Notes under the pieces: model-generated | What the model was told of the DNA's origin: nothing | The model's database searches: none | What the model saw: only the letters and a program-made list of their open reading frames with translations | Source: Saccharicrinis fermentans DSM 9555 = JCM 21142 | GTDB taxonomy: Bacteria > Bacteroidota > Bacteroidia > Bacteroidales > Marinilabiliaceae | NCBI RefSeq assembly: GCF_000517085.1 | Contig: NZ_KI912107.1 | Location: forward strand, 2,287,777 to 2,351,776 | Direction: 5' to 3' | DNA length: 64,000 nucleotides | Program-made: the position numbers and the translations under genes | Shown: positions 1 through 64,000 of the stretch, piece by piece | Layout: each line of letters starts with the position of its first letter | Numbering within the stretch: the stretch's first letter is position 1

Positions 1-380
1 AATGGTACTTTCGTCAACCTGAATATAATCAGATTTTAGAACAGTTTCTTTTAATACTTGCGTGTTTATATTATCCCTTAGTAGCATCTTGGTGCCATTG
101 GGAAATACGAATTCAATGGGAGCATCATTATTTAAAGTAGGCTTACTCTTGATGATAGATGGACTGGATTGGATTGGTTATTCGTCGCTAACGGATTACT
201 GTCAAATTCTAGTGGAACAAAGCTATCTGGCTCATGTGCTAATGCCTCTTCCAATTTGTTTCGCCAGTAATAAAAAGTGGAAGGAGCCAGATCTTGGTTG
301 GTACAGAAATCTTTTATGTTCAAACCTGATTCCTGGTAATCCTTATACAAACGCTTAAATGTAGTTAATGTCATTCTCAT
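1..380 (-). pseudogene. IS66-family transposase remnant (TnpA joined to TnpC core)
   Basis: Reading leftward from 380, the first codons give MTLTTFKRLYKDYQESGLNI and then FYYWRNKLEEAL, the helix-turn-helix start of IS66 accessory protein TnpA. The frame stops at 132. A second frame takes over near 165-175 and runs to the window edge, with APIEFVFPNGTKMLLRDN (typical TnpA end) followed at once by LKSDYIQVDESTI, which resembles the DDE core of the main IS66 transposase TnpC. TnpB and the front of TnpC are therefore missing between them. The element carries at least one frameshift and an internal deletion, so it is dead. The window edge cuts it, and no terminal inverted repeat can be seen. Family assignment is firm for TnpA and moderate for the TnpC part. 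Confidence 0.75.
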
Positions 381-1168
381 TTTTTGCCATCAAAGAAACA
401 GCTCTAGTATGAAGGTCGCAATATGTGAAAGACCGAAGACTTACCTTCTTCTGAAAAAGGACGAAATAAATTATTTGATTTATAATCGTTTAAATCGCTC
501 AAAAGCTCAGTTCTAACACTACCAGAGTTTCGCCTTACACGCAAATTAGTACCCATAAAATACTAAGGCATTGAGTATCCTCTTCTATATTTTATTTTTC
601 AGGGTTCGAAGACCGTCAAAACTCTCCCCGTCTACAGATACACTTCTCGAAGTTACCACGGGTTCACGCTTGCGCATTTACTCATGAGTCAACCAACCTC
701 GGGGCAAGCCCACGAGGCATAAAGTTGAAAACTAAGTTCAATAACGAGGCAAGCCTCGAGGAATTATACCTTTTGGCTGCGCCAATAAATATTCTTATAG
801 AATTTGTGATTGTTAATTCGGCTTGGTCATTTGAGCATACCGAGCTTCAGCGAAGATCCTCACAGGCTTTACTGTCGGCAGTTCTTCTAAATGAACAGCA
901 ATTATTGCCATAAGCGAACGCAGAGCCAAGTTTACTTGGGCTATGCTGAGCGAAGCAATAATCTTTTAACAAAATTATTTAGGTAGGATTTACACCTACT
1001 GAATTACCACAGCTTCGTGGCACACTAACGTTGGTACTATGCAGCGTAGCTTTGTGTTACGCCTGCGGCAAAGCTATGATGTATGAGCACGTGTTACAAA
1101 ACGTTACTTTTTTCTCAATCTACCTAGTATACTATTGTCTAATATATTCCATTTAACTTCTCCTTTTT
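381..1168. other. Gene-free stretch with palindromes
   Basis: I see no convincing gene here. A 62-codon open frame at 725-913 has no recognisable motif and runs through palindromic DNA, so I do not call it. Visible structures are CCTCG...CGAGG around 697-717, a perfect CGAGGC-AA-GCCTCG at 745-758, CCAC-AGCTTC-GTGG near 1009-1022, and the stem at 1045-1078 listed separately. Together with the flanking IS pieces this reads as scar tissue of past insertions. Confidence 0.5.
1045..1078. repeat. Inverted repeat, 10-nt arms
   Basis: CGTAGCTTTG (1045-1054) faces CAAAGCTATG (1069-1078), pairing at 9 of 10 positions with a 14-nt loop. The stem lies between two AACGTT words (about 1027 and 1103), an arrangement reminiscent of folded recombination sites, but no integron-type core sites could be confirmed. 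It lies downstream of the CHAP gene, which ends at 1169, and could also serve as its terminator. Confidence 0.4.
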
Positions 1169-1696
1169 CTATTTTGAGTTTTTTCTAGTATTTCCCAAAG
1201 TTCCTGAATTCTGTTGTATTATTTCAATAGAACCATCACTCACTTCTGTTATAATAGCAACATGACCATATTTATTGAATATGTTACTGTCAAAAATAAT
1301 TATATCATTAATTTCAGGTCTTTTTATACTAGGATTACTAAATTGTATTAAATCACGTTTTTTATTTAATTCATTGTCTTTTAGTATTTTGTCATAAAAA
1401 TCTTTGGCATGACCATAGCTGTCTGGCATTTCATGTTTTAAATATTCTAAATAATACCTTTTAACAAATTCTACACATTGATATTTTAATCCGATATTAT
1501 AACCTGTTTTTGAAATATTACGACCACTATCATTATTGACCCCACCATTATGATAGACTATTATTCCATTAAAACTATCTATTTCTTCACCAATATGGTA
1601 TTTCCGATTTAAGTTCAAGTTTTTTAAAAGCCAAAAGGATAATATTCCTAATATGAATAACGAAATTATAGTATACTGGAATTTAATATTAAACAT
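1169..1696 (-). CDS. Membrane-anchored CHAP-domain (NlpC/P60-like) amidase or peptidase
   Basis: The 175-residue protein has one N-terminal membrane segment (about residues 7-25). A CHAP-type cysteine peptidase/amidase domain follows, with the expected Cys in LKYQCVEFVKRYY and the His in YGHVAIITEV. CHAP enzymes usually cut peptidoglycan peptides or, in the glutathionylspermidine amidase branch, small amides. The C-terminus stops soon after the QQNSG strand and may be clipped. The ATG lies 3 nt after the stop of the upstream membrane-protein gene, so three small genes (2309 down to 1169) look like one operon. A cell-wall toxin with a membrane partner is possible but cannot be shown from sequence. 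Substrate unknown. Confidence 0.65.
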   Translation of the reverse strand: MFNIKFQYTIISLFILGILSFWLLKNLNLNRKYHIGEEIDSFNGIIVYHNGGVNNDSGRNISKTGYNIGLKYQCVEFVKRYYLEYLKHEMPDSYGHAKDFYDKILKDNELNKKRDLIQFSNPSIKRPEINDIIIFDSNIFNKYGHVAIITEVSDGSIEIIQQNSGTLGNTRKNSK

Positions 1697-1699
1697 ATT

Positions 1700-2110
1700 T
1701 TAATGTAAATTTTTACTTTTTGATTTATAAAAATAAATACTTAGTATTAAAATTGTTAAGCAAGTGATTATAGATACTGTAGAGTTTTTCAATGAATAAT
1801 ATAGTATATCCGAACTAGAAAATGTTGACCAGCATGCATATCTGTAAGTAAACTCATTTTTATTAATAAAAAACCAGAAAATACATAAAGATACAGCAAT
1901 GATATAAAGCTTAAAACTTGATTTTAATAATAGAATAAAAAAGATAACTAAAAATTGAATACCCATAAATTTAAAAATTGCCTCTGTAACACAACTTTTA
2001 GCGTCAATGCAAGATAATCCATCAGGAAGAAACCAATACATTTGTAATGCGCCAAATATGGCACACAGTAAGCTAATTGTTAATGCATTTTTAATTTTTT
2101 CTTTATACAT
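1700..2110 (-). CDS. Small hydrophobic membrane protein, unknown function
   Basis: About 136 residues with four predicted membrane-spanning stretches: near ALTISLLCAIFGALQ, MGIQFLVIFFILLL, LYIIAVSLCIFWFF and SIITCLTILILSIYF. It has a Cys pair in LSCIDAKSCV between the first two. I prefer the ATG at 2110 (MYKEKIKN), one nucleotide after the stop of the upstream 65-codon gene. An in-frame ATG at 2134 would overlap that gene by 23 nt. Family not recognised. Its position between a small soluble protein and a CHAP enzyme would fit an immunity or accessory role, which is inference only. Confidence 0.55.
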   Translation of the reverse strand: MYKEKIKNALTISLLCAIFGALQMYWFLPDGLSCIDAKSCVTEAIFKFMGIQFLVIFFILLLKSSFKLYIIAVSLCIFWFFINKNEFTYRYACWSTFSSSDILYYSLKNSTVSIITCLTILILSIYFYKSKSKNLH

Positions 2111-2111
2111 T

Positions 2112-2309
2112 TTATTGAGGTTTATAAGTTTCATAACTACTTGAAATTCCTTTAGGAAAGTCTCCAGCTTTTACTGGTAAATATGCGCCTGTTAAATTCC
2201 AAATAGCTCCATCAATTTTCTTCTCTGTAGATATATATGTAGTAAACAAACTCATATCATTTGGGTCATCAACAAATACATCTTTTATGTCTGTTTTTAG
2301 GTTTTCCAC
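2112..2309 (-). CDS. 65-residue hypothetical protein with GTG start
   Basis: A small soluble protein starting MENLKTDIKDVFVDDPNDMS. The start is GTG, chosen because a strong Shine-Dalgarno-like AAAGGAG sits 8 nt upstream on the minus strand, which is notable because many Bacteroidota genes lack one. No family is recognised and there is no signal peptide or membrane segment. It leads the tight three-gene group ending with the CHAP enzyme. It could be an intact small gene or the surviving tail of a larger toxin-like protein. The ribosome site argues it is still translated. Confidence 0.5.
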   Translation of the reverse strand: MENLKTDIKDVFVDDPNDMSLFTTYISTEKKIDGAIWNLTGAYLPVKAGDFPKGISSSYETYKPQ

Positions 2310-2414
2310 AAATAATTCTCCTTTATTATTATCTGAAATGTATGTGTCTCTATGATTTTATATTAGCCCGTAATAAAACCGAGCAGAAAAATAAACAATT
2401 AAATTTGTACTGCT

Positions 2415-2982
2415 ATGGAAAAAAAGACACGTTTTACGACAAAAATCAAAACAGAAATTGTTCTGTCCTTGCTTCGAGGAGAAAGCATGGAGGCTGCAAG
2501 CCGTAAGTATGGAGTAACGATCGCCGATCTGAGTTTTTGGCGTGATCAGTTTGTTAAGCATGGTGCTGATGGATTTAAGCGCAAGCCCGATGATTCTAGA
2601 CTAAAGGAGGCCGAACGTATGATTGGTAAGCTGCAAATGGAGTTGGAACTCACAAAAAAAAGAACGAATTGGTAGCAAAACTAAAAAGGAGATAATCGCC
2701 TTGTTGATGAAAGAGGTTTGCTCTATAACGCAAAAACCATATCCAAAGCGACTTATATTTAAGGTAGTGGGTTATAGTAGTAGCACTTGGTATGAGAAAC
2801 CAGTGGCAAAAACAGGTAAACGAGGTAGAAAACCCCTTCATAGTGATGAGACCGTCTTGCATGAGATCAAGGTTGAAATTCAGAATAGTGTATTTAAATC
2901 TGAAGGCTATTTCAAGGTTAAAAAGCGCATGCAAAGAAGGCCTAACAATGCCAATACCCCTTTCGTAGATCCTTCGGTATAA
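2415..2982 (+). pseudogene. IS3-family transposase remnant (OrfA plus truncated OrfB)
   Basis: OrfA (2415-2675) is an 86-residue helix-turn-helix protein, with MEAASRKYGVTIADLSFWRD followed by a leucine-zipper-like MIGKLQMELELTKK. It ends at an A8 run (2653-2660). OrfB continues in another frame with KTKKEIIALLMKEVCSITQK and a segment like the IS3 OrfB start (SEGYFKVKKRMQR). It then stops at 2982, long before the integrase DDE catalytic core. Removing one A from the A8 run joins the OrfA frame to the OrfB frame, so slippage there may once have made the fusion transposase. With the catalytic domain missing the element is inactive. Confidence 0.8.
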
Positions 2983-3175
2983 CAAATCACCGTCGGACCA
3001 GTTTGTCCGACACAAAAATAGAAAAAAACTAAAAAAGTGCTCGGTTTTTAAAGGCCAATACAGTTGTTCGGCTCCTTTTATACAGGTTCGATGCCTGTGT
3101 AAAAGGAAAAGGTATGCCTTAAATAAAGCATACCTCAATGCAAAGAAATCTTCGGTATAATAATCACCATCGGTC
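2972..3175. repeat. Three consecutive hairpins between short direct repeats
   Basis: Perfect stem GTCGGAC/GTCCGAC (2992-2998 with 3005-3011). Then a 13-nt stem CCTTTTATACAGG/CCTGTGTAAAAGG (3074-3086 with 3094-3106, one mismatch). Then perfect GGTATGC/GCATACC (3111-3117 with 3128-3134). The set is bracketed by near-identical words CTTCGGTATAACAAATCACC (about 2972) and CTTCGGTATAATAATCACCA (about 3147). It starts exactly where the IS3 OrfB breaks off, so it may be a mobile-element end or an insertion footprint. No gene is seen from 2983 to 3256. Confidence 0.55.
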
Positions 3176-3256
3176 GCTGTTCGGCAAGAATAAAGTTAGA
3201 AATTAATTCTTTAAAAATGTTTGTTTAAGTCTTAGAATTCGATTGTGGCTAGTACT

Positions 3257-3880
3257 TTATGATATCCAAGTCGGAATAACCTCAGTAATTGTCCAAATCC
3301 CATCCTGTTTCTTAAGGTATATAATGCTTCCTCCCCCTCCTAAGCTAGCATATGAGTGTCCTATTTCAAAAATTGCTTGAGTTTTGTCATCATTATAAGC
3401 AATTCTCGAAAAACGAATTATGCCATTAGAATTCTCATAGTCATTATAAAATTCCTCCCAATCTCGATTCAAGTCTTGACTATCAAACACATATGATAAT
3501 TCTTCTGAAGTTATCAAAATTATTTCTTTTGTTTCATCATGGAATTGTTCTCCAAAGTTTACTGAGTTTTCGTTTAAATCACCATGAGTTTTAACCAAAA
3601 TTGTATCAAAATCTTGGTGGTTTTCAACTAAATAATCATAGAAGTAATTATCGTAGTTTAAATCAATACTTGTTTTTGTAGCTTGCGCAATTACAATTTT
3701 TTCGGATGAATACATTTCCTCAATTACTAAAGAATAGATATTATAATTCTCATCTGAAATCAAGTCTGCTTGTTCTAAAGAAAATTCAGGTTTGATTTCC
3801 TTATCAGTTTTTTCACAGCTTTGGGTTAGTAACCCTATCACAAAAGTACAGGATATGTAAATAATCAATCTCTTATTCAT
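3257..3880 (-). CDS. Hypothetical lipoprotein
   Basis: The 207-residue protein begins MNKRLIIYISCTFVIGLLTQ and then SCEK. This is a lipoprotein signal peptide with the modified Cys at about residue 22, so it is expected to be membrane-attached outside the cytoplasm. The mature part is acidic. Its C-terminus has a glycine run (SLGGGGSIIYLKKQDGIWTI) like the closing strands of small NTF2-like or SnoaL-like lipoproteins, but the family is not recognised. It has no operon partner: IS3 remains lie downstream and inverted-repeat DNA upstream. Intact by length and start. Confidence 0.55.
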   Translation of the reverse strand: MNKRLIIYISCTFVIGLLTQSCEKTDKEIKPEFSLEQADLISDENYNIYSLVIEEMYSSEKIVIAQATKTSIDLNYDNYFYDYLVENHQDFDTILVKTHGDLNENSVNFGEQFHDETKEIILITSEELSYVFDSQDLNRDWEEFYNDYENSNGIIRFSRIAYNDDKTQAIFEIGHSYASLGGGGSIIYLKKQDGIWTITEVIPTWIS

Positions 3881-3964
3881 GAATTTGGTTTTAATTTATA
3901 TTTCATTCAACTTATCTATGATGCATAAACTTAGTAATGGTTGCTTTGTATTAGCCAAAAACGT

Positions 3965-4143
3965 TACGCGTATGAGTAGTGCGGAATTTAACCCACAACT
4001 GCTTCAAATAACTACGTAGCTAAAATTACGATTTTACAGGTAACTTTCAAATTTTAAAGCTTGTCAAATCGTAGATTTGGCGGAGCTCAAAAATCGACAA
4101 ACCGTCATAAATACAGCTGAATCCGCATTACTTATTACGCATT
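3965..4143. repeat. Large nested inverted repeat
   Basis: The outer arms are GCGTATGAGTAGTGCGGAAT (about 3967-3986) and ATTCCGCATTA-like DNA at 4119-4143, the right arm reading AATCCGCATTACTTATTACG. The inner arms are around TTACGATTTTACA (about 4026-4038) and TGTCAAATCGTAGA (about 4064-4077). The whole could fold back as a long cruciform of about 175 nt. The right arm overlaps the end of the RloB-like remnant. A non-autonomous mobile element or a folded recombination site are both possible. Confidence 0.5.
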
Positions 4144-4453
4144 GTAGGGGTATGTGCTATATTTTTCTTTTAAGCGAGTTATCAAATTATTTATTTGAGT
4201 AAAATTAAATAAAGGATTGTCGCTTTCATTTTTTTTCTGTTTCTAACCTCGTCGCATATTGTTTCGCTAATTCACAATCTCCAATATTGTTTAAATATTC
4301 ATAAAGGTCAATTGATTTAAGGAATTTAGTAGTTTTCTCATAATTAGGAATATGTCGTTTTAGAGGAACACTCACTTGATTATAGTCAAGATACGCTCTT
4401 GATGAATAGTTATGTAAAAAATGAAGTAAAAACCAGAGTTCAATGCATGGCAT
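4135..4453 (-). pseudogene. RloB-like (abortive-infection type) C-terminal fragment
   Basis: Reading leftward from 4453 the frame gives PCIELWFLLHF, the hallmark of the RloB family, which is often found with restriction or phage-defence genes. It continues to YATRLETEKK and stops at an A8 run near 4230. Dropping one A restores NESDNPLFNFTQINNLITRL and a stop at 4135-4137, which completes a natural RloB-like C-terminus. The N-terminal half is absent: upstream DNA turns at once into a perfect hairpin (4456-4499). So this is a truncated and frameshifted remnant. Family call from motif recognition; function of RloB is not well defined. Confidence 0.65.
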
Positions 4454-4455
4454 TG

Positions 4456-4499
4456 TTTGGCCCTGTATGATTTATAATGGGTAATCATACAGGGCCAAA
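4456..4499. repeat. Perfect 17-bp hairpin
   Basis: TTTGGCCCTGTATGATT (4456-4472) and AATCATACAGGGCCAAA (4483-4499) are exact reverse complements around a 10-nt loop. It marks the breakpoint of the RloB remnant. It lies 155 nt downstream of the DUF6629-like gene on the minus strand. It lacks a clear T-run, so an element end or recombination scar is as likely as a terminator. Confidence 0.75.
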
Positions 4500-4653
4500 G
4501 AATCAATCTATCCTCTCCATACAGAAACAATATTTTTCATTTTATGAACAATTTCAAGTAAAACATAGAAGTTCTCAATTATAAAAAATCATATTCAAGA
4601 ACTCTGATCTAAAGGATATCTTCCATTTAGTGAGAATTGTGACACTTCTATAT

Positions 4654-5298
4654 TTAACGAATCATTTCTCTACGCTTTAAAATTAAAAAGATATACATAC
4701 TCAATATGGCGCCAAACAAGCACCACACCGAAATCATATATTTAAGATAGAAGACTTTTGCGATAACAAAAAAAAGTAACATCAAAAACCCCAAATAATT
4801 AATATGCCTGTAACTTGAAAACACAAATGGAAAGGCTGCAGGTAACAAATAAAAAATACCACTCCACCAATTGGTACTTTTAAAATGACCTACCGTATAA
4901 AAAATATGCTGATGATCTATTTGCGCTGTTACATCATAAGCAATCATCCGGTACCCCAAAATAAAAAACAATACAATCCCCAGGAACAGAGAAGCCCCAA
5001 TCAACCGCTTTCGTTTTTTATTATTTTCGATCATCAAAGTAGAGAAGGGAACCCAGACAGGCCATATTAATTGGGCAAATATCAGAAAACCAAAGGTAGC
5101 CAATGGTGTCCATGAAGCATATTCCGTATTCTCCAATGCCAACCACAATACACCTTCAAAAAACTGCTGTATCCCGAATAACAGAGGTATCATTGCCAAA
5201 AATAACTGCTCCTTATTCACACTCTTACGTATAGCCATTACTCCTACTGTAGAAATTACAGCACTTGCACCAAAACTTACTTCCGCTGAAAAACACAT
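4654..5298 (-). CDS. DUF6629-like integral membrane protein
   Basis: A 214-residue multi-spanning protein with the very conserved start MCFSAEVSFGASAVISTVGV, which I recognise as the family called DUF6629. About seven hydrophobic segments fill the length, for example FLAMIPLLFGIQQFFEGVLW, LIGASLFLGIVLFFILGYRM and VWCLFGAILSMYIFLILKRR. The C-terminus is basic (KRREMIR). The function of the family is unknown to me. Single gene, divergent from the RNase H gene at 5414 with 115 nt between starts. Length and both ends look natural. Confidence 0.7.
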   Translation of the reverse strand: MCFSAEVSFGASAVISTVGVMAIRKSVNKEQLFLAMIPLLFGIQQFFEGVLWLALENTEYASWTPLATFGFLIFAQLIWPVWVPFSTLMIENNKKRKRLIGASLFLGIVLFFILGYRMIAYDVTAQIDHQHIFYTVGHFKSTNWWSGIFYLLPAAFPFVFSSYRHINYLGFLMLLFFVIAKVFYLKYMISVWCLFGAILSMYIFLILKRREMIR

Positions 5299-5413
5299 CT
5301 TCTAATTTTTGGTGCTTAAAATACATAAAGAAAACTAAGTTTCACCATAAAAGTCCCTTGTTATACAATGAATTTCTATATTCGCATCCATGTATTATAC
5401 GATGAAGTAGGCT

Positions 5414-5911
5414 ATGGAAAAAATATTACTCTTTATAGATGGTAGTTATAATCCGGAAACACATATTGGTTTCGGCGCCTATTTACTGGTTCGTGAACCA
5501 GTAACAGAAACAAATGAGCTTAAAAAACATATCAAAATAAAACGTTTTGACGACACCTCATCCACTCAATTGGAATTAAAAAACCTTTTATGGGCCTTGT
5601 CCAATAAAAATTGCGCAAATCATAAGATCATAGTCTATACAGATTCTCAAAATATTATCAATCTACCCGATCGGCGTCACAAACTTGAACAAAAGGGCTA
5701 CATATCTAACAACAACACCTACCTAAAAAATTACAAACTATACCAAGAATTTTACCGACTCGTCGATCTCATGGATTGCACATTTATCAAAATAAAAGGT
5801 CATGTCCCCACCAATCAAAAGAAGAAGATAGACAGATTATTTTCGCTGGTTGACAAGGCTTCTCGAAATGCTATGCGTGATAAAAGCAAAGTGGATAAAC
5901 TCAATAAATAG
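5414..5911 (+). CDS. Ribonuclease H-like protein
   Basis: 165 residues with the four acidic residues of RNase HI in order. These are D9 in LLFIDGSYNP, E54 in TQLELKNLLWAL, D77 in VYTDSQNI and D147 in LVDKASRNAMR. Enzymes of this family cut the RNA strand of RNA-DNA hybrids in the cytoplasm. The loop between strands is longer than in classical RnhA, and the substrate-binding basic protrusion is replaced by HKLEQKGYISNN. It may therefore be a divergent paralog rather than the housekeeping enzyme. It stands alone between two minus-strand genes. Confidence 0.75.
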   Translation: MEKILLFIDGSYNPETHIGFGAYLLVREPVTETNELKKHIKIKRFDDTSSTQLELKNLLWALSNKNCANHKIIVYTDSQNIINLPDRRHKLEQKGYISNNNTYLKNYKLYQEFYRLVDLMDCTFIKIKGHVPTNQKKKIDRLFSLVDKASRNAMRDKSKVDKLNK

Positions 5912-5961
5912 TCATAAGTACAAGAATCCAGAAGAAGAGCCAAACAAGCTCTAAAGGTTAA

Positions 5962-8754
5962 CTACAACTTAATAAATTTAGTTCCCACTTGCAGATGAGC
6001 ATTTTTAAAAACCATAAAAAAGCATCCTGCAGGCAGGCCTGAGATATCTAATCGCACTTGAGCACTATATTGATCTACCCAACCACTTTTAACTTTAGAA
6101 CCTGATGGCGAATAAATTTCATATAAAAAGTTCCCCCCTGTCAGATCACCGGTTTCAATTATTAAGAAGTTCCCTTTAACCGGGTTAGGATATATATTCA
6201 TATTTACCTCTTCCAATGAACCAACACTTACATTTACACAACCTTTGTCATCCACTTCTTTACCCGGTTCAGTATTGGGGCATTGGTCAATATCATCACT
6301 AACCCCATCTCCATCAGTATCCAGTTCCGATAGATCCGGATTCACCGAACAGTCATCACCTGGCAAGCCATAGCATCCAAGCTTATTGGGACCTTCTGCA
6401 AGCAACCAATTGGTACCTGCTGTCCATGCAGTCGTTCCATATTCATAAGCTCCCACGTCTGGATTATCCCCTACAAAGCCATCTGTAATTCCATCAATTA
6501 CTCTCCCGTAATCAATGGCACTACTACTCGCTTTCAGGGTTAAATCACCGGCGTCAAGGTCTGTAAAAGGATTACCTACCGTCACACTCAAATTATTTTG
6601 TTGGTCAGATTGCTCCTCCCACTCATTATTATTGGCCAGGTTATTCCAGACTCTCACATTTGAAAAAGCGGTACCATCCATATGCCAGGCTCCCATGGCA
6701 CCTTCCCCCTCCCATAACGTATTATTAAAAATATCAATATCTGTTCCATTCCAATTAATTTGAATACTATTCCATTCTGTATTCCAAACCGCATTATGAT
6801 GCACCGAAAAAGAAGAAGCATCATTATCCAGGTAAATACCGGCAGCCTTATGTAAGTCTCCTCTTGACTCCGTATCATGAAACCAGTTATGATGGATCTC
6901 GGCATAATGAGGACCTCCAACCGTATACAACAAACCACAATCGTCCGCTATTAAATTACTTCGATAAATATTATTATAAGCTATCTCACTGTTAGCATTA
7001 AACATTTGAATGCAATCACGACCGGCATTATAAATGGTATTATTCTTTAAAGTTGTGTATGAACCTCCCCGCAAATTCACAGGACAATCATAATTTCCCA
7101 AAAAATCAAAGTCGTGAATAAAACAATTACTAATCGTGGTATACGCACCAGCATCTCTAATCCCAGAGGCAGCTCCAAAAGCAATCTCACACTTATCAAT
7201 TGTATTATACGAACCTTCTATATTAACACTCTGTTCATTGGCAGAGAAATTATTAATGACCCCTTCTGTAAAATTTCCGTAGTACGACGAAACGCCACTC
7301 ACCAAATTATAATTGGCATTACCGGTCATTTCAATAGACCCACCAAAGACCGCCATATTTTTAATATGTATATAACTTTTGTTGTTCAAATTAATACATA
7401 CTTTTCGCTTACGAACTTGTATTTGTCCATCTTCAGGCATTTGTCCATCAGGAGTTTGAAGATATAAAGTATGACTAGCTTCATCCAGAAACCACTCATT
7501 GGCATAATCTAAGGCTCCTTTTGCTCCTACCAAAAAGAAATCGCCCAACCAAGCTGGTGGATGCTGACCTCCCAACCACGTAGGACTATCGGGTAAGTCA
7601 AAAGTCACACTATTGGTATTATTTGATGTTATCCATGCTCTCCAGGAAGTCCATCCACTACCACCCTTATCGCAGTAAAAAAATAAATACCCCCCATCAG
7701 ACCAGTCGATATTCTGAATGCCCGGACTATATTCCAAACGGGCATTACTGACAACGCTACCATCAGTACCACCTGTATTACGCAGGGAGTTTAATACAAA
7801 TGGATCTTTATCCGTTTTATTGGGCCAACGAGCAAGCTGGCAAGCATCTGCCCCATTCATCACAAAGTTATTCTGTCCCAAAGACCAATCCACCGTCGTT
7901 TTATAAACACTCCCCTCATCCAACTCCCAATCTCCTACCTCCTGCATGGCAGTCAAAATCACCTTTTCACCTGCAGCCGCCTGAAAAACAATAGGTTTTT
8001 CGGCCGTACCAGAGCTAGCAGGCGCTAAGGTCTCTTCATAAGTACCTTCCTTAATGGTAACCACATCTCCAGCTTTTACCATGGATGCAGCCTTTGCAAT
8101 AGTAAGAAACGGGCTATCTTCTGAACCTACATTCGCATCATCACCCACTTTACTCACATAATAATGTTGAGCTTCATGGGCTTCATCAACCATATCCGTA
8201 GTCAAAACAAAATGATCCAGATAAATGGTACTTACATTACGAGCCAAACTAAGAGATAAAGCAAGATGATCAAAATCGGGCTCTCCCGCCACAACAGATG
8301 GAGTGAAAGAATACGCTATCTTATGCCAGTTTCCATCCCCTTGAAATGTGATATCTGTAACACTAAAGACAGTCCCCCAAGCAGCACCATCCATATTGGT
8401 ATGAGAATAAACAGACAAATCAATAGACTCTTCATTCCCCGAATTACTGAATATATAAAAACTAAGGTGATACTCTTCATCCGTTGATAGGGCCAAATTC
8501 TGTTGACGAAAAAAAATCTTTCCCGCATCCGCATCCGCAACAGAAACTGTGGCCTTCGCAGCCTTGCTTCCTTCCTGGACAAATTCATCTGTAATAACAA
8601 AAGAAGCCGAAGGGCCACCCCATGATCCATATACCCAATCACTTAAATCAGACTCAAAGCCTGGGTTTTTAAGAATATTCTGTGCAAATCCAAATAATGG
8701 ATTTATAAATACGAACAATAAAAATATAGAACTTTTAAATAGTAGATTTTTCAT
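5962..8754 (-). CDS. Secreted beta-helix carbohydrate-active protein with T9SS tail
   Basis: 930 residues. A signal peptide is followed by a CBM-like jelly roll (about 25-190, starting NILKNPGFESDLSDW). A right-handed beta-helix follows (about 195-740) with the DUF1565-like opening YYVSKVGDDANVGSEDSPF and many short repeats such as HHNWFHDT and IFNNTLW. Next is a thrombospondin type 3 calcium motif (DTDGDGVSDDIDQCPN) and a T9SS sorting domain (IYPNPVKGNF...). The segments QLARWPN and EWFLDEASHTLYL resemble beta-helix glycosidases of the GH141/GH120 kind, but a lyase or epimerase cannot be excluded. It is expected at the cell surface or secreted. Its position before the thiamine locus separates it from the main galactan cluster, yet a seaweed polysaccharide role is likely. 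Confidence 0.7.
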   Translation of the reverse strand: MKNLLFKSSIFLLFVFINPLFGFAQNILKNPGFESDLSDWVYGSWGGPSASFVITDEFVQEGSKAAKATVSVADADAGKIFFRQQNLALSTDEEYHLSFYIFSNSGNEESIDLSVYSHTNMDGAAWGTVFSVTDITFQGDGNWHKIAYSFTPSVVAGEPDFDHLALSLSLARNVSTIYLDHFVLTTDMVDEAHEAQHYYVSKVGDDANVGSEDSPFLTIAKAASMVKAGDVVTIKEGTYEETLAPASSGTAEKPIVFQAAAGEKVILTAMQEVGDWELDEGSVYKTTVDWSLGQNNFVMNGADACQLARWPNKTDKDPFVLNSLRNTGGTDGSVVSNARLEYSPGIQNIDWSDGGYLFFYCDKGGSGWTSWRAWITSNNTNSVTFDLPDSPTWLGGQHPPAWLGDFFLVGAKGALDYANEWFLDEASHTLYLQTPDGQMPEDGQIQVRKRKVCINLNNKSYIHIKNMAVFGGSIEMTGNANYNLVSGVSSYYGNFTEGVINNFSANEQSVNIEGSYNTIDKCEIAFGAASGIRDAGAYTTISNCFIHDFDFLGNYDCPVNLRGGSYTTLKNNTIYNAGRDCIQMFNANSEIAYNNIYRSNLIADDCGLLYTVGGPHYAEIHHNWFHDTESRGDLHKAAGIYLDNDASSFSVHHNAVWNTEWNSIQINWNGTDIDIFNNTLWEGEGAMGAWHMDGTAFSNVRVWNNLANNNEWEEQSDQQNNLSVTVGNPFTDLDAGDLTLKASSSAIDYGRVIDGITDGFVGDNPDVGAYEYGTTAWTAGTNWLLAEGPNKLGCYGLPGDDCSVNPDLSELDTDGDGVSDDIDQCPNTEPGKEVDDKGCVNVSVGSLEEVNMNIYPNPVKGNFLIIETGDLTGGNFLYEIYSPSGSKVKSGWVDQYSAQVRLDISGLPAGCFFMVFKNAHLQVGTKFIKL

Positions 8755-8868
8755 TCACTTTGATATTTTACAAATAATTCATTGTAAAAATATCATGTAA
8801 AGTCATCGGTCTACTAAAAAAATTAGTGTCAATTTAGGGGTGATATTGACAAAAACACTTTATGTCTA

Positions 8869-9696
8869 TTATTTGGATGAAAGAAGTATATTCCAATAAT
8901 CATAAAAATGTTTTACCGGCCCATGCCCCTTACCTATCTGGTAGTTTGCACCTTCGACAATGGCATTATTGACATAATCTTTCGCCTTACAAACAGCTTC
9001 ATTAAGATCATACCCTCTGGCTAGAAATGCCGATAATGCAGATGAAAGCGTACATCCAGTTCCATGCATATTATTAGTTAATATGCGTTTTGATTTCAAT
9101 TCAAGTGTTTCATTATTCTCATAATTATAAAAAACATCTATCAAATCACGATCATGCAGATGCCCTGCTTTTAACAAAACCGACACCTTGTATCTTTTAC
9201 CAAGCTGCTGAGCCCGTAGGGGAAAATCATCCTGATGTAATATTTTTTCGCCCAATAAAATCTCGGCTTCCGGTAAATTCGGAGTAATGACTCTCACCGC
9301 AGGAATCAGCACATGTTTCAGTGTCTCAATAGCCTCTGATTGCAACAATTGATTACCAGAAGTAGCCACCATTACCGGATCCAGCACAATGTTTGTAATT
9401 TGAAACCTACCAAGTACCTCTTGAACCGTTAGAATGGTTTCTGAATTATGTAACATCCCTATCTTTACACAATCCGTACCTATATCTCCAAGCACCGCTT
9501 CCATCTGTTTTTTCAAGGTATCAATAGGGATAGGATGTATATCTAATACGCCCACCGTATTTTGAGCGGTAATAGCCGTAATGGCCGTTGTGGCAAAACA
9601 ACCGCATGCCGATATGGCTTTAATATCAGCCTGAATACCTGCTCCTCCTCCGGAATCACTACCAGCTATTGCCAGTACTCTATGATAACTTTTCAT
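8869..9696 (-). CDS. thiD: Hydroxymethylpyrimidine (phosphate) kinase ThiD
   Basis: 275 residues, the normal length for ThiD, which phosphorylates 4-amino-5-hydroxymethyl-2-methylpyrimidine to its diphosphate for thiamine synthesis. The start VLAIAGSDSGGGAGIQADIK is the family's glycine-rich substrate loop. The Gly-Thr-Gly-Cys-Thr anion hole near the end (NNMHGTGCTLSSALSAFLA) carries the catalytic Cys. It is the last thiamine gene but is set off from thiE by 147 nt that contain leader cassette A and a micro-ORF. It may therefore be expressed from its own promoter as well as by read-through from the riboswitch operon. Confidence 0.95.
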   Translation of the reverse strand: MKSYHRVLAIAGSDSGGGAGIQADIKAISACGCFATTAITAITAQNTVGVLDIHPIPIDTLKKQMEAVLGDIGTDCVKIGMLHNSETILTVQEVLGRFQITNIVLDPVMVATSGNQLLQSEAIETLKHVLIPAVRVITPNLPEAEILLGEKILHQDDFPLRAQQLGKRYKVSVLLKAGHLHDRDLIDVFYNYENNETLELKSKRILTNNMHGTGCTLSSALSAFLARGYDLNEAVCKAKDYVNNAIVEGANYQIGKGHGPVKHFYDYWNILLSSK

Positions 9697-9790
9697 GTAT
9701 TTAGATTAAACTTTTTAATGGTCATATGGATCTGAAAATTTATTATTCACCAAATTTTATATTCAAAGGTGTTCATAAATACCGCGTATT
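9697..9790 (-). promoter_or_regulatory. Leader cassette A (upstream of thiD)
   Basis: Minus-strand order: AACACCTTTGAATATAAAAT, TTGGTGAATAATAAATTTTC, then CCATATGACCATTAAAA about 14 nt before the thiD ATG. The CTTTG and TAAATTTT words are 21 nt apart, resembling a Bacteroidota -33/-7 pair (TTTG...TAnnTTTG). The same blocks recur upstream of the GH29 gene (22986-23090) and the glycerate kinase (38215-38309). The last block alone recurs before the GH43-like/GH16/GH16 gene. Confidence 0.6.
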
Positions 9791-9810
9791 TCTTTTTCCT
9801 GTATATCTAG

Positions 9811-9837
9811 TTATTGTGCTGGCCATGCCAGTTTCAT
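9811..9837 (-). CDS. Micro-ORF A, MKLAWPAQ
   Basis: An 8-codon frame (ATG at 9837, TAA at 9811) beginning 6 nt after the thiE stop. Its start sequence ATGAAACTGGCATGGCCAG is the same as in micro-ORF B (22938-22985) and almost the same as in C (19236-19322). The DNA CTGGC-ATG-GCCAG is also a perfect palindrome, so this may be a protein-binding site rather than a peptide. Translation is not demonstrated. Confidence 0.35.
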   Translation of the reverse strand: MKLAWPAQ

Positions 9838-9843
9838 GTACAA

Positions 9844-10479
9844 TTACTTTTCATGATGAATAAGAGAGGCAAGACGAAAGGCTGCTTCCTGCGGGTTCTC
9901 TTGTGATACAATAGCTGACACAACTGCTATCCCATCTACTCCGGTCTTCATCACACTTTCAATATTCAAACTATTCATACCGCCAATAGCCACCGTTTTA
10001 TGCTTAGTAATACCAATAATCTCTTTAACTCCAGATAACTCCAGAGGCTTATTGATATCTTGTTTTGTACGAGTAGAAAACACAGGAGACAGTCCAATAT
10101 AATCAACATCCAGCTCATTGGCCTCTCGTGCCTGTGCAAGATTTTCTACAGACAAACCTATTATTTTATCCTTCCCCATCAATCTTCGGGCGACCGCATA
10201 AGGCAAGTCACTTTGACCAATATGCAAACCATCGGCCTCAACGGCCAATGCAATATCTAACCTATCGTTGATGATCAAAGGAATATTCAATGGTCTCAAT
10301 AGTCCCATCAGGGATTTGGCCAATTCATAAAACACACGTGACGAAACATCTTTTTCGCGTAACTGAACAATGGTAACGCCACCCCTCACAGCCTGTTCCA
10401 CAATATACTCATGCGTTCTACCTCTCGACAACTTTTGGTCCGTCACCAGGTAAAGACTTAAATCCAGGTTATCTCTCAT
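9844..10479 (-). CDS. thiE: Thiamine-phosphate synthase ThiE
   Basis: 211 residues, usual for ThiE, the TIM-barrel enzyme that joins HMP diphosphate and thiazole phosphate into thiamine phosphate. Diagnostic segments are VQLREKDVSSRVFYELAKSL (substrate loop), IINDRLDIALAVEADGLHIG, IGLSPVFSTRTKQD (phosphate-binding serine/threonine) and VAIGGMNSLNIESVMKTGVD. Its start overlaps the end of tenA by 11 nt, showing translational coupling. It is downstream of thiM and tenA in the TPP-riboswitch operon. Nothing is missing. Confidence 0.95.
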   Translation of the reverse strand: MRDNLDLSLYLVTDQKLSRGRTHEYIVEQAVRGGVTIVQLREKDVSSRVFYELAKSLMGLLRPLNIPLIINDRLDIALAVEADGLHIGQSDLPYAVARRLMGKDKIIGLSVENLAQAREANELDVDYIGLSPVFSTRTKQDINKPLELSGVKEIIGITKHKTVAIGGMNSLNIESVMKTGVDGIAVVSAIVSQENPQEAAFRLASLIHHEK

Positions 10480-11137
10480 TCAATGGCCATTTTTCTAGTT
10501 TATAAGCACTGTCCCAAAACATATATTCCATCCGCGAAGCCATAACGTAAGCTTCCGTCATTTGTTGACGTATTACATCAGTCGTATTTTGTGCCAAATC
10601 GTTACTTATCTGCTCTGCTTGTTTGACTGCCAGCGTAAACTCCTCTCCTCCATAGGTATTAATCCATTGTTGATAAGGATTATTCACATTGCATTGATTC
10701 TCTTTTATATAATTACCTATCTTTCCGTATATCACAAAACAAGGCAAAATAGCAGCCACTGCCACCTCTATAGGTTCCATGGCCAACTGTTTATGCAAAA
10801 AAGAAGTGTATAATAAACAAGCAGGCGAAGCTTCCGAAGTTTTATAAGCCTTCAATGTCTCCTGATATCCTCGGTGTAATTCTTGCTCCACAAAAACGGT
10901 ATCTGACGCAAATTTCAAAAATAGACTACGCTGTTTTGCATTCGACATACGAGCCCCAATACCAGCCAAAACCCTTCCATATTCACCCAGGTAAATAGAA
11001 TCTTGGTGAATATAAAAGGAGAATTTCTCTGACGCTAGGGTTCCGTCCATTAACTCTTCAATAAACTTGAGTTCCGTTATCTTATTATAATGATAAAGAA
11101 CCGTATTCCAAGCTTGATCACTCCAGCGCTTATTCAT
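10469..11137 (-). CDS. tenA: Thiaminase II / aminopyrimidine aminohydrolase TenA
   Basis: 222 residues of the all-helical TenA family, which salvages thiamine breakdown products by removing the amino group from aminomethylpyrimidine. Family features seen are FSFYIHQDSIYLGEYGRVLA near residue 40-60, a catalytic Cys region around SPACLLYTSFLHKQL, AAILPCFVIYGKIG, and a C-terminal Glu-rich helix (TEAYVMASRMEYMFWDSAYK). It overlaps thiM by 8 nt and thiE by 11 nt. The order thiM-tenA-thiE fits pyrimidine and thiazole salvage rather than full de novo synthesis, since no thiC, thiG or thiH gene is in the window. Confidence 0.9.
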   Translation of the reverse strand: MNKRWSDQAWNTVLYHYNKITELKFIEELMDGTLASEKFSFYIHQDSIYLGEYGRVLAGIGARMSNAKQRSLFLKFASDTVFVEQELHRGYQETLKAYKTSEASPACLLYTSFLHKQLAMEPIEVAVAAILPCFVIYGKIGNYIKENQCNVNNPYQQWINTYGGEEFTLAVKQAEQISNDLAQNTTDVIRQQMTEAYVMASRMEYMFWDSAYKLEKWPLNER

Positions 11138-11927
11138 GTCGTAACCTATTTACAATTTCATCTGCTTGCAGACTATAAAGAGTATCTAAAAAATTAATTT
11201 GCATTGATCCCGGTCCTTTAGACTGTTTAGCTGCTATTTCACCTGCTATACCCATAATGGCCATCGCACTAACAGTAGCCACAAATAAATCCTCTTCAGC
11301 TCCGGCAAAGGCGCCACATAAAGCACTGGCTGTACAGCCCATACCTGTAACCTTTGCCATGATGGTATTTCCGTTATGAATACACACCACTCTATCACCA
11401 TCGGTTATATAATCCGTTTGGCCGCTGATCACAACAATAACATTCATTGATTTTGCCAGTAATTTAGCCGAATCAAGTGCCACATTAGACGATACGGTGC
11501 TATCCACACCTTTTGTTTTCGCATTAGAATTGTACAGCGCCATTATTTCCGATGCATTACCCCTTATTACAGAAGGATTACAATCTTTAAGTATTTGCTG
11601 TGCCACCTCAATACGATAAGGAGTGGCACCCACACCTACCGGATCAAAAATGACAGGAATACCTTTTTCTTTGGCTTTTTTACCGGCCAAGATCATGGCT
11701 TTTACCCAGCTATCACTCAATGTACCCATGTTTATTACCAGCGATGATGCTATCCCAACCATATCTTCTACCTCATTGATTGCATGCGCCATAACAGGCG
11801 ATGCACCAATGGAAAGAAGGGCATTGGCTGTATTATTCATTACCACATAATTGGTAATATTATGAACCAGCGGTGCTTTTGTCCGCACTTTAAGTAAAGC
11901 CTCCGTTACTTGATTTGTCTTTATCAT
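11130..11927 (-). CDS. thiM: Hydroxyethylthiazole kinase ThiM
   Basis: About 265 residues. ThiM phosphorylates 4-methyl-5-(2-hydroxyethyl)thiazole. Conserved parts are PLVHNITNYVVMNNTANALL, IFDPVGVGATPYR, GNASEIMAL, and the catalytic VTGMGCTASALCGAF with the Cys in the anion hole. I choose the ATG at 11927 (MIKTNQVTEALL), which matches family starts. A GTG at 11957 would begin only a few nucleotides after the terminator stem. It is the first gene of the operon, directly after the riboswitch-terminator pair. Confidence 0.93.
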   Translation of the reverse strand: MIKTNQVTEALLKVRTKAPLVHNITNYVVMNNTANALLSIGASPVMAHAINEVEDMVGIASSLVINMGTLSDSWVKAMILAGKKAKEKGIPVIFDPVGVGATPYRIEVAQQILKDCNPSVIRGNASEIMALYNSNAKTKGVDSTVSSNVALDSAKLLAKSMNVIVVISGQTDYITDGDRVVCIHNGNTIMAKVTGMGCTASALCGAFAGAEEDLFVATVSAMAIMGIAGEIAAKQSKGPGSMQINFLDTLYSLQADEIVNRLRHE

Positions 11928-11962
11928 GAGATTTATTTTATTGACACCAATAGTCACCTAAC

Positions 11963-11994
11963 AAAAAAGCCGTCTCGTAAAATACGAAACGGCT
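11963..11994 (-). terminator. Rho-independent terminator of the TPP riboswitch
   Basis: Minus-strand stem AGCCGTTTCGTATT/TTACGAGACGGCT (11968-11994) followed by a T6 run (11963-11968). It lies between the TPP aptamer and thiM, the place expected for ligand-controlled transcription termination. Confidence 0.9.
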
Positions 11995-12024
11995 CATATA
12001 TAAATAAAACTAGTATTTAAATAT

Positions 12025-12112
12025 CAAAACCATTTCCCTACGATGTCATTATACATTTCAGGTTCAAGGGTATTATCTCAGCCTATGATAAAAGGCACCC
12101 CTAATAGTTATT
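12025..12112 (-). promoter_or_regulatory. TPP (THI-box) riboswitch
   Basis: The minus strand shows the conserved THI-box parts in order: AGGGGTGCC, GGCTGAGATAATACCC, TTGAACCTGA and GTAGGGAAATGG. The P1-P3 arms are therefore present. With the terminator just downstream it should switch off thiM-tenA-thiE (and perhaps thiD) when thiamine diphosphate is plentiful. Confidence 0.95.
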
Positions 12113-12165
12113 GATGCAAAGGTAAATAAAAATATAATATACAATAATTATAAGTACTATTTCAA

Positions 12166-13368
12166 CTACTCAATTGGGTCTGGATATACCTCATCAGGAT
12201 AAGCTGTCAGTGTATTTCCCGAATTTCCTTGTTCTATTAAACCGACGGGCAGATAAATATGTTTATTCCAATCAACACCCGGATAAATAGCACCCATAAC
12301 ACTTGCAGTCCTGCCACTTCTAACCAAATCAAACCAACGATCACCTTCACCTGCAAGCTCAACTCTTCGTTCGTACCAAAGCACATCTAAAGGACTTGAA
12401 AAGCGTTCCGGATATTTAGCAATCAAATCAGCTACGCCATCGAAGTCTCCGGCATTCATACCAACATGAAATTTTTTCGCAATAACAACATCATCTTCCA
12501 CACGATATACCGACTGAAAACTAGACTTAAGTATCACGTTATCAGCATCTCCAGCCTTTACTTTAACAGATCCCTGTACAAGGGTAGTTTTAATATCTGC
12601 TTCTTCAGGATAAGATGAAATATTGAACTGAGTTCCTAAAACCTGTACAGTATGATTATTTGAAATAACGATGAATGGACGTTTAGTATCTTTAGAGACT
12701 TCAAAATAGGCTTCTCCTGTCAGTTCAACAACTCTTTGTTTGTTGGTAAAGGAAACTGGGTAACGAAGTGTAGTTTCAGAATTCAACCACACTTTACTCT
12801 TATCTGACAACTCAATAAAAAATTCTCCTCCTCTGGGAATCTTGAGAGTATTATAAACTAATTTATCTGTTTTTTGGTGGCCAGCAACATAAAACAAGCC
12901 TTCCTCGGACTGTTGCAGTAAAGTTTGCCCTTGCTGCACCTTTATAGCAGACTTTGTTGTCAAACTTTTAGTTGTACCATCCTGTAATATTAATATGGCT
13001 TTTTGCTTACCTGATTTAGATTCTGAAGTAATATCTTTTGCAATCAGTTCATCAGACGTATGCCAATCTTTTTGGAGTACATACGTAACCGTGCTAAAAA
13101 TAAATAGAATAACAGCTGCCGCAGCAATACGTCTAAAAACAAGTTTCCTAAAGATTCTTGACCTGACCTTTTTTAAAGCAATTTGACTATCTACAGGCTT
13201 TTTTGAAAATGAGGAACCATATTTATGAAATGCTTCAGCATCATAAAAAAACTTAAAATGCTTTGCCGAAGCGTTTAACCATTTTTGCAATTCTCTATCT
13301 TCCTCTGCAGAGGTAGTTGAAAAGATTTTTTTCCAGATAATGTAAAAGTCGATATGTGATTTCTGCAT
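12166..13368 (-). CDS. Chimeric FecR anti-sigma / SusD C-terminus protein
   Basis: 400 residues made of two unrelated pieces in one frame. Residues 1-300 are a FecR-type anti-sigma regulator: a cytoplasmic N-part, a membrane helix at about 80-98, and the FecR domain IPRGGEFFIELSDKSKVWLN ... VELTGEAYFEVSKD ... VLGTQFNISSYPEE. From about residue 301 it becomes the C-terminus of a SusD/RagB glycan-binding lipoprotein: AGDFDGVADL, then VLWYERRVELAGEGDRWFDL and IYLPVGLIEQG. The join is near 12465. The end of FecR, all of SusC and most of SusD are absent. It sits 139 nt downstream of an ECF sigma gene, the usual FecR partner. The chimera probably cannot do the SusD job. Whether it still holds the sigma factor is open. 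Confidence 0.85.
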   Translation of the reverse strand: MQKSHIDFYIIWKKIFSTTSAEEDRELQKWLNASAKHFKFFYDAEAFHKYGSSFSKKPVDSQIALKKVRSRIFRKLVFRRIAAAAVILFIFSTVTYVLQKDWHTSDELIAKDITSESKSGKQKAILILQDGTTKSLTTKSAIKVQQGQTLLQQSEEGLFYVAGHQKTDKLVYNTLKIPRGGEFFIELSDKSKVWLNSETTLRYPVSFTNKQRVVELTGEAYFEVSKDTKRPFIVISNNHTVQVLGTQFNISSYPEEADIKTTLVQGSVKVKAGDADNVILKSSFQSVYRVEDDVVIAKKFHVGMNAGDFDGVADLIAKYPERFSSPLDVLWYERRVELAGEGDRWFDLVRSGRTASVMGAIYPGVDWNKHIYLPVGLIEQGNSGNTLTAYPDEVYPDPIE

Positions 13369-13507
13369 TTTGACTGTTTATTTTGTCGTATGACGACTAA
13401 CAAATCAAAAAGGACGACAAACATCTTAACTTTTTTATACATTTTTTAATAAACCCATACATGAGTGCAAATAACACAACATACTGCTGTAGCAAAATCC
13501 TCCTAAA

Positions 13508-14092
13508 TTACAATAAAAACAACAGGGCACAATCTGGAATAAGCACTCGCAACTTGCGTTTTCCTCTAGCAAGTTGCGTTTTTACAGTAGAAACCGAAAT
13601 TTCCAATTCGGCAGCCACTTCTTCTATCTTAAGCTGTTTATAATACCTCGCCTTAAATACTTTGGACATTTCAGGCGGCAATTTGTCAATAGCTTCTCTG
13701 AGCTGCTGTAAAGAATGGCTGTTATCAATTTCTTCATCTGAGATATTGATTACAGCTTGAATGCACATAAGTCTATATTTATCCTTCACCTTACGTGACT
13801 TCAAATAGTCAAAACAACGATTTCGAACCGCTGTAAAAAAATAAGTTTTAAGCGAAGTTCGTAATAGGAGCGACTTTCTATTTTCCCATAGCCAAACAAA
13901 AAAATCCTGCACAACATCCTCACTCACCTGATGATCGAACACATAACCTTCGGCAAAGCGAACTAATCTTTCATAGTATTCACTAAATATATTTTCAAAT
14001 ATCTTTCGATCTCCTTTTCTTAAGCCATTCAAATCTTCTTGACTTACATTAAACTGTCTATCATCGATTAAGACCTCCATAGCAGATATCAT
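13508..14092 (-). CDS. ECF-type RNA polymerase sigma factor
   Basis: About 190 residues with region 2 (FENIFSEYYERLVRFAEGYV, then VSEDVVQDFFVWLWENRKSL, TYFFTAVRNRCFDYLKSRKV) and region 4 (IDKLPPEMSKVFKARYYKQL, IEEVAAELEISVSTVKTQLA). It belongs to the Bacteroidota ECF group that works with FecR anti-sigma factors and TonB-linked receptors to switch on polysaccharide loci. The start could be ATG 14092 or ATG 14080; the latter (MEVLIDD) gives a cleaner N-terminus. The partner FecR downstream is the chimera with SusD, and no receptor gene is left beside them, so signalling may be orphaned. Confidence 0.92.
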   Translation of the reverse strand: MISAMEVLIDDRQFNVSQEDLNGLRKGDRKIFENIFSEYYERLVRFAEGYVFDHQVSEDVVQDFFVWLWENRKSLLLRTSLKTYFFTAVRNRCFDYLKSRKVKDKYRLMCIQAVINISDEEIDNSHSLQQLREAIDKLPPEMSKVFKARYYKQLKIEEVAAELEISVSTVKTQLARGKRKLRVLIPDCALLFLL

Positions 14093-14193
14093 TTAGTGAA
14101 ATTGCGCATTTTAAACCCATAAAATAATGACTATTACATCAAAACACAAACATATAATTGCATTGTCAAAAATAGTTTATTCTATTTACAAGC

Positions 14194-16392
14194 TCAGTAC
14201 ACCAATAACTTATTGGTGTACAAATCCTTACCAGTAACCAACTGAACAATAAAAGTCCCACTCATTAAATCCTCAATTGAAAACTTATTATCACCAACAG
14301 AGGCCTCTACACTCTTTTTTAGTCTACCATCTAAACCGATAATCTCTATCACCCCTTCTTTATTCGAAGAAACAGTGATCTCATGATCTGAGGGGTTTGG
14401 AAATATGTTGAGTTTATTTTTATGATACTTTAAATTTCGCACAGAAACATCATCTCCCATTTTAGCTCTCAACACAGCCGCTCCTACACCACCCGATTTT
14501 CCATCTGGAAAATTTACCTGAATAGTATTATTCGTTTTTAACAATGAACCGGGTACCTTAACTATTTTTGTAGTAGCATAAAAATCTCCAGTCAGTCTAT
14601 CGGCACAATCTTCAACAGGCGCAAGTAATTCAGTCCCGTTAAAATAAATTTTCACCTCTTTGCTATTCGCAGCCTTTCTGCTAATACCAATACGTAATTC
14701 GGCCTCCTTAATATATTTGTAATCCAATGTACGAATAGAAAAATTTCGACTACCAGAAAACTGCACACCAATATCTGAAGCACTGGAATAGTACAACTTA
14801 ACAGGTATTTCCTCCTCTTCAGGCACTTCTGATGAATAATTGACAAATACAGCTACCGACTCCTGTCCTCCAATCTTTAATGCAGACAAAGAAGCAACTG
14901 TTTCCTCAATCATTTCGGGTCTAAAGTCTTCTTTTCTCCTTAATCTTCTAATTGATATTTCACTGGGCGTTTCTACAAATTGCTCCACATGAACATCTAT
15001 TGCTCCCTTCTGATTACTTTGGTTATGAAACAATAATATCAGCTGACGATCCGACACAAAGGCATGATGCTGTATATCAGTATCATCGCAATAAGTCTCC
15101 ACTCTTCGTCCCTTTACTCCTTTAAAAAACTTATAAAAATCTATCAATCTCGATTCTCTCCAAACCGAACTGTTTTTGTCAAAATTTTCTTTTACCAACA
15201 AGCTTGAGTAATACTCGGTGTTCCAGCCAGCACTCTCCAATAAAATAAAAGGAACAGATTTTAATACCACATGGGGATGGTTCATATAAGTCATGGTATT
15301 GGCAATAGCACTATTCACCATAATAAAGTTATCTATATTCCGTTTTTCCATTTCATAGTCAAAACCCGAACCAGGAAAATACAGCTGTCCTAATTTCTCA
15401 AGTGCGTAGTCTCTATTATTGACATCGTTAATATAACCGCCATGTTCACTGGTTAAGTATTTAAAGTCATGTCCTGCATTATTACAAAAAGCGGCACATG
15501 CATCCAACACACCTTCCAATGGTAAACCGGAGTTAATGGATCCCACAAAGTCATTGGCATCGTCATCCCAATGCATATAATCGTAAGAATGAAAGGAATA
15601 AAAATCCAATTTAAAGTCGGTATTACTCATGAAATTAGTAATTCCGCCTAGGTTTTTATACTCATTTTTATGGTAATTACTAACCGAAGAACACGGACCT
15701 CCTATTTGTGTATTTACACCTTCAGCCACCACCTTTTCCTTGGTTTTCACATGCAGGTCAATAAAACGCTTATCATCAAAATGTTTCCAATGTGGCTCAT
15801 TCATCAACTCATAATAAGCAGGACGTTGAAAATCCGTATACCCATATTTTAATATAGTAGCGATTAACTCTGCTGCAGAGGCAGCATCCGCAGGGTATTT
15901 ATGTCCATTACTCCCCTCAACCGTATACAAGTCCATATAATCAGGATACGGATCTGAACTTTCGTGACACACCACATTCTGATTATCTCCGAATGCTGCT
16001 TGTAACATGTTCATCCCCTCATCATTCAACCCGGCTTTCTTGTTTTTAAAATAATCCAAATCGGTATACCCCTCTCTTGAAGCATCTTCTTTCAAAGAAT
16101 TACCCCAATATGTTTCACCTTTCACCATACTTAATTTTCGACCTACGGTTATACCTAGCTCATTGATATAGTAGTCGGCCATGTTTTCATCGTAATTCAA
16201 TACGCTTTTTTTAAGCTCTGCTGCAGTAGTGGCCAAATTAAAATATTTTGCACGACTTAACTCTTTGTGCCCTTCAATGCTTAAGGAAACAGTTGGGGCA
16301 ACATAAACACTAATCTGTTGTTGGGCAAAACCTGTCAAACCAAGGGTTGATGTTAACAGGATACCTGCAATTTTTTGTAGATTTTTTTTCAT
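14194..16392 (-). CDS. GH86-like beta-agarase/beta-porphyranase with T9SS tail
   Basis: 732 residues. After a signal peptide (ends near GFAQQQ) comes a catalytic domain like glycoside hydrolase family 86, enzymes that cut agarose or porphyran internally. The likely acid/base is E199 in YYELMNEPHWKH and the nucleophile E316 in KYLTSEHGGYIN. Other family-like stretches are DLYTVEGSNGHKYP and FYSFHSYDYMHWDDDAND. A beta-sandwich region follows, and the protein ends with a T9SS sorting domain (LNIFPNPSDHEITVSSNKEG ... KLLVY), so it should be exported to the surface. The gene follows the GH2 gene at 20 nt and is probably co-transcribed with it. Confidence 0.8.
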   Translation of the reverse strand: MKKNLQKIAGILLTSTLGLTGFAQQQISVYVAPTVSLSIEGHKELSRAKYFNLATTAAELKKSVLNYDENMADYYINELGITVGRKLSMVKGETYWGNSLKEDASREGYTDLDYFKNKKAGLNDEGMNMLQAAFGDNQNVVCHESSDPYPDYMDLYTVEGSNGHKYPADAASAAELIATILKYGYTDFQRPAYYELMNEPHWKHFDDKRFIDLHVKTKEKVVAEGVNTQIGGPCSSVSNYHKNEYKNLGGITNFMSNTDFKLDFYSFHSYDYMHWDDDANDFVGSINSGLPLEGVLDACAAFCNNAGHDFKYLTSEHGGYINDVNNRDYALEKLGQLYFPGSGFDYEMEKRNIDNFIMVNSAIANTMTYMNHPHVVLKSVPFILLESAGWNTEYYSSLLVKENFDKNSSVWRESRLIDFYKFFKGVKGRRVETYCDDTDIQHHAFVSDRQLILLFHNQSNQKGAIDVHVEQFVETPSEISIRRLRRKEDFRPEMIEETVASLSALKIGGQESVAVFVNYSSEVPEEEEIPVKLYYSSASDIGVQFSGSRNFSIRTLDYKYIKEAELRIGISRKAANSKEVKIYFNGTELLAPVEDCADRLTGDFYATTKIVKVPGSLLKTNNTIQVNFPDGKSGGVGAAVLRAKMGDDVSVRNLKYHKNKLNIFPNPSDHEITVSSNKEGVIEIIGLDGRLKKSVEASVGDNKFSIEDLMSGTFIVQLVTGKDLYTNKLLVY

Positions 16393-16412
16393 TACTCTTA
16401 TATTTCTTCCAA

Positions 16413-18929
16413 TTAATGAATTTCTAATTCAATACGCTTTGTTACTGCTCCCATGGTTACAGCAATCTCCGCTTTTCCTTTCTCGCGTGTGGACTGTAAA
16501 ATCATCAAACACCTACCTTCCGAAGTAATCACTTGTTGACTTTGATAATCCTGAACACTGCCCGGCGATCCATTATCAACACCCAATAACTTAACCGGTC
16601 CTGAAATATCAAATTTTACTTGACGGTTAAAATGCCTTACTGGGGTAACATCCTTATCAATCAGTTGAACCTCTACATGTGCCACATCATACCCATCGGC
16701 CACCAATTGTCTTTTATCTACTTGAATGGAGACATCAACAGGGTCTTTGGCTGTTTTTATCACACTCTCCGCGCTACCATTGACTGCCTGCGCTTTTATT
16801 TCACCCCCTTTATAAGGCACAGCCCATTTTAATATATGATCATTCACCTCCGAGAGTTTTTTCACTCCCTGAGACGTTCCATTCAAGAATAACTCAACAG
16901 CTTCTTGGTTTGTATATACCTCAACAATAACAGTATCTCCTTCCATGTAATTCCAATGCCTGTTTACTTCCTGCCATCCCCACTTTTGTCGCTTAGACCA
17001 GTCCTTTACTTTTTCGTCCAGCTGCTGGTCATTCTTTAACAAGTACGGTGATTTACCAATGGTTTGCGTGCATATAAAAACATGTGGTTTTTTATTCCAA
17101 AGACTCCTAAACATATGGTAGGATGGTTTCTCAAAACCTGCAAAATCCAAAAGGCCACTTCCACTACCTCTAAAAGGCCACTGATGAGATTCTCCCATAT
17201 AATTGATACCTGTCCACATAAAAATACCTGACATATAATCATTTTCCACTACCGGTTTCCATTCATGATATCTGGTCCAGTTCTCCGTCCCTAATATGAC
17301 CTTATCAGGATAATTTCTGCGACAATAATCATAAACAGAATGACGATAACTCAAACCAACAATATCCAGAGCATCTGCATAGCCCGAAAACATACTAACA
17401 GATGGAATCACCAGATTAGCTGTCACTGGACGACTTGTATCTAAGCGCTTAATGACAGAAGATAACTTATGGGCTGTTTCCACCAATATATCCTGATCGC
17501 TTGATTGGTAAAACAATTCTTTTATTTTTTCAATGGACAATGGAGGTTCATCCCAATAATAATTCACATCACCCACCTTCGTACTTCCCCAATAACCTGT
17601 TGCATTGCCATATTTAGGAAATGTCCATTCTATTTCATTCCCGATACTCCACATGATAATAGAAGGATGGTTTCTGTCACGCAGCACCATATTGGTCAAA
17701 TCTCTTTCCGACCACTCATCAAAAAAATACGTATATCCCTTTGTTTCCTCATCTTCCGATTGCTGGTTATAATTATTACGCTTATCCTTTGGATTTTGGA
17801 ACTCATCAAAAGCTTCATCTTGGACAAGAAAGCCCATTTCATCACAAATATCCAAAAACTCTTCCGAAGGGGGGTTATGTGCGGTTCTGATGGCATTACA
17901 GCCCGCTTGCTTGAGTATTCTCAGTCGTCTTTCCCAAACGCCTCTAGGCACAGCTGCCCCAACCAGTCCCCCATCATGGTGCAAGCAAACACCCTTCAGC
18001 AAGGTCTTTTTTCCATTTAAGAAGAAGCCTTTTTCTGCATCAAAATGAAAAGATCTGATCCCGAAATTATTTTCTACAACATCACACACCTTACCATCAA
18101 CCAATAATTCTGTAACAGCAGTATACATATTAGGATCTGTCACATCCCAGAGCTTCGGATTAGGGACTTTTACACTTAAGAACAAAGTCCCTTTGTCCCT
18201 TCCTTTGGTTATTGTATTCACATCACTTTTGTTGGAAGCCACAACTTTCCCTTTAAAATAAATAGTATTCTTGATTTTAAAATCGCGCTTAACATCATCG
18301 AGAACGTAATCACAAGCGAGCTTCACTTCAGCCTGTTGCTCCGATATATGAGGTGTGGTAATAAAAACACCCCATTGTGGTATGTGTGACTTATGGACAG
18401 TTACCAACTTTACATTCCTGTATATCCCAGAACCCGGATACCATCTACTATCTAAAAAAGCGCTTCTATCAGCCTTTACTACAATGACATTCTCTTCCCC
18501 ATACCTAAGATGAGGAGATAGAAGATAACTAAAAGGCGCATAACCATATGGTCGCTTCCCCAGATAATGCCCATTAATCCAGACTTCAGAATTGGTGTAA
18601 ATGCCATCAAACTCCACCCAGCTCATCCGATCCTTAAAAAACAAGGGTACATGAAACTTTTTCCTGTACCAACCGATGCCTCCCGGCAAAAATGCGGTGG
18701 CTCCACCTGTATTTTCTTGTGTAAAGGAATGTGCCACACTCCAGTCATGAGGTAGTCTTATATTTTCCCAGGCACTATCATTATAATTCACTTCAAAAGC
18801 CTTTGCCTCATCTCCCAAGTGAAACTTCCAATCAAAATTAAAATCTTCTGTAATTCGCACTTTTTCTACACCTGTGCATCCCAGCATAGCCAAAGAGAAT
18901 ATCAGTCCAACAATTGCATTTTTTATCAT
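16413..18929 (-). CDS. GH2 beta-galactosidase, lipoprotein
   Basis: 838 residues. An N-terminal lipobox (SLAMLGC) predicts a lipid-anchored periplasmic or outer-membrane enzyme. GH2 domains follow in order: sugar-binding (FNFDWKFHLGDEAKAF ... GIGWYRKKFHVP), immunoglobulin-like, TIM barrel with acid/base E432 (IIMWSIGNEIEW) and nucleophile E549 (VILGTENWTRYHEW), then C-terminal beta domains (DUF4982/Big-like). The loop KGVCLHHDGGLVGAAVPRGV is typical of Bacteroidota exo-beta-galactosidases. In agar or porphyran pathways such enzymes remove terminal galactose from oligosaccharides, which fits its co-directional GH86 neighbour. The family may also include glucuronidases, so the substrate is inferred from context. 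Confidence 0.88.
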   Translation of the reverse strand: MIKNAIVGLIFSLAMLGCTGVEKVRITEDFNFDWKFHLGDEAKAFEVNYNDSAWENIRLPHDWSVAHSFTQENTGGATAFLPGGIGWYRKKFHVPLFFKDRMSWVEFDGIYTNSEVWINGHYLGKRPYGYAPFSYLLSPHLRYGEENVIVVKADRSAFLDSRWYPGSGIYRNVKLVTVHKSHIPQWGVFITTPHISEQQAEVKLACDYVLDDVKRDFKIKNTIYFKGKVVASNKSDVNTITKGRDKGTLFLSVKVPNPKLWDVTDPNMYTAVTELLVDGKVCDVVENNFGIRSFHFDAEKGFFLNGKKTLLKGVCLHHDGGLVGAAVPRGVWERRLRILKQAGCNAIRTAHNPPSEEFLDICDEMGFLVQDEAFDEFQNPKDKRNNYNQQSEDEETKGYTYFFDEWSERDLTNMVLRDRNHPSIIMWSIGNEIEWTFPKYGNATGYWGSTKVGDVNYYWDEPPLSIEKIKELFYQSSDQDILVETAHKLSSVIKRLDTSRPVTANLVIPSVSMFSGYADALDIVGLSYRHSVYDYCRRNYPDKVILGTENWTRYHEWKPVVENDYMSGIFMWTGINYMGESHQWPFRGSGSGLLDFAGFEKPSYHMFRSLWNKKPHVFICTQTIGKSPYLLKNDQQLDEKVKDWSKRQKWGWQEVNRHWNYMEGDTVIVEVYTNQEAVELFLNGTSQGVKKLSEVNDHILKWAVPYKGGEIKAQAVNGSAESVIKTAKDPVDVSIQVDKRQLVADGYDVAHVEVQLIDKDVTPVRHFNRQVKFDISGPVKLLGVDNGSPGSVQDYQSQQVITSEGRCLMILQSTREKGKAEIAVTMGAVTKRIELEIH

Positions 18930-19235
18930 CTTAGTTATCTTTTAATCCACTAAATTATACTTTGTATAGGGATTGTCCATCCAAAAATTCATGCCAATAA
19001 GGGGGACATTTTTAATGCATAAAAGTCCTGAAAATAAAAAATGACTCACCCGTCTTTACCTATCTAAAAACAAAAAATATCCCCCTTCGCCATAACAAAA
19101 AGCAACTTTTTACACAACCCAATTACACAAAGACATACAGCACAATTAGTTATCACACACAACCTATATTTGTATTTTTAAGACACCCTCACACAGGATT
19201 AGTTTACATATATTTACTATTAGTCATTTATAAAC
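18930..19235. promoter_or_regulatory. Divergent promoter region between GH2 and GH16 genes
   Basis: It contains a perfect Bacteroidota -7 box TATATTTG at 19165-19172 on the plus strand, with an upstream TTAGTTA about 20 nt before. It should start transcription toward the GH16 gene and leave a leader of roughly 150 nt that carries micro-ORF C. No promoter for the minus-strand GH2 gene could be singled out. No other gene is seen. Confidence 0.5.
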
Positions 19236-19322
19236 ATGAAGCTGGCATGGTCAGTGCATGCAATTGGTCACACAGATGAACAATTGAATTGGCACTGTTT
19301 ATTAAAGTTTCGCAAATTTTAA
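19236..19322 (+). CDS. Micro-ORF C, MKLAWSVHAIGHTDEQ...
   Basis: A 28-codon frame that ends 4 nt before the GH16 start codon. Its first half, MKLAWSVHAIGHTDEQ, aligns with micro-ORF B (MKLAWPGQTIGHAGE) upstream of the GH29 gene and loosely with D (MKRAMGIISHTGE). The preceding TTTATAAACATGAA resembles the end of the leader cassettes. It could be a translated leader peptide coupled to the GH16 gene, or conserved DNA/RNA that happens to be open. Confidence 0.45.
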   Translation: MKLAWSVHAIGHTDEQLNWHCLLKFRKF

Positions 19323-19326
19323 TTTC

Positions 19327-21111
19327 ATGAAAAAAATTATGCTTTTTGCAGTACTCTCTGCAGCAATGCTATCCAACGCACAAGAATGGAGCAACTATCC
19401 GATTCCTGCAGATCCTGGCGCTGGAAAAAAATGGGTCATTCAGTCAAACGTATCTGATGACTTTAACTACACCTTTAATGAAGAATCAACCAAAGCAAAT
19501 TTTGGTGATGATAAATGGTACAACTTCTACCACAACGCCTGGGATGGTCCCGGAACTACCTATTGGCAGCACAACCACGTATCCGTCAATGGAGACAATT
19601 TAGTAATAAGAGCCTCCAGAAATACAAGCACCACAAAAATGGGCGTACCCGGAATTAACACAGGCTGCATAACTTCTAATTCTAAAGTTATTTATCCGGT
19701 ATTTATAGAGGCTAGCATTAGTGTATCAGATATTACCTTAGCCTCAGATATTTGGTTGCTCAGTGGAGATGACACGCAAGAAATTGATATGATTGAATGC
19801 TATGGAGGAGAAGATAATAACAATGCTTATTATGCCCAATTCATTCACTTAAGTCACCATTCATTTATTCGTGACCCATTCACGGACTACCAGCCCAAAG
19901 ATGCGTACAGTTGGTGGCCCAAAAGTGGTGTTACATCGTGGGGTGATTATTGCTGGAATTCAGGTACCAGACGCTACGTAAGAATTGGAATGAATTGGAA
20001 ATCACCATTCCATTTTGAATATTATATTGATGGCGAATTAGAAAGAGTAGTTTATCAAAATGCTTTTGCTTCAAAAAGAGACGGAACCTGGTATTATACC
20101 TACCCAACGATGTCGAATGATGTACTTGTATTTGATGCCAATGGCAATCAAGTAGTTAAACAATATGCCACAAGTGCACAATATTCATTTGCCACCTTAG
20201 AAGCTGCCAGTAAAGCTTCCTCTGTTAATGCGATAGATGCCTACTATTTCCAATACGGCTACGGTATGCATAAAGAAATGGATATCATCATAAACATGGA
20301 ATCTCAGAACTGGCATGTCAGCGCAGGTCGCACTCCTTCCGATGCAGATTTAAGTGATGCGTCCAAAAACAAGATGTTAGTAGATTGGATTCGGGTTTAT
20401 AAACCAGAAGATATTAGTACCGCAAGCTCTGTAACAATTGAAGCAGAAAGCTTCACAAACACAGGCGGATCGTACAATGATGCGCCATCGGGCGGAACAG
20501 GTTATGGTGTAAATAATGCGGGCTCCATAATAAATTATGTGAATAGTGGTGATTGGGCTGAGTATTCAATCTCAATTCCTGAAGAAGGTACTTATGAGAT
20601 AAACTACCAAATAGCAGCACCAGCAACAGGTGCAACCATTCATTTTGGAATGGGAACCGAAATTTGGAACACCACAGACGTACCCAATACAGGAGGTTGG
20701 GGAAGTTATCAAACGCTAAAGGCCAGCTCAGTAGCTAACTTCACGGCAGGCACTCATCTTATCCGAATAAGCGCAGGTGGAAACACATGGGCCTGGAATT
20801 TGAACAACTTTACACTGACTAAAGTCACTGCTCTTAAAAGCTCATCAATAAAGGATGATATGCAGGAAAAAGGAGAAGAAATGAATGACATGATATTTCC
20901 CAATCCAGCAACTGGTTATATCTATGTACACATAGAAGATTTGGTAAATACTCAATTACTTTCAAAAATATTTGACACTGCTGGAAAGGTGATGTTAACA
21001 CAACATATTCCAACCAATACAAAATACCAGTTAGACATTTCAAAACTCACCAAAGGTGTGTATTTTATCGAAATAGAAAACCATAAAATTTCTAAATTAA
21101 TTGTTCAATAA
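19327..21111 (+). CDS. GH16 beta-agarase/porphyranase with CBM6 and T9SS tail
   Basis: 594 residues: signal peptide (to about 18), a GH16 jelly-roll catalytic domain (about 20-365), a CBM6 module (about 372-500) and a T9SS sorting tail (IFPNPATGYIYVHIEDLV ...). The GH16 signature EIDMIE places the nucleophile at E152, the assisting Asp at D154 and the acid/base at E157. The long loops with PKDAYSWWPKSGVTSWGDYC are agarase-like. The CBM6 (IEAESFTNTGGSYNDAPSGG ... GDWAEYSISIP) is commonly agar-binding. The enzyme should cut beta-1,4 bonds in agar-type galactans at the cell surface. Preceded by a long leader with micro-ORF C. Confidence 0.9.
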   Translation: MKKIMLFAVLSAAMLSNAQEWSNYPIPADPGAGKKWVIQSNVSDDFNYTFNEESTKANFGDDKWYNFYHNAWDGPGTTYWQHNHVSVNGDNLVIRASRNTSTTKMGVPGINTGCITSNSKVIYPVFIEASISVSDITLASDIWLLSGDDTQEIDMIECYGGEDNNNAYYAQFIHLSHHSFIRDPFTDYQPKDAYSWWPKSGVTSWGDYCWNSGTRRYVRIGMNWKSPFHFEYYIDGELERVVYQNAFASKRDGTWYYTYPTMSNDVLVFDANGNQVVKQYATSAQYSFATLEAASKASSVNAIDAYYFQYGYGMHKEMDIIINMESQNWHVSAGRTPSDADLSDASKNKMLVDWIRVYKPEDISTASSVTIEAESFTNTGGSYNDAPSGGTGYGVNNAGSIINYVNSGDWAEYSISIPEEGTYEINYQIAAPATGATIHFGMGTEIWNTTDVPNTGGWGSYQTLKASSVANFTAGTHLIRISAGGNTWAWNLNNFTLTKVTALKSSSIKDDMQEKGEEMNDMIFPNPATGYIYVHIEDLVNTQLLSKIFDTAGKVMLTQHIPTNTKYQLDISKLTKGVYFIEIENHKISKLIVQ

Positions 21112-21179
21112 ATAAACCGCCTTACTGCCTTCTTATTGGCAGACTGAATAAGAACAACTAACATAATCAGGTAGATGGT

Positions 21180-21206
21180 CAGAGAGATAAATATATGATC
21201 TCTCTG
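21180..21206. terminator. Perfect 9-bp hairpin after the GH16 gene
   Basis: CAGAGAGAT (21180-21188) and ATCTCTCTG (21198-21206) pair perfectly around a 9-nt loop, with further pairing possible outside (GATG/CATC). It lies 69 nt past the GH16 stop, in the gap before the convergent GH29 gene. No long T-run, so the terminator call is tentative. Confidence 0.5.
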
Positions 21207-21323
21207 ATGCATCTTCCAGACCTTCCTCATACAGATTCATGCCGAGGAGGCTTCTCCATTACATGCTTATAACAATCTATTACAACAACCTTATTACGAA
21301 CCATATAAACAGCATTAAAACCA

Positions 21324-21367
21324 AATAATGCATCAGAACTTCACACTCGATTTTCCAATGCATTATT
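21324..21367. repeat. Short copy of the ATGCATTAGAA 3'-end palindrome
   Basis: AATAATGCATCAGAA (21324-21338) faces TTCCAATGCATTATT (21353-21367), with 13 of 15 positions pairing. It belongs to the family also seen at 26974-27029, 54345-54480 and 60954-61115. It lies between two convergent genes and may act as a two-way terminator. Confidence 0.65.
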
Positions 21368-21380
21368 CAAATTAAACCAT

Positions 21381-22892
21381 TTACTTTAACTCAATCTTAA
21401 TGGCAAAAGCAAAATCACCAGGCTTTTCTTTGGGCAATTCTACTGTAAGACCTGTTTCTGTCAACTCCCACGATAATTCTTCGCCGGTAGCCAGCATGGT
21501 CACCTTCCGGATTTCATCACTAAGTAAGTTTTCTTTTTTTGCAAGGCTATGAATCACCATATTGTTTTCAGGCCAATCCAGTGCAATTGCATATAAGTTT
21601 CCATCTTTGGTAGTAAAACGAATATCTTCGGCCACCGCATCCTTATTTTTATCCTCACTCAAATGACCTTCTTTAATTTCCTGAGGTCCCTCACCAAAAA
21701 CTTTCCAAGGACGAGTATCATAAATGGCCTCACCATTGGCTTTCAGCCACTGCCCCATTTCCAATAAACGTGTTTTAACCCCCTCAGGCATTACGCCATC
21801 GGCTTGAGGTGTAACATTTAACAAAACAGCACCATTTTTACTTACCACATCAACAAGAAAGTCAATTAACCTATTGGTTGATTTATATTTGGGATCTGAA
21901 ATATTACACCAAGCTTTCCAATCAATCGAGTCATCTGTTAACCAAGGAAATTCTTTTTTTTCTTTCATCCGAGAGCGTTCTAAATCAAGCACTGCACTAC
22001 CCTCAGCCATATCATGAAACTTATAGGTACACACTACATCTCTACCCCATTCTTGTGCTTTATTATAATAATTAGCTAAGAATTGTTTACGGTATTGTTC
22101 CTCAATAATATCCATTTTATTATCAAACCAAATAATATCCGGCTGATATTTATCCATCAACTCATTTAAACGATCTAACCACTCTTGGTGAAATTCTTTT
22201 TTCGGAGGATTGGGATAATCACCGGTAGCCATCACAAAAGAGCCTTCGGGAACATAAGGACCATATAGACCTGCATATTTTGGATCTCCGGCATCGGTAT
22301 TTTTATCCCATGTTGGATACCAAGCGTATAACCAATGACGGTGATAAGTAGCAATAAACTTCATCCCCTGCTTACGAACAGCTTTTTCCATTTCTCCAAC
22401 GATATCACGCTTAGGTCCCATATCCATTGCATCCCACTCTGTCAGGTCACTGTCCCACATGGCAAAACCATCTGCATGCTCTGCTACAGGACCGGCAAAC
22501 TGAGCACCCGATTCTTTAAAAAGCTTAGCCCATTCATCTGCATTAAACTTTTCTGCAGTGAACATTGGAATAAAATCTTTATATCCAAATTCTTTTAAAT
22601 TACCATAAGTCTCTTCATGATACTTACGAATAGGATTCCCCTTCTCATACATTCTAATGGAATACCATTCTGTTTCATGGGCAGGAACAGAATAAGGTCC
22701 CCAATGAAAATAAATACCAAACTTGGTATTTAACCACCATTCAGGCACTTTGTACTGTTTTAACGATTCCCAGTCAGCCGTATATTCTATTTTATCAGCT
22801 ACTGCTACTGCTTCTGTTTTCGATTTCTGCGGCTTTGTATTACAGGCAACTAATGCAGTCGCAGCAAAAAAAATCAATAAATATTTTTTCAT
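21381..22892 (-). CDS. GH29 alpha-L-fucosidase/alpha-L-galactosidase-like lipoprotein
   Basis: About 503 residues, starting at ATG 22892 (MKKYLLIFFAATALVAC), where a lipobox fits. A longer reading back to 22937 would add a non-signal extension. GH29 landmarks are WWLNTKFGIYFHWGPYSVPA, FAGPVAEHADGFAMWDSDL, and the nucleophile D257 in DIIWFDNKMD. GH29 enzymes release L-fucose, and related members on porphyran oligosaccharides release alpha-L-galactose. Beside GH86, GH16 and a sulfatase, an L-galactose target is likely but inferred. It is preceded by micro-ORF B and leader cassette B. Confidence 0.88.
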   Translation of the reverse strand: MKKYLLIFFAATALVACNTKPQKSKTEAVAVADKIEYTADWESLKQYKVPEWWLNTKFGIYFHWGPYSVPAHETEWYSIRMYEKGNPIRKYHEETYGNLKEFGYKDFIPMFTAEKFNADEWAKLFKESGAQFAGPVAEHADGFAMWDSDLTEWDAMDMGPKRDIVGEMEKAVRKQGMKFIATYHRHWLYAWYPTWDKNTDAGDPKYAGLYGPYVPEGSFVMATGDYPNPPKKEFHQEWLDRLNELMDKYQPDIIWFDNKMDIIEEQYRKQFLANYYNKAQEWGRDVVCTYKFHDMAEGSAVLDLERSRMKEKKEFPWLTDDSIDWKAWCNISDPKYKSTNRLIDFLVDVVSKNGAVLLNVTPQADGVMPEGVKTRLLEMGQWLKANGEAIYDTRPWKVFGEGPQEIKEGHLSEDKNKDAVAEDIRFTTKDGNLYAIALDWPENNMVIHSLAKKENLLSDEIRKVTMLATGEELSWELTETGLTVELPKEKPGDFAFAIKIELK

Positions 22893-22937
22893 ATGTTTAA
22901 AAATTAACAAAACCTCTCTGGCCGGTACAAATGTCAA

Positions 22938-22985
22938 TCATTCACCTGCGTGACCAATTGTTTGCCCTGGCCATGCCAGTTTCAT
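22938..22985 (-). CDS. Micro-ORF B, MKLAWPGQTIGHAGE
   Basis: A 15-codon frame (ATG 22985, TGA 22938-22940) between leader cassette B and the GH29 gene. It is in the same frame as the GH29 gene: after the TGA the frame stays open through TTGACATTTGTACC to the GH29 ATG at 22892, so stop-codon readthrough would extend it into the enzyme. The peptide matches micro-ORF C in MKLAW and IGH-(A/T)-x-E. Translation unproven. Confidence 0.45.
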   Translation of the reverse strand: MKLAWPGQTIGHAGE

Positions 22986-23090
22986 TTGTTTCAATTTATT
23001 TTTCAATGGTCATTTGAGAACTCCCAAATAAACCTATTATTCACCAAATTTTATATTCAAAGGCATTCATGAATCCTATGTATTTCATTG
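22986..23090 (-). promoter_or_regulatory. Leader cassette B (upstream of micro-ORF B and GH29)
   Basis: Minus-strand blocks in order: ATGAAATACATAGGATTCAT, GAATGCCTTTGAATATAAAA, TTTGGTGAATAATAGGTTTA, then GAGTTCTCAAATGACCATTG and AAAAATAAATTGAAACA. They match cassettes A and E nearly base for base. The CTTTG and TAGGTTTA words (21 nt apart) resemble a Bacteroidota promoter. The first block can also be read as a 15-codon frame ending EYKIW (23041-23088). Confidence 0.6.
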
Positions 23091-23325
23091 CCTGTGGACA
23101 AATTAATTGATTGAATTTACATGGTTGTTTCATCTATCTTCGTACAATAAATTTACCATTCTCTAATTTATATAAATTCGGTTAACATTTCAACTCGCCA
23201 ACTAATTTAATAATTATGATACAATACTTTATAAGCACAAAAATAAACAGTGTCGATGAATAATATTTATACTAATACGATATATTTTATAACTATTGCG
23301 TCAACCTTATCATACGCTTTCCCTC

Positions 23326-23368
23326 AAAAAAAAGCGAAAGACACGCAATAAAATACAGTGTCTTTCGC
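23326..23368 (-). terminator. Strong Rho-independent terminator after the sulfatase gene
   Basis: On the minus strand GCGAAAGACAC and GTGTCTTTCGC (23358-23368 with 23334-23344) form a perfect 11-bp stem around a 13-nt loop. A T8 run follows (23326-23333). The sulfatase stop is 28 nt upstream. Confidence 0.92.
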
Positions 23369-23395
23369 TACAATCTTACATTTAACAAAATTCGA

Positions 23396-25027
23396 TTACT
23401 TGTCCCAATACTCGTCCACTATCTTTTTTATATGTGGAAAATTTTCATCCGTATCTCCTATTTCTTCGCGCAAAGCCTTCAGTTTTTCTTTCATCATAAC
23501 TTTCACTTGTGCGTAATCCGGATTATCATATACATTATTCATCTCTTTAGGATCGTTTCTTAAATCATAAAGTTCCCATGCCGGCGGTGTGTGACGTGTA
23601 AAGTCATTCCCCCACGACTTTTTGTTCCATTCAGCATTAGGATCATCGGTATCCACCCAATATCTGCCATAAAAAAAGATTAGTTTATAATCCTTAGTAC
23701 GCACGCCAAAATGGGCAGGGTTTGCATGACGATGAGCCATGTGCATCCAATACCTGTAATAAGTAGCATCTCGCCAGCCTTCAGGCTCCTTCCCTGTTTC
23801 AAGAATTGTTTTAAAACTCTTCCCCTGCATATATTCGGGCGCTTTTCCACCTGCCAATTCTATTAAAGTAGGTGCAAAATCAGTATTATTTATAATAGCA
23901 TCAGTTCTCTGTTCAGCTGTTATTTTTGCTGGATAATGAACAATAAAAGGCATACGCATAGACTCCTCGTACATCCATCGTTTATCAATATAATCATGTT
24001 CACCCAACATAAAACCCTGATCTCCGGTATAAACAATGATTGTATTTTCCCAGAGTCCTTCCTTTTTTAGATAATCGAACAAACGTGCCAAATTATCATC
24101 CACTCCTTTCACACAACGTAAATATCTTTTCAAATATTCCTGATACGCCAATTTAGTATACTCGGGATCCGGAATATCCTGGTCTATACCCATATGCATA
24201 CCCATGTTACGTATGGTATTTCTATGAGAAACAGAAGATCCAATGATATGAATTAACTCATCATTATATCCTTTGGTACCCACAGAGCCGTTATTCTTAT
24301 TATCATACAGACTGGCTGGTTCAGGAATAAATGTATCTTCCAAATAATCTTTGTAACGAGGTGCAAACTCAAAAAGATCATGAGGCGCCTTATAATGGTG
24401 CATTAGAAAAAAAGGTTTCGTCTTATCTCTGTTTTTCAGATAATCCAAAGTAATATCTGTTATTACATCAGTACTATGCCCTTCTGTTTTGATTGTTTCG
24501 GTATTTTTGGTAGCGGGAAACTCATATTTCATTCCCTTTTCAATAAATACAGGATTAAAATATTCGCCTTGCCCACCATGTCCAACTAAAACTTTATAGT
24601 AATCAAATGCCGACGGTTCAGCATGTAAATGCCACTTTCCGATCATTGCCGTTTGGTACCCCAGCTTTTTCATTTCCCGTGGTAGATATTGCTTATCACC
24701 GATAGTACCTTCCAGATCAAGCACACCATTTACATTACTATACTGACCTGAAATAATACATGCCCTACTGGGGGTACAAATGGAATTGGTCACATAGCAA
24801 TTATCAAATACCACCCCTTCCTTAGCCAATGCATCAATATTAGGGGTTGGATTTAACTTAGCCAAACGGCTCCCATATACTCCTATGCTCTGCGTTGTAT
24901 GATCATCAGACATGATGAAAATAATATTGGGTTTCTTTACTTCTTTAGCTTTCTCGCTACAAGCAGAAAAAATGGCAGATAATATCAGCATTACAGCCGC
25001 CACTTTATTAAAAATATTCCTATACAT
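23396..25027 (-). CDS. S1-family sulfatase, lipoprotein
   Basis: 543 residues with a lipoprotein signal (LSAIFSAC). The type I sulfatase fold shows metal ligands in PNIIFIMSDDHTTQSIGVYG and the formylglycine site C84 in SICTPSRACIISGQ. Further metal and substrate residues lie in MIGKWHLHAEPSAFDYY, FFLMHHYKAPHDLF and VYTGDQGFMLGEHDY. Activity needs a formylglycine-generating enzyme, not seen here. In a GH86/GH16/GH29/GH2 locus it would take sulfate from a galactan, for example L-galactose-6-sulfate of porphyran; the exact position is inference. It shares a divergent promoter gap with the second GH29 gene and ends at a strong terminator. Confidence 0.92.
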   Translation of the reverse strand: MYRNIFNKVAAVMLILSAIFSACSEKAKEVKKPNIIFIMSDDHTTQSIGVYGSRLAKLNPTPNIDALAKEGVVFDNCYVTNSICTPSRACIISGQYSNVNGVLDLEGTIGDKQYLPREMKKLGYQTAMIGKWHLHAEPSAFDYYKVLVGHGGQGEYFNPVFIEKGMKYEFPATKNTETIKTEGHSTDVITDITLDYLKNRDKTKPFFLMHHYKAPHDLFEFAPRYKDYLEDTFIPEPASLYDNKNNGSVGTKGYNDELIHIIGSSVSHRNTIRNMGMHMGIDQDIPDPEYTKLAYQEYLKRYLRCVKGVDDNLARLFDYLKKEGLWENTIIVYTGDQGFMLGEHDYIDKRWMYEESMRMPFIVHYPAKITAEQRTDAIINNTDFAPTLIELAGGKAPEYMQGKSFKTILETGKEPEGWRDATYYRYWMHMAHRHANPAHFGVRTKDYKLIFFYGRYWVDTDDPNAEWNKKSWGNDFTRHTPPAWELYDLRNDPKEMNNVYDNPDYAQVKVMMKEKLKALREEIGDTDENFPHIKKIVDEYWDK

Positions 25028-25300
25028 GACTTTAAATAATTTTATATTTTTTCAACAACTAAATTAATACTTTAACAGCAGTGCACATCCATAAATCCAA
25101 CTGATTATAGGGGGTGTTTAACAAACAACACATATAAATACAACATTTTTTATATAATTATAGGATTCCCCCCCTTCTTTCCCCATCCTTTTTTTCCAAA
25201 CCTTCTGATGTGTTGATCTATTTTTACCAAGAAATTTATTTACATCATACTCCATTTGTATAATAAAAAATATAGACCAAATAATTTGACACACATTAAG

Positions 25301-26938
25301 ATGAACAGAAAATTACGAACTGGATTTTATGCATTCGCAACTGCTACTATCTTAACTTTAGGAGGGTGTTCAGAACCATCCAAAGTCAAAGACGAATGTT
25401 GCCAAAGCAAAACGAAAGCTTTCACTGAAGATTGGGAATCTCTGAAGAAAGTAAATGATGAACCTAAATGGTTTAAAGATGCCAAATTTGGTATTTACAC
25501 TCACTGGGGGCCTGCCTCTCAAGCCTTTATAAATATGGCTCCTAAGGAGTATATGGGAGGTTGGCACGGCATGCTCATGTACGGAAAAGAAGGCATACCC
25601 AACTGGAAGACTGGTAAAATAGCCACAGGAAAAGATGGTATACCTAAACCCACATCCAACTATTTGCACCATACCGAACAATTTGGTGATCCGGTTGCAA
25701 ACCCTGAAAAATATGGTTACAAATCACTCATTAAAAGCTTTAAGACAACAGGCTTTGACGCTAAGGAGTGGGCTGATTTATTTGAAAAATCAGGTGCTAA
25801 ATTTGCGGGTCCTGTTGCTATGCACCACGACAACTTTGCTATGTGGAATAGTAAAGCGACCCGATGGAACTCCATGAACTATGGCGGAAAAGATATATCA
25901 GGGGAATTGAAAAAGGAAATCGAAGCACGAGGAATGAAATTTATCGGTTCATTTCACCATGCCTTTACCTGGAAGTATTTTGCGCCAGCTCACGTTTATG
26001 GTGGCGACCAAATAAAGGAAGAAGACTATGATTTATACACCGAGCCACACGGATATGATTCCCAAATGCCAACCGACCGCTTTCACGAAGAATGGTGGGC
26101 TAAATTAAAGGAATACATCGATGTATATCAGCCTGATGTAATATGGTTTGACTGGTGGTTAGAAAACATGAAGGAAGAATACCGTCAGAAATTTATGGCA
26201 TACTATTATAACAAAGCAAATGAATGGGGTAAAGAAGTAGCTATCTGTTTTAAAGAAAGTACATTTCCTGACGAAACAGCGATACGCGACTATGAAAGAG
26301 GACGTCCTAACCAAACAAAACCAGATTATTGGTTAACAGACACATCGCCGGGCACCTGGTTTTATCGCTCCAATGCCAAGTTTGTTGACGCCAATGAACT
26401 AGTAGACATATTGGTGGATATTGTTGCTAAAAATGGCAATATGCTCCTAAATGTTCCCCCCGACCCAGATGGAACCATACCACAAGTAATGAAAGACTTA
26501 CTTCTGGAAATGGGTGCATGGTTAAAAGTAAATGGCGATGCCATATACGGTACGCGCCCTTGGGCCTGCTTTGGCGAAGGACCAACACGCTTACCCTCTG
26601 GCGGTCATAAAATTGAGCGTAAAAAAATCAGATATACCGAAAAAGATATTCGTTTTACAAAAAAATCAGATACTGAATTTTTTGCCATCGTAATGGATAC
26701 TCCTAAAAAAGATATTGTCATCAAAACATTGAGCACAGACATTGCGGTATTACCTGTTGCCATTGAAAAAGTAGAATTGGTGGGAAGCCAAGAAGAAATC
26801 AAATGGAAAAGAACTTCAAAAGGTTTAGAAATAAAAGCTCCATCAAAATACCCAACAGATTACGGACATGCCTTCAGAATTATCTGCGAAGGATATAAAG
26901 AAGCAAATATTGGAGGTGACCTAGAACAGGATTTGTAG
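25301..26938 (+). CDS. Second GH29 alpha-L-fucosidase/alpha-L-galactosidase-like lipoprotein
   Basis: About 546 residues from ATG 25301 (MNRKLRTGFYAFATATILTL, lipobox GGC). It is a paralog of the GH29 at 21381, with the same landmarks: WFKDAKFGIYTHWGPASQAF, FAGPVAMHHDNFAMWNSKAT and nucleophile D284 in VIWFDWWLENM. It differs by an insertion of roughly 40 residues after the first motif (GWHGMLMYGKEGIPNWKTGK and following) and by a His pair MHH in place of AEH. The two paralogs flank a sulfatase and may act on different forms of the same sugar. An ATG at 25256 is in frame but would spoil the signal peptide. Confidence 0.88.
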   Translation: MNRKLRTGFYAFATATILTLGGCSEPSKVKDECCQSKTKAFTEDWESLKKVNDEPKWFKDAKFGIYTHWGPASQAFINMAPKEYMGGWHGMLMYGKEGIPNWKTGKIATGKDGIPKPTSNYLHHTEQFGDPVANPEKYGYKSLIKSFKTTGFDAKEWADLFEKSGAKFAGPVAMHHDNFAMWNSKATRWNSMNYGGKDISGELKKEIEARGMKFIGSFHHAFTWKYFAPAHVYGGDQIKEEDYDLYTEPHGYDSQMPTDRFHEEWWAKLKEYIDVYQPDVIWFDWWLENMKEEYRQKFMAYYYNKANEWGKEVAICFKESTFPDETAIRDYERGRPNQTKPDYWLTDTSPGTWFYRSNAKFVDANELVDILVDIVAKNGNMLLNVPPDPDGTIPQVMKDLLLEMGAWLKVNGDAIYGTRPWACFGEGPTRLPSGGHKIERKKIRYTEKDIRFTKKSDTEFFAIVMDTPKKDIVIKTLSTDIAVLPVAIEKVELVGSQEEIKWKRTSKGLEIKAPSKYPTDYGHAFRIICEGYKEANIGGDLEQDL

Positions 26939-26973
26939 GCATCATTTTTCCTTGTGTCTATAATTTTTCTCCA

Positions 26974-27029
26974 AACCCCAAAGATGCATTAGATCTTCGC
27001 AATGGATTTTCTAATGCATTTTCGGGGTT
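26974..27029. repeat. 3'-end palindrome, compact copy
   Basis: AACCCCAAAGATGCATTAG (26974-26992) pairs with CTAATGCATTTTCGGGGTT (27011-27029) at 17 of 19 positions around an 18-nt loop. It sits 36 nt after the GH29 stop and before a convergent gene. Its core ATGCATTAG and the loop start ATCTTCG match the longer copies at 54345 and 60954. The rest of the gap to 27219 shows no gene. Confidence 0.7.
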
Positions 27030-27219
27030 CATGGCCTCTCGCCAACGCCGCCCCCAGGGCTATTACGCTGTCCAACCCCGCGGTCTATCTGCTGGTAGTT
27101 GAACACTTAAATAGAATTTATTGAATATCGACATTATTAAACTGTAACTTCTTATGATTTAATCAAATAAGCCTTCAACATTGAGAATGATGATTTACAA
27201 ATAGTTTAGTGTCGCAGCC

Positions 27220-28377
27220 TCATAAAATCTCTATCTGAACAAGCTCACAGGTTATATCTGTTCGGTGAATACCTGTAACTCGAAACAAAGCATTAAAAAA
27301 TTTGCTTCCTTCAGGAAGCTCACTATAAAACTGTTTAAGCCATTCTCTATTGGTGAAATTTCGGACCGTTGCCAGAGTTCCAATATCATTATTGGATGTT
27401 AAAAACAGCGCCACATTATTATTCTCCAGTGGCATACATGAAACCATGGCATATTCTGTTTTTCTTCCATTTTCAATGTGTGTAGTATATTTAAACGTTT
27501 TTGCGCCATCCTTATACATGAAACCGTCCACATACTTGGAAAACACTTTACTAGTGCTTAAAAATAATGCATCGGAAGTATTCATCGTTTTAAACTGTCC
27601 CACATAAATAACATGATGATCCCGGGATTGCTCCAAGCGAAATTCTGACTCCAATCGTACTTCAAAGGTATTTCCATGCTCATGAAACCACTGGTCCAAT
27701 TCGTGCACAGCATAAGGCGCCATTTTCGTCATCATAGTATAGTCCGCCGCCCGCAAATTTGTAATATGATGATCACTCATATACTTTGATAATTCTATTT
27801 GTGAATTAATGCCTTTAATATGAACAGGCATCCATGACCCATCGTCCTGTTTTTGTTCACAAATAATATGGTCCGCAATTACACAAATATTTTGCGCATC
27901 AGCAGAAAAAAAATCACCCCAACAATACGCATCGTTCTTAGGGTAAAAGACAAGCACCAAAGCACCTATTAACAAAAGCACTCCTATTACAGTCATCTCA
28001 TTAGCATGAGTAAACAAGCACTTTCCTTTAATTCTTCTTTCACCTGTATCTGGAGTAATAAATTGCACATTGTATTGCCCTTTTTCAATCCTGAACATCA
28101 CGCCATCTTCCGCTCCAACTTCTCTATAGTATTCATCCAGTTTCTTACGCAGATTAAACATATACACCCTGACCTTCCCATCATTATTTTCGGGCTTATA
28201 ATTATTTTGAAACAACTCAACACCTATAATATGCTCTTTAATATCTTCACCTTGCACAGCCTTAGATACCAAAAAACTTAGTAAGCGAGCATTTCTTGGC
28301 GACTTAGCAAAAATAGGATGATTAACTACTCTCTCCAGTGATTGATTAATAATGGTGATATCGACCGTATGTTCCAT
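27220..28377 (-). CDS. Membrane-anchored winged-helix regulator
   Basis: 385 residues. The N-terminal 105 residues resemble the winged-helix DNA-binding domain found at the front of some adenylate-cyclase-like and TPR regulators: HPIFAKSPRNARLLSFLVSK, HIIGVELFQNNYKPENNDGK, VRVYMFNLRKKLDEYY. One membrane helix follows (about 127-147, MTVIGVLLLIGALVLVFYP), then a roughly 235-residue domain of unknown fold (starting DAYCWGDFFSADAQNICVIA). The plan, DNA-binding domain inside and a sensor across the membrane, resembles ToxR-like one-component regulators. It lies in the middle of the galactan cluster and starts 204 nt from the divergent GH2 gene, so it may control the locus. The ligand is unknown. 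Confidence 0.7.
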   Translation of the reverse strand: MEHTVDITIINQSLERVVNHPIFAKSPRNARLLSFLVSKAVQGEDIKEHIIGVELFQNNYKPENNDGKVRVYMFNLRKKLDEYYREVGAEDGVMFRIEKGQYNVQFITPDTGERRIKGKCLFTHANEMTVIGVLLLIGALVLVFYPKNDAYCWGDFFSADAQNICVIADHIICEQKQDDGSWMPVHIKGINSQIELSKYMSDHHITNLRAADYTMMTKMAPYAVHELDQWFHEHGNTFEVRLESEFRLEQSRDHHVIYVGQFKTMNTSDALFLSTSKVFSKYVDGFMYKDGAKTFKYTTHIENGRKTEYAMVSCMPLENNNVALFLTSNNDIGTLATVRNFTNREWLKQFYSELPEGSKFFNALFRVTGIHRTDITCELVQIEIL

Positions 28378-28580
28378 AGGAGCACAAAACTATAAAAATC
28401 TAAATGAACAATAAAAATCCATCAAACTATTTACCACATTGAATACCAGAAAAATTAACCTGGTAATTAACGGTTAAATTACTGTTTTAAGCAACACTCA
28501 CCAATACTGTATCATGTACTTTTATACATTTACACTACACTAAATTCTATTGATATTCACAATAATTTAATAAATAAAGC

Positions 28581-31031
28581 ATGAAACATTTATCGCTTAT
28601 TATTTACGCCATTACCATGGTATTATTTTCTTCCTGTCATCAAACATCTCATCTGAATAAAAAGGAGCTTTTTGACTATGACTGGAAATTTACGCGAGGA
28701 GAAGCTTTGGGAGCAGAAAACCCCCACTTTATTGATAAGGAGTGGCAATCTGTCAATTTACCCCACGATTGGAGTATCGAAGGCCCATTTAGCAAGGATA
28801 ATCCTTCTTTCTCAAGAGGAGGGTGGTTACCTACTGGCAAATGTGCATATCGCAAAACCTTTCATATCACTAAAAACCAAAAAGATAAACGCTTTATAAT
28901 TTATTTTGATGGAGCCTACCGTAACTCCCAAGTATATATCAATGGTACCCTTTTAGGCAAAAGACCCTTGGGTTATATCGCATTCTATTACGATATGACT
29001 CCATATATAAAAGTAGACAAACCCAATGTAATCACAGTAAAACTCGACAATTCATCTCAGCCGGGTTCTCGTTGGTATACAGGTACGGGAATCTATCGTC
29101 ATGTTCACTTAATTACAACGAATAAAGTATATGTGCCCATATGGGGAAATTATATTGTAAGTAATAATGCTTCCAAAGAGGAAGCCACCATCAACATAGA
29201 AACACAGATCAACAATGACTTCAAAGAAAGTAAGGAGTGCGAACTTAAATATACGATATACGACCAGCAGGGAAACAAAGTAGCACAATCTTCACAAAAT
29301 GAAATAATAGAAGCCGAAAACAACAAGAAGGTTAAACTGGACATAACACTAAAAAAACCCCAACTATGGGATCTCAAAAAACCACATCTGTACACCATAA
29401 AAACAGTAATATCCATCCACCAACAGCCCATATATAGTCAAACAGACAAAACAGGCATCCGCAACATATCCTTTGATGATCAAAAAGGATTTTTCCTAAA
29501 CGGACAAAACATAAAGATAAAAGGTGTTTGTCTTCACCATGCTGGTGGCCCACTTGGAGCCGCGATTCACCGCAGAACGATTGAACGCCAACTGGAGAAA
29601 TTAAGAGAGATGGGATGTAACGCAGTACGCACCGCTCACAATCCTTTTTCTGAAGAATTCTTAAATGTTTGTGATAGCATGGGTTTCCTTGTTATGAACG
29701 AAATGTTTGATGAATGGGAAAAAGTAAAAGAACCTGCCACAACACAGAATGGAAAAAAAATTAGAATACCCGTAGATTTTTATGCTAACATTTTTCACAA
29801 ATGGGCCGATAAAGACCTGACTGATTTTGTAATGAGAGACCGAAACCATCCTTCTGTTATTATGTGGAGTATCGGAAATGAAATAGACCAGATGCGTAAA
29901 CCTGCAGGTGAAATAATTGGTAAGCGACTGGCAAAAATCGTTCACCAGCTGGATTATCGCCCCATAACCAATGGCGTCCACGGATATGGTTGGGGAGTAT
30001 GGCCTGATTCAGCTGCCGCTGCCGTAAATGATATTTATGGTTATAACTACATCAAAAACGACGGACTAGACAAAGAGCGTCAACTACACCCCAACACTAA
30101 GACGATCATCACAGAACACGAATCGGCACAATCATTTTACCCTCGCGGAACCTATTTATACGATGATGCAAAAAAAGCATGGTGGGACAAGTTAGCCTAC
30201 GAATACAATGAAGCCTTTGAATGGGTAGAGAAAAGAGATATACGCGGAGAAAGCGGTATGAACGCATGGAAATGGGTCAAAGAACGTCCTCATGTCATGG
30301 GTATGTTTATCTGGACCGGTTGGGATTATCTGGGAGAAGTAATTCCCTTTGGTTGGCCTGCCCGTTCATCTTCCTTTGCCCCTATAGATCTCTGTGGATT
30401 CCCTAAAGACGGTTACTATTTTTATCAAAGTCAATGGACAGATAAACCAATGGTTCATATTTTTCCACATTGGAACTTAGATGGTATGGAAGGTAAAAAA
30501 GTAACGGTATATGCTTTTACCAACGGAGAAGAGGTAGAACTTTTCCAAGATGGAAAATCATTAGGTAAAAAAACAAACAATTGCCAAGGTGTTGAATACC
30601 AAAGCTGGGATTTGATTTACAAACCAGGCGAACTCAAAGCTGTTTCCTATAAAAACGGAAAGATTCATGCCCAAAAAACAGTCAGAACAGCAGGTGAACC
30701 AGCAAAAATACAAGTGAACTGCCGAAGAAATTCCATGAAGGCCAATGCACAGGATTTGATTTATGTGGAATGTACAATAATTGATAAGGATGGTAACGAA
30801 GTCCCTACGGCAGACAACATGATAGAATTTGAAATGCTTGGTCCGGCAACAATCGCGGGCGTAGGAAATAGCAACAACATGAGCCTGGAATCTTTCAAAA
30901 GCAATCAACACAGTGCTTTCAATGGAAAATGCTTGGCTATTATTCAATCAACAAGAATAAGCGGAGATATTTCTCTCATTGTAAAATCCTCAGGTCTACC
31001 ATCTACCACCATCCATTTCCATTCGAAATAA
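28581..31031 (+). CDS. GH2 beta-galactosidase, lipoprotein (second copy)
   Basis: 816 residues with a lipobox (VLFSSC). GH2 order: sugar-binding domain (LFDYDWKFTRGEALGAENPH, GSRWYTGTGIYRHVHLITTN), Ig-like domain, TIM barrel with acid/base E434 (VIMWSIGNEIDQM) and probable nucleophile E512 (TIITEHESAQS), then C-terminal beta domains. The nucleophile region reads TEHE rather than the TENW of the other two GH2 proteins here, and the barrel end has SFAPIDLCGFPKDGYYFYQS. It probably has a different exo-specificity. Faces the winged-helix regulator across a 203-nt gap. Confidence 0.87.
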   Translation: MKHLSLIIYAITMVLFSSCHQTSHLNKKELFDYDWKFTRGEALGAENPHFIDKEWQSVNLPHDWSIEGPFSKDNPSFSRGGWLPTGKCAYRKTFHITKNQKDKRFIIYFDGAYRNSQVYINGTLLGKRPLGYIAFYYDMTPYIKVDKPNVITVKLDNSSQPGSRWYTGTGIYRHVHLITTNKVYVPIWGNYIVSNNASKEEATINIETQINNDFKESKECELKYTIYDQQGNKVAQSSQNEIIEAENNKKVKLDITLKKPQLWDLKKPHLYTIKTVISIHQQPIYSQTDKTGIRNISFDDQKGFFLNGQNIKIKGVCLHHAGGPLGAAIHRRTIERQLEKLREMGCNAVRTAHNPFSEEFLNVCDSMGFLVMNEMFDEWEKVKEPATTQNGKKIRIPVDFYANIFHKWADKDLTDFVMRDRNHPSVIMWSIGNEIDQMRKPAGEIIGKRLAKIVHQLDYRPITNGVHGYGWGVWPDSAAAAVNDIYGYNYIKNDGLDKERQLHPNTKTIITEHESAQSFYPRGTYLYDDAKKAWWDKLAYEYNEAFEWVEKRDIRGESGMNAWKWVKERPHVMGMFIWTGWDYLGEVIPFGWPARSSSFAPIDLCGFPKDGYYFYQSQWTDKPMVHIFPHWNLDGMEGKKVTVYAFTNGEEVELFQDGKSLGKKTNNCQGVEYQSWDLIYKPGELKAVSYKNGKIHAQKTVRTAGEPAKIQVNCRRNSMKANAQDLIYVECTIIDKDGNEVPTADNMIEFEMLGPATIAGVGNSNNMSLESFKSNQHSAFNGKCLAIIQSTRISGDISLIVKSSGLPSTTIHFHSK

Positions 31032-31189
31032 AAGACAACAACATTTGTATATTTTAATGATAGACATAAAAAAGTGAAAATACCCCTTTAAATCCTGTTA
31101 AAATAATCATGGCTCCGCGGAGAATCTACATATCTTGCAAAGACAAAGGACACGGATAATCAGCACTTTGCTAATTTTTAACACAGGTA

Positions 31190-31361
31190 CCGTCAAGCGA
31201 ACATTGTTCTCACTTAAATAGAGAATGAACCTTGACAAGTTGCATGTGACCATTAAAAATAAAATATAGATACATGAAGCGAGCCATGGGAATAATTTCA
31301 CACACAGGGGAATGATTAATGTTGGCGAGTTCCATATGACCATTGAAATATACATTTAAAC
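31190..31361 (+). promoter_or_regulatory. Leader cassette D (tandem copy upstream of GH43-like/GH16/GH16)
   Basis: Two successive copies of the leader motif: GTTGCATGTGACCATTAAAA at about 31239, ending at micro-ORF D, and GAGTTCCATATGACCATTGA at about 31327, ending directly at the ATG of the enzyme gene at 31362. The CTTTGAATATAAAATTT block of cassettes A, B and E is not seen here. The rest of the 330-nt gap shows no gene. Confidence 0.55.
31274..31315 (+). CDS. Micro-ORF D, MKRAMGIISHTGE
   Basis: A 13-codon frame placed between two copies of the leader motif. It keeps the frame-ending pattern I-x-H-T-G-E seen in micro-ORF B (IGHAGE) and C (IGHTDE). The DNA shares ATGAAGC and CACACAG with micro-ORF C. 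The CTGGCATGGCCAG palindrome of A and B is not kept here, which argues slightly for peptide rather than operator conservation. Confidence 0.4.
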   Translation: MKRAMGIISHTGE

Positions 31362-33995
31362 ATGAAAACATTATCAATCTTATTTTTCACTATTTTCCTT
31401 GGTTTAACAGCCAACAGTCAAAACAAACCAAGCCCGCCTGATTCATGGCTCACCCCATTGTTATCAGATAGTGCTCATTTTATTTTAGAAAGCAAAGACA
31501 GTATTGTATGGGGTTGTGCACCTATTTACGACGATGAAGGAAAAGTACATGTTTATTACTCCACCTGGAAAAAAGAAGACAACTGGCTTATCCACAGCAA
31601 AATAGCGCACGCAGTAGCCGATCACCCGGAGGGACCTTATAAAAAACTAGGTATTATATTAGAAGGTAGAAAGGGAAAATGGGATGCCAACACCATCCAT
31701 AACCCCAGTATCTATAGAGTAGATGGTAAGTATGTTTTATTGTATATCGGTAACGATACTACCCAACAAGATAATTGGCGTGCCAAAGCTAAATCAGCCA
31801 ACACACAAAGAGTAGGAATGGCTATCGCTGATAATCCTTACGGTCCTTGGAAACGATTTGACAAACCCATGATTGATGTCTCACCAGATACCATGGCCTG
31901 GGATGGCTATTGTACGGTAAATCCGGGCTTTTTAAAACATCCCAATGGCGAATATTGGATATATTACCGCAGTTGGGACAGAAGAAACGACGACCGCCGA
32001 AAAACAGGCGTAGCCATGGCTAAAAATCTCACAGGACCATATGTAAAATATAAAAACAACCCCATCATTGATTTTCCAGAAAGAGGAGGGCAAACGGAAG
32101 ACCCTTATTTTTTCTTCTATAAGAACAAATTTCACTGTTTGATCAGAGATATGGGTAATTACGATTGGTTGAGTGGGTTATATCTGGAATCTGATGATGG
32201 TTTAAACTGGGGCCCCTATTATCGTAGTCATCATAAAGGCGCTCATTATTTACCTGTCGACAAAAAAGCCCGTTATGAACGTGTTCAAGTACTTTTTAGA
32301 AATGGAGAACCAGAATACCTTTTTAACGCCATTTTACGTGAAGGCAGAAAACACAGTGGTGCGGTACTAAAAATTAACATGCCTGAGGTTGACAACAAAC
32401 TACCACCTGCTCCCCTGGGTTTTAAATGGGTAAAAAACAAAAAGTTTTCAGATGAATTTAATGGAACAGAACTAGATACAAATATTTGGCATCAACGCTC
32501 TCCTTTTTGGAAACACGGCAGACCACCTGCCACATTTCGTGACTATAGTGTATCCGTCAAGGATGGCTATATGCAAATCAAAAACTCAGTATTAACAGGA
32601 GATAACAAATACAATATTGCTGGTGGAGCCGTGGCTTCGAAAGCTATGGATGCTCATTATGGTTATTATGAGTGCCGCATGAAAGCCTCTAGCATATCTA
32701 TGTCCTCCACATTCTGGCTAAAAAATTTACCTCAAAAAGAAGGATGCACCCATAATCGACAAGAGTTAGATATTGTTGAAGTTGTTGGCAAGCGTAAAAC
32801 AGGCCACGATTTTAATCATATACTCCACGCCAACTCTCATTACCTATATTTTGATTGTGATGGTGAAAAACAAAGCAAATCAGTTGGCGGAAATTGTCCA
32901 ATTACGCCTGCTGCCAACGAAGCCTTTCACACTTATGGCTGCTGGTGGAAAGATGCCAATACACTGTTATTTTATGTGGATGGAGAATACCGTTTTACCA
33001 TACATCCCAGTACCCAATTTAATAACAAACCTTTTAGCAGACCCATGTATATGCACATGGTAACAGAAACCTACAATTGGGAAAGCCCTCCAACACCTGA
33101 AGAATTAAATAATGACAAGATAAATACAACATATTACGACTGGGTGCGCGCATACAAACTGGTACCTATTACCAAAACAAACAGTGAAGGGCTCACCAAG
33201 CCAAAAAAATTTTACAAAGACTCTGTTGATTTCAGTAATGCTCCCAAACGCATCAATCATAAATATCCATTATCAGATCAAAAAAACAAAAAAAAATGGA
33301 AGATGCTCAAGGACTACTCTGACGAATTTAACGACGACACCTTGGATATTAGCAAATGGTATCCCAATAACCCAGGCTGGAAAGGAAGAGCACCCACCTA
33401 TTTTCATGGCTCCAATGTCAGTCTAGAAGGCGGTGAACTAATCATGCAAATCAATCAGCATGGAGATGAAACACTGCCAGAAGGATATACCCATTCTGCT
33501 GGTTTTATCAAAAGTAAAAAGAAAATTCTCTATGGTTACATCGAAGCCCGCTTAAAACCCAACAACTCACCTTGGGTAACAGGTTTTTGGATGACCAATG
33601 TAAGCAAAGACTGGTGGACTGAAATTGACATATGCGAAAACTGTCCCGGCGTAGCGGACAATCGCCACGACTTAAACTCTAACCTGCATGTTTTTAGAGC
33701 ACCCAAAGACAAAGGTGATGTGAAAGAACACTTTAGTAGAAATGCCAAATACTACATTCCTTTTGAACTCCAGGATGATTACCACACCTGGGGTCTTGAA
33801 TGGAACAAAGACTACATTCGTTTCTATCTGGATGGTGTTCTTTTTCGTGAAGCACCCAACACCCACTGGCATCAGCCTCTGGAAATCAACTTGAATAACG
33901 AATCTAACAAATGGTTTGGTGCCTTGCCCGATGACAATCGATTAGACGAGCTCTACAAAGTAGATTATGTAAGAGTTTGGCAGCAAAAACAATAA
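31362..33995 (+). CDS. Three-domain enzyme: GH43-like beta-propeller + GH16 + GH16
   Basis: 877 residues with a signal peptide. Residues about 25-340 form a five-bladed propeller of the GH43/GH117 type (VWGCAPIYDDEGKVHVYYST, ADNPYGPWKRFDKPMIDVSP, ERGGQTEDPYFFFYKNKFHC). Residues about 345-620 are a GH16 domain with intact ELDIVE (E468, D470, E473). Residues about 650-877 are a second, divergent GH16 with EIDICE (E754, D756, E759). All three appear catalytically equipped. The architecture would let one chain attack the polymer interior and trim ends. No T9SS tail, so a periplasmic place is likely. The gene is 15 nt upstream of the Asp-box protein gene, probably one operon. Confidence 0.82.
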   Translation: MKTLSILFFTIFLGLTANSQNKPSPPDSWLTPLLSDSAHFILESKDSIVWGCAPIYDDEGKVHVYYSTWKKEDNWLIHSKIAHAVADHPEGPYKKLGIILEGRKGKWDANTIHNPSIYRVDGKYVLLYIGNDTTQQDNWRAKAKSANTQRVGMAIADNPYGPWKRFDKPMIDVSPDTMAWDGYCTVNPGFLKHPNGEYWIYYRSWDRRNDDRRKTGVAMAKNLTGPYVKYKNNPIIDFPERGGQTEDPYFFFYKNKFHCLIRDMGNYDWLSGLYLESDDGLNWGPYYRSHHKGAHYLPVDKKARYERVQVLFRNGEPEYLFNAILREGRKHSGAVLKINMPEVDNKLPPAPLGFKWVKNKKFSDEFNGTELDTNIWHQRSPFWKHGRPPATFRDYSVSVKDGYMQIKNSVLTGDNKYNIAGGAVASKAMDAHYGYYECRMKASSISMSSTFWLKNLPQKEGCTHNRQELDIVEVVGKRKTGHDFNHILHANSHYLYFDCDGEKQSKSVGGNCPITPAANEAFHTYGCWWKDANTLLFYVDGEYRFTIHPSTQFNNKPFSRPMYMHMVTETYNWESPPTPEELNNDKINTTYYDWVRAYKLVPITKTNSEGLTKPKKFYKDSVDFSNAPKRINHKYPLSDQKNKKKWKMLKDYSDEFNDDTLDISKWYPNNPGWKGRAPTYFHGSNVSLEGGELIMQINQHGDETLPEGYTHSAGFIKSKKKILYGYIEARLKPNNSPWVTGFWMTNVSKDWWTEIDICENCPGVADNRHDLNSNLHVFRAPKDKGDVKEHFSRNAKYYIPFELQDDYHTWGLEWNKDYIRFYLDGVLFREAPNTHWHQPLEINLNNESNKWFGALPDDNRLDELYKVDYVRVWQQKQ

Positions 33996-34010
33996 TATAA
34001 AACATAGGTC

Positions 34011-37000
34011 ATGAAACATATTTTTAATGTTCTTCTGCTTTTGATAGCAGGACAAATAGCCGCACAAACCAACCTGTTACCCGACGCAAGCTTTGAGTCC
34101 GGCACCATTACAGGCAGCAATAGCGACTACTATAACTACGAAGGAAAAACACTATGGAGAGCTTGGCCTTTTATTGGCTTTGAAATAGATAACGAAATCA
34201 AAAACAGCGGTTCCAGATCACTAAAAATTGTTTACAAAAATTATGGAAATGGAAGTCCTTCATTCAGAACTGAGCATTACCCACTACTGGACGAAGGGAG
34301 CTATCAATTTTCATTTTACTATAAAACAGATATCGATCGCTCCTCCTCATATATTGAATTTGACATTCGTTATGGAACCCAAAGCGGTGGAACAACCAGC
34401 ATCAGTGTTCAACAAAAACCAATAGTAAGCGAGGCCAAGGATGGTTTTGTAAAAGTAAGCGTAGAGTTCGAAGCCAATGAAAGCTTTACCACCTTTGCTC
34501 CATATATCCGTATACCTTATATTTCTGAAGGGGCTTTTTTGTATATCGACGATGTAATGTTAAATAAAATCGCTACAGAACCCAAAGCAACCAGTCCTAC
34601 CCCCCTCAATGGAAGCACCGGAATAAACGCTAACAACACTATCTTACAGTGGGTTGGAGGTATAAATGCTGTCAAAAGAAACATTTACTTAGGAACATCT
34701 TCAGGAAACCTTCCCCTAATAGCATCTGAAACAAGTGCCACCACCTACCCGATTGCTGATTTAGAAAACCAAACCCAATACTTTTGGCGAGTAGATGAGA
34801 TGGATGCTTCCAATCATATTACAACAGGTGATGAGTGGAGTTTTACTACCAAGACATTCTATGAAGAAAACATGGAAATAATACAAACACAGCGAGTTGA
34901 ATCGGATAAACTCGTTACATGGAAACAATTTGGACCGGGAAATGCAGGATTCAACAACTTTTTACGCTATCACCCACTTTTACCAGATATATGCCTGACA
35001 TCACCAGATATGCTTAACACCTACCAAACCGAAGATAATGGAAACACTTGGTTCACAGTAAAAGATATAGACGGCACAGGAGAACTCGCTCGTATATATG
35101 ATATGTTTTATGCTACAAAAACACCTGAGTTTGCCATCGCCATCGAAAGTTCACGATTATACATCAGTAAAGATACCGCCAGAAGCTGGCAAGCAATCAA
35201 CAATTGCCCTTGGTATACACATATGGATCCAAAGGGAAGCGAAGGCCGTTCATGGTACAGAAAAATATCTTCAGTAGCCATCGATCCCCAGGACAATAAC
35301 ACTTGGTATGTAGGCGCAGGTAACTTTTGTCGTGGACAACAACAACTATGGAGTACCGTCAGTTCACCAACCTACGACAACCCTCGTGGTAGTGAAAATA
35401 TCTACGATAACATTAAGTATCAGGGTAAGATATGGAAAACAAGCGATGCCGGACAAACATGGTTAGAACTAACAAGCGGAATCGATGAGAAAGCGCAATT
35501 CTCCAGAATCATCGTACATCCCGAAAATAAAAATATGATTTTTGCCGGTTCACAGTACGGACTATACAAATCAAACAATGGAGGTACATCTTGGACAAAT
35601 ATTGGCAACGGGAAACTGGACAACAATACCATCATGAACATGGATTACTACTACGATGCAGCTTCGCACAGGTTCGTATTATACGTAATTGATCAGGTAC
35701 GTTATTATCCTGATGGCCAAAGCACCCGCTGTGATGGAGGTATTTTTAAATCAGAAGATAATGGAGAAACATGGATCAACATCAACGGTAATTTAGGTTT
35801 GGATATCAACCAGTTAACTGGAGGCGTGCCATACAACTACTACCAATATATTGCAAAATGGTTTGGCATAACAGTAAGTGAGGCACAAGGTACTTATCCA
35901 AGCCTACCAACTGCCGCTTTGCAATATTTTAACTCATTAAATGTAGATCCCAGTGGTAAAGATGCATTATACGTTGGTTTTTATGATGCACAAGTTCAAA
36001 AATCCTTCACACCTGGCCGTTTGTGGAAAACAACCGATGGAGGCAAAAACTGGATCAATATAGCCAGAGATTACGCCCCTGCCTGGGAAGCAGACAAAGC
36101 ATACTGGGAGAGCAGAAACAATCCATACAACGACAATATGGTCGAAGGACACCAACTATCCAACCAGCAATGGAACCAAAACTACCCTCTGCGATCCCTG
36201 AGATACTGCAGCGTTAATTCACGGGGGGATATAATGCTGATTTATGCGCACAATACATTTCGAAGTACAGATGGTGGAGAGACTTTTCAACAGATAGATG
36301 AAACCTATACCAGCAATGGTAATATCATGCCTGCCGGAAACAGTAATCTACCAGGACAGTGCATATGGCAGGATAAACGATTAGGAGAAAATGTTATATA
36401 TGGCGGTTCTGGAGAACACCATTTATGGAAAACCACCAATGATGGTTCCGAAGGAAAACAAGCCGCCAAATACCTAAATGGAACACAAGAAAGCGTATTT
36501 GCTGTGGCAACACATCCATGGGACGAAAATACGGTTTATACCACTTCTATGCGTCAAAAAGACCTGGACCGAATATTCAAATCAACCGATGGTGGTGAAA
36601 CTTTTGTAGATTGGGGTAAAGCAACGATGGCAGAAGAGTGGATGAGAACCAACCACATACGAATTGATCCCATCAACCCACTTAACATGTACTTTGGCGT
36701 TACTGAAGTAGCCGGTTCGGGAGGAGGTAGTGGTACTGATGGTCCCGACAAAGACAAAGAAGGTGGCTTCCATAAATCTACTGATGGCGGCAAGACCTTC
36801 TCTCCCAGCAACAATGGAATGCCTACTAAAGTATGGGTAAGAGATATAGAGTTTGACCCAAGAGATAACACCCGTGCCTCCATTTTTGTAGCTGCCCCAT
36901 GGAACAAAGAAGTACAGATCAATGGCGGTCTGTTTCACTCTAACGACAGAGGTGAAACATGGAGCGAGATTCCCATATCTAATAAGATCGAAGGGGTTAA

Positions 37001-37874
37001 CAATATTGCATTTGACCATACAGGTCGTTTGTATGCAAGCGCTGGCAGAAGAGCTGCCAACGATGATGCAGGTGGATTATTCTATAGCGACGACTATGGA
37101 GAAAGCTGGACACAAATTTTTGAAGCTGAATATGTAGATAACTTTGATATTTCACCATTTGACAACAATGTACTGGTATTTTCGATGGGGGAATTAGCCA
37201 CCAACCCTGGCATATTTATTAGTTTGGATAGAGGCAAAACCTGGAGCAAAAATAACCACACAATAGGAACTCCATCTAAAATCACCCAAGTGGAGTTTGA
37301 CTTACACAACCCAACTACCTTATGGCTATCTGTAATGGGAAGTGGTTTTTATAAAGGATATTTTAAAAACGGAGAAGATACTCGTAAAATAACCCTTACA
37401 CCAGGGACAAGCGTACTTAACCCACAAGAAACCTTACAACTTCATGTTGAAAAAACAGGGCTCAGTGGAACTATCCAATATAAATCAAGCAATCAAAGTG
37501 TAGCTTCCGTCTCTGAAAACGGATTGGTAACAGCCATCAAAAAAGGAGCTGTTAAAATATGGGCCACTTCCGAAGATGGCCGATATTCCGATTTTCTCTA
37601 CTTGGTGGTAAGTGATCAACATATTGGTATCAAAAACCAAAAAAGCATTGAGGTATCGGTGTTTCCTAACCCCACCAAAAACTTGTTGTTTGTGAAAGGA
37701 GATTATACGGGGAATTTAAACATGAAAATATTTGCTCCCAATGGCACACTGACTAAAGTCATAACACATATTAAAGCCAACAAAATTGATATATCCGACC
37801 TGAATAATGGATTATATTTTTATTTGCTGGAGAACAAGCAAGGCGTTTCTACAGGAAAATTCATTGTTCAATAA
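34011..37874 (+). CDS. Giant secreted Asp-box (BNR) repeat protein with T9SS tail
   Basis: 1287 residues. Signal peptide, a CBM-like jelly roll (about 20-185), a fibronectin-III-like domain (about 190-280), then a long beta-propeller region (about 290-1120). This contains about twelve Asp-box motifs of form S-x-D-x-G-x-T-W, for example TEDNGNTWF, TSDAGQTWLE, SEDNGETWIN, STDGGETFQQ, SNDRGETWSE and SLDRGKTWSK. A Big_2 domain follows (ITLTPGTSVLNPQETLQLHV) and a T9SS sorting domain (VFPNPTKNLLFV). The double-propeller plan is like GH74 xyloglucanases and VPS10/sortilin-like proteins. Its enzymatic role in this galactan locus is unknown; binding is an alternative. Confidence 0.75.
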   Translation: MKHIFNVLLLLIAGQIAAQTNLLPDASFESGTITGSNSDYYNYEGKTLWRAWPFIGFEIDNEIKNSGSRSLKIVYKNYGNGSPSFRTEHYPLLDEGSYQFSFYYKTDIDRSSSYIEFDIRYGTQSGGTTSISVQQKPIVSEAKDGFVKVSVEFEANESFTTFAPYIRIPYISEGAFLYIDDVMLNKIATEPKATSPTPLNGSTGINANNTILQWVGGINAVKRNIYLGTSSGNLPLIASETSATTYPIADLENQTQYFWRVDEMDASNHITTGDEWSFTTKTFYEENMEIIQTQRVESDKLVTWKQFGPGNAGFNNFLRYHPLLPDICLTSPDMLNTYQTEDNGNTWFTVKDIDGTGELARIYDMFYATKTPEFAIAIESSRLYISKDTARSWQAINNCPWYTHMDPKGSEGRSWYRKISSVAIDPQDNNTWYVGAGNFCRGQQQLWSTVSSPTYDNPRGSENIYDNIKYQGKIWKTSDAGQTWLELTSGIDEKAQFSRIIVHPENKNMIFAGSQYGLYKSNNGGTSWTNIGNGKLDNNTIMNMDYYYDAASHRFVLYVIDQVRYYPDGQSTRCDGGIFKSEDNGETWININGNLGLDINQLTGGVPYNYYQYIAKWFGITVSEAQGTYPSLPTAALQYFNSLNVDPSGKDALYVGFYDAQVQKSFTPGRLWKTTDGGKNWINIARDYAPAWEADKAYWESRNNPYNDNMVEGHQLSNQQWNQNYPLRSLRYCSVNSRGDIMLIYAHNTFRSTDGGETFQQIDETYTSNGNIMPAGNSNLPGQCIWQDKRLGENVIYGGSGEHHLWKTTNDGSEGKQAAKYLNGTQESVFAVATHPWDENTVYTTSMRQKDLDRIFKSTDGGETFVDWGKATMAEEWMRTNHIRIDPINPLNMYFGVTEVAGSGGGSGTDGPDKDKEGGFHKSTDGGKTFSPSNNGMPTKVWVRDIEFDPRDNTRASIFVAAPWNKEVQINGGLFHSNDRGETWSEIPISNKIEGVNNIAFDHTGRLYASAGRRAANDDAGGLFYSDDYGESWTQIFEAEYVDNFDISPFDNNVLVFSMGELATNPGIFISLDRGKTWSKNNHTIGTPSKITQVEFDLHNPTTLWLSVMGSGFYKGYFKNGEDTRKITLTPGTSVLNPQETLQLHVEKTGLSGTIQYKSSNQSVASVSENGLVTAIKKGAVKIWATSEDGRYSDFLYLVVSDQHIGIKNQKSIEVSVFPNPTKNLLFVKGDYTGNLNMKIFAPNGTLTKVITHIKANKIDISDLNNGLYFYLLENKQGVSTGKFIVQ

Positions 37875-37884
37875 ACTTACCACC

Positions 37885-37936
37885 AACACCTCATTCCTGG
37901 ACCATTCATACAAAACGATTGCTGGGATGAGGTGTT
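37885..37936. terminator. Hairpin after the Asp-box gene
   Basis: AACACCTCAT (37885-37894) pairs with ATGAGGTGTT (37927-37936) with further pairing inward (TCC/GGG). It lies 10 nt after the stop of the Asp-box gene and touches the end of the LacI fragment on the other strand. No T-run follows, so strength is uncertain. Confidence 0.5.
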
Positions 37937-38180
37937 AAAATAACAAGTCCATATAGTGATATAAACCCTTACCTTTCACATGAGCTATCCTTTGATAACC
38001 TTGCTCAAACAAATGTTCCATCCCTTCTTTTGCACCCACATAATCATCCGAAGAAATAAAAGGCACACGTGCATGATCCAAATACAAAATTCTGTCAATA
38101 ACTAAAAATGGAATATCTTTCCTGATCAATTGCTCCAGTTCTTCTTTCCTCATATTCAATTTTCTACTGGGTAGTATCAA
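37935..38180 (-). pseudogene. LacI-family regulator fragment
   Basis: About 75 residues that match only the middle of a LacI/GalR sugar-binding domain: RKDIPFLVIDRILYLDHARV, VPFISSDDYVGAKEGMEHLF and GYQRIAHVKGKGL. The DNA-binding N-terminus and the C-terminal half are missing. The frame ends at LYHYMDLLF, which has no family match. This is a remnant of a regulator that may once have governed the adjoining genes. It lies back-to-back with leader cassette E. Confidence 0.8.
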
Positions 38181-38214
38181 TTTAATTCATAAAAATTACA
38201 CTCCTATGAATGAA

Positions 38215-38309
38215 ATAGATCGTATTCATGAATACCTTTGAATATAAAATTTAGCAAACAATAAAATTTCTTGTGAGTTCCATATGACCACTAAAAGATA
38301 AATTTAAAC
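38215..38309 (+). promoter_or_regulatory. Leader cassette E (upstream of glycerate kinase)
   Basis: Blocks: GTATTCATGAATACCTTTGA, ATATAAAATTTAGCAAACAA, TAAAATTTCTTG, GAGTTCCATATGACCACTAA, AAGATAAATTTAAAC, then the ATG at 38310. It matches cassettes A and B across the same length. The CTTTG word and TAAAATTT lie 21 nt apart. The 9-codon reading MNTFEYKI followed by a stop exists here (38228-38254) but its Trp codon is replaced by TAG. Confidence 0.6.
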
Positions 38310-39110
38310 ATGAAAATAGTAATCGCACCCGATAAATTTAAAGGGTCATTAACGGGACTCGAATTTTGTGCAACAGTAGAGCGCAGCCTCAAAGCACATT
38401 CGGTCGATGCAAAGATTATCAACCTTCCATTGGCCGATGGTGGTGACGGAACCATCGAAGTTCTCAATTATTACCTCGAAGGAAGAATGATATCCTTAGA
38501 AGTGCATGATCCACTTCACCGTGTGATAAAAGCATCGTACCTCTATTCCGAAATAAAAAAAACAGCATATATCGAAATGGCCGAAGCATCAGGTATTCGA
38601 CTGCTCCGGGATTATGAACTAAATCCGCTGCAAACATCCTCCTATGGAACCGGAGAATTAATAAAAGATGCACTTCATAAAGGCGTTAAGCACATTATTT
38701 TAGGTATAGGCGGTAGCGCTACCAACGATGCCGGAATAGGAATGGCAAAAGCTTTGGGCTATCACTTTTACAATAACTCCCATCAAGAATTAGAGGGAAA
38801 TGGAAATAATCTGCTTTCTGTATTCACCATAGATAGTTCTGATGCCGACTGGATTATTACAGGCGAAGGTAAACTGGATAACCAGACCTTATCGGGCAAA
38901 GTAATTAAAGGTATAATGGAGTCAATAACCACTCAAAAACTAGCCATATTCTGCGGAATAAGCGAGTTGAATACAAATCATCACCATACCTTAAAAATTG
39001 ACTATTTAAAAGAAACCTGTGCGTATGCAAAAAATCAAGAAGACTCCATACGTAAAGCCAATTTATATCTAAGCAAGGTAGCCCAAGACTTTGCATCTAA
39101 ACATTTATAA
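38310..39110 (+). pseudogene. Glycerate kinase with an internal in-frame deletion
   Basis: 266 codons, whereas GlxK/GarK-type glycerate kinases have about 370-380. Both ends are well conserved: MKIVIAPDKFKGSLTGLEFC, LPLADGGDGTIEVL, IILGIGGSATNDAGIGMAKA at the front, and DWIITGEGKLDNQTLSGKVI then ETCAYAKNQEDSIRKA at the back. Between LLSVFTIDSS and DADWIITGEG about 100 residues are absent, including the central substrate-lid region. The join is near 38840. The frame is kept, so a protein may still be made, but activity is doubtful. It is transcribed behind leader cassette E. The normal enzyme phosphorylates glycerate for lower glycolysis. Confidence 0.8.
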
Positions 39111-39289
39111 AGACCCCATAAAACCATCCCTAAAACCCTAATGGAATATTTCAGCTTAACTCATAATATTTATTTTGTTAGAATCCAAATGATTTTATGT
39201 TAATATACCTTAATTTAATCACGTATTCGTAACCGCAAGCTCATGTTTCCGTAATAGAATACTCTGACATCTTAAATTATTTTGAAGAA

Positions 39290-40903
39290 ATGAAATTTGG
39301 AACAAAGTTAATATTAATAGTTTTTTTACCCATAGTAATATCCACCATAACAGCAGTTTACGTTTCATCCACCCGTTTAAAAGAGCAAGGCGTTCAGACC
39401 TTAGAGAAAAAAACGCAGACGATTCTAACGCGTATGGAGGCCATTAGAACCTATGTAGCGACACAGTTTAACATAAAAGAAGAAATACAAGAAGTTGTTT
39501 CCAATTACCCAGATGGAGTAATTCCAGATTTTGAGAAGAAAGCCATGTTGAAAAAAGTACCCATTTTTGCTTCCATGGCTGTTGGCGAGACGGATGCAGA
39601 GAAGGATAATTACGTATTCAGGATCGCATCTAAAAGAGCGAGAAATGAAAAAAATAACGCCAGCCAGCTAGAGATAGATTTTATTGAAGAATTTGAACAA
39701 AACGACACGCTCAACACCATCACTTACACCAATAAGAACACCAATGAATTATGGGTAATGCGCCCCGTTAGGCTATCTAAAGAGCAAGGCTGTCTAAATT
39801 GTCATGGTGCCCCCGATACCAGTCCTTGGGGCAATGGCAAAGATGTTTTGGGATATGGTATGGAAAACTACAAAGATGGTGATGTAGAAGGTCTTTTTAT
39901 CATCAAATCAAGTTTAAATGCCAACACCAACGAGGTGCAGGCCAATATTAGAACCGCCATTTGGGAGATAATACTCATCATGTTGGCGGTATTAGTGGCA
40001 GTTATTGTGGTCAGTGGTTTTTTCATAAAAAAAACAAACAACAAAATCAGCCGTATCGTCAAAGCCAATAAAAAAATAGCAAACGGTGACCTCAGTGAGG
40101 TACTCCCCGAAACAGGAACAGACGAATTTTCTGATATTTTTCGTAATTTGAATACCATGAGTGATTCATTAAAATCTGTTATAAAGGCAGTCAATGAAGC
40201 CTCTGCATTATTAATTGAAGAAAGTACTTCGTCCACTAAATTATCTCGTCAACTGGCATCATCCACCAATTCGCAAGCTGCTGCTGTAGAAGAAATATCA
40301 GTATCCATGGAAGAAATGACATCAACAATAGATCAAAACGGCGAACATGCACAAACAACCGAAACTATTGCTAAAAACTCAGCGCTGGAAATAGAGACAG
40401 GCAACGAGTCGTCTAAAAGTGCCATCGCCTCCATGTTATCCATTAAAGAAGAACTCAATTCAATAGGTGACATTGCGAAACAAACAAACATCCTGGCATT
40501 AAACGCTTCTGTAGAGGCAGCTCGTGCCGGAAATGCTGGTGCCGGCTTTAGCGTTGTAGCAGGTGAGGTCAGAAAACTGGCCGAACGAAGTAAAAGCTCA
40601 GCCGACCGAATTGAGACATTATTTTCCAACGGAGTAGAGACAGTAAACTCTACAAGCGACAAACTATCTCAGCTGGTTCCTGATATTACCAAAACACACA
40701 CCTTATTGTCTGAGATTGTGGCATCCAGCTTAGAACAAAGCTCTGGTGCATCTGAAATAAACAATGCCATTCAAGGACTCAATAATGTGACACAAACCAA
40801 CGTACAAATAGCAGATAACATGTCGCAAAAGGCCCAAAAACTGAACGAATATGCTAACTTGCTGAAAGAAAGAATTTCCTTTTTTAAACTGAACAAGGAT
40901 TAG
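39290..40903 (+). CDS. Methyl-accepting chemotaxis-like receptor with haem-c sensor domain
   Basis: 537 residues. TM1 (about 7-25), a periplasmic Tll0287-like/DUF3365 domain (about 30-220) with a haem c motif C168-LN-C171-H172 in [13 protein letters not shown]2 (about 224-246), HAMP (about 245-300, [20 protein letters not shown]), and a signalling domain (about 310-530) with the hairpin tip [20 protein letters not shown]. The haem points to redox, oxygen or gas sensing. No cheA or cheW gene lies nearby. The signalling tip is classical, so it could act on gliding, biofilm or a distant chemosensory system. An isolated gene before the large hybrid kinase. Confidence 0.85.
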
Positions 40904-41011
40904 ACAACTATTTTCAGAAAAATAGGGGATTCCCAACAGAAACATTGTTAAAAGACTAAATGAAATAGCTCTTAGTTTAATCTTTACGAACATATCATTT
41001 TAAATAAATAT

Positions 41012-44000
41012 ATGCGCTCTCTTAAAAATCTAAATTTCGTACGCTTTTTGATTGTCTACATCCCACTGTTGTTAATCTGCTACTTAGGTGTTTCGCATTA
41101 TTACAATACCATACTGAACAACGAAACAAAAATAGCTTTACACTCAGAACTTGACGAACTTAGTATTAAGAAAATTATCATTAACGACTTCTACACCAGA
41201 TTGGTTGAGGATATCAATCTATTAACATGGCAGCATTCCAACACCATCAGTAGTTCGCCTGTTAATTCCATAAAAAAGCAGGCCAACTTTTTCAAACGCT
41301 TCTCCTCCATACTTAAGAGTTACGATCAGGTTAGGCTTTTGGATACGCTGGGCAACGAAATAATTAGAATTGACTTGGACACACAAGATCGAAACCTATT
41401 TATCGAACAAAATAATCTTCAGAACAAAGGTGAGCGTTACTATTTTCAAAGTGCAAAAAAACTCTCTCCAAACGAGATCTATTTCTCAAGAATAGACCTA
41501 AACTTCGAAAATGGTCAAATAGAAACCCCTTATAAACCAGTCATCCGCGTAGCTAAAAAAACGTACGACTCCAAGGGAAACTGTACGGGAATTATTATCA
41601 CCAACCACTTTATCACACATTTATCCAATAAACTGCTCACCTACGACGAAAATATAGACTCTTCCTTTGAAATGATCAACAAACAAGGATATTGGTTAAT
41701 GGCCAATAATCCAGACCTTACATTTGGTCATATCAAGCCCCAAAGTGATAGCATCAGCTTACCCATCAAACGCAGTAAGCTATGGAGCGAAATACAGGGT
41801 AAATCAAAAGGCTTTTACCAATCAAAGGAATATTCTTACGCATTTATAAGGTTTGCCCCCCCACAAAAACTGGACAGTAAACTTATTTTTGAAATTGACG
41901 AAGAGTTCATTCTAATTAGCAAGGTTAAAAATAGTGACATCAGAGTAAATGCTCCCTATTATAATCAAATGAAGTGGATTTCGTTTATACTATTGGCCAT
42001 ACTCTTTGCTTCCTTGATTATAGGTATACAATTCTCACGAACCAAGTTGGTGAAAAAAAATAAAATTCTAAAAGAATCTCAAGCTGAGCTTACCTTTTTA
42101 AAAGAGAAACTGGAAAATAATCTTGAACTCAAACTCAATGAACTCGCTATTACGGAACAAAAATTTTACTCTTTATTTAACAATGCAGGTATCGGGGTAG
42201 CGTTGGTAAACTTAAAAGGGAAACCAGAATTCTCCAATGGCACATTTTGCAATATACTGGGCTATTCGGCAGAAGAACTGTCTGTTAAAACCTTCCAGGA
42301 ATTCACCTATTCCGAAGACATAGAAAAAGACACCCGTCTCTTCAATAAACTAATCAAAAAACAAATCACCGGTTATAATATTGAAAAGCGCTATGTACGC
42401 AAAGATGGTAAGGTTATATGGGTAGACCTGCATGTATCTCTACTACTGAATAATGACAGCGAAATAGAAAATATAATTGCAACAGTAAGTGAAATCACAG
42501 ATAAAAAACATTATCAAGAAAAACTTTTCGATAATGCGCAAGTCTTAAATCAGATTTTTGAAGCTGTTCTGGCCATGGATCACGAAGGTATTATCACTTA
42601 TTGGAACAAGGGAGCTGTGAAATTATTTGGCCATAGCTCCGAAGAAATACTAGGCTGTCACATTGATGTTCTTTGTCCCAAAAACAATCATTCAAATCCA
42701 CAAACAGGATTGCTAAAAGACTTTTTTACCAGCAATAAAAAACAAACAGAAATACAACTTACCAAAAAAGATGGTACTATTTTCACTGCCCAATTATCCC
42801 TTTCGAACCGCTACGATAGCCACGGCAATAACATAGGTAGTATTGGTTCCATACTGGATATTTCAATTCAGAAAGAACACGAACAAAAGATCCTACAAAT
42901 TAACAACCAACTGGAGCAAAAAGTAGAAAAACGAACCCAAGAACTTAAAAAATCTTATCTTCAAATCAAAGAAAACGAATATAGACTTAATGCCGCATTT
43001 AACGGTGGAGAATACGGATGGTGGGATCAACAAACCTTAGAGCAAAAAATGATCACCCACCCTTCTCGCTTTATCTTTATCGGTTATAAAGAAGAAGAAA
43101 TAAATGACACCATAACCTGGTGGAGAGAGCAAATACATCCCGATGATATTGAAAAAACAGATCATCTTTATAAAGAAATGTACTCAGGAAAAACAGATTC
43201 TTATAAACAAGAACTCAGGTTAAAACATAAAAAGGGTCATTATATTTGGGTGTATGATCAGGGAACCGTGATCGCTAGAGACGAAAAAGGATTCCCCAAA
43301 CGTATTATTGGCACCACCCAAAATATCGATCAACGCAAGAAAGCAGAACTCGACAGACTAAAATTATCCAAAGCCGTTGAACAAAGCCAGGTGGTGGTTG
43401 AAATCACCGACAAACACGGTATCATTGAATATGTAAACCCTGCTTTTGAAAACCTTACCGGATATAGCCCTGAAGAGGTGATCGGCAAAAATCCCAAAAT
43501 TCTCAATGCCAAAATATCTCCTAAGAAAATATACAAAGACCTATGGCAAACCATATTAAAGGGTGAAACCTGGGAAGGTGAGCTTTGCAACCAAACAAAA
43601 GACGGCCGCGTTTTCTGGGAAACGGCTATCATCTCTCCCATAAAAAATGAAAATGGAAAAATCATTAACTTCATTGCTGTTAAGGAAGATATCACCGAAA
43701 AACGGGAATTCGTTGAAAAACTAAAATTAGCTAAAACCGAAGCAGAAGAGGCCAATAACGCCAAAAGTGAATTCTTGGCCAATATGAGCCATGAAATACG
43801 TACCCCCATGAATGCTGTCATCGGCTTTACCGACATACTCTACAGACAAATAAAAAGCCCTACTCAGCGACAATATCTTAACTCCATTAAGGTAAGTGGA
43901 AAAAATCTTTTGTCTATCATCAATGACATACTTGACTTATCTAAAATAGAGTCAGGAAAAATGAAAATAGAATCTTCGATCGTAGATTTATCGCAATTAC

Positions 44001-45190
44001 TCAGCGAGCTTAAAGCAACCTTCCAAAGACAGGCCATAGAAAAGGGACTCGACTTTTATGTGGAGATAGATAAGAACGTTTGCTCCACCATCAGCTCAGA
44101 CGAAATACGCATTAAACAAATTCTTTTTAACCTCTTATCAAACGCCATCAAATTTACGGAGCAAGGACATATTTCTGTAAAAGTTAAATCTGACATCATC
44201 ATCGATGGTAAAGATCAATCCGAAGGACTATCCAATATCCAATTTATTGTTGAAGATACCGGCATTGGAGTAAAGGAAGAAATGCAAAAAAAGATTTTTG
44301 AATCATTTATACAACAGGACGGACAGGACTCAAAAAAATATGGAGGTACCGGCTTAGGACTGACCATCAGTAAAAAACTAGCCCATATGTTAGGTGGAGA
44401 CATCTCCTTAAAGTCAATCAGTAATCAGGGCAGTACATTTACACTATCCTTGAAGGAAATCAAATGTCCCCTTTCCTCTAAAGACGATCATGACAGAACC
44501 GAGACCAATAGTGAAATAGTATTTGAATCCAAACGAATTCTTGTGGTGGATGACATCAGCACAAATCGTGAATACATGAAAAGTGCACTGGAAGAACTAG
44601 GCTTAGTGGTTTCTTTGGCTACTGATGGCATGAAGGCCTATCAATCTCTGGAGAATGAAAAAACAGACCTGATCATATGCGATTTAAAAATGCCAGTACT
44701 GGATGGCTACGGTTTTATTAAGAAACTTAAGAGCAGTAAGCATCAGCATATTCCTTGCATAGTAGCTACCGCTTCAGCACTGCAAGAAGAACTGGAAGAA
44801 ATAAGACGTAATGACTTTGACGGAGTTCTTTTTAAGCCCATCCAATTGGATGAACTTATTGGTGAACTCATGAAACACCTTACTTATAATATTCAACAAA
44901 AGACCGCACGTATACACACTGAACCACTGGAAGCACTAAGTAAACAGGAGCTTCAGCTAATAAATCAGGAGCTGAATACCCTTATACTGCCTTTGTATGA
45001 GGAAATAAAAAACAGACAGTCCTTTGATAAACTAAAAAAGTTTGCCGATGCGCTCAGCGATGCGGGCACAACATACAGTATTAAGACTTTAAGTCTATAT
45101 GCCAAAGAATTCCGTGAATCTATCGATAGCTTTAATATAGAAAACATCTTAAAGCTGATCAATACTTTTGGTAGCTGGGTAAAAGATTAA
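41012..45190 (+). CDS. Hybrid sensor histidine kinase with four PAS domains
   Basis: 1392 residues: TM1 (about 12-32), a periplasmic sensor region of Cache type (about 33-320), TM2 (about 324-345), a coiled coil, PAS1 (about 385-500), PAS2 (about 510-625), a coiled coil, PAS3 (about 665-775) and PAS4 (about 790-905). HisKA follows with H927 in MSHEIRTPMNAVIG, then an ATPase domain (NLLSNAIKFTEQG, GGTGLGLTISKKL) and a receiver with D1224 in IICDLKMPVLDGYG. The last 85 residues are helical without a clear HPt His. It has no DNA-binding domain, unlike the hybrid two-component regulators of polysaccharide loci, so it should feed a separate phosphorelay. Convergent with the kinase pair at 45267-50598. 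Confidence 0.9.
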   Translation: MRSLKNLNFVRFLIVYIPLLLICYLGVSHYYNTILNNETKIALHSELDELSIKKIIINDFYTRLVEDINLLTWQHSNTISSSPVNSIKKQANFFKRFSSILKSYDQVRLLDTLGNEIIRIDLDTQDRNLFIEQNNLQNKGERYYFQSAKKLSPNEIYFSRIDLNFENGQIETPYKPVIRVAKKTYDSKGNCTGIIITNHFITHLSNKLLTYDENIDSSFEMINKQGYWLMANNPDLTFGHIKPQSDSISLPIKRSKLWSEIQGKSKGFYQSKEYSYAFIRFAPPQKLDSKLIFEIDEEFILISKVKNSDIRVNAPYYNQMKWISFILLAILFASLIIGIQFSRTKLVKKNKILKESQAELTFLKEKLENNLELKLNELAITEQKFYSLFNNAGIGVALVNLKGKPEFSNGTFCNILGYSAEELSVKTFQEFTYSEDIEKDTRLFNKLIKKQITGYNIEKRYVRKDGKVIWVDLHVSLLLNNDSEIENIIATVSEITDKKHYQEKLFDNAQVLNQIFEAVLAMDHEGIITYWNKGAVKLFGHSSEEILGCHIDVLCPKNNHSNPQTGLLKDFFTSNKKQTEIQLTKKDGTIFTAQLSLSNRYDSHGNNIGSIGSILDISIQKEHEQKILQINNQLEQKVEKRTQELKKSYLQIKENEYRLNAAFNGGEYGWWDQQTLEQKMITHPSRFIFIGYKEEEINDTITWWREQIHPDDIEKTDHLYKEMYSGKTDSYKQELRLKHKKGHYIWVYDQGTVIARDEKGFPKRIIGTTQNIDQRKKAELDRLKLSKAVEQSQVVVEITDKHGIIEYVNPAFENLTGYSPEEVIGKNPKILNAKISPKKIYKDLWQTILKGETWEGELCNQTKDGRVFWETAIISPIKNENGKIINFIAVKEDITEKREFVEKLKLAKTEAEEANNAKSEFLANMSHEIRTPMNAVIGFTDILYRQIKSPTQRQYLNSIKVSGKNLLSIINDILDLSKIESGKMKIESSIVDLSQLLSELKATFQRQAIEKGLDFYVEIDKNVCSTISSDEIRIKQILFNLLSNAIKFTEQGHISVKVKSDIIIDGKDQSEGLSNIQFIVEDTGIGVKEEMQKKIFESFIQQDGQDSKKYGGTGLGLTISKKLAHMLGGDISLKSISNQGSTFTLSLKEIKCPLSSKDDHDRTETNSEIVFESKRILVVDDISTNREYMKSALEELGLVVSLATDGMKAYQSLENEKTDLIICDLKMPVLDGYGFIKKLKSSKHQHIPCIVATASALQEELEEIRRNDFDGVLFKPIQLDELIGELMKHLTYNIQQKTARIHTEPLEALSKQELQLINQELNTLILPLYEEIKNRQSFDKLKKFADALSDAGTTYSIKTLSLYAKEFRESIDSFNIENILKLINTFGSWVKD

Positions 45191-45266
45191 TATAAGACTG
45201 CTACAAGCAGAATTAATATCTTTAAATCTATTGGTACAAATAGAGGTTTCCAATATGACTCTTCCA

Positions 45267-46448
45267 TCACAACTTATTGGGAAAAGTTAATAATAAACTT
45301 GCACCTACTGTATCATTATTGGAAGCAGTAACCTGTCCTTGATGTGCATCCATGATAATTTTTACCAAAGCCAGGTCCAGGCCTTTATTCTCTTCAGCAT
45401 ATTTATTATCTGACACAAAAAGATCAAATAAATTACTGAAAGATTGCGGATTAAAACCCTTTCCCTTATCTACAACGCGAATATAAGTGTATTCCTCATC
45501 ACTAGTAATATCTATTTTTACGGTATCATTATTTCGAGAATAGCGAATGGCATTATCCAGGATACTCTCCAGACAAAACTCAATTAATTCCGGATCTCCT
45601 TTGACTACATTCGTATTACTTTCAATACAAAATGTAATATTTTTGGCTTGTATCAAATTTGCCAATGCATCTTTGCTTGATTGTAATATAGCACTTATGG
45701 CAACATCACTCTTATCCAAGGGTACTTTTCTGGTTCGCAGCCGGGTAATTTTCAGACTCACTTTTGAAAAACTATTGAGTCTGTTAGCAGAAAGTTCCAG
45801 ATGTTCAAACATCTCTTGAAGATGAGCGTCTTCTATTTCGTGCTTCAATATATCTATAAACCCGAGAATACCATTTAAAGGAGTGTTAATCTGATGACTG
45901 ATAATGGCCAAAAACTCCGATTTAGATTGATCAAGCTGCTCCAGCTCAAGATATGCTTTTTTCAATTTTCCATGGGCTTGTTTTACCTCTAAGGTTCGTT
46001 CCTGTACTTTAGCCTCCAACCATTGATTCACTCTTTTCAGCTGATCCTTGCTTCGTTTTAGTTCAATATGGGTTTTCACCCTCGAAATAACCTCCTCATA
46101 ATTAAAAGGTTTACTCACATAATCCTGACCTCCGGCATTAAAGCCAGCCACCAAATCCTCCGTATGATTCAATGCGGTCAAAAATATAACCGGTATATCT
46201 TTCAACATATCATCCTTGCGCATGGCCTTACAAGTATCCAGGCCATTCATCACAGGCATATTAATATCCAGAAGCACCAAGTCGAACCCCTGAATTTCTC
46301 TTAAAATATCCAATGCCTGCTTACCATTATATGCAAATCCCACAGAGTATCCGGCATCGCGCAATAGATTTCCAATCACTTGTATATTCTTGGGATTATC
46401 ATCAACAGCCAATATTTTTATCTTATTACTTTTCAAGTCAGCCTCCAT
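45267..46448 (-). CDS. Receiver-histidine kinase protein (REC-HisKA-HATPase)
   Basis: 393 residues, cytoplasmic. The N-terminal receiver (KIKILAVDDNPKNIQVIGNL, phospho-acceptor in LVLLDINMPVMNGLDTCKAM) is joined by a coiled coil to HisKA. The H-box reads ISHQINTPLNGILG instead of the usual SHELRTPL. The ATPase domain has LESILDNAIRYSRNND and DKGKGFNPQSFSNLF but a shortened G-region. The ATG is one nucleotide after the stop of the hybrid kinase upstream, so the two are translationally coupled and probably form one relay, with this protein receiving phosphate from the larger kinase. Output partner not seen. Confidence 0.87.
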   Translation of the reverse strand: MEADLKSNKIKILAVDDNPKNIQVIGNLLRDAGYSVGFAYNGKQALDILREIQGFDLVLLDINMPVMNGLDTCKAMRKDDMLKDIPVIFLTALNHTEDLVAGFNAGGQDYVSKPFNYEEVISRVKTHIELKRSKDQLKRVNQWLEAKVQERTLEVKQAHGKLKKAYLELEQLDQSKSEFLAIISHQINTPLNGILGFIDILKHEIEDAHLQEMFEHLELSANRLNSFSKVSLKITRLRTRKVPLDKSDVAISAILQSSKDALANLIQAKNITFCIESNTNVVKGDPELIEFCLESILDNAIRYSRNNDTVKIDITSDEEYTYIRVVDKGKGFNPQSFSNLFDLFVSDNKYAEENKGLDLALVKIIMDAHQGQVTASNNDTVGASLLLTFPNKL

Positions 46449-46449
46449 A

Positions 46450-49400
46450 TCAGCCTTTGTTTAAGCTATGCTCTTTTAATTGTTCTACCATAAATACAAA
46501 ACGCTCCATCAATGGAATAAGCTTATCTATTTCAAAATTATCAGAGAAACGACAAATATCAGCTGCGTAACTTACAAGATATTGATTTTCATACTCTCCC
46601 GCAACATTTTTTAACTCTTTCCCAAAATCAGCTATCTTATCAATAATTTGGTGCTTAATGGCTATGCTATGCATCGGAATAAATTTTGCTTCCAACATCT
46701 CAACAAGCTCAGGAAGTTTTGAAGCTTGCGTTTCTGAATACAATAATGCAGACTGGGCTGTATCCTCCTCTTCTTGGCTTGAAGATTTATACGGCAAATA
46801 CTTTTTCAATTTTTCAAACAGGTCAGATACATCCAGGGGTTTCAAAAGATACTCGCTAAAAATTTTCTTAGAACGACTTCCATATAAAATCTTATCGGAA
46901 GAAGCCGATATGGCAATTACCGGAATATTCTGCGTATTTAGATCATCCTTTAACAATTCTGCAGCTTCATAGCCATCCATCACGGGCATTCTTAAGTCCA
47001 TCAAAATGATATCCGGTAGAATTTCCCGGGCCACTGATAAAGCCTGTTTTCCGTCCTCTGCCTCATAAATACTTAGTTGTGAGTACTCCAGCAATGCTTT
47101 TACCAGATTTCTATTTTCTGCATTATCATCAACCAACAGTACATTGGCTTTTTCAAAATCAATATCTAAATCATCGTAACTTTCTTCCACATCATCAAAT
47201 GCCTCATGTGAAACGATTACATTGGGAATCAGAACAGTAAAACAACTACCCTCTCCCGGCTCACTTGTAACCTCTATATGTCCACCCATTTTAACAATCA
47301 GTTTTTGGGTGATAGACAAGCCTAGCCCCGTTCCTCCATATTTTGAACTTTGTCCTTTTTGCTGGGTAAAAGGATCAAAAACAGCTTCTAACTGATCCTT
47401 TGAAATACCAATTCCGGTATCTTCCACACGCAAGCACAAGTCTATCTTATTGGTCTGATCATAATTCCAACGCGCATCCAAGGTGACAATAATCTTTCCT
47501 TTTTCGGTAAATTTAAGGGCATTACCTATCAAATTAAAAAGTATTTGACGCACCCTTACCTCATCGAGCATTAACATATGGGGAATCATACTTTCATATT
47601 CGACCGCAAAAAACAGTGCTTTCTCCTCTGCTTTTTGGATAAACATATTTTCAATTTCCGACAATAAGGATGGTAGGTTTACCGGAGAAGGTTGAATTTC
47701 GAATTTACCGGCCTCTATTTTTGACAAATCCAGAATATCATTAATAATTTTCAACAAAGTCTTTCCACTATTTCGAATAGACTCCACTTGAGAACGTTGT
47801 TTATCGTTATCAATAGATCTAACAAGCAACTCCGAAAAACCGATAACAGCATTCATAGGCGTACGTATTTCATGACTCATATTGGCCATAAACTCACTTT
47901 TAGCTCGGTTGGCCATATCTGCTTGCTCCTTGGCACTGATCAAAGCCTCTTCTGCTATTTTTTTGGTAGTGATATCAAAACGAATTGCAATATACTGATA
48001 AGGTTTCCCATTCTCATCCAGAAAAGGTACAATGGTTGAATCAACCCAATAAATACTATCATCTTTAGCCCTGTTTTTAATTTCTCCCCTCCATACTTTT
48101 CCTGAAGAAATAGTAGACCATAAGTCAATGAAAAAATCATTGGAATGATATTTTGAATTTACTACTCGGTGTGTATTACCAATCAGTTCCCCCAAATTAT
48201 ATTTGGATATCCTGCAAAAAGTTTCATTGGCATAATTAATAACTCCCCTGTTATCAGTAGTGGCCACAATGCTCGATTCATCAAGTGCAAATTTGTAATC
48301 CGTAATTTCTTTGATACTTTCTTTTAATTTTTGCTCAGAAACAGTTAGTTCACGGGTTCGTTCAGCTACCTTTTCTTCCAATTCTTCGTGTTGTTTCTTA
48401 ATTATTTGCTCGGCACGTTTTTGCTCAGTAATATCCATATTTACACCCAAAAGTCGTGATGGATTACCATCTTCATCATAACTAACAAAACCGTATCCCT
48501 TAAGGTAATGAACTGATTTATCGGGCCATACTATCTTAAACTCGGTGTTATAATTCTTTTCACCACGTAATACCGATTGTATCTCAAAGTTTAATCTCTT
48601 TCTTTCTTCCTTTGAAATAGCATTTTGCCATATGGCATCAGGCGATAGCGAATCATCGGGAGAACATCCAAAAAGCCGGTACATAGTCTTATCCCAGATG
48701 GATGTCTTTCCTTCCAGATTTCTGTCCCAAATACCAATACTAGCTGCGCTTGTTGCCAGCTGCAACCTATTTGTCACATCTTTAAATTCCTTATCAGCCA
48801 GTTTCTTCTCTGTAATATCTTCGACGGTTCCTTCAAAACAAGAGCTCAATCCATTTGTTCCTTCCACTGCACGAGCACTCTCACGAATATGAATCTCTTT
48901 TCCATTTTTTGTAAGCCAACATCCTTCCAGTCCCTTCACAAAACCTTCTTTAGATATCATTTCAATAAAATCATCACGCGTAACAGCCGAGTTATGGCTA
49001 TAGCTATTTACTGATACCCCTCTTTGCTGCAATTCCTCTAACGAATCATACTCCATCATCTCTAACAGAGCGGGGTTTGCATCTAAAATCGCCCCTTCCT
49101 CCGTGGTTTTATAAATACCAAGTGGTGAGTTATTAAACAGGCCTTGATACTTCTCATGGCTTTCTTCCAAGCTTTTCTCTATCTGCTTTTTCTCCGTAAT
49201 ATCACGCATTGTTCCTACCATACGCACAGGAACCTGATGATCGTCCAGTTCCAACTTCCCAAGGCCGTGCACCCACCTAAGTTGCTGATCGCTCCTTCTT
49301 AATATTCTATATTCCTTATTAAAAAGACCCTTATCCGAAATAAATTGATTAAAATAATCTATCATCCACTCTCTATCGTCCGGATGAAGAATATTCACCC

Positions 49401-50598
49401 ATTCGTCGAACTGATGTACTTTCTGAAAATCGATTCCAAAGATATCATCCAAAATATCAGAACTGGTCCATAATCCTTCTGTAATGTTTAAAGAATACCG
49501 TCCCAACCTAGCAATCTCTTGAGACTCATTTAATTGCCGTTCTTGTTCTCTTAACTCAACCGTCAGCTGCTCGGCCATCTGCAAAGCCCTACGTTTTGTT
49601 TCCACAAAAGAACGAGTAAGCAACATCATTAAAATACTGATAATCAATCCACCAATAGCTGCCAATAAAGCCCCTTTATAAACAGTCAACAAAGAACCTC
49701 TTTCCTGTCTAAAGACTAAAATCCATTCTCGACCATTAAAATCAATCCTACTCTGTCCCCCAAACTGCAGTCCCTCACCAATATTCTTTTCCTCATGAGA
49801 TACAAATAACAGTGAATTTTCCGCATTAACCGCTCCATCGTAGATGCTTAGTTGCAATGCACTCTCACCTTTTTTTAAATCCCAATCATTTAATATTCCC
49901 CAAATCAGATCCTTCATTCGGTAAGGACTAAAAACCCACCCCACAATAGACTTTTGTCTTTCTTCAACCGTTTCAATAGATTTTCCTTTTTGGTAAACAG
50001 GAACATACATCAAACATCCGGCTTGCAAATCGGTTTCTGTTTCTTGTACTAATTTTACTTTTCCAGAGAGAACAGGCTCATCCAAATCACGTGCCTTTTG
50101 CATAGCTTCTCTCCGCACCGGATCGGTGAACATATCATATCCAAACGAACGAATGTTTCGTTGAGTAAAGGGCTCTACCATCACGGTAGAAGTATAAACA
50201 TCCCGTTTATAATTAGGCCAAACAGAATAATCAGGGAAGCCCATCTCTCGTATTAGCTGAGTATGGGCATTAAGATCTTTATATGGGATAATCAAAGAAA
50301 AACCAGTACCCAGAATACCGGGTAACTCTTGTTCTATTCTGGATTTTTGAACAAACTTATACCAATCATTCCGATCTACGGCATCCGAAGCATCCAGAAA
50401 TGCTGCTCCACACCTAAGTAACTGCGCATTGGCATGGAGACGTAAATCAATTCGGTTTGTAATTTCTTTACATTCAAAAAGAAACTGCGCTTCTTCTACC
50501 CTATCTCTTTCCTGCTTAAATAAAAACACCACCACACAGGTGATTCCTATTCCAACTGCTAAAGAAAGCCAACCCCTCCAATAAGTACCTAATTTCAT
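46450..50598 (-). CDS. Hybrid sensor histidine kinase with CHASE domain and four PAS domains
   Basis: About 1382 residues. I start at ATG 50598 (MKLGTYWRGWLS), which has AAAGGGGGAAAT just upstream. TM1 (about 6-24), an extracellular CHASE domain (about 40-260, ILGTGFSLIIPYKDLNAHTQ), TM2 (about 300-320), four PAS/PAC units (about 355-470, 480-600, 612-735, 775-890), HisKA with H909 in MSHEIRTPMNAVIG, an ATPase domain (GGTGLGLSITQKL), a receiver (VLLVDDNAENRNLVKALLEY, MDLRMPVMDGYEAA) and a helical tail. CHASE domains sense small ligands outside the cell. It is the first gene of a two-gene unit with the 45267-46448 kinase. Confidence 0.9.
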   Translation of the reverse strand: MKLGTYWRGWLSLAVGIGITCVVVFLFKQERDRVEEAQFLFECKEITNRIDLRLHANAQLLRCGAAFLDASDAVDRNDWYKFVQKSRIEQELPGILGTGFSLIIPYKDLNAHTQLIREMGFPDYSVWPNYKRDVYTSTVMVEPFTQRNIRSFGYDMFTDPVRREAMQKARDLDEPVLSGKVKLVQETETDLQAGCLMYVPVYQKGKSIETVEERQKSIVGWVFSPYRMKDLIWGILNDWDLKKGESALQLSIYDGAVNAENSLLFVSHEEKNIGEGLQFGGQSRIDFNGREWILVFRQERGSLLTVYKGALLAAIGGLIISILMMLLTRSFVETKRRALQMAEQLTVELREQERQLNESQEIARLGRYSLNITEGLWTSSDILDDIFGIDFQKVHQFDEWVNILHPDDREWMIDYFNQFISDKGLFNKEYRILRRSDQQLRWVHGLGKLELDDHQVPVRMVGTMRDITEKKQIEKSLEESHEKYQGLFNNSPLGIYKTTEEGAILDANPALLEMMEYDSLEELQQRGVSVNSYSHNSAVTRDDFIEMISKEGFVKGLEGCWLTKNGKEIHIRESARAVEGTNGLSSCFEGTVEDITEKKLADKEFKDVTNRLQLATSAASIGIWDRNLEGKTSIWDKTMYRLFGCSPDDSLSPDAIWQNAISKEERKRLNFEIQSVLRGEKNYNTEFKIVWPDKSVHYLKGYGFVSYDEDGNPSRLLGVNMDITEQKRAEQIIKKQHEELEEKVAERTRELTVSEQKLKESIKEITDYKFALDESSIVATTDNRGVINYANETFCRISKYNLGELIGNTHRVVNSKYHSNDFFIDLWSTISSGKVWRGEIKNRAKDDSIYWVDSTIVPFLDENGKPYQYIAIRFDITTKKIAEEALISAKEQADMANRAKSEFMANMSHEIRTPMNAVIGFSELLVRSIDNDKQRSQVESIRNSGKTLLKIINDILDLSKIEAGKFEIQPSPVNLPSLLSEIENMFIQKAEEKALFFAVEYESMIPHMLMLDEVRVRQILFNLIGNALKFTEKGKIIVTLDARWNYDQTNKIDLCLRVEDTGIGISKDQLEAVFDPFTQQKGQSSKYGGTGLGLSITQKLIVKMGGHIEVTSEPGEGSCFTVLIPNVIVSHEAFDDVEESYDDLDIDFEKANVLLVDDNAENRNLVKALLEYSQLSIYEAEDGKQALSVAREILPDIILMDLRMPVMDGYEAAELLKDDLNTQNIPVIAISASSDKILYGSRSKKIFSEYLLKPLDVSDLFEKLKKYLPYKSSSQEEEDTAQSALLYSETQASKLPELVEMLEAKFIPMHSIAIKHQIIDKIADFGKELKNVAGEYENQYLVSYAADICRFSDNFEIDKLIPLMERFVFMVEQLKEHSLNKG

Positions 50599-50805
50599 AT
50601 TTCCCCCTTTCAAACAGTCTTTAAACGTTATAAATTTAATGTGTATCTGTTTTTTGTGAAGCGAAGAAATCTTATTAGATACTATGCTAACAGCTACAAA
50701 ACTATATTTTATTTAATCACTAATAACCAACATACTCCAACTGGGTACAATAAGATTCATTTATCCCATATCATTGAGATAATAAGTAAAAATACAACTA
50801 TTTAT

Positions 50806-51621
50806 TTAATGTAAATTATTTTTTAAGTATGCCATCATTTCACAATTAATATCCCATTGATCGGCTACTTCTTTTTGTGTAAACGGAAGTCGCTGCATAT
50901 ATGGATATGGCCCAAACTCGGGGCAGACATAAAACACCTCTTCTCCTCGTTCTCTGGCCAAATTTACAATATGCTGCCACCAAGCCACAAAACGATCCAA
51001 GTTTGTTTTCCACTCTGGAGCAAAAGGGTAATTAACCTGGGCACTTTGGTCAAATCCCACCCGGGCGTGAATATACCTGCAATGCGGATATATCTTTTCC
51101 AAAACATGCTCCTGATCATACAATAAACTTTCGGAAACATTACAAAAATGAGAAAAGTCGGCATTCAATTGTAGATCCGGATATTTTTCAAGATAGGGCA
51201 GTAATCCAAATGCATGATGTGTAAACCGGCCACGATGTGTTTCGTGCACAAGCGGTATCCCCGTTTCTTCGGTAAACTGCCTACAGCTTTCTATCAGACT
51301 GCTATTATCTTTGAACGAAAAAAAATCTTTGCCTGTATGAGTATTTATAAATAAAGGCTTTAACGAAGCTAAGAATCTTAAGCGCCTCAACATTCGTTCA
51401 CGATAGTCCTCCACACTTTCATCTTTCGGTGGTAACCATTGTTGCGCAATAAAAATAAGACCTGTATTATCCAGCGTTTCCTTCAATTCCTTTTCAAAAT
51501 CAGGGTTAGGAGTAACATTCATTTCTACACCATCATATCCGGCAGACATTACTTTGTTTATGAACATCTTGGGCATCAAGCTCTCACTTCCCCAAAAAGC
51601 ACAAATATATTTTATATCCAT
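50806..51621 (-). CDS. Sugar phosphate isomerase/epimerase-like TIM barrel
   Basis: 271 residues of the AP-endonuclease-2-like (xylose-isomerase-like) TIM barrel family. Metal-site residues are expected at E in VHETHRGRFTHH, D and H in LNADFSHFCNV, H in YIHARVGF, and E in VCPEFGPYPYM. Family members isomerise or epimerise sugars or their phosphates in the cytoplasm, but the substrate cannot be told. It begins 11 nt after the stop of the desaturase-Rieske-reductase fusion gene and is probably co-transcribed with it. A role in processing the demethylated or unusual sugar is plausible. Confidence 0.8.
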   Translation of the reverse strand: MDIKYICAFWGSESLMPKMFINKVMSAGYDGVEMNVTPNPDFEKELKETLDNTGLIFIAQQWLPPKDESVEDYRERMLRRLRFLASLKPLFINTHTGKDFFSFKDNSSLIESCRQFTEETGIPLVHETHRGRFTHHAFGLLPYLEKYPDLQLNADFSHFCNVSESLLYDQEHVLEKIYPHCRYIHARVGFDQSAQVNYPFAPEWKTNLDRFVAWWQHIVNLARERGEEVFYVCPEFGPYPYMQRLPFTQKEVADQWDINCEMMAYLKNNLH

Positions 51622-51632
51622 CTTAATATCAG

Positions 51633-53891
51633 TTAAAATTCATCATAAGATATAACATCAGAAGACACTCCTTTGTTTTCAAGCATTTTTAAACAAGCTT
51701 TAATCATGTTCGGAGGACCACATAAGTAAAACTCTAATTCTGATAAATCTGTTCTTTTATTCAAATAGTTTTTTTCCACTACCTCATGAATAAAGCCTGT
51801 ATGCGAATTCCAATGATCAGAATCTTGGGGGGCTGACAGTGCAACATTAAAGGAAAAGTTTTCATGGCAGCTCTCCAATTCTTTAAAATAATCGTCGTAA
51901 TAAAGCTCTTGTAATGAACGAGCTCCATACCAATAGCTCACCTTTCTTTTTGAACGTCTGGTTTCCAATAAGTTAGATAAATGAGAACGCAAGGGAGCCA
52001 TCCCAGCTCCTCCACCGATATAAACCATTTCTTTTTCGCTTTCTTTCACATGAAAATCTCCGAATGGCCCGCTCACATACACCAAATCACCCTGTTTCAA
52101 ATTAAACACAAAAGAAGAACCAACACCAGCCTTTACCTTTTTTCCTGAAGGTGGAGTAGCAATCCTGACATTAAAAATCAGTTGATTTCCTTGGTCGGGA
52201 TTATTGGCCATAGAATAATTACGACGGGTTTTGGTATGATTGGATGCAAAATTTTCAAAGACACGTTCCTGTTCCCATGCAGAACGATATGGCTCTGAGA
52301 TATGCATTTCACTAAAGCGAATATGATAAGCCGGAATTTCAAGTTGTATATATTCACCGGCAGTAAAACTTAATCCCTTACCATTTACCGGCTCAAGTAC
52401 CAACTCCTTTATAAAAGTAGCTACATTATTATTGCGCACCACTTTACACTGAATACGATCTCCCTTATCATAACGATGGGCCGTATTTAAATTTAAATAA
52501 ACATGTCCATCCCTGGTTTTTACCTCATGGGTTGACAAGCCCAAACACACAGGCGGTCGTTGAACAGATCCATCTTCTATTTTAAAGCGTCCATTATGCT
52601 TGGCGCATTCTATTTGATTCCCTACAATCAATCCATCTGCTAAATGCGCGTTTCCATGCGTACAGATACCTTCGGTGGCATAATACTGATCACCCCCCAA
52701 TTTATATAAGGCAAAGGTTGCGTCCTGACAGTCCACTCGTACAACTTCATTAAGAACCATATCTCGCTCTTTACACACCTCTACCCAACCCGCCTCATCA
52801 GCATCTGCTCTATGAACGATCATAGATGTGGTAGCTTCCTCTACATGGGCATTTTGAGGAAGTTTTCGCTCTACAAAATAAGACGGATCTTTCACTTGTT
52901 TAAGAACTGCTGGAACAATTTCCTTAAAGGTTTCGATGATCCCATTATAAGCAGGTGGACAATCATATTTAATAAGCGCATGCAATTGCGGTAAAGCATG
53001 ATATGGAACCAGAGGAAACATATGATGTTCGATGTGATAATTCATATTCCAATATAAGAAACGATGAATCCTGTTCATATAAACAGTTCTACAATTCAAC
53101 CGGTGATCTAAAACATTTTCTGACAATCCGGCATGTTGGGTTAATCCATAAACAGGCATCAGCCAGGAACCAAAAATAACAGGAAGACCAATAAACATAA
53201 TAGGTAACGGGGTAGCCAAAAAGATAGACATCAAGATGACAACCAAATAAATAGCCAAATAAATACGGGCCTTTAAAATTACTTTTTCATGTTCATATTC
53301 TGGCAAATAAGTAGCTACTTCCTTATCTATTTTACCGCTTGCATGAATCCATATTTTGCGCATTTCACTGGGCATCGCTTTTAACCCCCAAAAATTAAGA
53401 ATAATACCAAGTATGTCAGGCGGACGAGGAACAGATATCTCCGGATCACGGCCGCGAACCAATGTATCGCTATGATGCCTAGTATGACTGTAACGCCATA
53501 CCGTAGACTGACGAAAGACCATAAACGAAGCAATCTCATATAAAACATTGTTCATCCAATCGGACTTAAAAGCGGTACCATGACTAGATTCGTGCCAACG
53601 AGAATCTGAAGTAGAAGCGTACAAAACACTATAGGCCAGATAAGGCAATAGCACCCACCAACTTCCCCAAAATACAACTGTTAAAATGGCAAAACCAACC
53701 ATTAGTCCAAACCAAATCAAAGTATCCCGAATTGCGGGACCATTTTTTCTTTGCAGTAATTCGATCATTTTTTCTCGTGGAACTGGCGTGGTGTACCAAA
53801 CCGCCTCCGCCAAGCCTTTAGAAACAGCCAAACCAGACTCTTCTCCAAGCAAGGAGTAATCTCGTATTTGTTTAAAAGAATCATTCATCAC
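51633..53891 (-). CDS. Fatty-acid-desaturase-like oxygenase + Rieske + ferredoxin reductase fusion (MocD-MocE-MocF-like)
   Basis: 752 residues in three parts. First, a membrane di-iron domain (1-340) with His boxes H100-ESS-H104, H136-TR-HH140 and H286-IE-HH290, plus extra H253. Second, a Rieske [2Fe-2S] domain (about 365-470) with C410-T-H412 and C429-AK-H432. Third, an FAD/NAD reductase (about 480-752) with RNYS at 557-560, GDLVYVSGPFGDF, YIGGGAGMAPLRSH and CGPPNM, ending YDEF as in NqrF-type reductases. Rhizobial MocD, MocE and MocF, thought to demethylate the methylated inosamine rhizopine, are these three parts as separate proteins. Here they form one self-sufficient electron chain. In this galactan cluster O-demethylation of 6-O-methyl-galactose is a reasonable hypothesis. 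A lipid desaturase or hydroxylase remains possible. Confidence 0.85.
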   Translation of the reverse strand: MMNDSFKQIRDYSLLGEESGLAVSKGLAEAVWYTTPVPREKMIELLQRKNGPAIRDTLIWFGLMVGFAILTVVFWGSWWVLLPYLAYSVLYASTSDSRWHESSHGTAFKSDWMNNVLYEIASFMVFRQSTVWRYSHTRHHSDTLVRGRDPEISVPRPPDILGIILNFWGLKAMPSEMRKIWIHASGKIDKEVATYLPEYEHEKVILKARIYLAIYLVVILMSIFLATPLPIMFIGLPVIFGSWLMPVYGLTQHAGLSENVLDHRLNCRTVYMNRIHRFLYWNMNYHIEHHMFPLVPYHALPQLHALIKYDCPPAYNGIIETFKEIVPAVLKQVKDPSYFVERKLPQNAHVEEATTSMIVHRADADEAGWVEVCKERDMVLNEVVRVDCQDATFALYKLGGDQYYATEGICTHGNAHLADGLIVGNQIECAKHNGRFKIEDGSVQRPPVCLGLSTHEVKTRDGHVYLNLNTAHRYDKGDRIQCKVVRNNNVATFIKELVLEPVNGKGLSFTAGEYIQLEIPAYHIRFSEMHISEPYRSAWEQERVFENFASNHTKTRRNYSMANNPDQGNQLIFNVRIATPPSGKKVKAGVGSSFVFNLKQGDLVYVSGPFGDFHVKESEKEMVYIGGGAGMAPLRSHLSNLLETRRSKRKVSYWYGARSLQELYYDDYFKELESCHENFSFNVALSAPQDSDHWNSHTGFIHEVVEKNYLNKRTDLSELEFYLCGPPNMIKACLKMLENKGVSSDVISYDEF

Positions 53892-54017
53892 ACATTATTA
53901 TTACTTTGTTTTACAATACATTACAATACAATACCTTTAAAAATATCGTATTAATACAAATCATACATCAAACAAAACAAACTCTTTTTTGTTTTGCTTA
54001 CATAAAATCTATCTACA

Positions 54018-54341
54018 ATGAAACGTTTTGGACAAATAATCAAACTGAAAGAAGAAGGCATTAAAAAATATATCGAATACCATGCGAATCCCTGGCCCTT
54101 AGTCAACGCAAAATTAAAAGAGGCTCATATAGAACGGTATTCAATATTTAGGAAGGACAATATATTATTTGCCTATTTTGAATACTCCGGTACAAATTAT
54201 CAAAAAGACATGGAGCTTATTGCTGCAGATCCCACAACACGCAAATGGTGGGATATTGTAAAACCGCTAATGGAGCCTATAGAAAGTAGATCCGAGGGAG
54301 AATTCTGGGCGGATATGGAAGAAATATTTCACTTGGATTAG
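54018..54341 (+). CDS. L-rhamnose mutarotase family protein
   Basis: 107 residues, the usual size for the RhaM/DUF718 family of sugar mutarotases that interconvert alpha and beta anomers. Family residues seen are MKRFGQIIKLKEEGIKKYIE (start), YHANPWPLVNAKL with the active-site His, YSIFRKDNILFAYFEY, and TRKWWDIVKPLMEP with the Trp pair. No rhamnose genes are near. L-galactose or L-fucose released by the GH29 enzymes would suit it better, which is inference. It diverges from the Moc-like fusion gene, with 126 nt between starts. Confidence 0.88.
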   Translation: MKRFGQIIKLKEEGIKKYIEYHANPWPLVNAKLKEAHIERYSIFRKDNILFAYFEYSGTNYQKDMELIAADPTTRKWWDIVKPLMEPIESRSEGEFWADMEEIFHLD

Positions 54342-54344
54342 ATG

Positions 54345-54480
54345 CATTATAACTTCGTCCTTAAAATGAAAGGCACAAACAACCAAGAACTTGTTGATAC
54401 GAGGCATAGCAGCGCTATGGTGAATGGAAGCAAATCAGCGGGCGACTTGATGGTCAGCAATTGTAATGCGTAATAGATTT
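54345..54480. repeat. 3'-end palindromic element, long copy
   Basis: It starts in the stop region of the mutarotase gene with AGATGCATTATAACTTCGTC. It contains the palindrome CATAGC-AGC-GCTATG (54405-54419) and ends with AATTGTAATGCGTAATAGAT. The same parts in the same order occur at 60954-61115. A separate small perfect hairpin CCTTTGTC/GACAAAGG follows at 54512-54533. No gene is visible from 54342 to 54686. Confidence 0.7.
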
Positions 54481-54686
54481 ATAAATTATGAATGGAAATA
54501 AATGACACTTCCCTTTGTCATTATAGACAAAGGAAATAAGAATTTACAACTATCAGCACATACTATTGGCATGTACCATAAAAAGCCCGCTCAATATACT
54601 ATTCGGTCATATTTAGAGATCACGCACAAAAGTTGGGTCTGATAAAAAAGTTTTTATTTAGCTGTTAAATAGAAACAGATAAATAA

Positions 54687-54940
54687 ATTGAGAAAGAAGA
54701 ATTATCATCGGAGCTACTGTCTCTATTTTTACCAGCAGGAATATTAGAATATTTCCAGATCGTATCCTATAGAAAATATTCAAGCGGAAAGCATATTTAC
54801 GATAAACAGTTGGAATTAACACTTGAAGAAAAAGACATCACCCCATCAGCATACCAATCTTATCCCTATAGGTCGAGTGGCTTTATGGAAGCTATTGATC
54901 AGGACAACAAAGGAATCACTATCAGAACCTCATTAATTTC
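54687..54940 (+). pseudogene. ISAon1-type transposase N-terminal remnant
   Basis: The frame reads KEELSSELLSLFLPAGILEY, FQIVSYRKYSSGKHIYDKQL, ELTLEEKDITPSAYQS and SSGFMEAIDQDNKGI. I recognise this as the N-terminal region of ISAon1-family transposases (pattern LLPxGxLxYF ... LEEKxxxP). It has no start codon in a sensible place and runs into the 3' end of the GH2 gene without any catalytic domain. It is a short dead fragment between the repeat element and the GH2 gene. Confidence 0.65.
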
Positions 54941-54941
54941 T

Positions 54942-57404
54942 TTATTCAGTCGCCACCAAAATTTCATTAGAAACAAGAGAGCCCGCTTTAGCTATTATCT
55001 TTATCTCTCCTGCCTTTTGGGTACTCTGAATCAATAACAATGCTTTTCCGTTATGGGTAACAATCTGATTTGATTTATGAGGCTGCACATTTCGGTCCCA
55101 TCCATTATCCACACCAATAAGAACACCTTCTCCCTCAATTTCAAACACCAATTGCATTTTTTTATCCGGCACCAAGTCACCATTTCCGTTGGTCAATTCA
55201 GCTTCCACATGCACCACATCATAACCATTGGCTTTCATCGTTTTTCTATCTGCGTTAAGCTTAATTTTCGAAACCCATTTGGCCGTTTTCAGTGAATACA
55301 CACACGTTTCTTTGTCTCCATCCTTTCCAATTGCTTTTATTTCACCTTCGTGATAAGGCACCAAATACTTAACAATGTGATCTTCAAAGTCGTTGGGACT
55401 TTTAACCCCATAACTTTCACCATTAACAAACAGCTCCACTTCAGGAGAATTAGAATAAACTTCTACAAAAACCTCGTCCCCCTTCTCATAATTCCAGGTA
55501 GGCTCCACATCTTCAAACAACCATTTGTCTAACCAAAATCGAACCCTATTATCCACCCATTTTCCATCTTCAAATATCCATTGCGCTTTTTTTGCATGTT
55601 TGGTTGCCACATAGATAGATGGCTCATCATTCCAAAGTGTTTTATAAAAATGTCCTCTGGGGGTATAAAAACCTGCAAAGTCCATCAGAGAAATCTCTAA
55701 ACCTTTCCAGGGAAACGGTCCCGACTCTCCCAAATAAGCGATACCAGTCCATATAAAAATGCCTGCCACAAAATCTCTATCTATGGCATCTTTCCATTCC
55801 TGATAAGTACCCCAATTTTCTGATCCATATATGAACCTATTCGGATAATTCTTATGATCCTCATCATAATTTACCGCCCTATAATTATAGCCCATCACGT
55901 CGGGTACATCAAAATACCCGGTCATATTTCCTGCTTTAGGTAATACACCTCCAGCGGTTACATAACGTGTAGTATCCACCTCTTTAATCCATCTTTTTAT
56001 TTCTTCCGCCGTCTCTTTCAGTTCATCTCTACCATCGCCCGTCTCCTCCACCAAAACCTGATTCCCAAGACCTTGATTACTTTGCTCCATTTTGTAATAA
56101 TACGGATAAGTCCATTCTATCTCATTACCCATACTCCACATAATTATAGAGGGATGGTTTCGCGAAGAACGAACCATATCTTTCACATCTTGTTCTGCCC
56201 ACTCCTCATAGATATCTCCATATCCGGTTTTTAAGGCCGGTCGCATGTCTTTTGCAAAACGAGAAGTAATCCACTTATCTTTATTTTTACGCCACTCATC
56301 TAACGCTTCGTTGATAACAACAAAACCCATCACATCACAAAGCTTTAACAACCCGGGATCTGCAGGGTTATGTGACATACGAATGGCATTCACTCCAATA
56401 TCTTTCAAGCCCTGTAGTCTACGCTTCCAAACATCTTTGATAAAAACACCACCCACAGCACCAGCATCATGATGTAAGCAAACGCCTTTTAGCTTTAGGT
56501 TTTTTCCATTCAAAAAGAATCCTTTATTGGCATCAAACCTAAAGGTTCGAACCCCAAACTCAACCTGGTAGTCATCTAACCATTTACTTCCTGCATACAC
56601 CTGAACATTAGCCGTATACATATCAGTATGAGCAATATCCCAAAGTTTTGGTTTAAATACATTCACTGGCAACGCCAGGGTGTCAATACCTGAAACCACC
56701 GCTCTCTGACTACTACTTCCCACAACTTTTCCACTTTTATCTTTGATAGATACCCGCACGGTAAGTTTCTGTTTTGAGGTGGACTTAATTACCGCAAAAG
56801 TTTTTACAACAGCCTTCTTTGAACTGACCTCAGGGGTTTCAACCCAAGCTCCAAACTGAGGCACATATGCCTTAGAAGTGGTTATTAATCGTACATTACG
56901 ATAGATACCAGAACCAGTATACCAACGAGAATCTGCATAATTAGAATGATCGACTTTTACAACCACAGTATTTTCAGTTCCGTATTTTAGGTAAGGAGTC
57001 AGTTCATAGCCAAACACACTATAGCCATAGGGCCGTTTTCCTAAAAAATGACCATTAAGCCACACTTCTGAATGATGGTAAATCCCATCAAACTCAATAA
57101 AAGTGAGTTTATCCTTTGATTCCTCCGGAACAATAAATGTTTTTCTGTACCATCCAATACCTGTTGGTAAAAAACCCGTTGAACCAGATGTATTTTGGGT
57201 AGTATAATTTTGCTCGATGGACCAATCATGTGGCAAGTTTAAAACACGCCAACACTCATCATTAAAATCAACTGACTTCGCTTCTGGCGTATCTCCCAAA
57301 TTGAATTTCCAACCAAAATTAAAATCTTCCACAGAACGCGGCGATTGCGCATTTAGTGCAATCAAAAAAACAAATAACAAAATTGCTGTAGATATACCTT
57401 TCAT
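54942..57404 (-). CDS. GH2 beta-galactosidase (third copy)
   Basis: 820 residues with a signal peptide (ALNAQS) and no lipobox, so probably periplasmic. GH2 domain order: sugar-binding (FNFGWKFNLGDTPEAKSVDF, TGIGWYRKTFIVP), Ig-like, TIM barrel with acid/base E428 (IIMWSMGNEIEWTY) and nucleophile E529 (FIYGSENWGTYQEW), then beta domains. It is closer in layout and motifs to the 838-residue GH2 at 16413 than to the one at 28581. The stop lies at the edge of an ISAon1 remnant. Divergent gene order places the AraC regulator just upstream on the same strand, 183 nt away. Confidence 0.88.
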   Translation of the reverse strand: MKGISTAILLFVFLIALNAQSPRSVEDFNFGWKFNLGDTPEAKSVDFNDECWRVLNLPHDWSIEQNYTTQNTSGSTGFLPTGIGWYRKTFIVPEESKDKLTFIEFDGIYHHSEVWLNGHFLGKRPYGYSVFGYELTPYLKYGTENTVVVKVDHSNYADSRWYTGSGIYRNVRLITTSKAYVPQFGAWVETPEVSSKKAVVKTFAVIKSTSKQKLTVRVSIKDKSGKVVGSSSQRAVVSGIDTLALPVNVFKPKLWDIAHTDMYTANVQVYAGSKWLDDYQVEFGVRTFRFDANKGFFLNGKNLKLKGVCLHHDAGAVGGVFIKDVWKRRLQGLKDIGVNAIRMSHNPADPGLLKLCDVMGFVVINEALDEWRKNKDKWITSRFAKDMRPALKTGYGDIYEEWAEQDVKDMVRSSRNHPSIIMWSMGNEIEWTYPYYYKMEQSNQGLGNQVLVEETGDGRDELKETAEEIKRWIKEVDTTRYVTAGGVLPKAGNMTGYFDVPDVMGYNYRAVNYDEDHKNYPNRFIYGSENWGTYQEWKDAIDRDFVAGIFIWTGIAYLGESGPFPWKGLEISLMDFAGFYTPRGHFYKTLWNDEPSIYVATKHAKKAQWIFEDGKWVDNRVRFWLDKWLFEDVEPTWNYEKGDEVFVEVYSNSPEVELFVNGESYGVKSPNDFEDHIVKYLVPYHEGEIKAIGKDGDKETCVYSLKTAKWVSKIKLNADRKTMKANGYDVVHVEAELTNGNGDLVPDKKMQLVFEIEGEGVLIGVDNGWDRNVQPHKSNQIVTHNGKALLLIQSTQKAGEIKIIAKAGSLVSNEILVATE

Positions 57405-57586
57405 ATGTTTATAATTTTTCTTTCAATCATAGAAAACACAAAACTAACTTTCCCTCCAGCTAATATTTAAAGCTATATTACCAATCATTTAGTTATATTA
57501 CCAACATCTTTCAGTCAAAGCAAATAAATTCTAAATTTCACACAAGTCCATACCGCATATTTGCATTGACTTCAACCGAGGAAACA

Positions 57587-58456
57587 CTATACTTTTTTAT
57601 AATTAGCTCTATATTCCAAAGGAGAAACTCCACTAATAGCTTTAAAACACTGATTAAAATAGGCCACAGAGCTAAAACCACATTCAAAACCAACTTGGTT
57701 AGACGTAAGAGAAGTATTTATAAGCAGTTGCTGCGCAAAGTCAATACGCGTTTCTTTAACAAATTGCGAAAATGTTTTATGGGTTACTTTTTTAAAAAAA
57801 CGACAAAAACTACTTACATTCATTTCTGACAATTCAGCTGCCTTTTGCACACTCACATCCTCCATATAATTGTTCATCACATATTCATGTACTTTCTTTA
57901 TTCTAACAGATTTTGTAACAAAAATACTATCAAAATAAGCTTTCGAAACAATGGGATCCCAATGTCCTTTCTCAAATAAATCTAATATTTTAATCAAATT
58001 CAACAATCGGTCCACCCCACTATACGACGGAAAATCACAAATCAAATTCATAATTTCAACAGATTCATTTTTGGGTGCATATCTTAACCCAAATTTTGCA
58101 GCATTCAGCAACGTTTGTATCGATTTCATTTCGGGCAATCCGGCAAAACGAGTACCAAATATGGATCGATCAAACTGAAGGTAAACAGATTCACAAGTCT
58201 CATTATTATCCTTCTCAAAAAATACGGGATCAGAAAACCAGGCATGCGGAATATTACCCCCAATTAACACCAGATCACCCACTGCAAACTTGCTGGTGTT
58301 ATCCCCAATCACTCTTGTTCCATACCCTTTTGTTATTAATAATAATTCAAATTCGTGATGGTAATGCCACGAGCGCTCAAAATATTTACTGGAATAGGTA
58401 CCAACAAAAAAGGACTTTCCCTTATCTAATTCTATTTTCTCAATATATGGAATCAT
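57587..58456 (-). CDS. AraC-family transcriptional regulator
   Basis: 289 residues: an N-terminal cupin-like effector domain (SWHYHHEFELLLITKGYGTR, VGDLVLIGGNIPHAWFSDPV) and a C-terminal double helix-turn-helix (about 190-289, VQKAAELSEMNVSSFCRFFK, LTSNQVGFECGFSSVAYFNQ). The family usually binds a sugar and activates neighbouring catabolic genes. It lies between the GH2 gene (same strand) and the galactokinase operon (divergent, 174 nt away), making both natural targets. Length and ends look complete. Confidence 0.92.
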   Translation of the reverse strand: MIPYIEKIELDKGKSFFVGTYSSKYFERSWHYHHEFELLLITKGYGTRVIGDNTSKFAVGDLVLIGGNIPHAWFSDPVFFEKDNNETCESVYLQFDRSIFGTRFAGLPEMKSIQTLLNAAKFGLRYAPKNESVEIMNLICDFPSYSGVDRLLNLIKILDLFEKGHWDPIVSKAYFDSIFVTKSVRIKKVHEYVMNNYMEDVSVQKAAELSEMNVSSFCRFFKKVTHKTFSQFVKETRIDFAQQLLINTSLTSNQVGFECGFSSVAYFNQCFKAISGVSPLEYRANYKKV

Positions 58457-58570
58457 AATATAATTTTACCCTATATAAAAATATAAGCAAATATAACTAA
58501 ACTAAAATCAATTATCAGAAAAATAATTCCATACACTCCATCTACATTTGTAAACTATAGTAAAACCAAA

Positions 58571-58589
58571 GGGTAAGAAGAGCTTACCC
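58571..58589. promoter_or_regulatory. Perfect inverted repeat upstream of the galactokinase-like gene
   Basis: GGGTAAG (58571-58577) and CTTACCC (58583-58589) around a 5-nt spacer, 41 nt before the kinase ATG. It may be an operator for the adjacent AraC regulator or a leader hairpin. The sequence does not decide. Confidence 0.45.
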
Positions 58590-58630
58590 AAAGTCTATGA
58601 TCGTTTATTAAAATTTTAAAATCAGACATT

Positions 58631-59830
58631 ATGAACAATGAAGTATTAAGCAAGTACGAAGAACTATACCATTCTAAACCCACCTATTATGCATATTCAC
58701 CCGGCAGGGTGGATTTAATGGGAAGTCATACCGACTACAATCATGGATACGTAGTAACCATGCCTGTTAATTTAGTGATTGATTGTGCCTTCTCTGCCAA
58801 CGACACCGATATAATTGAGATATATTCCTGTAACCTAAAAAACAAAACAAAAATAAACACAAAAACGGGCGATATCATAGAAGGTGGAAATTGGGCTAAG
58901 TACATGAGCGCAGTAGTAAAAGTACTTCTGGATGAAGACTACGAATTAAAGGCCTTTTCAGCTTCTTTCTGCAGCACCATTCCAATAGGTTCGGGCCTAT
59001 CCAGTTCTGCAGCACTAGAAGCTATAGCCATGGCCATGTTGGCCCAAACATCTGGGTTTAAAATAGACAAAAAGAACATGGCGCTTTTGAGCCAACGCGC
59101 CGAAAACGTATATGTAGGAGTAAACTGTGGAATCCTAGACCAATACTCTGTCATATTTGGGGAACGTCACAAGGTAATTAAATTAGACTGTCGCGAACTA
59201 ACACACAAACAAGTCAGCTGGCCGGAAGAAATCATGGTTGCCATTTGTAATACCAATAAACCACGAGAACTACATGGTTCAGAATATGATGATCGCCGTG
59301 CGCAATGTGAAGAAGCGGTAACGGAATTTGCAAAAATAGATAGCAATATTAAGGCACTGCGCGATGTAAGCATCGATTTTTTTCACCAACATAAAAATAA
59401 ACTCACAACAGGAGCAGCCAAACGAGCAGAGTTTATTATTGAAGAGAACAATCGCACCCATGAACTCGAAGAAGCATTGACAAAAGGTGAAGTAGAAAAA
59501 CTAAAGGATATTTTTAAGCGATCATTTAATGGAGCTAAAGATCTCTTTGAGATTTCAAATGATGCCATGGAGAATATGTACAAGGCCATGAGTTCTGCTA
59601 CAGGTGTAGTCGCTTCGCGTCAGGCAGGCGCCGGCTTTGGTGGCTGCATGGTGTCTTTGGTATACAAGGACAAACTGGAAGAATTTAAAAAGGACGTTTT
59701 TGATACCTATAAAAAACTTACTGGTATTGAATGTGATATCTATGGTGTAAAAACGGCCTTAGGAACACATGTTGAGACCATAAAATCCACAAATTCGAAA
59801 CAAGTAATCAAGCACACAGAATCCGAATAA
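58631..59830 (+). CDS. Galactokinase-like GHMP sugar kinase
   Basis: 399 residues with galactokinase layout: motif 1 PGRVDLMGSHTDYNHG (24-39), motif 2 PIGSGLSSSAALEA (about 117-130), catalytic Asp D170 in NCGILDQYSVIFG, and motif 3 RQAGAGFGGCMVSLV. True galactokinases read GRVNLIGEHTDYNGG in motif 1. Here the Glu of GEH is Ser32 and the Asn is Asp. That Glu normally contacts the sugar, so the substrate may be a modified galactose. It leads a unit with the URO-D-like gene 83 nt downstream and faces an AraC regulator. The C-terminal tail (THVETIKSTNSKQVIKHTES) is a little longer than usual. Confidence 0.85.
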   Translation: MNNEVLSKYEELYHSKPTYYAYSPGRVDLMGSHTDYNHGYVVTMPVNLVIDCAFSANDTDIIEIYSCNLKNKTKINTKTGDIIEGGNWAKYMSAVVKVLLDEDYELKAFSASFCSTIPIGSGLSSSAALEAIAMAMLAQTSGFKIDKKNMALLSQRAENVYVGVNCGILDQYSVIFGERHKVIKLDCRELTHKQVSWPEEIMVAICNTNKPRELHGSEYDDRRAQCEEAVTEFAKIDSNIKALRDVSIDFFHQHKNKLTTGAAKRAEFIIEENNRTHELEEALTKGEVEKLKDIFKRSFNGAKDLFEISNDAMENMYKAMSSATGVVASRQAGAGFGGCMVSLVYKDKLEEFKKDVFDTYKKLTGIECDIYGVKTALGTHVETIKSTNSKQVIKHTESE

Positions 59831-59912
59831 CAATTCACATCGGTGATTACGAATTTACTAAAAAAAATGTTTAAATAGTCAAGCACATGCTGACAAAATT
59901 ATATAAGATACA

Positions 59913-60926
59913 ATGACAAAAAAAGAGGTGATAAAAATGGTGCTGGACGGTAAAAAACCGCCCTATGTGCCATGGGATTGTAAATTTACAATAGAAGCAC
60001 TTGAAAAAATGAAGGCCCATTACGGCCAGGATGTTGATGTGGAAGCCCTGGTAGATAACCACTTTATCAAATTGGGGCAATCCAGTGGCTTTAAAGTAGA
60101 CATAGGAAATAACCGAAAAAAAGACATCTTTGGGGTAACATGGGATATGACACTCGAAAAAGATATTGGCAACGTGGAAGGATTGGTTATTCCTGAACCA
60201 ACAATGGAGGGGTATGAGTTTCCTGATATCGAAAACCCCATGCTATACGAAGGAATAGAAGAAAAAATAGCCGCCAACAAAGACAAATTCGTACTTTATA
60301 GCATCGGCTTTAGCCTTTTTGAACGTTACTGGACATTACGAGGAATGGAAAATGCTTTCCTTGACTTTATGATGTATCCTGATTTTGTAAAAGATCTGTT
60401 ACGCAAGATAGCCGACTTTAACATTGCTGTAATTACCAATGTATGCGAACGCTATCCTGAAGTAGATGGTATTTATTTTGGTGACGACTGGGGCGCTCAA
60501 CAGGGCTTGATGATGGGCAAAGAAGTATGGATGGAGTTCTTGTACCCAGAATTAAAAAGGATGTACGCCAACACGAAGTCACACGGCAAATACCAATTGA
60601 TACACTCATGCGGCGATATAGCAGAGGTGATTCCTGAACTCATTGATGCTGGCGTTAACTCAATCAATCCCTTCCAGCCCGAAGTGCTGAATGTTGATGA
60701 GCTCTTGAATACTTACCGAGGTAAAGTTACATTTCACGGTGGCCTTTCCACGCAAAAAACATTGCCCTATGGCACTGTTCAAGACGTAAAAGACGAAACA
60801 ATGCACTTATTGGAATTGGGTAAGGATGGCAGTTATATTTTCTGTCCGTCCCATGCCACTGAAGGAGATACGCCCATTGAAAACATTGTGGCCTTTATCG
60901 ACTTAATAAAAGCACAAAAAAGATAG
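59913..60926 (+). CDS. URO-D superfamily protein, MtaA-like methyltransferase type
   Basis: 337 residues of the uroporphyrinogen decarboxylase fold. It has H231-S-C233 (YQLIHSCGDIAEVIP) and C311 (YIFCPSHATEGDTP). This is the H-x-C...C zinc site of corrinoid methyltransferases such as MtaA and not a feature of the haem enzyme HemE. Other parts are YIGGFSL-like LYSIGFSLFERYWTLRG and VDGIYFGDDWGAQQGLMMG. Such proteins are common in sugar-catabolic loci and their reaction is often unknown. Being next to a sugar kinase it is unlikely to serve haem synthesis. A methyl-transfer step on a methylated sugar is possible, though no corrinoid protein is near. Confidence 0.75.
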   Translation: MTKKEVIKMVLDGKKPPYVPWDCKFTIEALEKMKAHYGQDVDVEALVDNHFIKLGQSSGFKVDIGNNRKKDIFGVTWDMTLEKDIGNVEGLVIPEPTMEGYEFPDIENPMLYEGIEEKIAANKDKFVLYSIGFSLFERYWTLRGMENAFLDFMMYPDFVKDLLRKIADFNIAVITNVCERYPEVDGIYFGDDWGAQQGLMMGKEVWMEFLYPELKRMYANTKSHGKYQLIHSCGDIAEVIPELIDAGVNSINPFQPEVLNVDELLNTYRGKVTFHGGLSTQKTLPYGTVQDVKDETMHLLELGKDGSYIFCPSHATEGDTPIENIVAFIDLIKAQKR

Positions 60927-60953
60927 GTATAGTGCATATACAAAACAGCCTTA

Positions 60954-61115
60954 AACCCAGATGATGTATTAGAACTTCGTCATAAGAATTAAAAGTGCAA
61001 TCAATATCTTGTTGTGATGAGACATAGCACCGCTATGGTAAGTTAAAACAAGCCTTAGGAATTGTTTGAAAGCAATTTTAATGCGCAATAGAATTTCTAA
61101 TGCATTTTCTGGGTT
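60954..61115. repeat. 3'-end palindromic element, full copy
   Basis: Terminal arms AACCCAGATGATGTATTAGAA (60954-60974) and the facing TTCTAATGCATTTTCTGGGT at 61095-61114 pair at 18 of 21 positions. Inside are the palindrome CATAGC-ACC-GCTATG (61023-61037) and AATTTTAATGCGCAATAGA. It starts 28 nt after the URO-D-like stop. A half copy (GACGCATTAGAATATCGCAA) lies at about 61229, just before the GH43 gene. The rest of 61116-61259 shows no gene. Confidence 0.75.
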
Positions 61116-61259
61116 AAACAGGCTATTTTGTTTTTCAAGAAAAATATTTACCCCCCTTTTTCACATCTCTATTTCGTCCTTCATTTCATTCTATATGACT
61201 AAATTGCTCTCTTCCTTTTAACTTGGATGACGCATTAGAATATCGCAATAAGTATAGAA

Positions 61260-62615
61260 ATGACATTATTTAAACGTACACTAAAATACATCGCCACCAT
61301 ATTAATAATCAACATCTTAAGCACGAACACCCATGGACAAAACCCAATCTGTCCGCCTGGAATGTATATTGCCGATCCCGAAGCTCACGTATGGGAGGAT
61401 GGTAAAATTTACATCTATGGCTCACGCGACGAAAGTGATGCCTATTGGTGTTCCCACAAACATCATGTGCTATTCAGCGATGATTTAAAAACCTGGCAAG
61501 TGGTTGAAGATGCTTTCGCTTCAAAAGGGACTAACGACCAAGTATCTTATTGCGACCACTTACTATTTGCCCCAGACTGCGCCTACAAAGACGGAACCTA
61601 CTACCTCTATTATTGCTCACCCGACAGGAAAATGTATACCGAAGGGGTAGCCACCAGTAAATATCCCACCGGCCCCTTTACGAATGGAAAACATATAAAA
61701 GGCGCCCAAGAGATAGATCCGGCAGTATTGGTAGATGATGATGGCCAGGCCTATTATTTATGGGGACAAGGATATCCAAAGATGGCCAAGCTGAAACCTA
61801 ACATGATGTGTATAGATCAAACGACCATATGCAAACCTCTTAACCAGGCTGGAAACGAAGCCTTTCACGAAGGATCTTCCATTCGAAAAATTGGCGATTG
61901 GTACTATCTGGTATTTGCCGACGATAGTAGAAACAACCGCCCTACCTGCTTAGGATATGCGATCAGTAAAAAACCGATGGGCCCATACGAGTATAAAGGA
62001 GTCATCATCGACAATGCCGGGAGTGATCCATCCATATGGAATAATCACGGTTCTATTGAAGCATTTAATGGACAATGGTACGTATTTTACCATCGTTCTA
62101 CTCATAACTCACAAAAATACAGAAAAACCTGCCTCGAACCCATCCAAATAAATAAAGACGGTACCATCAACGAGGTAGAAATGACCTCCCAAGGAGCATT
62201 ATCATATCTACCTGCGCAATCCCTGATTCAAGCAGAAAGAGCCTGTCTGTTATATGGAAGTGTATTCATCGACCACCTCATAAATAATGATTATCCCAAT
62301 GAAATATTAACACATATTAATCATAACGATTATGCGGCATACAAATACCTCCATTTCGAAAAAGGAATCAATCGCTTTAGAATAAAAACTTTTAATGCTA
62401 CCGGTGGGGCCGTTGAACTAAGAATAGACAGTGAAGACGGAAAACTTGTGGGTACATGCCAAATAAATCCTCAACCCAACAATACAGCTTATCAAATATC
62501 CGAATGTAAAGTCAGTAATATAAAAGGAAAACATGCATTGTTCCTCGTCTTTAAAGGCGGATCAGGTCATATGTTTGACGTGGATTACTTCGAATTCTTA
62601 AAACAACCTCTCTAA
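61260..62615 (+). CDS. GH43-family glycosidase with C-terminal carbohydrate-binding domain
   Basis: 451 residues with a signal peptide (ends near THGQ). A five-bladed propeller follows with the GH43 triad positions: Asp in YIADPEAHVWEDGKIYIYGS, Asp in GAQEIDPAVLVDDDGQAYYL, and Glu in EAFHEGSSIRKIGDWYYLVF. A CBM6-like jelly roll closes the protein (about 325-451, FEKGINRFRIKTFNATGGAV). GH43 members cut alpha-L-arabinose, beta-xylose or beta-galactose linkages; in this setting an exo-beta-galactosidase activity is a fair guess. It starts 333 nt after the URO-D-like gene and is followed at 39 nt by the propeller protein. Confidence 0.85.
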   Translation: MTLFKRTLKYIATILIINILSTNTHGQNPICPPGMYIADPEAHVWEDGKIYIYGSRDESDAYWCSHKHHVLFSDDLKTWQVVEDAFASKGTNDQVSYCDHLLFAPDCAYKDGTYYLYYCSPDRKMYTEGVATSKYPTGPFTNGKHIKGAQEIDPAVLVDDDGQAYYLWGQGYPKMAKLKPNMMCIDQTTICKPLNQAGNEAFHEGSSIRKIGDWYYLVFADDSRNNRPTCLGYAISKKPMGPYEYKGVIIDNAGSDPSIWNNHGSIEAFNGQWYVFYHRSTHNSQKYRKTCLEPIQINKDGTINEVEMTSQGALSYLPAQSLIQAERACLLYGSVFIDHLINNDYPNEILTHINHNDYAAYKYLHFEKGINRFRIKTFNATGGAVELRIDSEDGKLVGTCQINPQPNNTAYQISECKVSNIKGKHALFLVFKGGSGHMFDVDYFEFLKQPL

Positions 62616-62654
62616 TAATTTGTTAATAACAAAAAACCATTTTAAATAAAAAAC

Positions 62655-63866
62655 ATGAGCATTATCAAAAATTACACTCTTATAGGTCTACTATTTCTTT
62701 CGTCCCTATGTTTTGCACAAGTTAACAACAAGCTCATGCTTAACAAAACAGACATAAAAGATATATCTGCCAACAATACAGTATCGGTTACCAGCTATGA
62801 AAAAGGTGGAAACCATTACGTATATGCCGGAGGCTTTGGCGATGTAGATATATTCAGTCTGAATAAAGAAGGAAAGCTTAAGCCTATAGGAACACAGGAA
62901 CTATATTTAAAAAAAGGTCCTGCTAGAGGTATGATTGCTGACAAAATTGAAGGTAGCGATTTTTTATTCGTGGCTAACAAATATGGAAATGCCATCGAAG
63001 TATTTAAAATATTAACTGACGGATTGCTTGAACGGGTTTCCATAACAGAAGATACCGATAGCACTTACCTTGGCACCGCAATCACATTACAGGTGGTGCA
63101 CATGAAAACATCATCCTATTTATTTGCTGGCGGATTGGAAGAAACCCCAGGCTTAAGTTGCTTTCAAATAAATGGCGATGGTAAACTCACTCACATTCAA
63201 TCAATAAAAGATAATGACAAAATACATACCGATGGAATTATTGGAATGTTTACGCATAAAATAAACGGTAACACCTTTTTATATACAGGTGGTTTTCATG
63301 ACAACGGAGTCAGTAGTTTTAAAGTTTACGAAAACGGAACTTTTAAAAACATTAACAATATTGACGACAATGAGACAGACAGATACCTAACTGGAGCTTA
63401 TCCTGTTACCGGGGTTAAACTGGGACGAAATCACTATATAATAGTAGGTCACAGACACCATAAATACTATAAGAGAGCTGGTTTTATAAAAAACACAGAT
63501 TTTGTATATCACGGCGATGGGGTAAGCATTTTTAAAATTAACAAAAAGGGAGAACTTCTACCCCATTTTGTACTCAAAAATGATGAAAACACCAAGTTAT
63601 CCGGACAAACAAGAATCGAAATACTTTCCGTAAATAAAAGGGAGGCTGTATTAGCTGTCGCCACCAGAGATGACGCCAGCATTCAACTGTGCAAATTAAA
63701 CAAAAAAGGCATTCTCCAACCACTAAGTTATTGTGAAACAGGTTTTTCTATCTATTACGGTTTAAAATCTCATCAAATTGGAGACAATCACTTTCTCATT
63801 GCAGGATCTAACAGTTTCGATTTTAAAAAATTAGTGACCTATAAGGTCAGTAATGAAACTCATTAA
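62655..63866 (+). CDS. Secreted lactonase-like seven-bladed beta-propeller protein
   Basis: 403 residues with a signal peptide (LFLSSLCFAQ). Repeated blades have patterns such as HYVYAGGFGDVDIFSLNKEG, FLFVANKYGNAIEVFKILTD, YLFAGGLEETPGLSCFQING and FLYTGGFHDNGVSSFKVYEN. They resemble 6-phosphogluconolactonase/YncE-like propellers. Catalytic residues of the lactonase are not obvious, so it may be a binding protein. It shares an operon with the GH43 gene. No T9SS tail or lipobox, hence probably periplasmic. Confidence 0.65.
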   Translation: MSIIKNYTLIGLLFLSSLCFAQVNNKLMLNKTDIKDISANNTVSVTSYEKGGNHYVYAGGFGDVDIFSLNKEGKLKPIGTQELYLKKGPARGMIADKIEGSDFLFVANKYGNAIEVFKILTDGLLERVSITEDTDSTYLGTAITLQVVHMKTSSYLFAGGLEETPGLSCFQINGDGKLTHIQSIKDNDKIHTDGIIGMFTHKINGNTFLYTGGFHDNGVSSFKVYENGTFKNINNIDDNETDRYLTGAYPVTGVKLGRNHYIIVGHRHHKYYKRAGFIKNTDFVYHGDGVSIFKINKKGELLPHFVLKNDENTKLSGQTRIEILSVNKREAVLAVATRDDASIQLCKLNKKGILQPLSYCETGFSIYYGLKSHQIGDNHFLIAGSNSFDFKKLVTYKVSNETH

Positions 63867-64000
63867 GAAAAAACAGACAAACAATAAAAACAAAACATTA
63901 CCCCATCACATACTCTTTTAATATCCTGACGGTTCACACAGTCTTTGCTATTGGTTTGCTATTCGATTTATGGTCTCTTGCATATCAAGATCATAGAATC
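63867..64000. other. Window end, no gene supported
   Basis: An open frame on the plus strand runs to the edge (SFNILTVHTVFAIGLLF) but has no start codon and no recognisable motif. I see nothing else. Confidence 0.3.

What the first reader, a model, noticed from the sequence alone, without database searches (positions are those of the whole stretch)
51633..53891. One-chain desaturase-Rieske-reductase: a candidate O-demethylase for methylated seaweed sugars
Three proteins that rhizobia use separately (MocD, MocE, MocF, linked to demethylation of the rhizopine 3-O-methyl-scyllo-inosamine) are joined in one 752-residue chain with every metal and cofactor motif intact. It lies among porphyran/agar genes. 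Those galactans carry 6-O-methyl-galactose, whose known bacterial demethylation uses a cytochrome P450 with separate ferredoxin and reductase. No P450 is seen in the window, so this fusion could be an unrelated, self-contained alternative.
Basis: partly seen in the sequence, partly recalled or inferred. Interest (0 to 1): 0.88.

Follow-up and report, generated by a model that had tools for sequence, protein, structure and literature searches.

The report
One-chain sugar O-demethylase beside porphyran genes
A seaweed-digesting bacterium carries a single protein that looks able to strip methyl groups off algal sugars using its own built-in electron supply, and it sits in a genome that also holds the known heme enzyme type for that job.

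Summary
In detail: 51633-53891 (minus) encodes one 752-residue chain of membrane diiron oxygenase (MocD-like), Rieske ferredoxin (MocE-like) and NADH-FAD reductase, motifs intact. One correction: the reductase is NqrF-type, not MocF-type (Pyr_redox_2/Reductase_C). The chain is not unique: 21 of 80 fetched relatives, from several phyla, are intact fusions.

The window is a porphyran locus. One GH16 protein pairs a beta-porphyranase-like domain with one 64% identical to a crystallised 6-O-methyl-porphyranase, diagnostic glycine kept.

Yet three gene links tie this oxygenase family to P450 sugar demethylation: Labilibacter has P450-ferredoxin-reductase-TIM-fusion contiguous; a relative of the fusion's TIM partner sits beside the P450 in another genome; and in a third, without a P450 hit, a distant D-E relative sits beside the ADH and esterase known from the 6-O-methyl-galactose locus.

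Best reading: a self-contained O-demethylase for a methylated algal sugar (0.68); 6-O-methyl-galactose leads (about 0.4) but is unproven. Nothing biochemical was tested.

The parts
51633..53891 (-). 752-aa fusion: MocD-like membrane diiron oxygenase + MocE-like Rieske ferredoxin + NqrF-type FAD/NADH reductase
52857..53891 (-). D part (residues 1-345) with ten invariant histidines; D-only model (residues 1-352) pLDDT 88.6, pTM 0.85; solved matches at E <= 0.001 are FtAlkB and a chain of two chloroplast FtsHi motor complexes
52467..52805 (-). E part (residues 363-475), Rieske ligands C410, H412, C429, H432
51636..52463 (-). F part (residues 477-752), NqrF-type FAD/NADH module; match covers NqrF model positions 128-403 of 405
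50806..51621 (-). Xylose-isomerase-like TIM barrel, 11 bp downstream on the same strand; recurrent direct neighbour of D-E(-F) genes, with a 50% identical relative beside the P450 set of G065
54018..54341 (+). L-rhamnose-mutarotase-family protein, divergent from the fusion
54942..57404 (-). GH2 family protein, closest solved chain 5t9a (GH2C of an agarose locus), 721 bits
57587..58456 (-). AraC-family regulator, 27-32% identical to AraC genes in P450 loci (a common family, weak evidence)
58631..59830 (+). Galactokinase (passes TIGR00131)
59913..60926 (+). URO-D/MtaA-like protein with HSCG motif; relatives near fusion or D-E genes in 4 other loci
31362..33995 (+). Double GH16: beta-porphyranase-like domain (residues 345-604) and 6-O-methyl-beta-porphyranase-like domain (618-876, 63.7% to 8ep4, diagnostic Gly kept)
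21381..22937 (-). GH29, closest to exo-alpha-L-galactosidase 7snk/7ljj (BpGH29 of the Bacteroides plebeius porphyran locus)
14194..16392 (-). Porphyranase-like protein (BPA_C, Porphyrn_cat_1, Por secretion tail)

Best explanation
The protein is a self-contained, membrane-bound, NADH- and oxygen-dependent monooxygenase. Electrons pass from NADH to FAD in the NqrF-type module, then to the Rieske cluster, then to a diiron centre held by the desaturase-like histidine boxes. That centre hydroxylates the O-methyl carbon of a methylated monosaccharide, and the unstable product falls apart to free sugar and formaldehyde. In this genome it most likely acts on a methylated galactose freed by the porphyran enzymes of the same locus, with galactokinase and the TIM-barrel partner nearby, as a second system next to the P450 set. 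Shown here: domain order, intact motifs, neighbourhoods and gene sharing with P450 demethylase sets. Inferred: electron route, demethylation chemistry, membrane location, substrate. 6-O-methyl-D-galactose is the leading candidate at about 0.4.
For: Cofactor motifs invariant in 22 fusions. D 55% identical to D of a moc locus with two moc-box matches 13 bp apart; mocDEF acts in catabolism of rhizopines, one of which is O-methylated (PMC10107442 passages). Window encodes relatives of 6-O-methyl-porphyranase, exo-alpha-L-galactosidase and an agarose-locus GH2. Gene links: (i) Labilibacter L027 has P450-Fd-FdR-TIM-fusion on one strand; (ii) G065, without a fusion match at E <= 1e-120, has P450-Fd-FdR, AraC and a TIM 50% identical to the window's; (iii) G018, without a P450 match at E <= 1e-40, has a D-E oxygenase followed by an ADH matching FoADH 8h2a (697 bits) and an esterase 60% identical to the one beside Flavicella's P450. 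The TIM cluster lies in 12 of 30 D-E(-F) loci, directly adjacent in 9 against 2.1 expected (0 of 5000 shuffles).
Against: The same genome has a P450 set for this chemistry, so the fusion is not needed for 6-O-methyl-galactose unless conditions or substrate differ. No FoADH match at E <= 1e-90 in this genome. The G018 enzyme is only 38% identical, on a branch of 4.18, and is one case. Fusions occur in taxa where porphyran is not expected, and 24 of 34 searched D-E(-F) rows have no P450 match at E <= 1e-40. The fusion-TIM pair is cut off from the GH2 by an opposite-strand gene. None of the window neighbours scanned looks like a formaldehyde-handling gene; the genome was not searched for such genes. 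That MocDEF does the demethylation step comes from the finding and recall: 'demethyl' does not occur in the paper searched. No activity data.
Confidence: 0.68

Rival explanations
1. Same chemistry, other substrate: the P450 takes 6-O-methyl-D-galactose and the fusion demethylates a different methyl sugar of red-algal galactans, for example a methylated L-galactose or a 2-O- or 4-O-methyl galactose.
For: P450 set in the same genome; P450 and fusion contiguous in Labilibacter, which argues against simple redundancy; fusion homologs outside seaweed niches; a mutarotase-family gene lies beside the fusion.
Against: One TIM match in this genome at E <= 1e-15, of a kind found with P450 loci too, suggests one pathway; in G018 the D-E oxygenase sits with the ADH of the 6-O-methyl-galactose locus. 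That other methyl sugars occur in these galactans is recalled, from no call.
Confidence: 0.35
2. A sugar or cyclitol hydroxylase or desaturase that does not demethylate: it oxidises a ring or deoxy carbon, and the TIM barrel and dehydrogenases process the product.
For: Neighbours across loci include TIM barrels, Gfo/Idh/MocA, aldo-keto reductases and aldose epimerases, which would also suit ring oxidation; the Pfam and fold relatives include desaturases and hydroxylases.
Against: Gene sharing with P450 O-demethylase sets and homology to D of a moc locus.
Confidence: 0.15
3. A lipid or hydrocarbon desaturase or hydroxylase that only happens to lie in a sugar locus.
For: Pfam FA_desaturase match, 118 bits; FtAlkB among the fold relatives.
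Against: No lipid family among the 25 commonest of 134 families in 139 scanned neighbours; the lipid desaturase model listed by NCBIfam (DesB) matches at 32.8 bits against cut-off 500.
Confidence: 0.05
4. A passenger gene: the P450 does all demethylation in this strain and the fusion has little effect.
For: P450 set in the genome; the fusion is found in only 3 of 9 genomes of the genus.
Against: Intact motifs in a patchily held gene and conserved TIM pairing.
Confidence: 0.08

Closest known systems
MocDEF of rhizopine catabolism (Rhizobium, Sinorhizobium, Phyllobacterium)
   Same: D 55% identical; E homologous; in two of four annotated rhizobial D-E-reductase loci a TIM-barrel gene lies nearby
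   Different: Separate proteins there; reductase of another family (Pyr_redox_2/Reductase_C); here one chain with an NqrF-type reductase
P450-ferredoxin-reductase 6-O-methyl-D-galactose demethylase (Zobellia, Formosa)
   Same: Expected reaction type; shared partner genes in relatives: TIM, ADH, esterase, AraC
   Different: Heme P450 with separate redox partners (PMC10033563 passages); the fusion has no p450 Pfam match. Its reductase is of the MocF kind: this genome's P450-side reductase is 39% identical to that of the moc locus
NqrF, subunit of the sodium-pumping NADH:quinone reductase
   Same: FAD/NADH module
   Different: The first 127 model positions of NqrF, recalled to hold its membrane helix and ferredoxin domain, are not matched; a Rieske domain and a diiron oxygenase stand there instead
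AlkB-type alkane monooxygenase (FtAlkB, 8sbb)
   Same: Membrane diiron fold (TM 0.50-0.53)
   Different: 16% identity; hydrocarbon substrate and other redox partners (recalled)

Membership tests
MocD/MocE-type oxygenase system | MocD-like diiron oxygenase with histidine boxes | tested here: met
   55% identity to D of a moc locus; boxes invariant
MocD/MocE-type oxygenase system | MocE-family Rieske ferredoxin | tested here: inconclusive
   best ferredoxin model is MocE_fam_FeS, but 101.5 bits against cut-off 136.15; ligands intact
MocD/MocE-type oxygenase system | MocF-type reductase (Pyr_redox_2/Reductase_C) | tested here: not met
   reductase is NqrF/FNR type; moc-locus reductase is Pyr_redox_2/Reductase_C
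MocD/MocE-type oxygenase system | acts in O-demethylation of 3-O-methyl-scyllo-inosamine | not testable with these tools
   no assay; no MocR-like or binding-protein gene among the window proteins scanned
6-O-methyl-galactose P450 demethylase system | P450 fold with heme | tested here: not met
   no p450 match among the fusion's Pfam families
6-O-methyl-galactose P450 demethylase system | partner genes (ADH, esterase) | tested here: inconclusive
   no FoADH match in own genome at E <= 1e-90; both genes beside the related G018 D-E gene
NqrF (Na+-NQR subunit) | FAD/NADH module | tested here: met
NqrF (Na+-NQR subunit) | N-terminal part (helix and ferredoxin, recalled) and other NQR genes beside it | tested here: not met
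   match starts at model position 128 of 405; scanned neighbours are not NQR genes
Fatty acid desaturase (lipid) | lipid gene context or strong match to a lipid desaturase model | tested here: not met

The most novel reading that the evidence does not exclude
Two of nine genomes of this genus (the window's and Labilibacter sediminis) carry chemically unrelated candidate ways to strip the methyl group from a seaweed sugar: a heme P450 set, this one-chain diiron-Rieske-NqrF oxygenase, and possibly an oxygen-independent corrinoid methyltransferase set. In Labilibacter genes for all three lie within one block of about 15.5 kb (L027); in the window's genome they lie in three places. The fusion would be, as far as the searches here show, the first non-P450 oxygenase for a methylated sugar of algal polysaccharides. 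The corrinoid set, with an MtaB relative in Labilibacter, would be a candidate for the anaerobic demethylation for which a 2025 paper (PMC12316285) expects a mechanism to be discovered.
Probability: 0.3. Interest if true: 0.86.

Novelty: new variant of a known kind. Interest (0 to 1): 0.7.

Why it matters
Methyl ethers block the use of abundant algal sugars, and a P450 set is the sugar demethylase described in the paper passages read here (PMC10033563, PMC12316285). A self-contained second enzyme type, found in several phyla, would help explain how bacteria without that P450 use methylated glycans and would give one-gene tools for removing methyl groups from sugars. The gene block in Labilibacter also makes the open question of anaerobic demethylation testable.

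Tried and rejected
Lipid desaturase: rejected on neighbourhood and weak match to a lipid desaturase model. 'MocF joined': rejected. 'No P450 in the organism': rejected. A single clean origin of the fusion: not shown. The tree puts 43 split D rows on one side (support 93/99), but fused and D-E rows are mixed (6 changes each); row L046, labelled DE, is a fusion cut by a contig end, L142 and L009 are the same G018 protein, and its branch of 4.18 makes its place unsure. The TIM barrel has no sequence match among solved chains at E <= 0.01, so its reaction stays unknown. The overlap of D-E(-F) and P450 in the family (4 and 4 of 71 genomes, 2 shared; hypergeometric 0.014) is confounded by kinship, as both shared genomes are of one genus. 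URO-D relatives: in 5 of 30 loci, no clear excess near the oxygenase gene (shuffles 0.24 for adjacent, 0.051 for within two genes). Gfo/Idh in 6 of 30, also no clear excess (0.27, 0.096), and PanB-like in 9 of 42 split loci, none. Domain packing in the full-length model is unsure (pTM 0.53). Moc boxes: 4 matches in L135 with up to 1 mismatch, mean 0.80 by chance, 5 of 200 shuffles reach 4; the pair upstream of D has 1 and 0 mismatches.

Literature: searches (open-licence PubMed Central papers) listed no paper that by title or abstract start describes such a fusion as a sugar demethylase; the lists of 29, 30 and 74 were capped at 20 of 301, 33 and 293. Of four papers (PMC10107442, PMC10033563, PMC12316285, PMC5849685) I saw passages only. 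Bahar 1998, Reisky 2018 and Robb 2018 were seen only as citations. That 6g5o/6g5q is the Zobellia 6-O-methyl-galactose P450 is recalled: the tool says only 'Cytochrome P450', and the paper says that such a structure exists without giving the code in the text held.

Full report
What is there. The ORF at 51633-53891 (minus) encodes 752 residues. Pfam finds a fatty-acid-desaturase-type domain, a Rieske domain and an FAD/NAD reductase in one chain. The curated NqrF model matches residues 478-752 above its cut-off (337.6 against 295 bits) and MocE_fam_FeS matches 369-467 below its cut-off (101.5 against 136.15). A separate protein of the genome is 47% identical over that stretch and matches the whole NqrF model at 632 bits. 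So the chain is MocD-like + MocE-like + NqrF-type, not MocD-E-F: the reductase of a moc locus and that of a sampled split locus are Pyr_redox_2/Reductase_C proteins. The full-length model has pLDDT 81.9 and pTM 0.53, so domain packing is unsure; its reductase part matches NqrF structures. The D part alone models well (pLDDT 88.6, pTM 0.85), and its three solved matches at E <= 0.001 are a chain of two chloroplast FtsHi motor complexes and FtAlkB.

How common. A scan of genome contigs gave 251 relatives, of which 80 were kept. By my ORF of these 80 are intact one-ORF fusions, and L029 is a 21st by an open frame. L043 and L046 are cut by contig ends, L045 and L087 are broken into pieces, and five (L049-L053) are D-E only. 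Titles cover Bacteroidota, Verrucomicrobia, Acidobacteria, Kiritimatiellaeota, Lentisphaeraceae and a gammaproteobacterium. In the window's order 3 of 393 genomes (its own included) have a match at E <= 1e-120; in its family 4 of 71 match the G018 D-E query at E <= 1e-50. In 22 fusions the expected metal, flavin and NAD motifs are invariant; with D-E forms added (27 sequences) the D and E ligands stay invariant.

The locus. The fusion and a TIM barrel (50806-51621) lie 11 bp apart on one strand. Nearby are a rhamnose-mutarotase-family gene, a GH2, an AraC regulator, galactokinase and a URO-D/MtaA-like gene. The wider window has a BPA_C porphyranase, a sulfatase and two GH29 genes. The GH16 protein at 31362-33995 has two catalytic domains: one nearest beta-porphyranase 4awd, the other nearest 8ep4/8ew1. 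PMC12316285 (passages) gives 8ep4 as BpGH16C, an endo-6-O-methyl-beta-porphyranase in which Gly132 makes room for the methyl group. The window domain is 63.7% identical and keeps Gly132 and Glu145. The GH29 at 21381-22937 is nearest exo-alpha-L-galactosidase 7snk/7ljj, and the GH2 beside the fusion is nearest 5t9a, GH2C of an agarose locus. I infer that the locus can free 6-O-methyl-galactose.

The P450 question. The genome has one P450 match, 65.4% identical (251 of 384) to 6g5o, with a Fer2 ferredoxin, a Pyr_redox_2/Reductase_C reductase and an AraC regulator beside it (L108), 1.9 Mb from the window. A tblastn of the window's porphyran genes, TIM, ADH and esterase found no relative in that 20-kb stretch other than AraC, and no FoADH match exists in the genome at E <= 1e-90.

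Links between the oxygenase family and P450 demethylation. (i) In Labilibacter sediminis (L027, the same contig as in G007) P450, ferredoxin, ferredoxin reductase, TIM (41% to the window's, at 9165-9971, missed by my ORF caller because it overlaps an over-long start of the fusion) and fusion follow each other on one strand. (ii) In G065, where no fusion was found at E <= 1e-120, P450 (79%), ferredoxin and reductase are followed by AraC on the other strand and a TIM 50% identical to the window's. (iii) In G018, where no P450 was found at E <= 1e-40, a D-E oxygenase (38%) is followed by a zinc ADH matching FoADH 8h2a over its full length (697 bits) and an esterase 60% identical to the one beside Flavicella's P450. 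PMC10033563 (passages) reports that this ADH occurs beside the P450 in porphyran users and that its deletion impairs growth on 6-O-methyl-galactose. Link (iii) is one case on a long branch; a family-wide search found no second one (4 of 71, the other three being fusions).

Neighbourhood controls. In 30 D-E(-F) loci, the window's included (L029 dropped, no focal ORF in the list), the TIM cluster occurs in 12, directly adjacent in 9; shuffling positions within loci gives 2.1, and 0 of 5000 shuffles reach 9. In 42 split loci it occurs in 11 and is never directly adjacent, most often three genes away. AraC clusters occur in 12 of 30, adjacent in 8. Of 144 neighbours of 100 aa or more within three genes at 27 loci, 139 were scanned (five long ones dropped for size): AraC 11, AP_endonuc_2 8, sulfatase 6, Gfo/Idh/MocA 6, aldo/keto reductase 5, aldose epimerase 4, MFS 4, URO-D 3; no lipid family in the first 25 of 134 families, the rest not being shown. 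The three flavobacterial fusion loci share a SusC-like/SusD-like pair, scanned in L035 only. No agar or porphyran enzyme was looked for in most of these loci.

The moc comparison. L135 (Phyllobacterium zundukense) has an aminotransferase-type regulator, Gfo/Idh/MocA and a binding protein beside D, E and reductase genes, then PanB-like and PurU genes. Upstream of D lie two moc-box matches exactly 13 bp apart (1 and 0 mismatches), as published for rhizopine-inducible promoters (PMC10107442 passages). The window's D is 55% identical to that D. This genome's P450-side reductase is 39% identical to that locus's reductase. PurU and the methylene-folate-using PanB kind fit one-carbon release; that reading is from general knowledge.

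P450 and fusion together. A P450 relative at E <= 1e-40 is in 10 of 34 rows (9 of 31), at 66% or more only in the window's genome, Labilibacter and Flavicella. In the family, D-E(-F) is in 4 of 71 and P450 in 4 of 71, shared in 2. The two systems are thus often found apart.

Corrinoid genes. Around the P450-TIM-fusion block, L027 has two corrinoid proteins, a URO-D protein, two CobW proteins, an activation-domain protein, RACo and an MtaB relative (533 bits). The window's genome has a corrinoid protein, URO-D (83% identical), CobW, activator and RACo set at L131; the MtaB relative has no match in the four own-genome stretches compared. RACo matches 10 of 24 genomes searched. PMC12316285 says that demethylation of the galactose in anaerobes is not elucidated. 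This is a lead, not a result.

Verdict. Sugar O-demethylase 0.68; 6-O-methyl-galactose as its substrate about 0.4. No activity, expression or growth data were available.

Noticed in passing
L027:63-6142 and 12452-15559: Labilibacter sediminis: corrinoid proteins, URO-D protein, CobW, RACo and an MtaB relative flank the P450-TIM-fusion block, a candidate oxygen-independent demethylation set.
   Followed up: partly
L131:8807-14611 (own genome, C3 about 169-175 kb): The window's genome has a matching corrinoid set (URO-D 83% identical to Labilibacter's); no MtaB match in the stretches compared.
   Followed up: partly
31362-33995: One protein joins a beta-porphyranase-like and a 6-O-methyl-beta-porphyranase-like GH16 domain.
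   Followed up: yes
L142:853-4350 (G018): D-E oxygenase followed by an FoADH-type ADH and an esterase in a genome without a P450 match at E <= 1e-40.
   Followed up: partly
L135:8895-8929: Two moc-box matches with the published 13-bp spacing upstream of D in Phyllobacterium zundukense.
   Followed up: yes
L135:11744-13485, L134:11852-12652, L136:10669-11487: PanB-like hydroxymethyltransferase (and in L135 PurU) next to split D-E-reductase genes, perhaps for one-carbon handling.
   Followed up: no
59913-60926: URO-D/MtaA-like protein with HSCG motif; relatives near fusion or D-E genes in L031, L039, L041, L050.
   Followed up: partly
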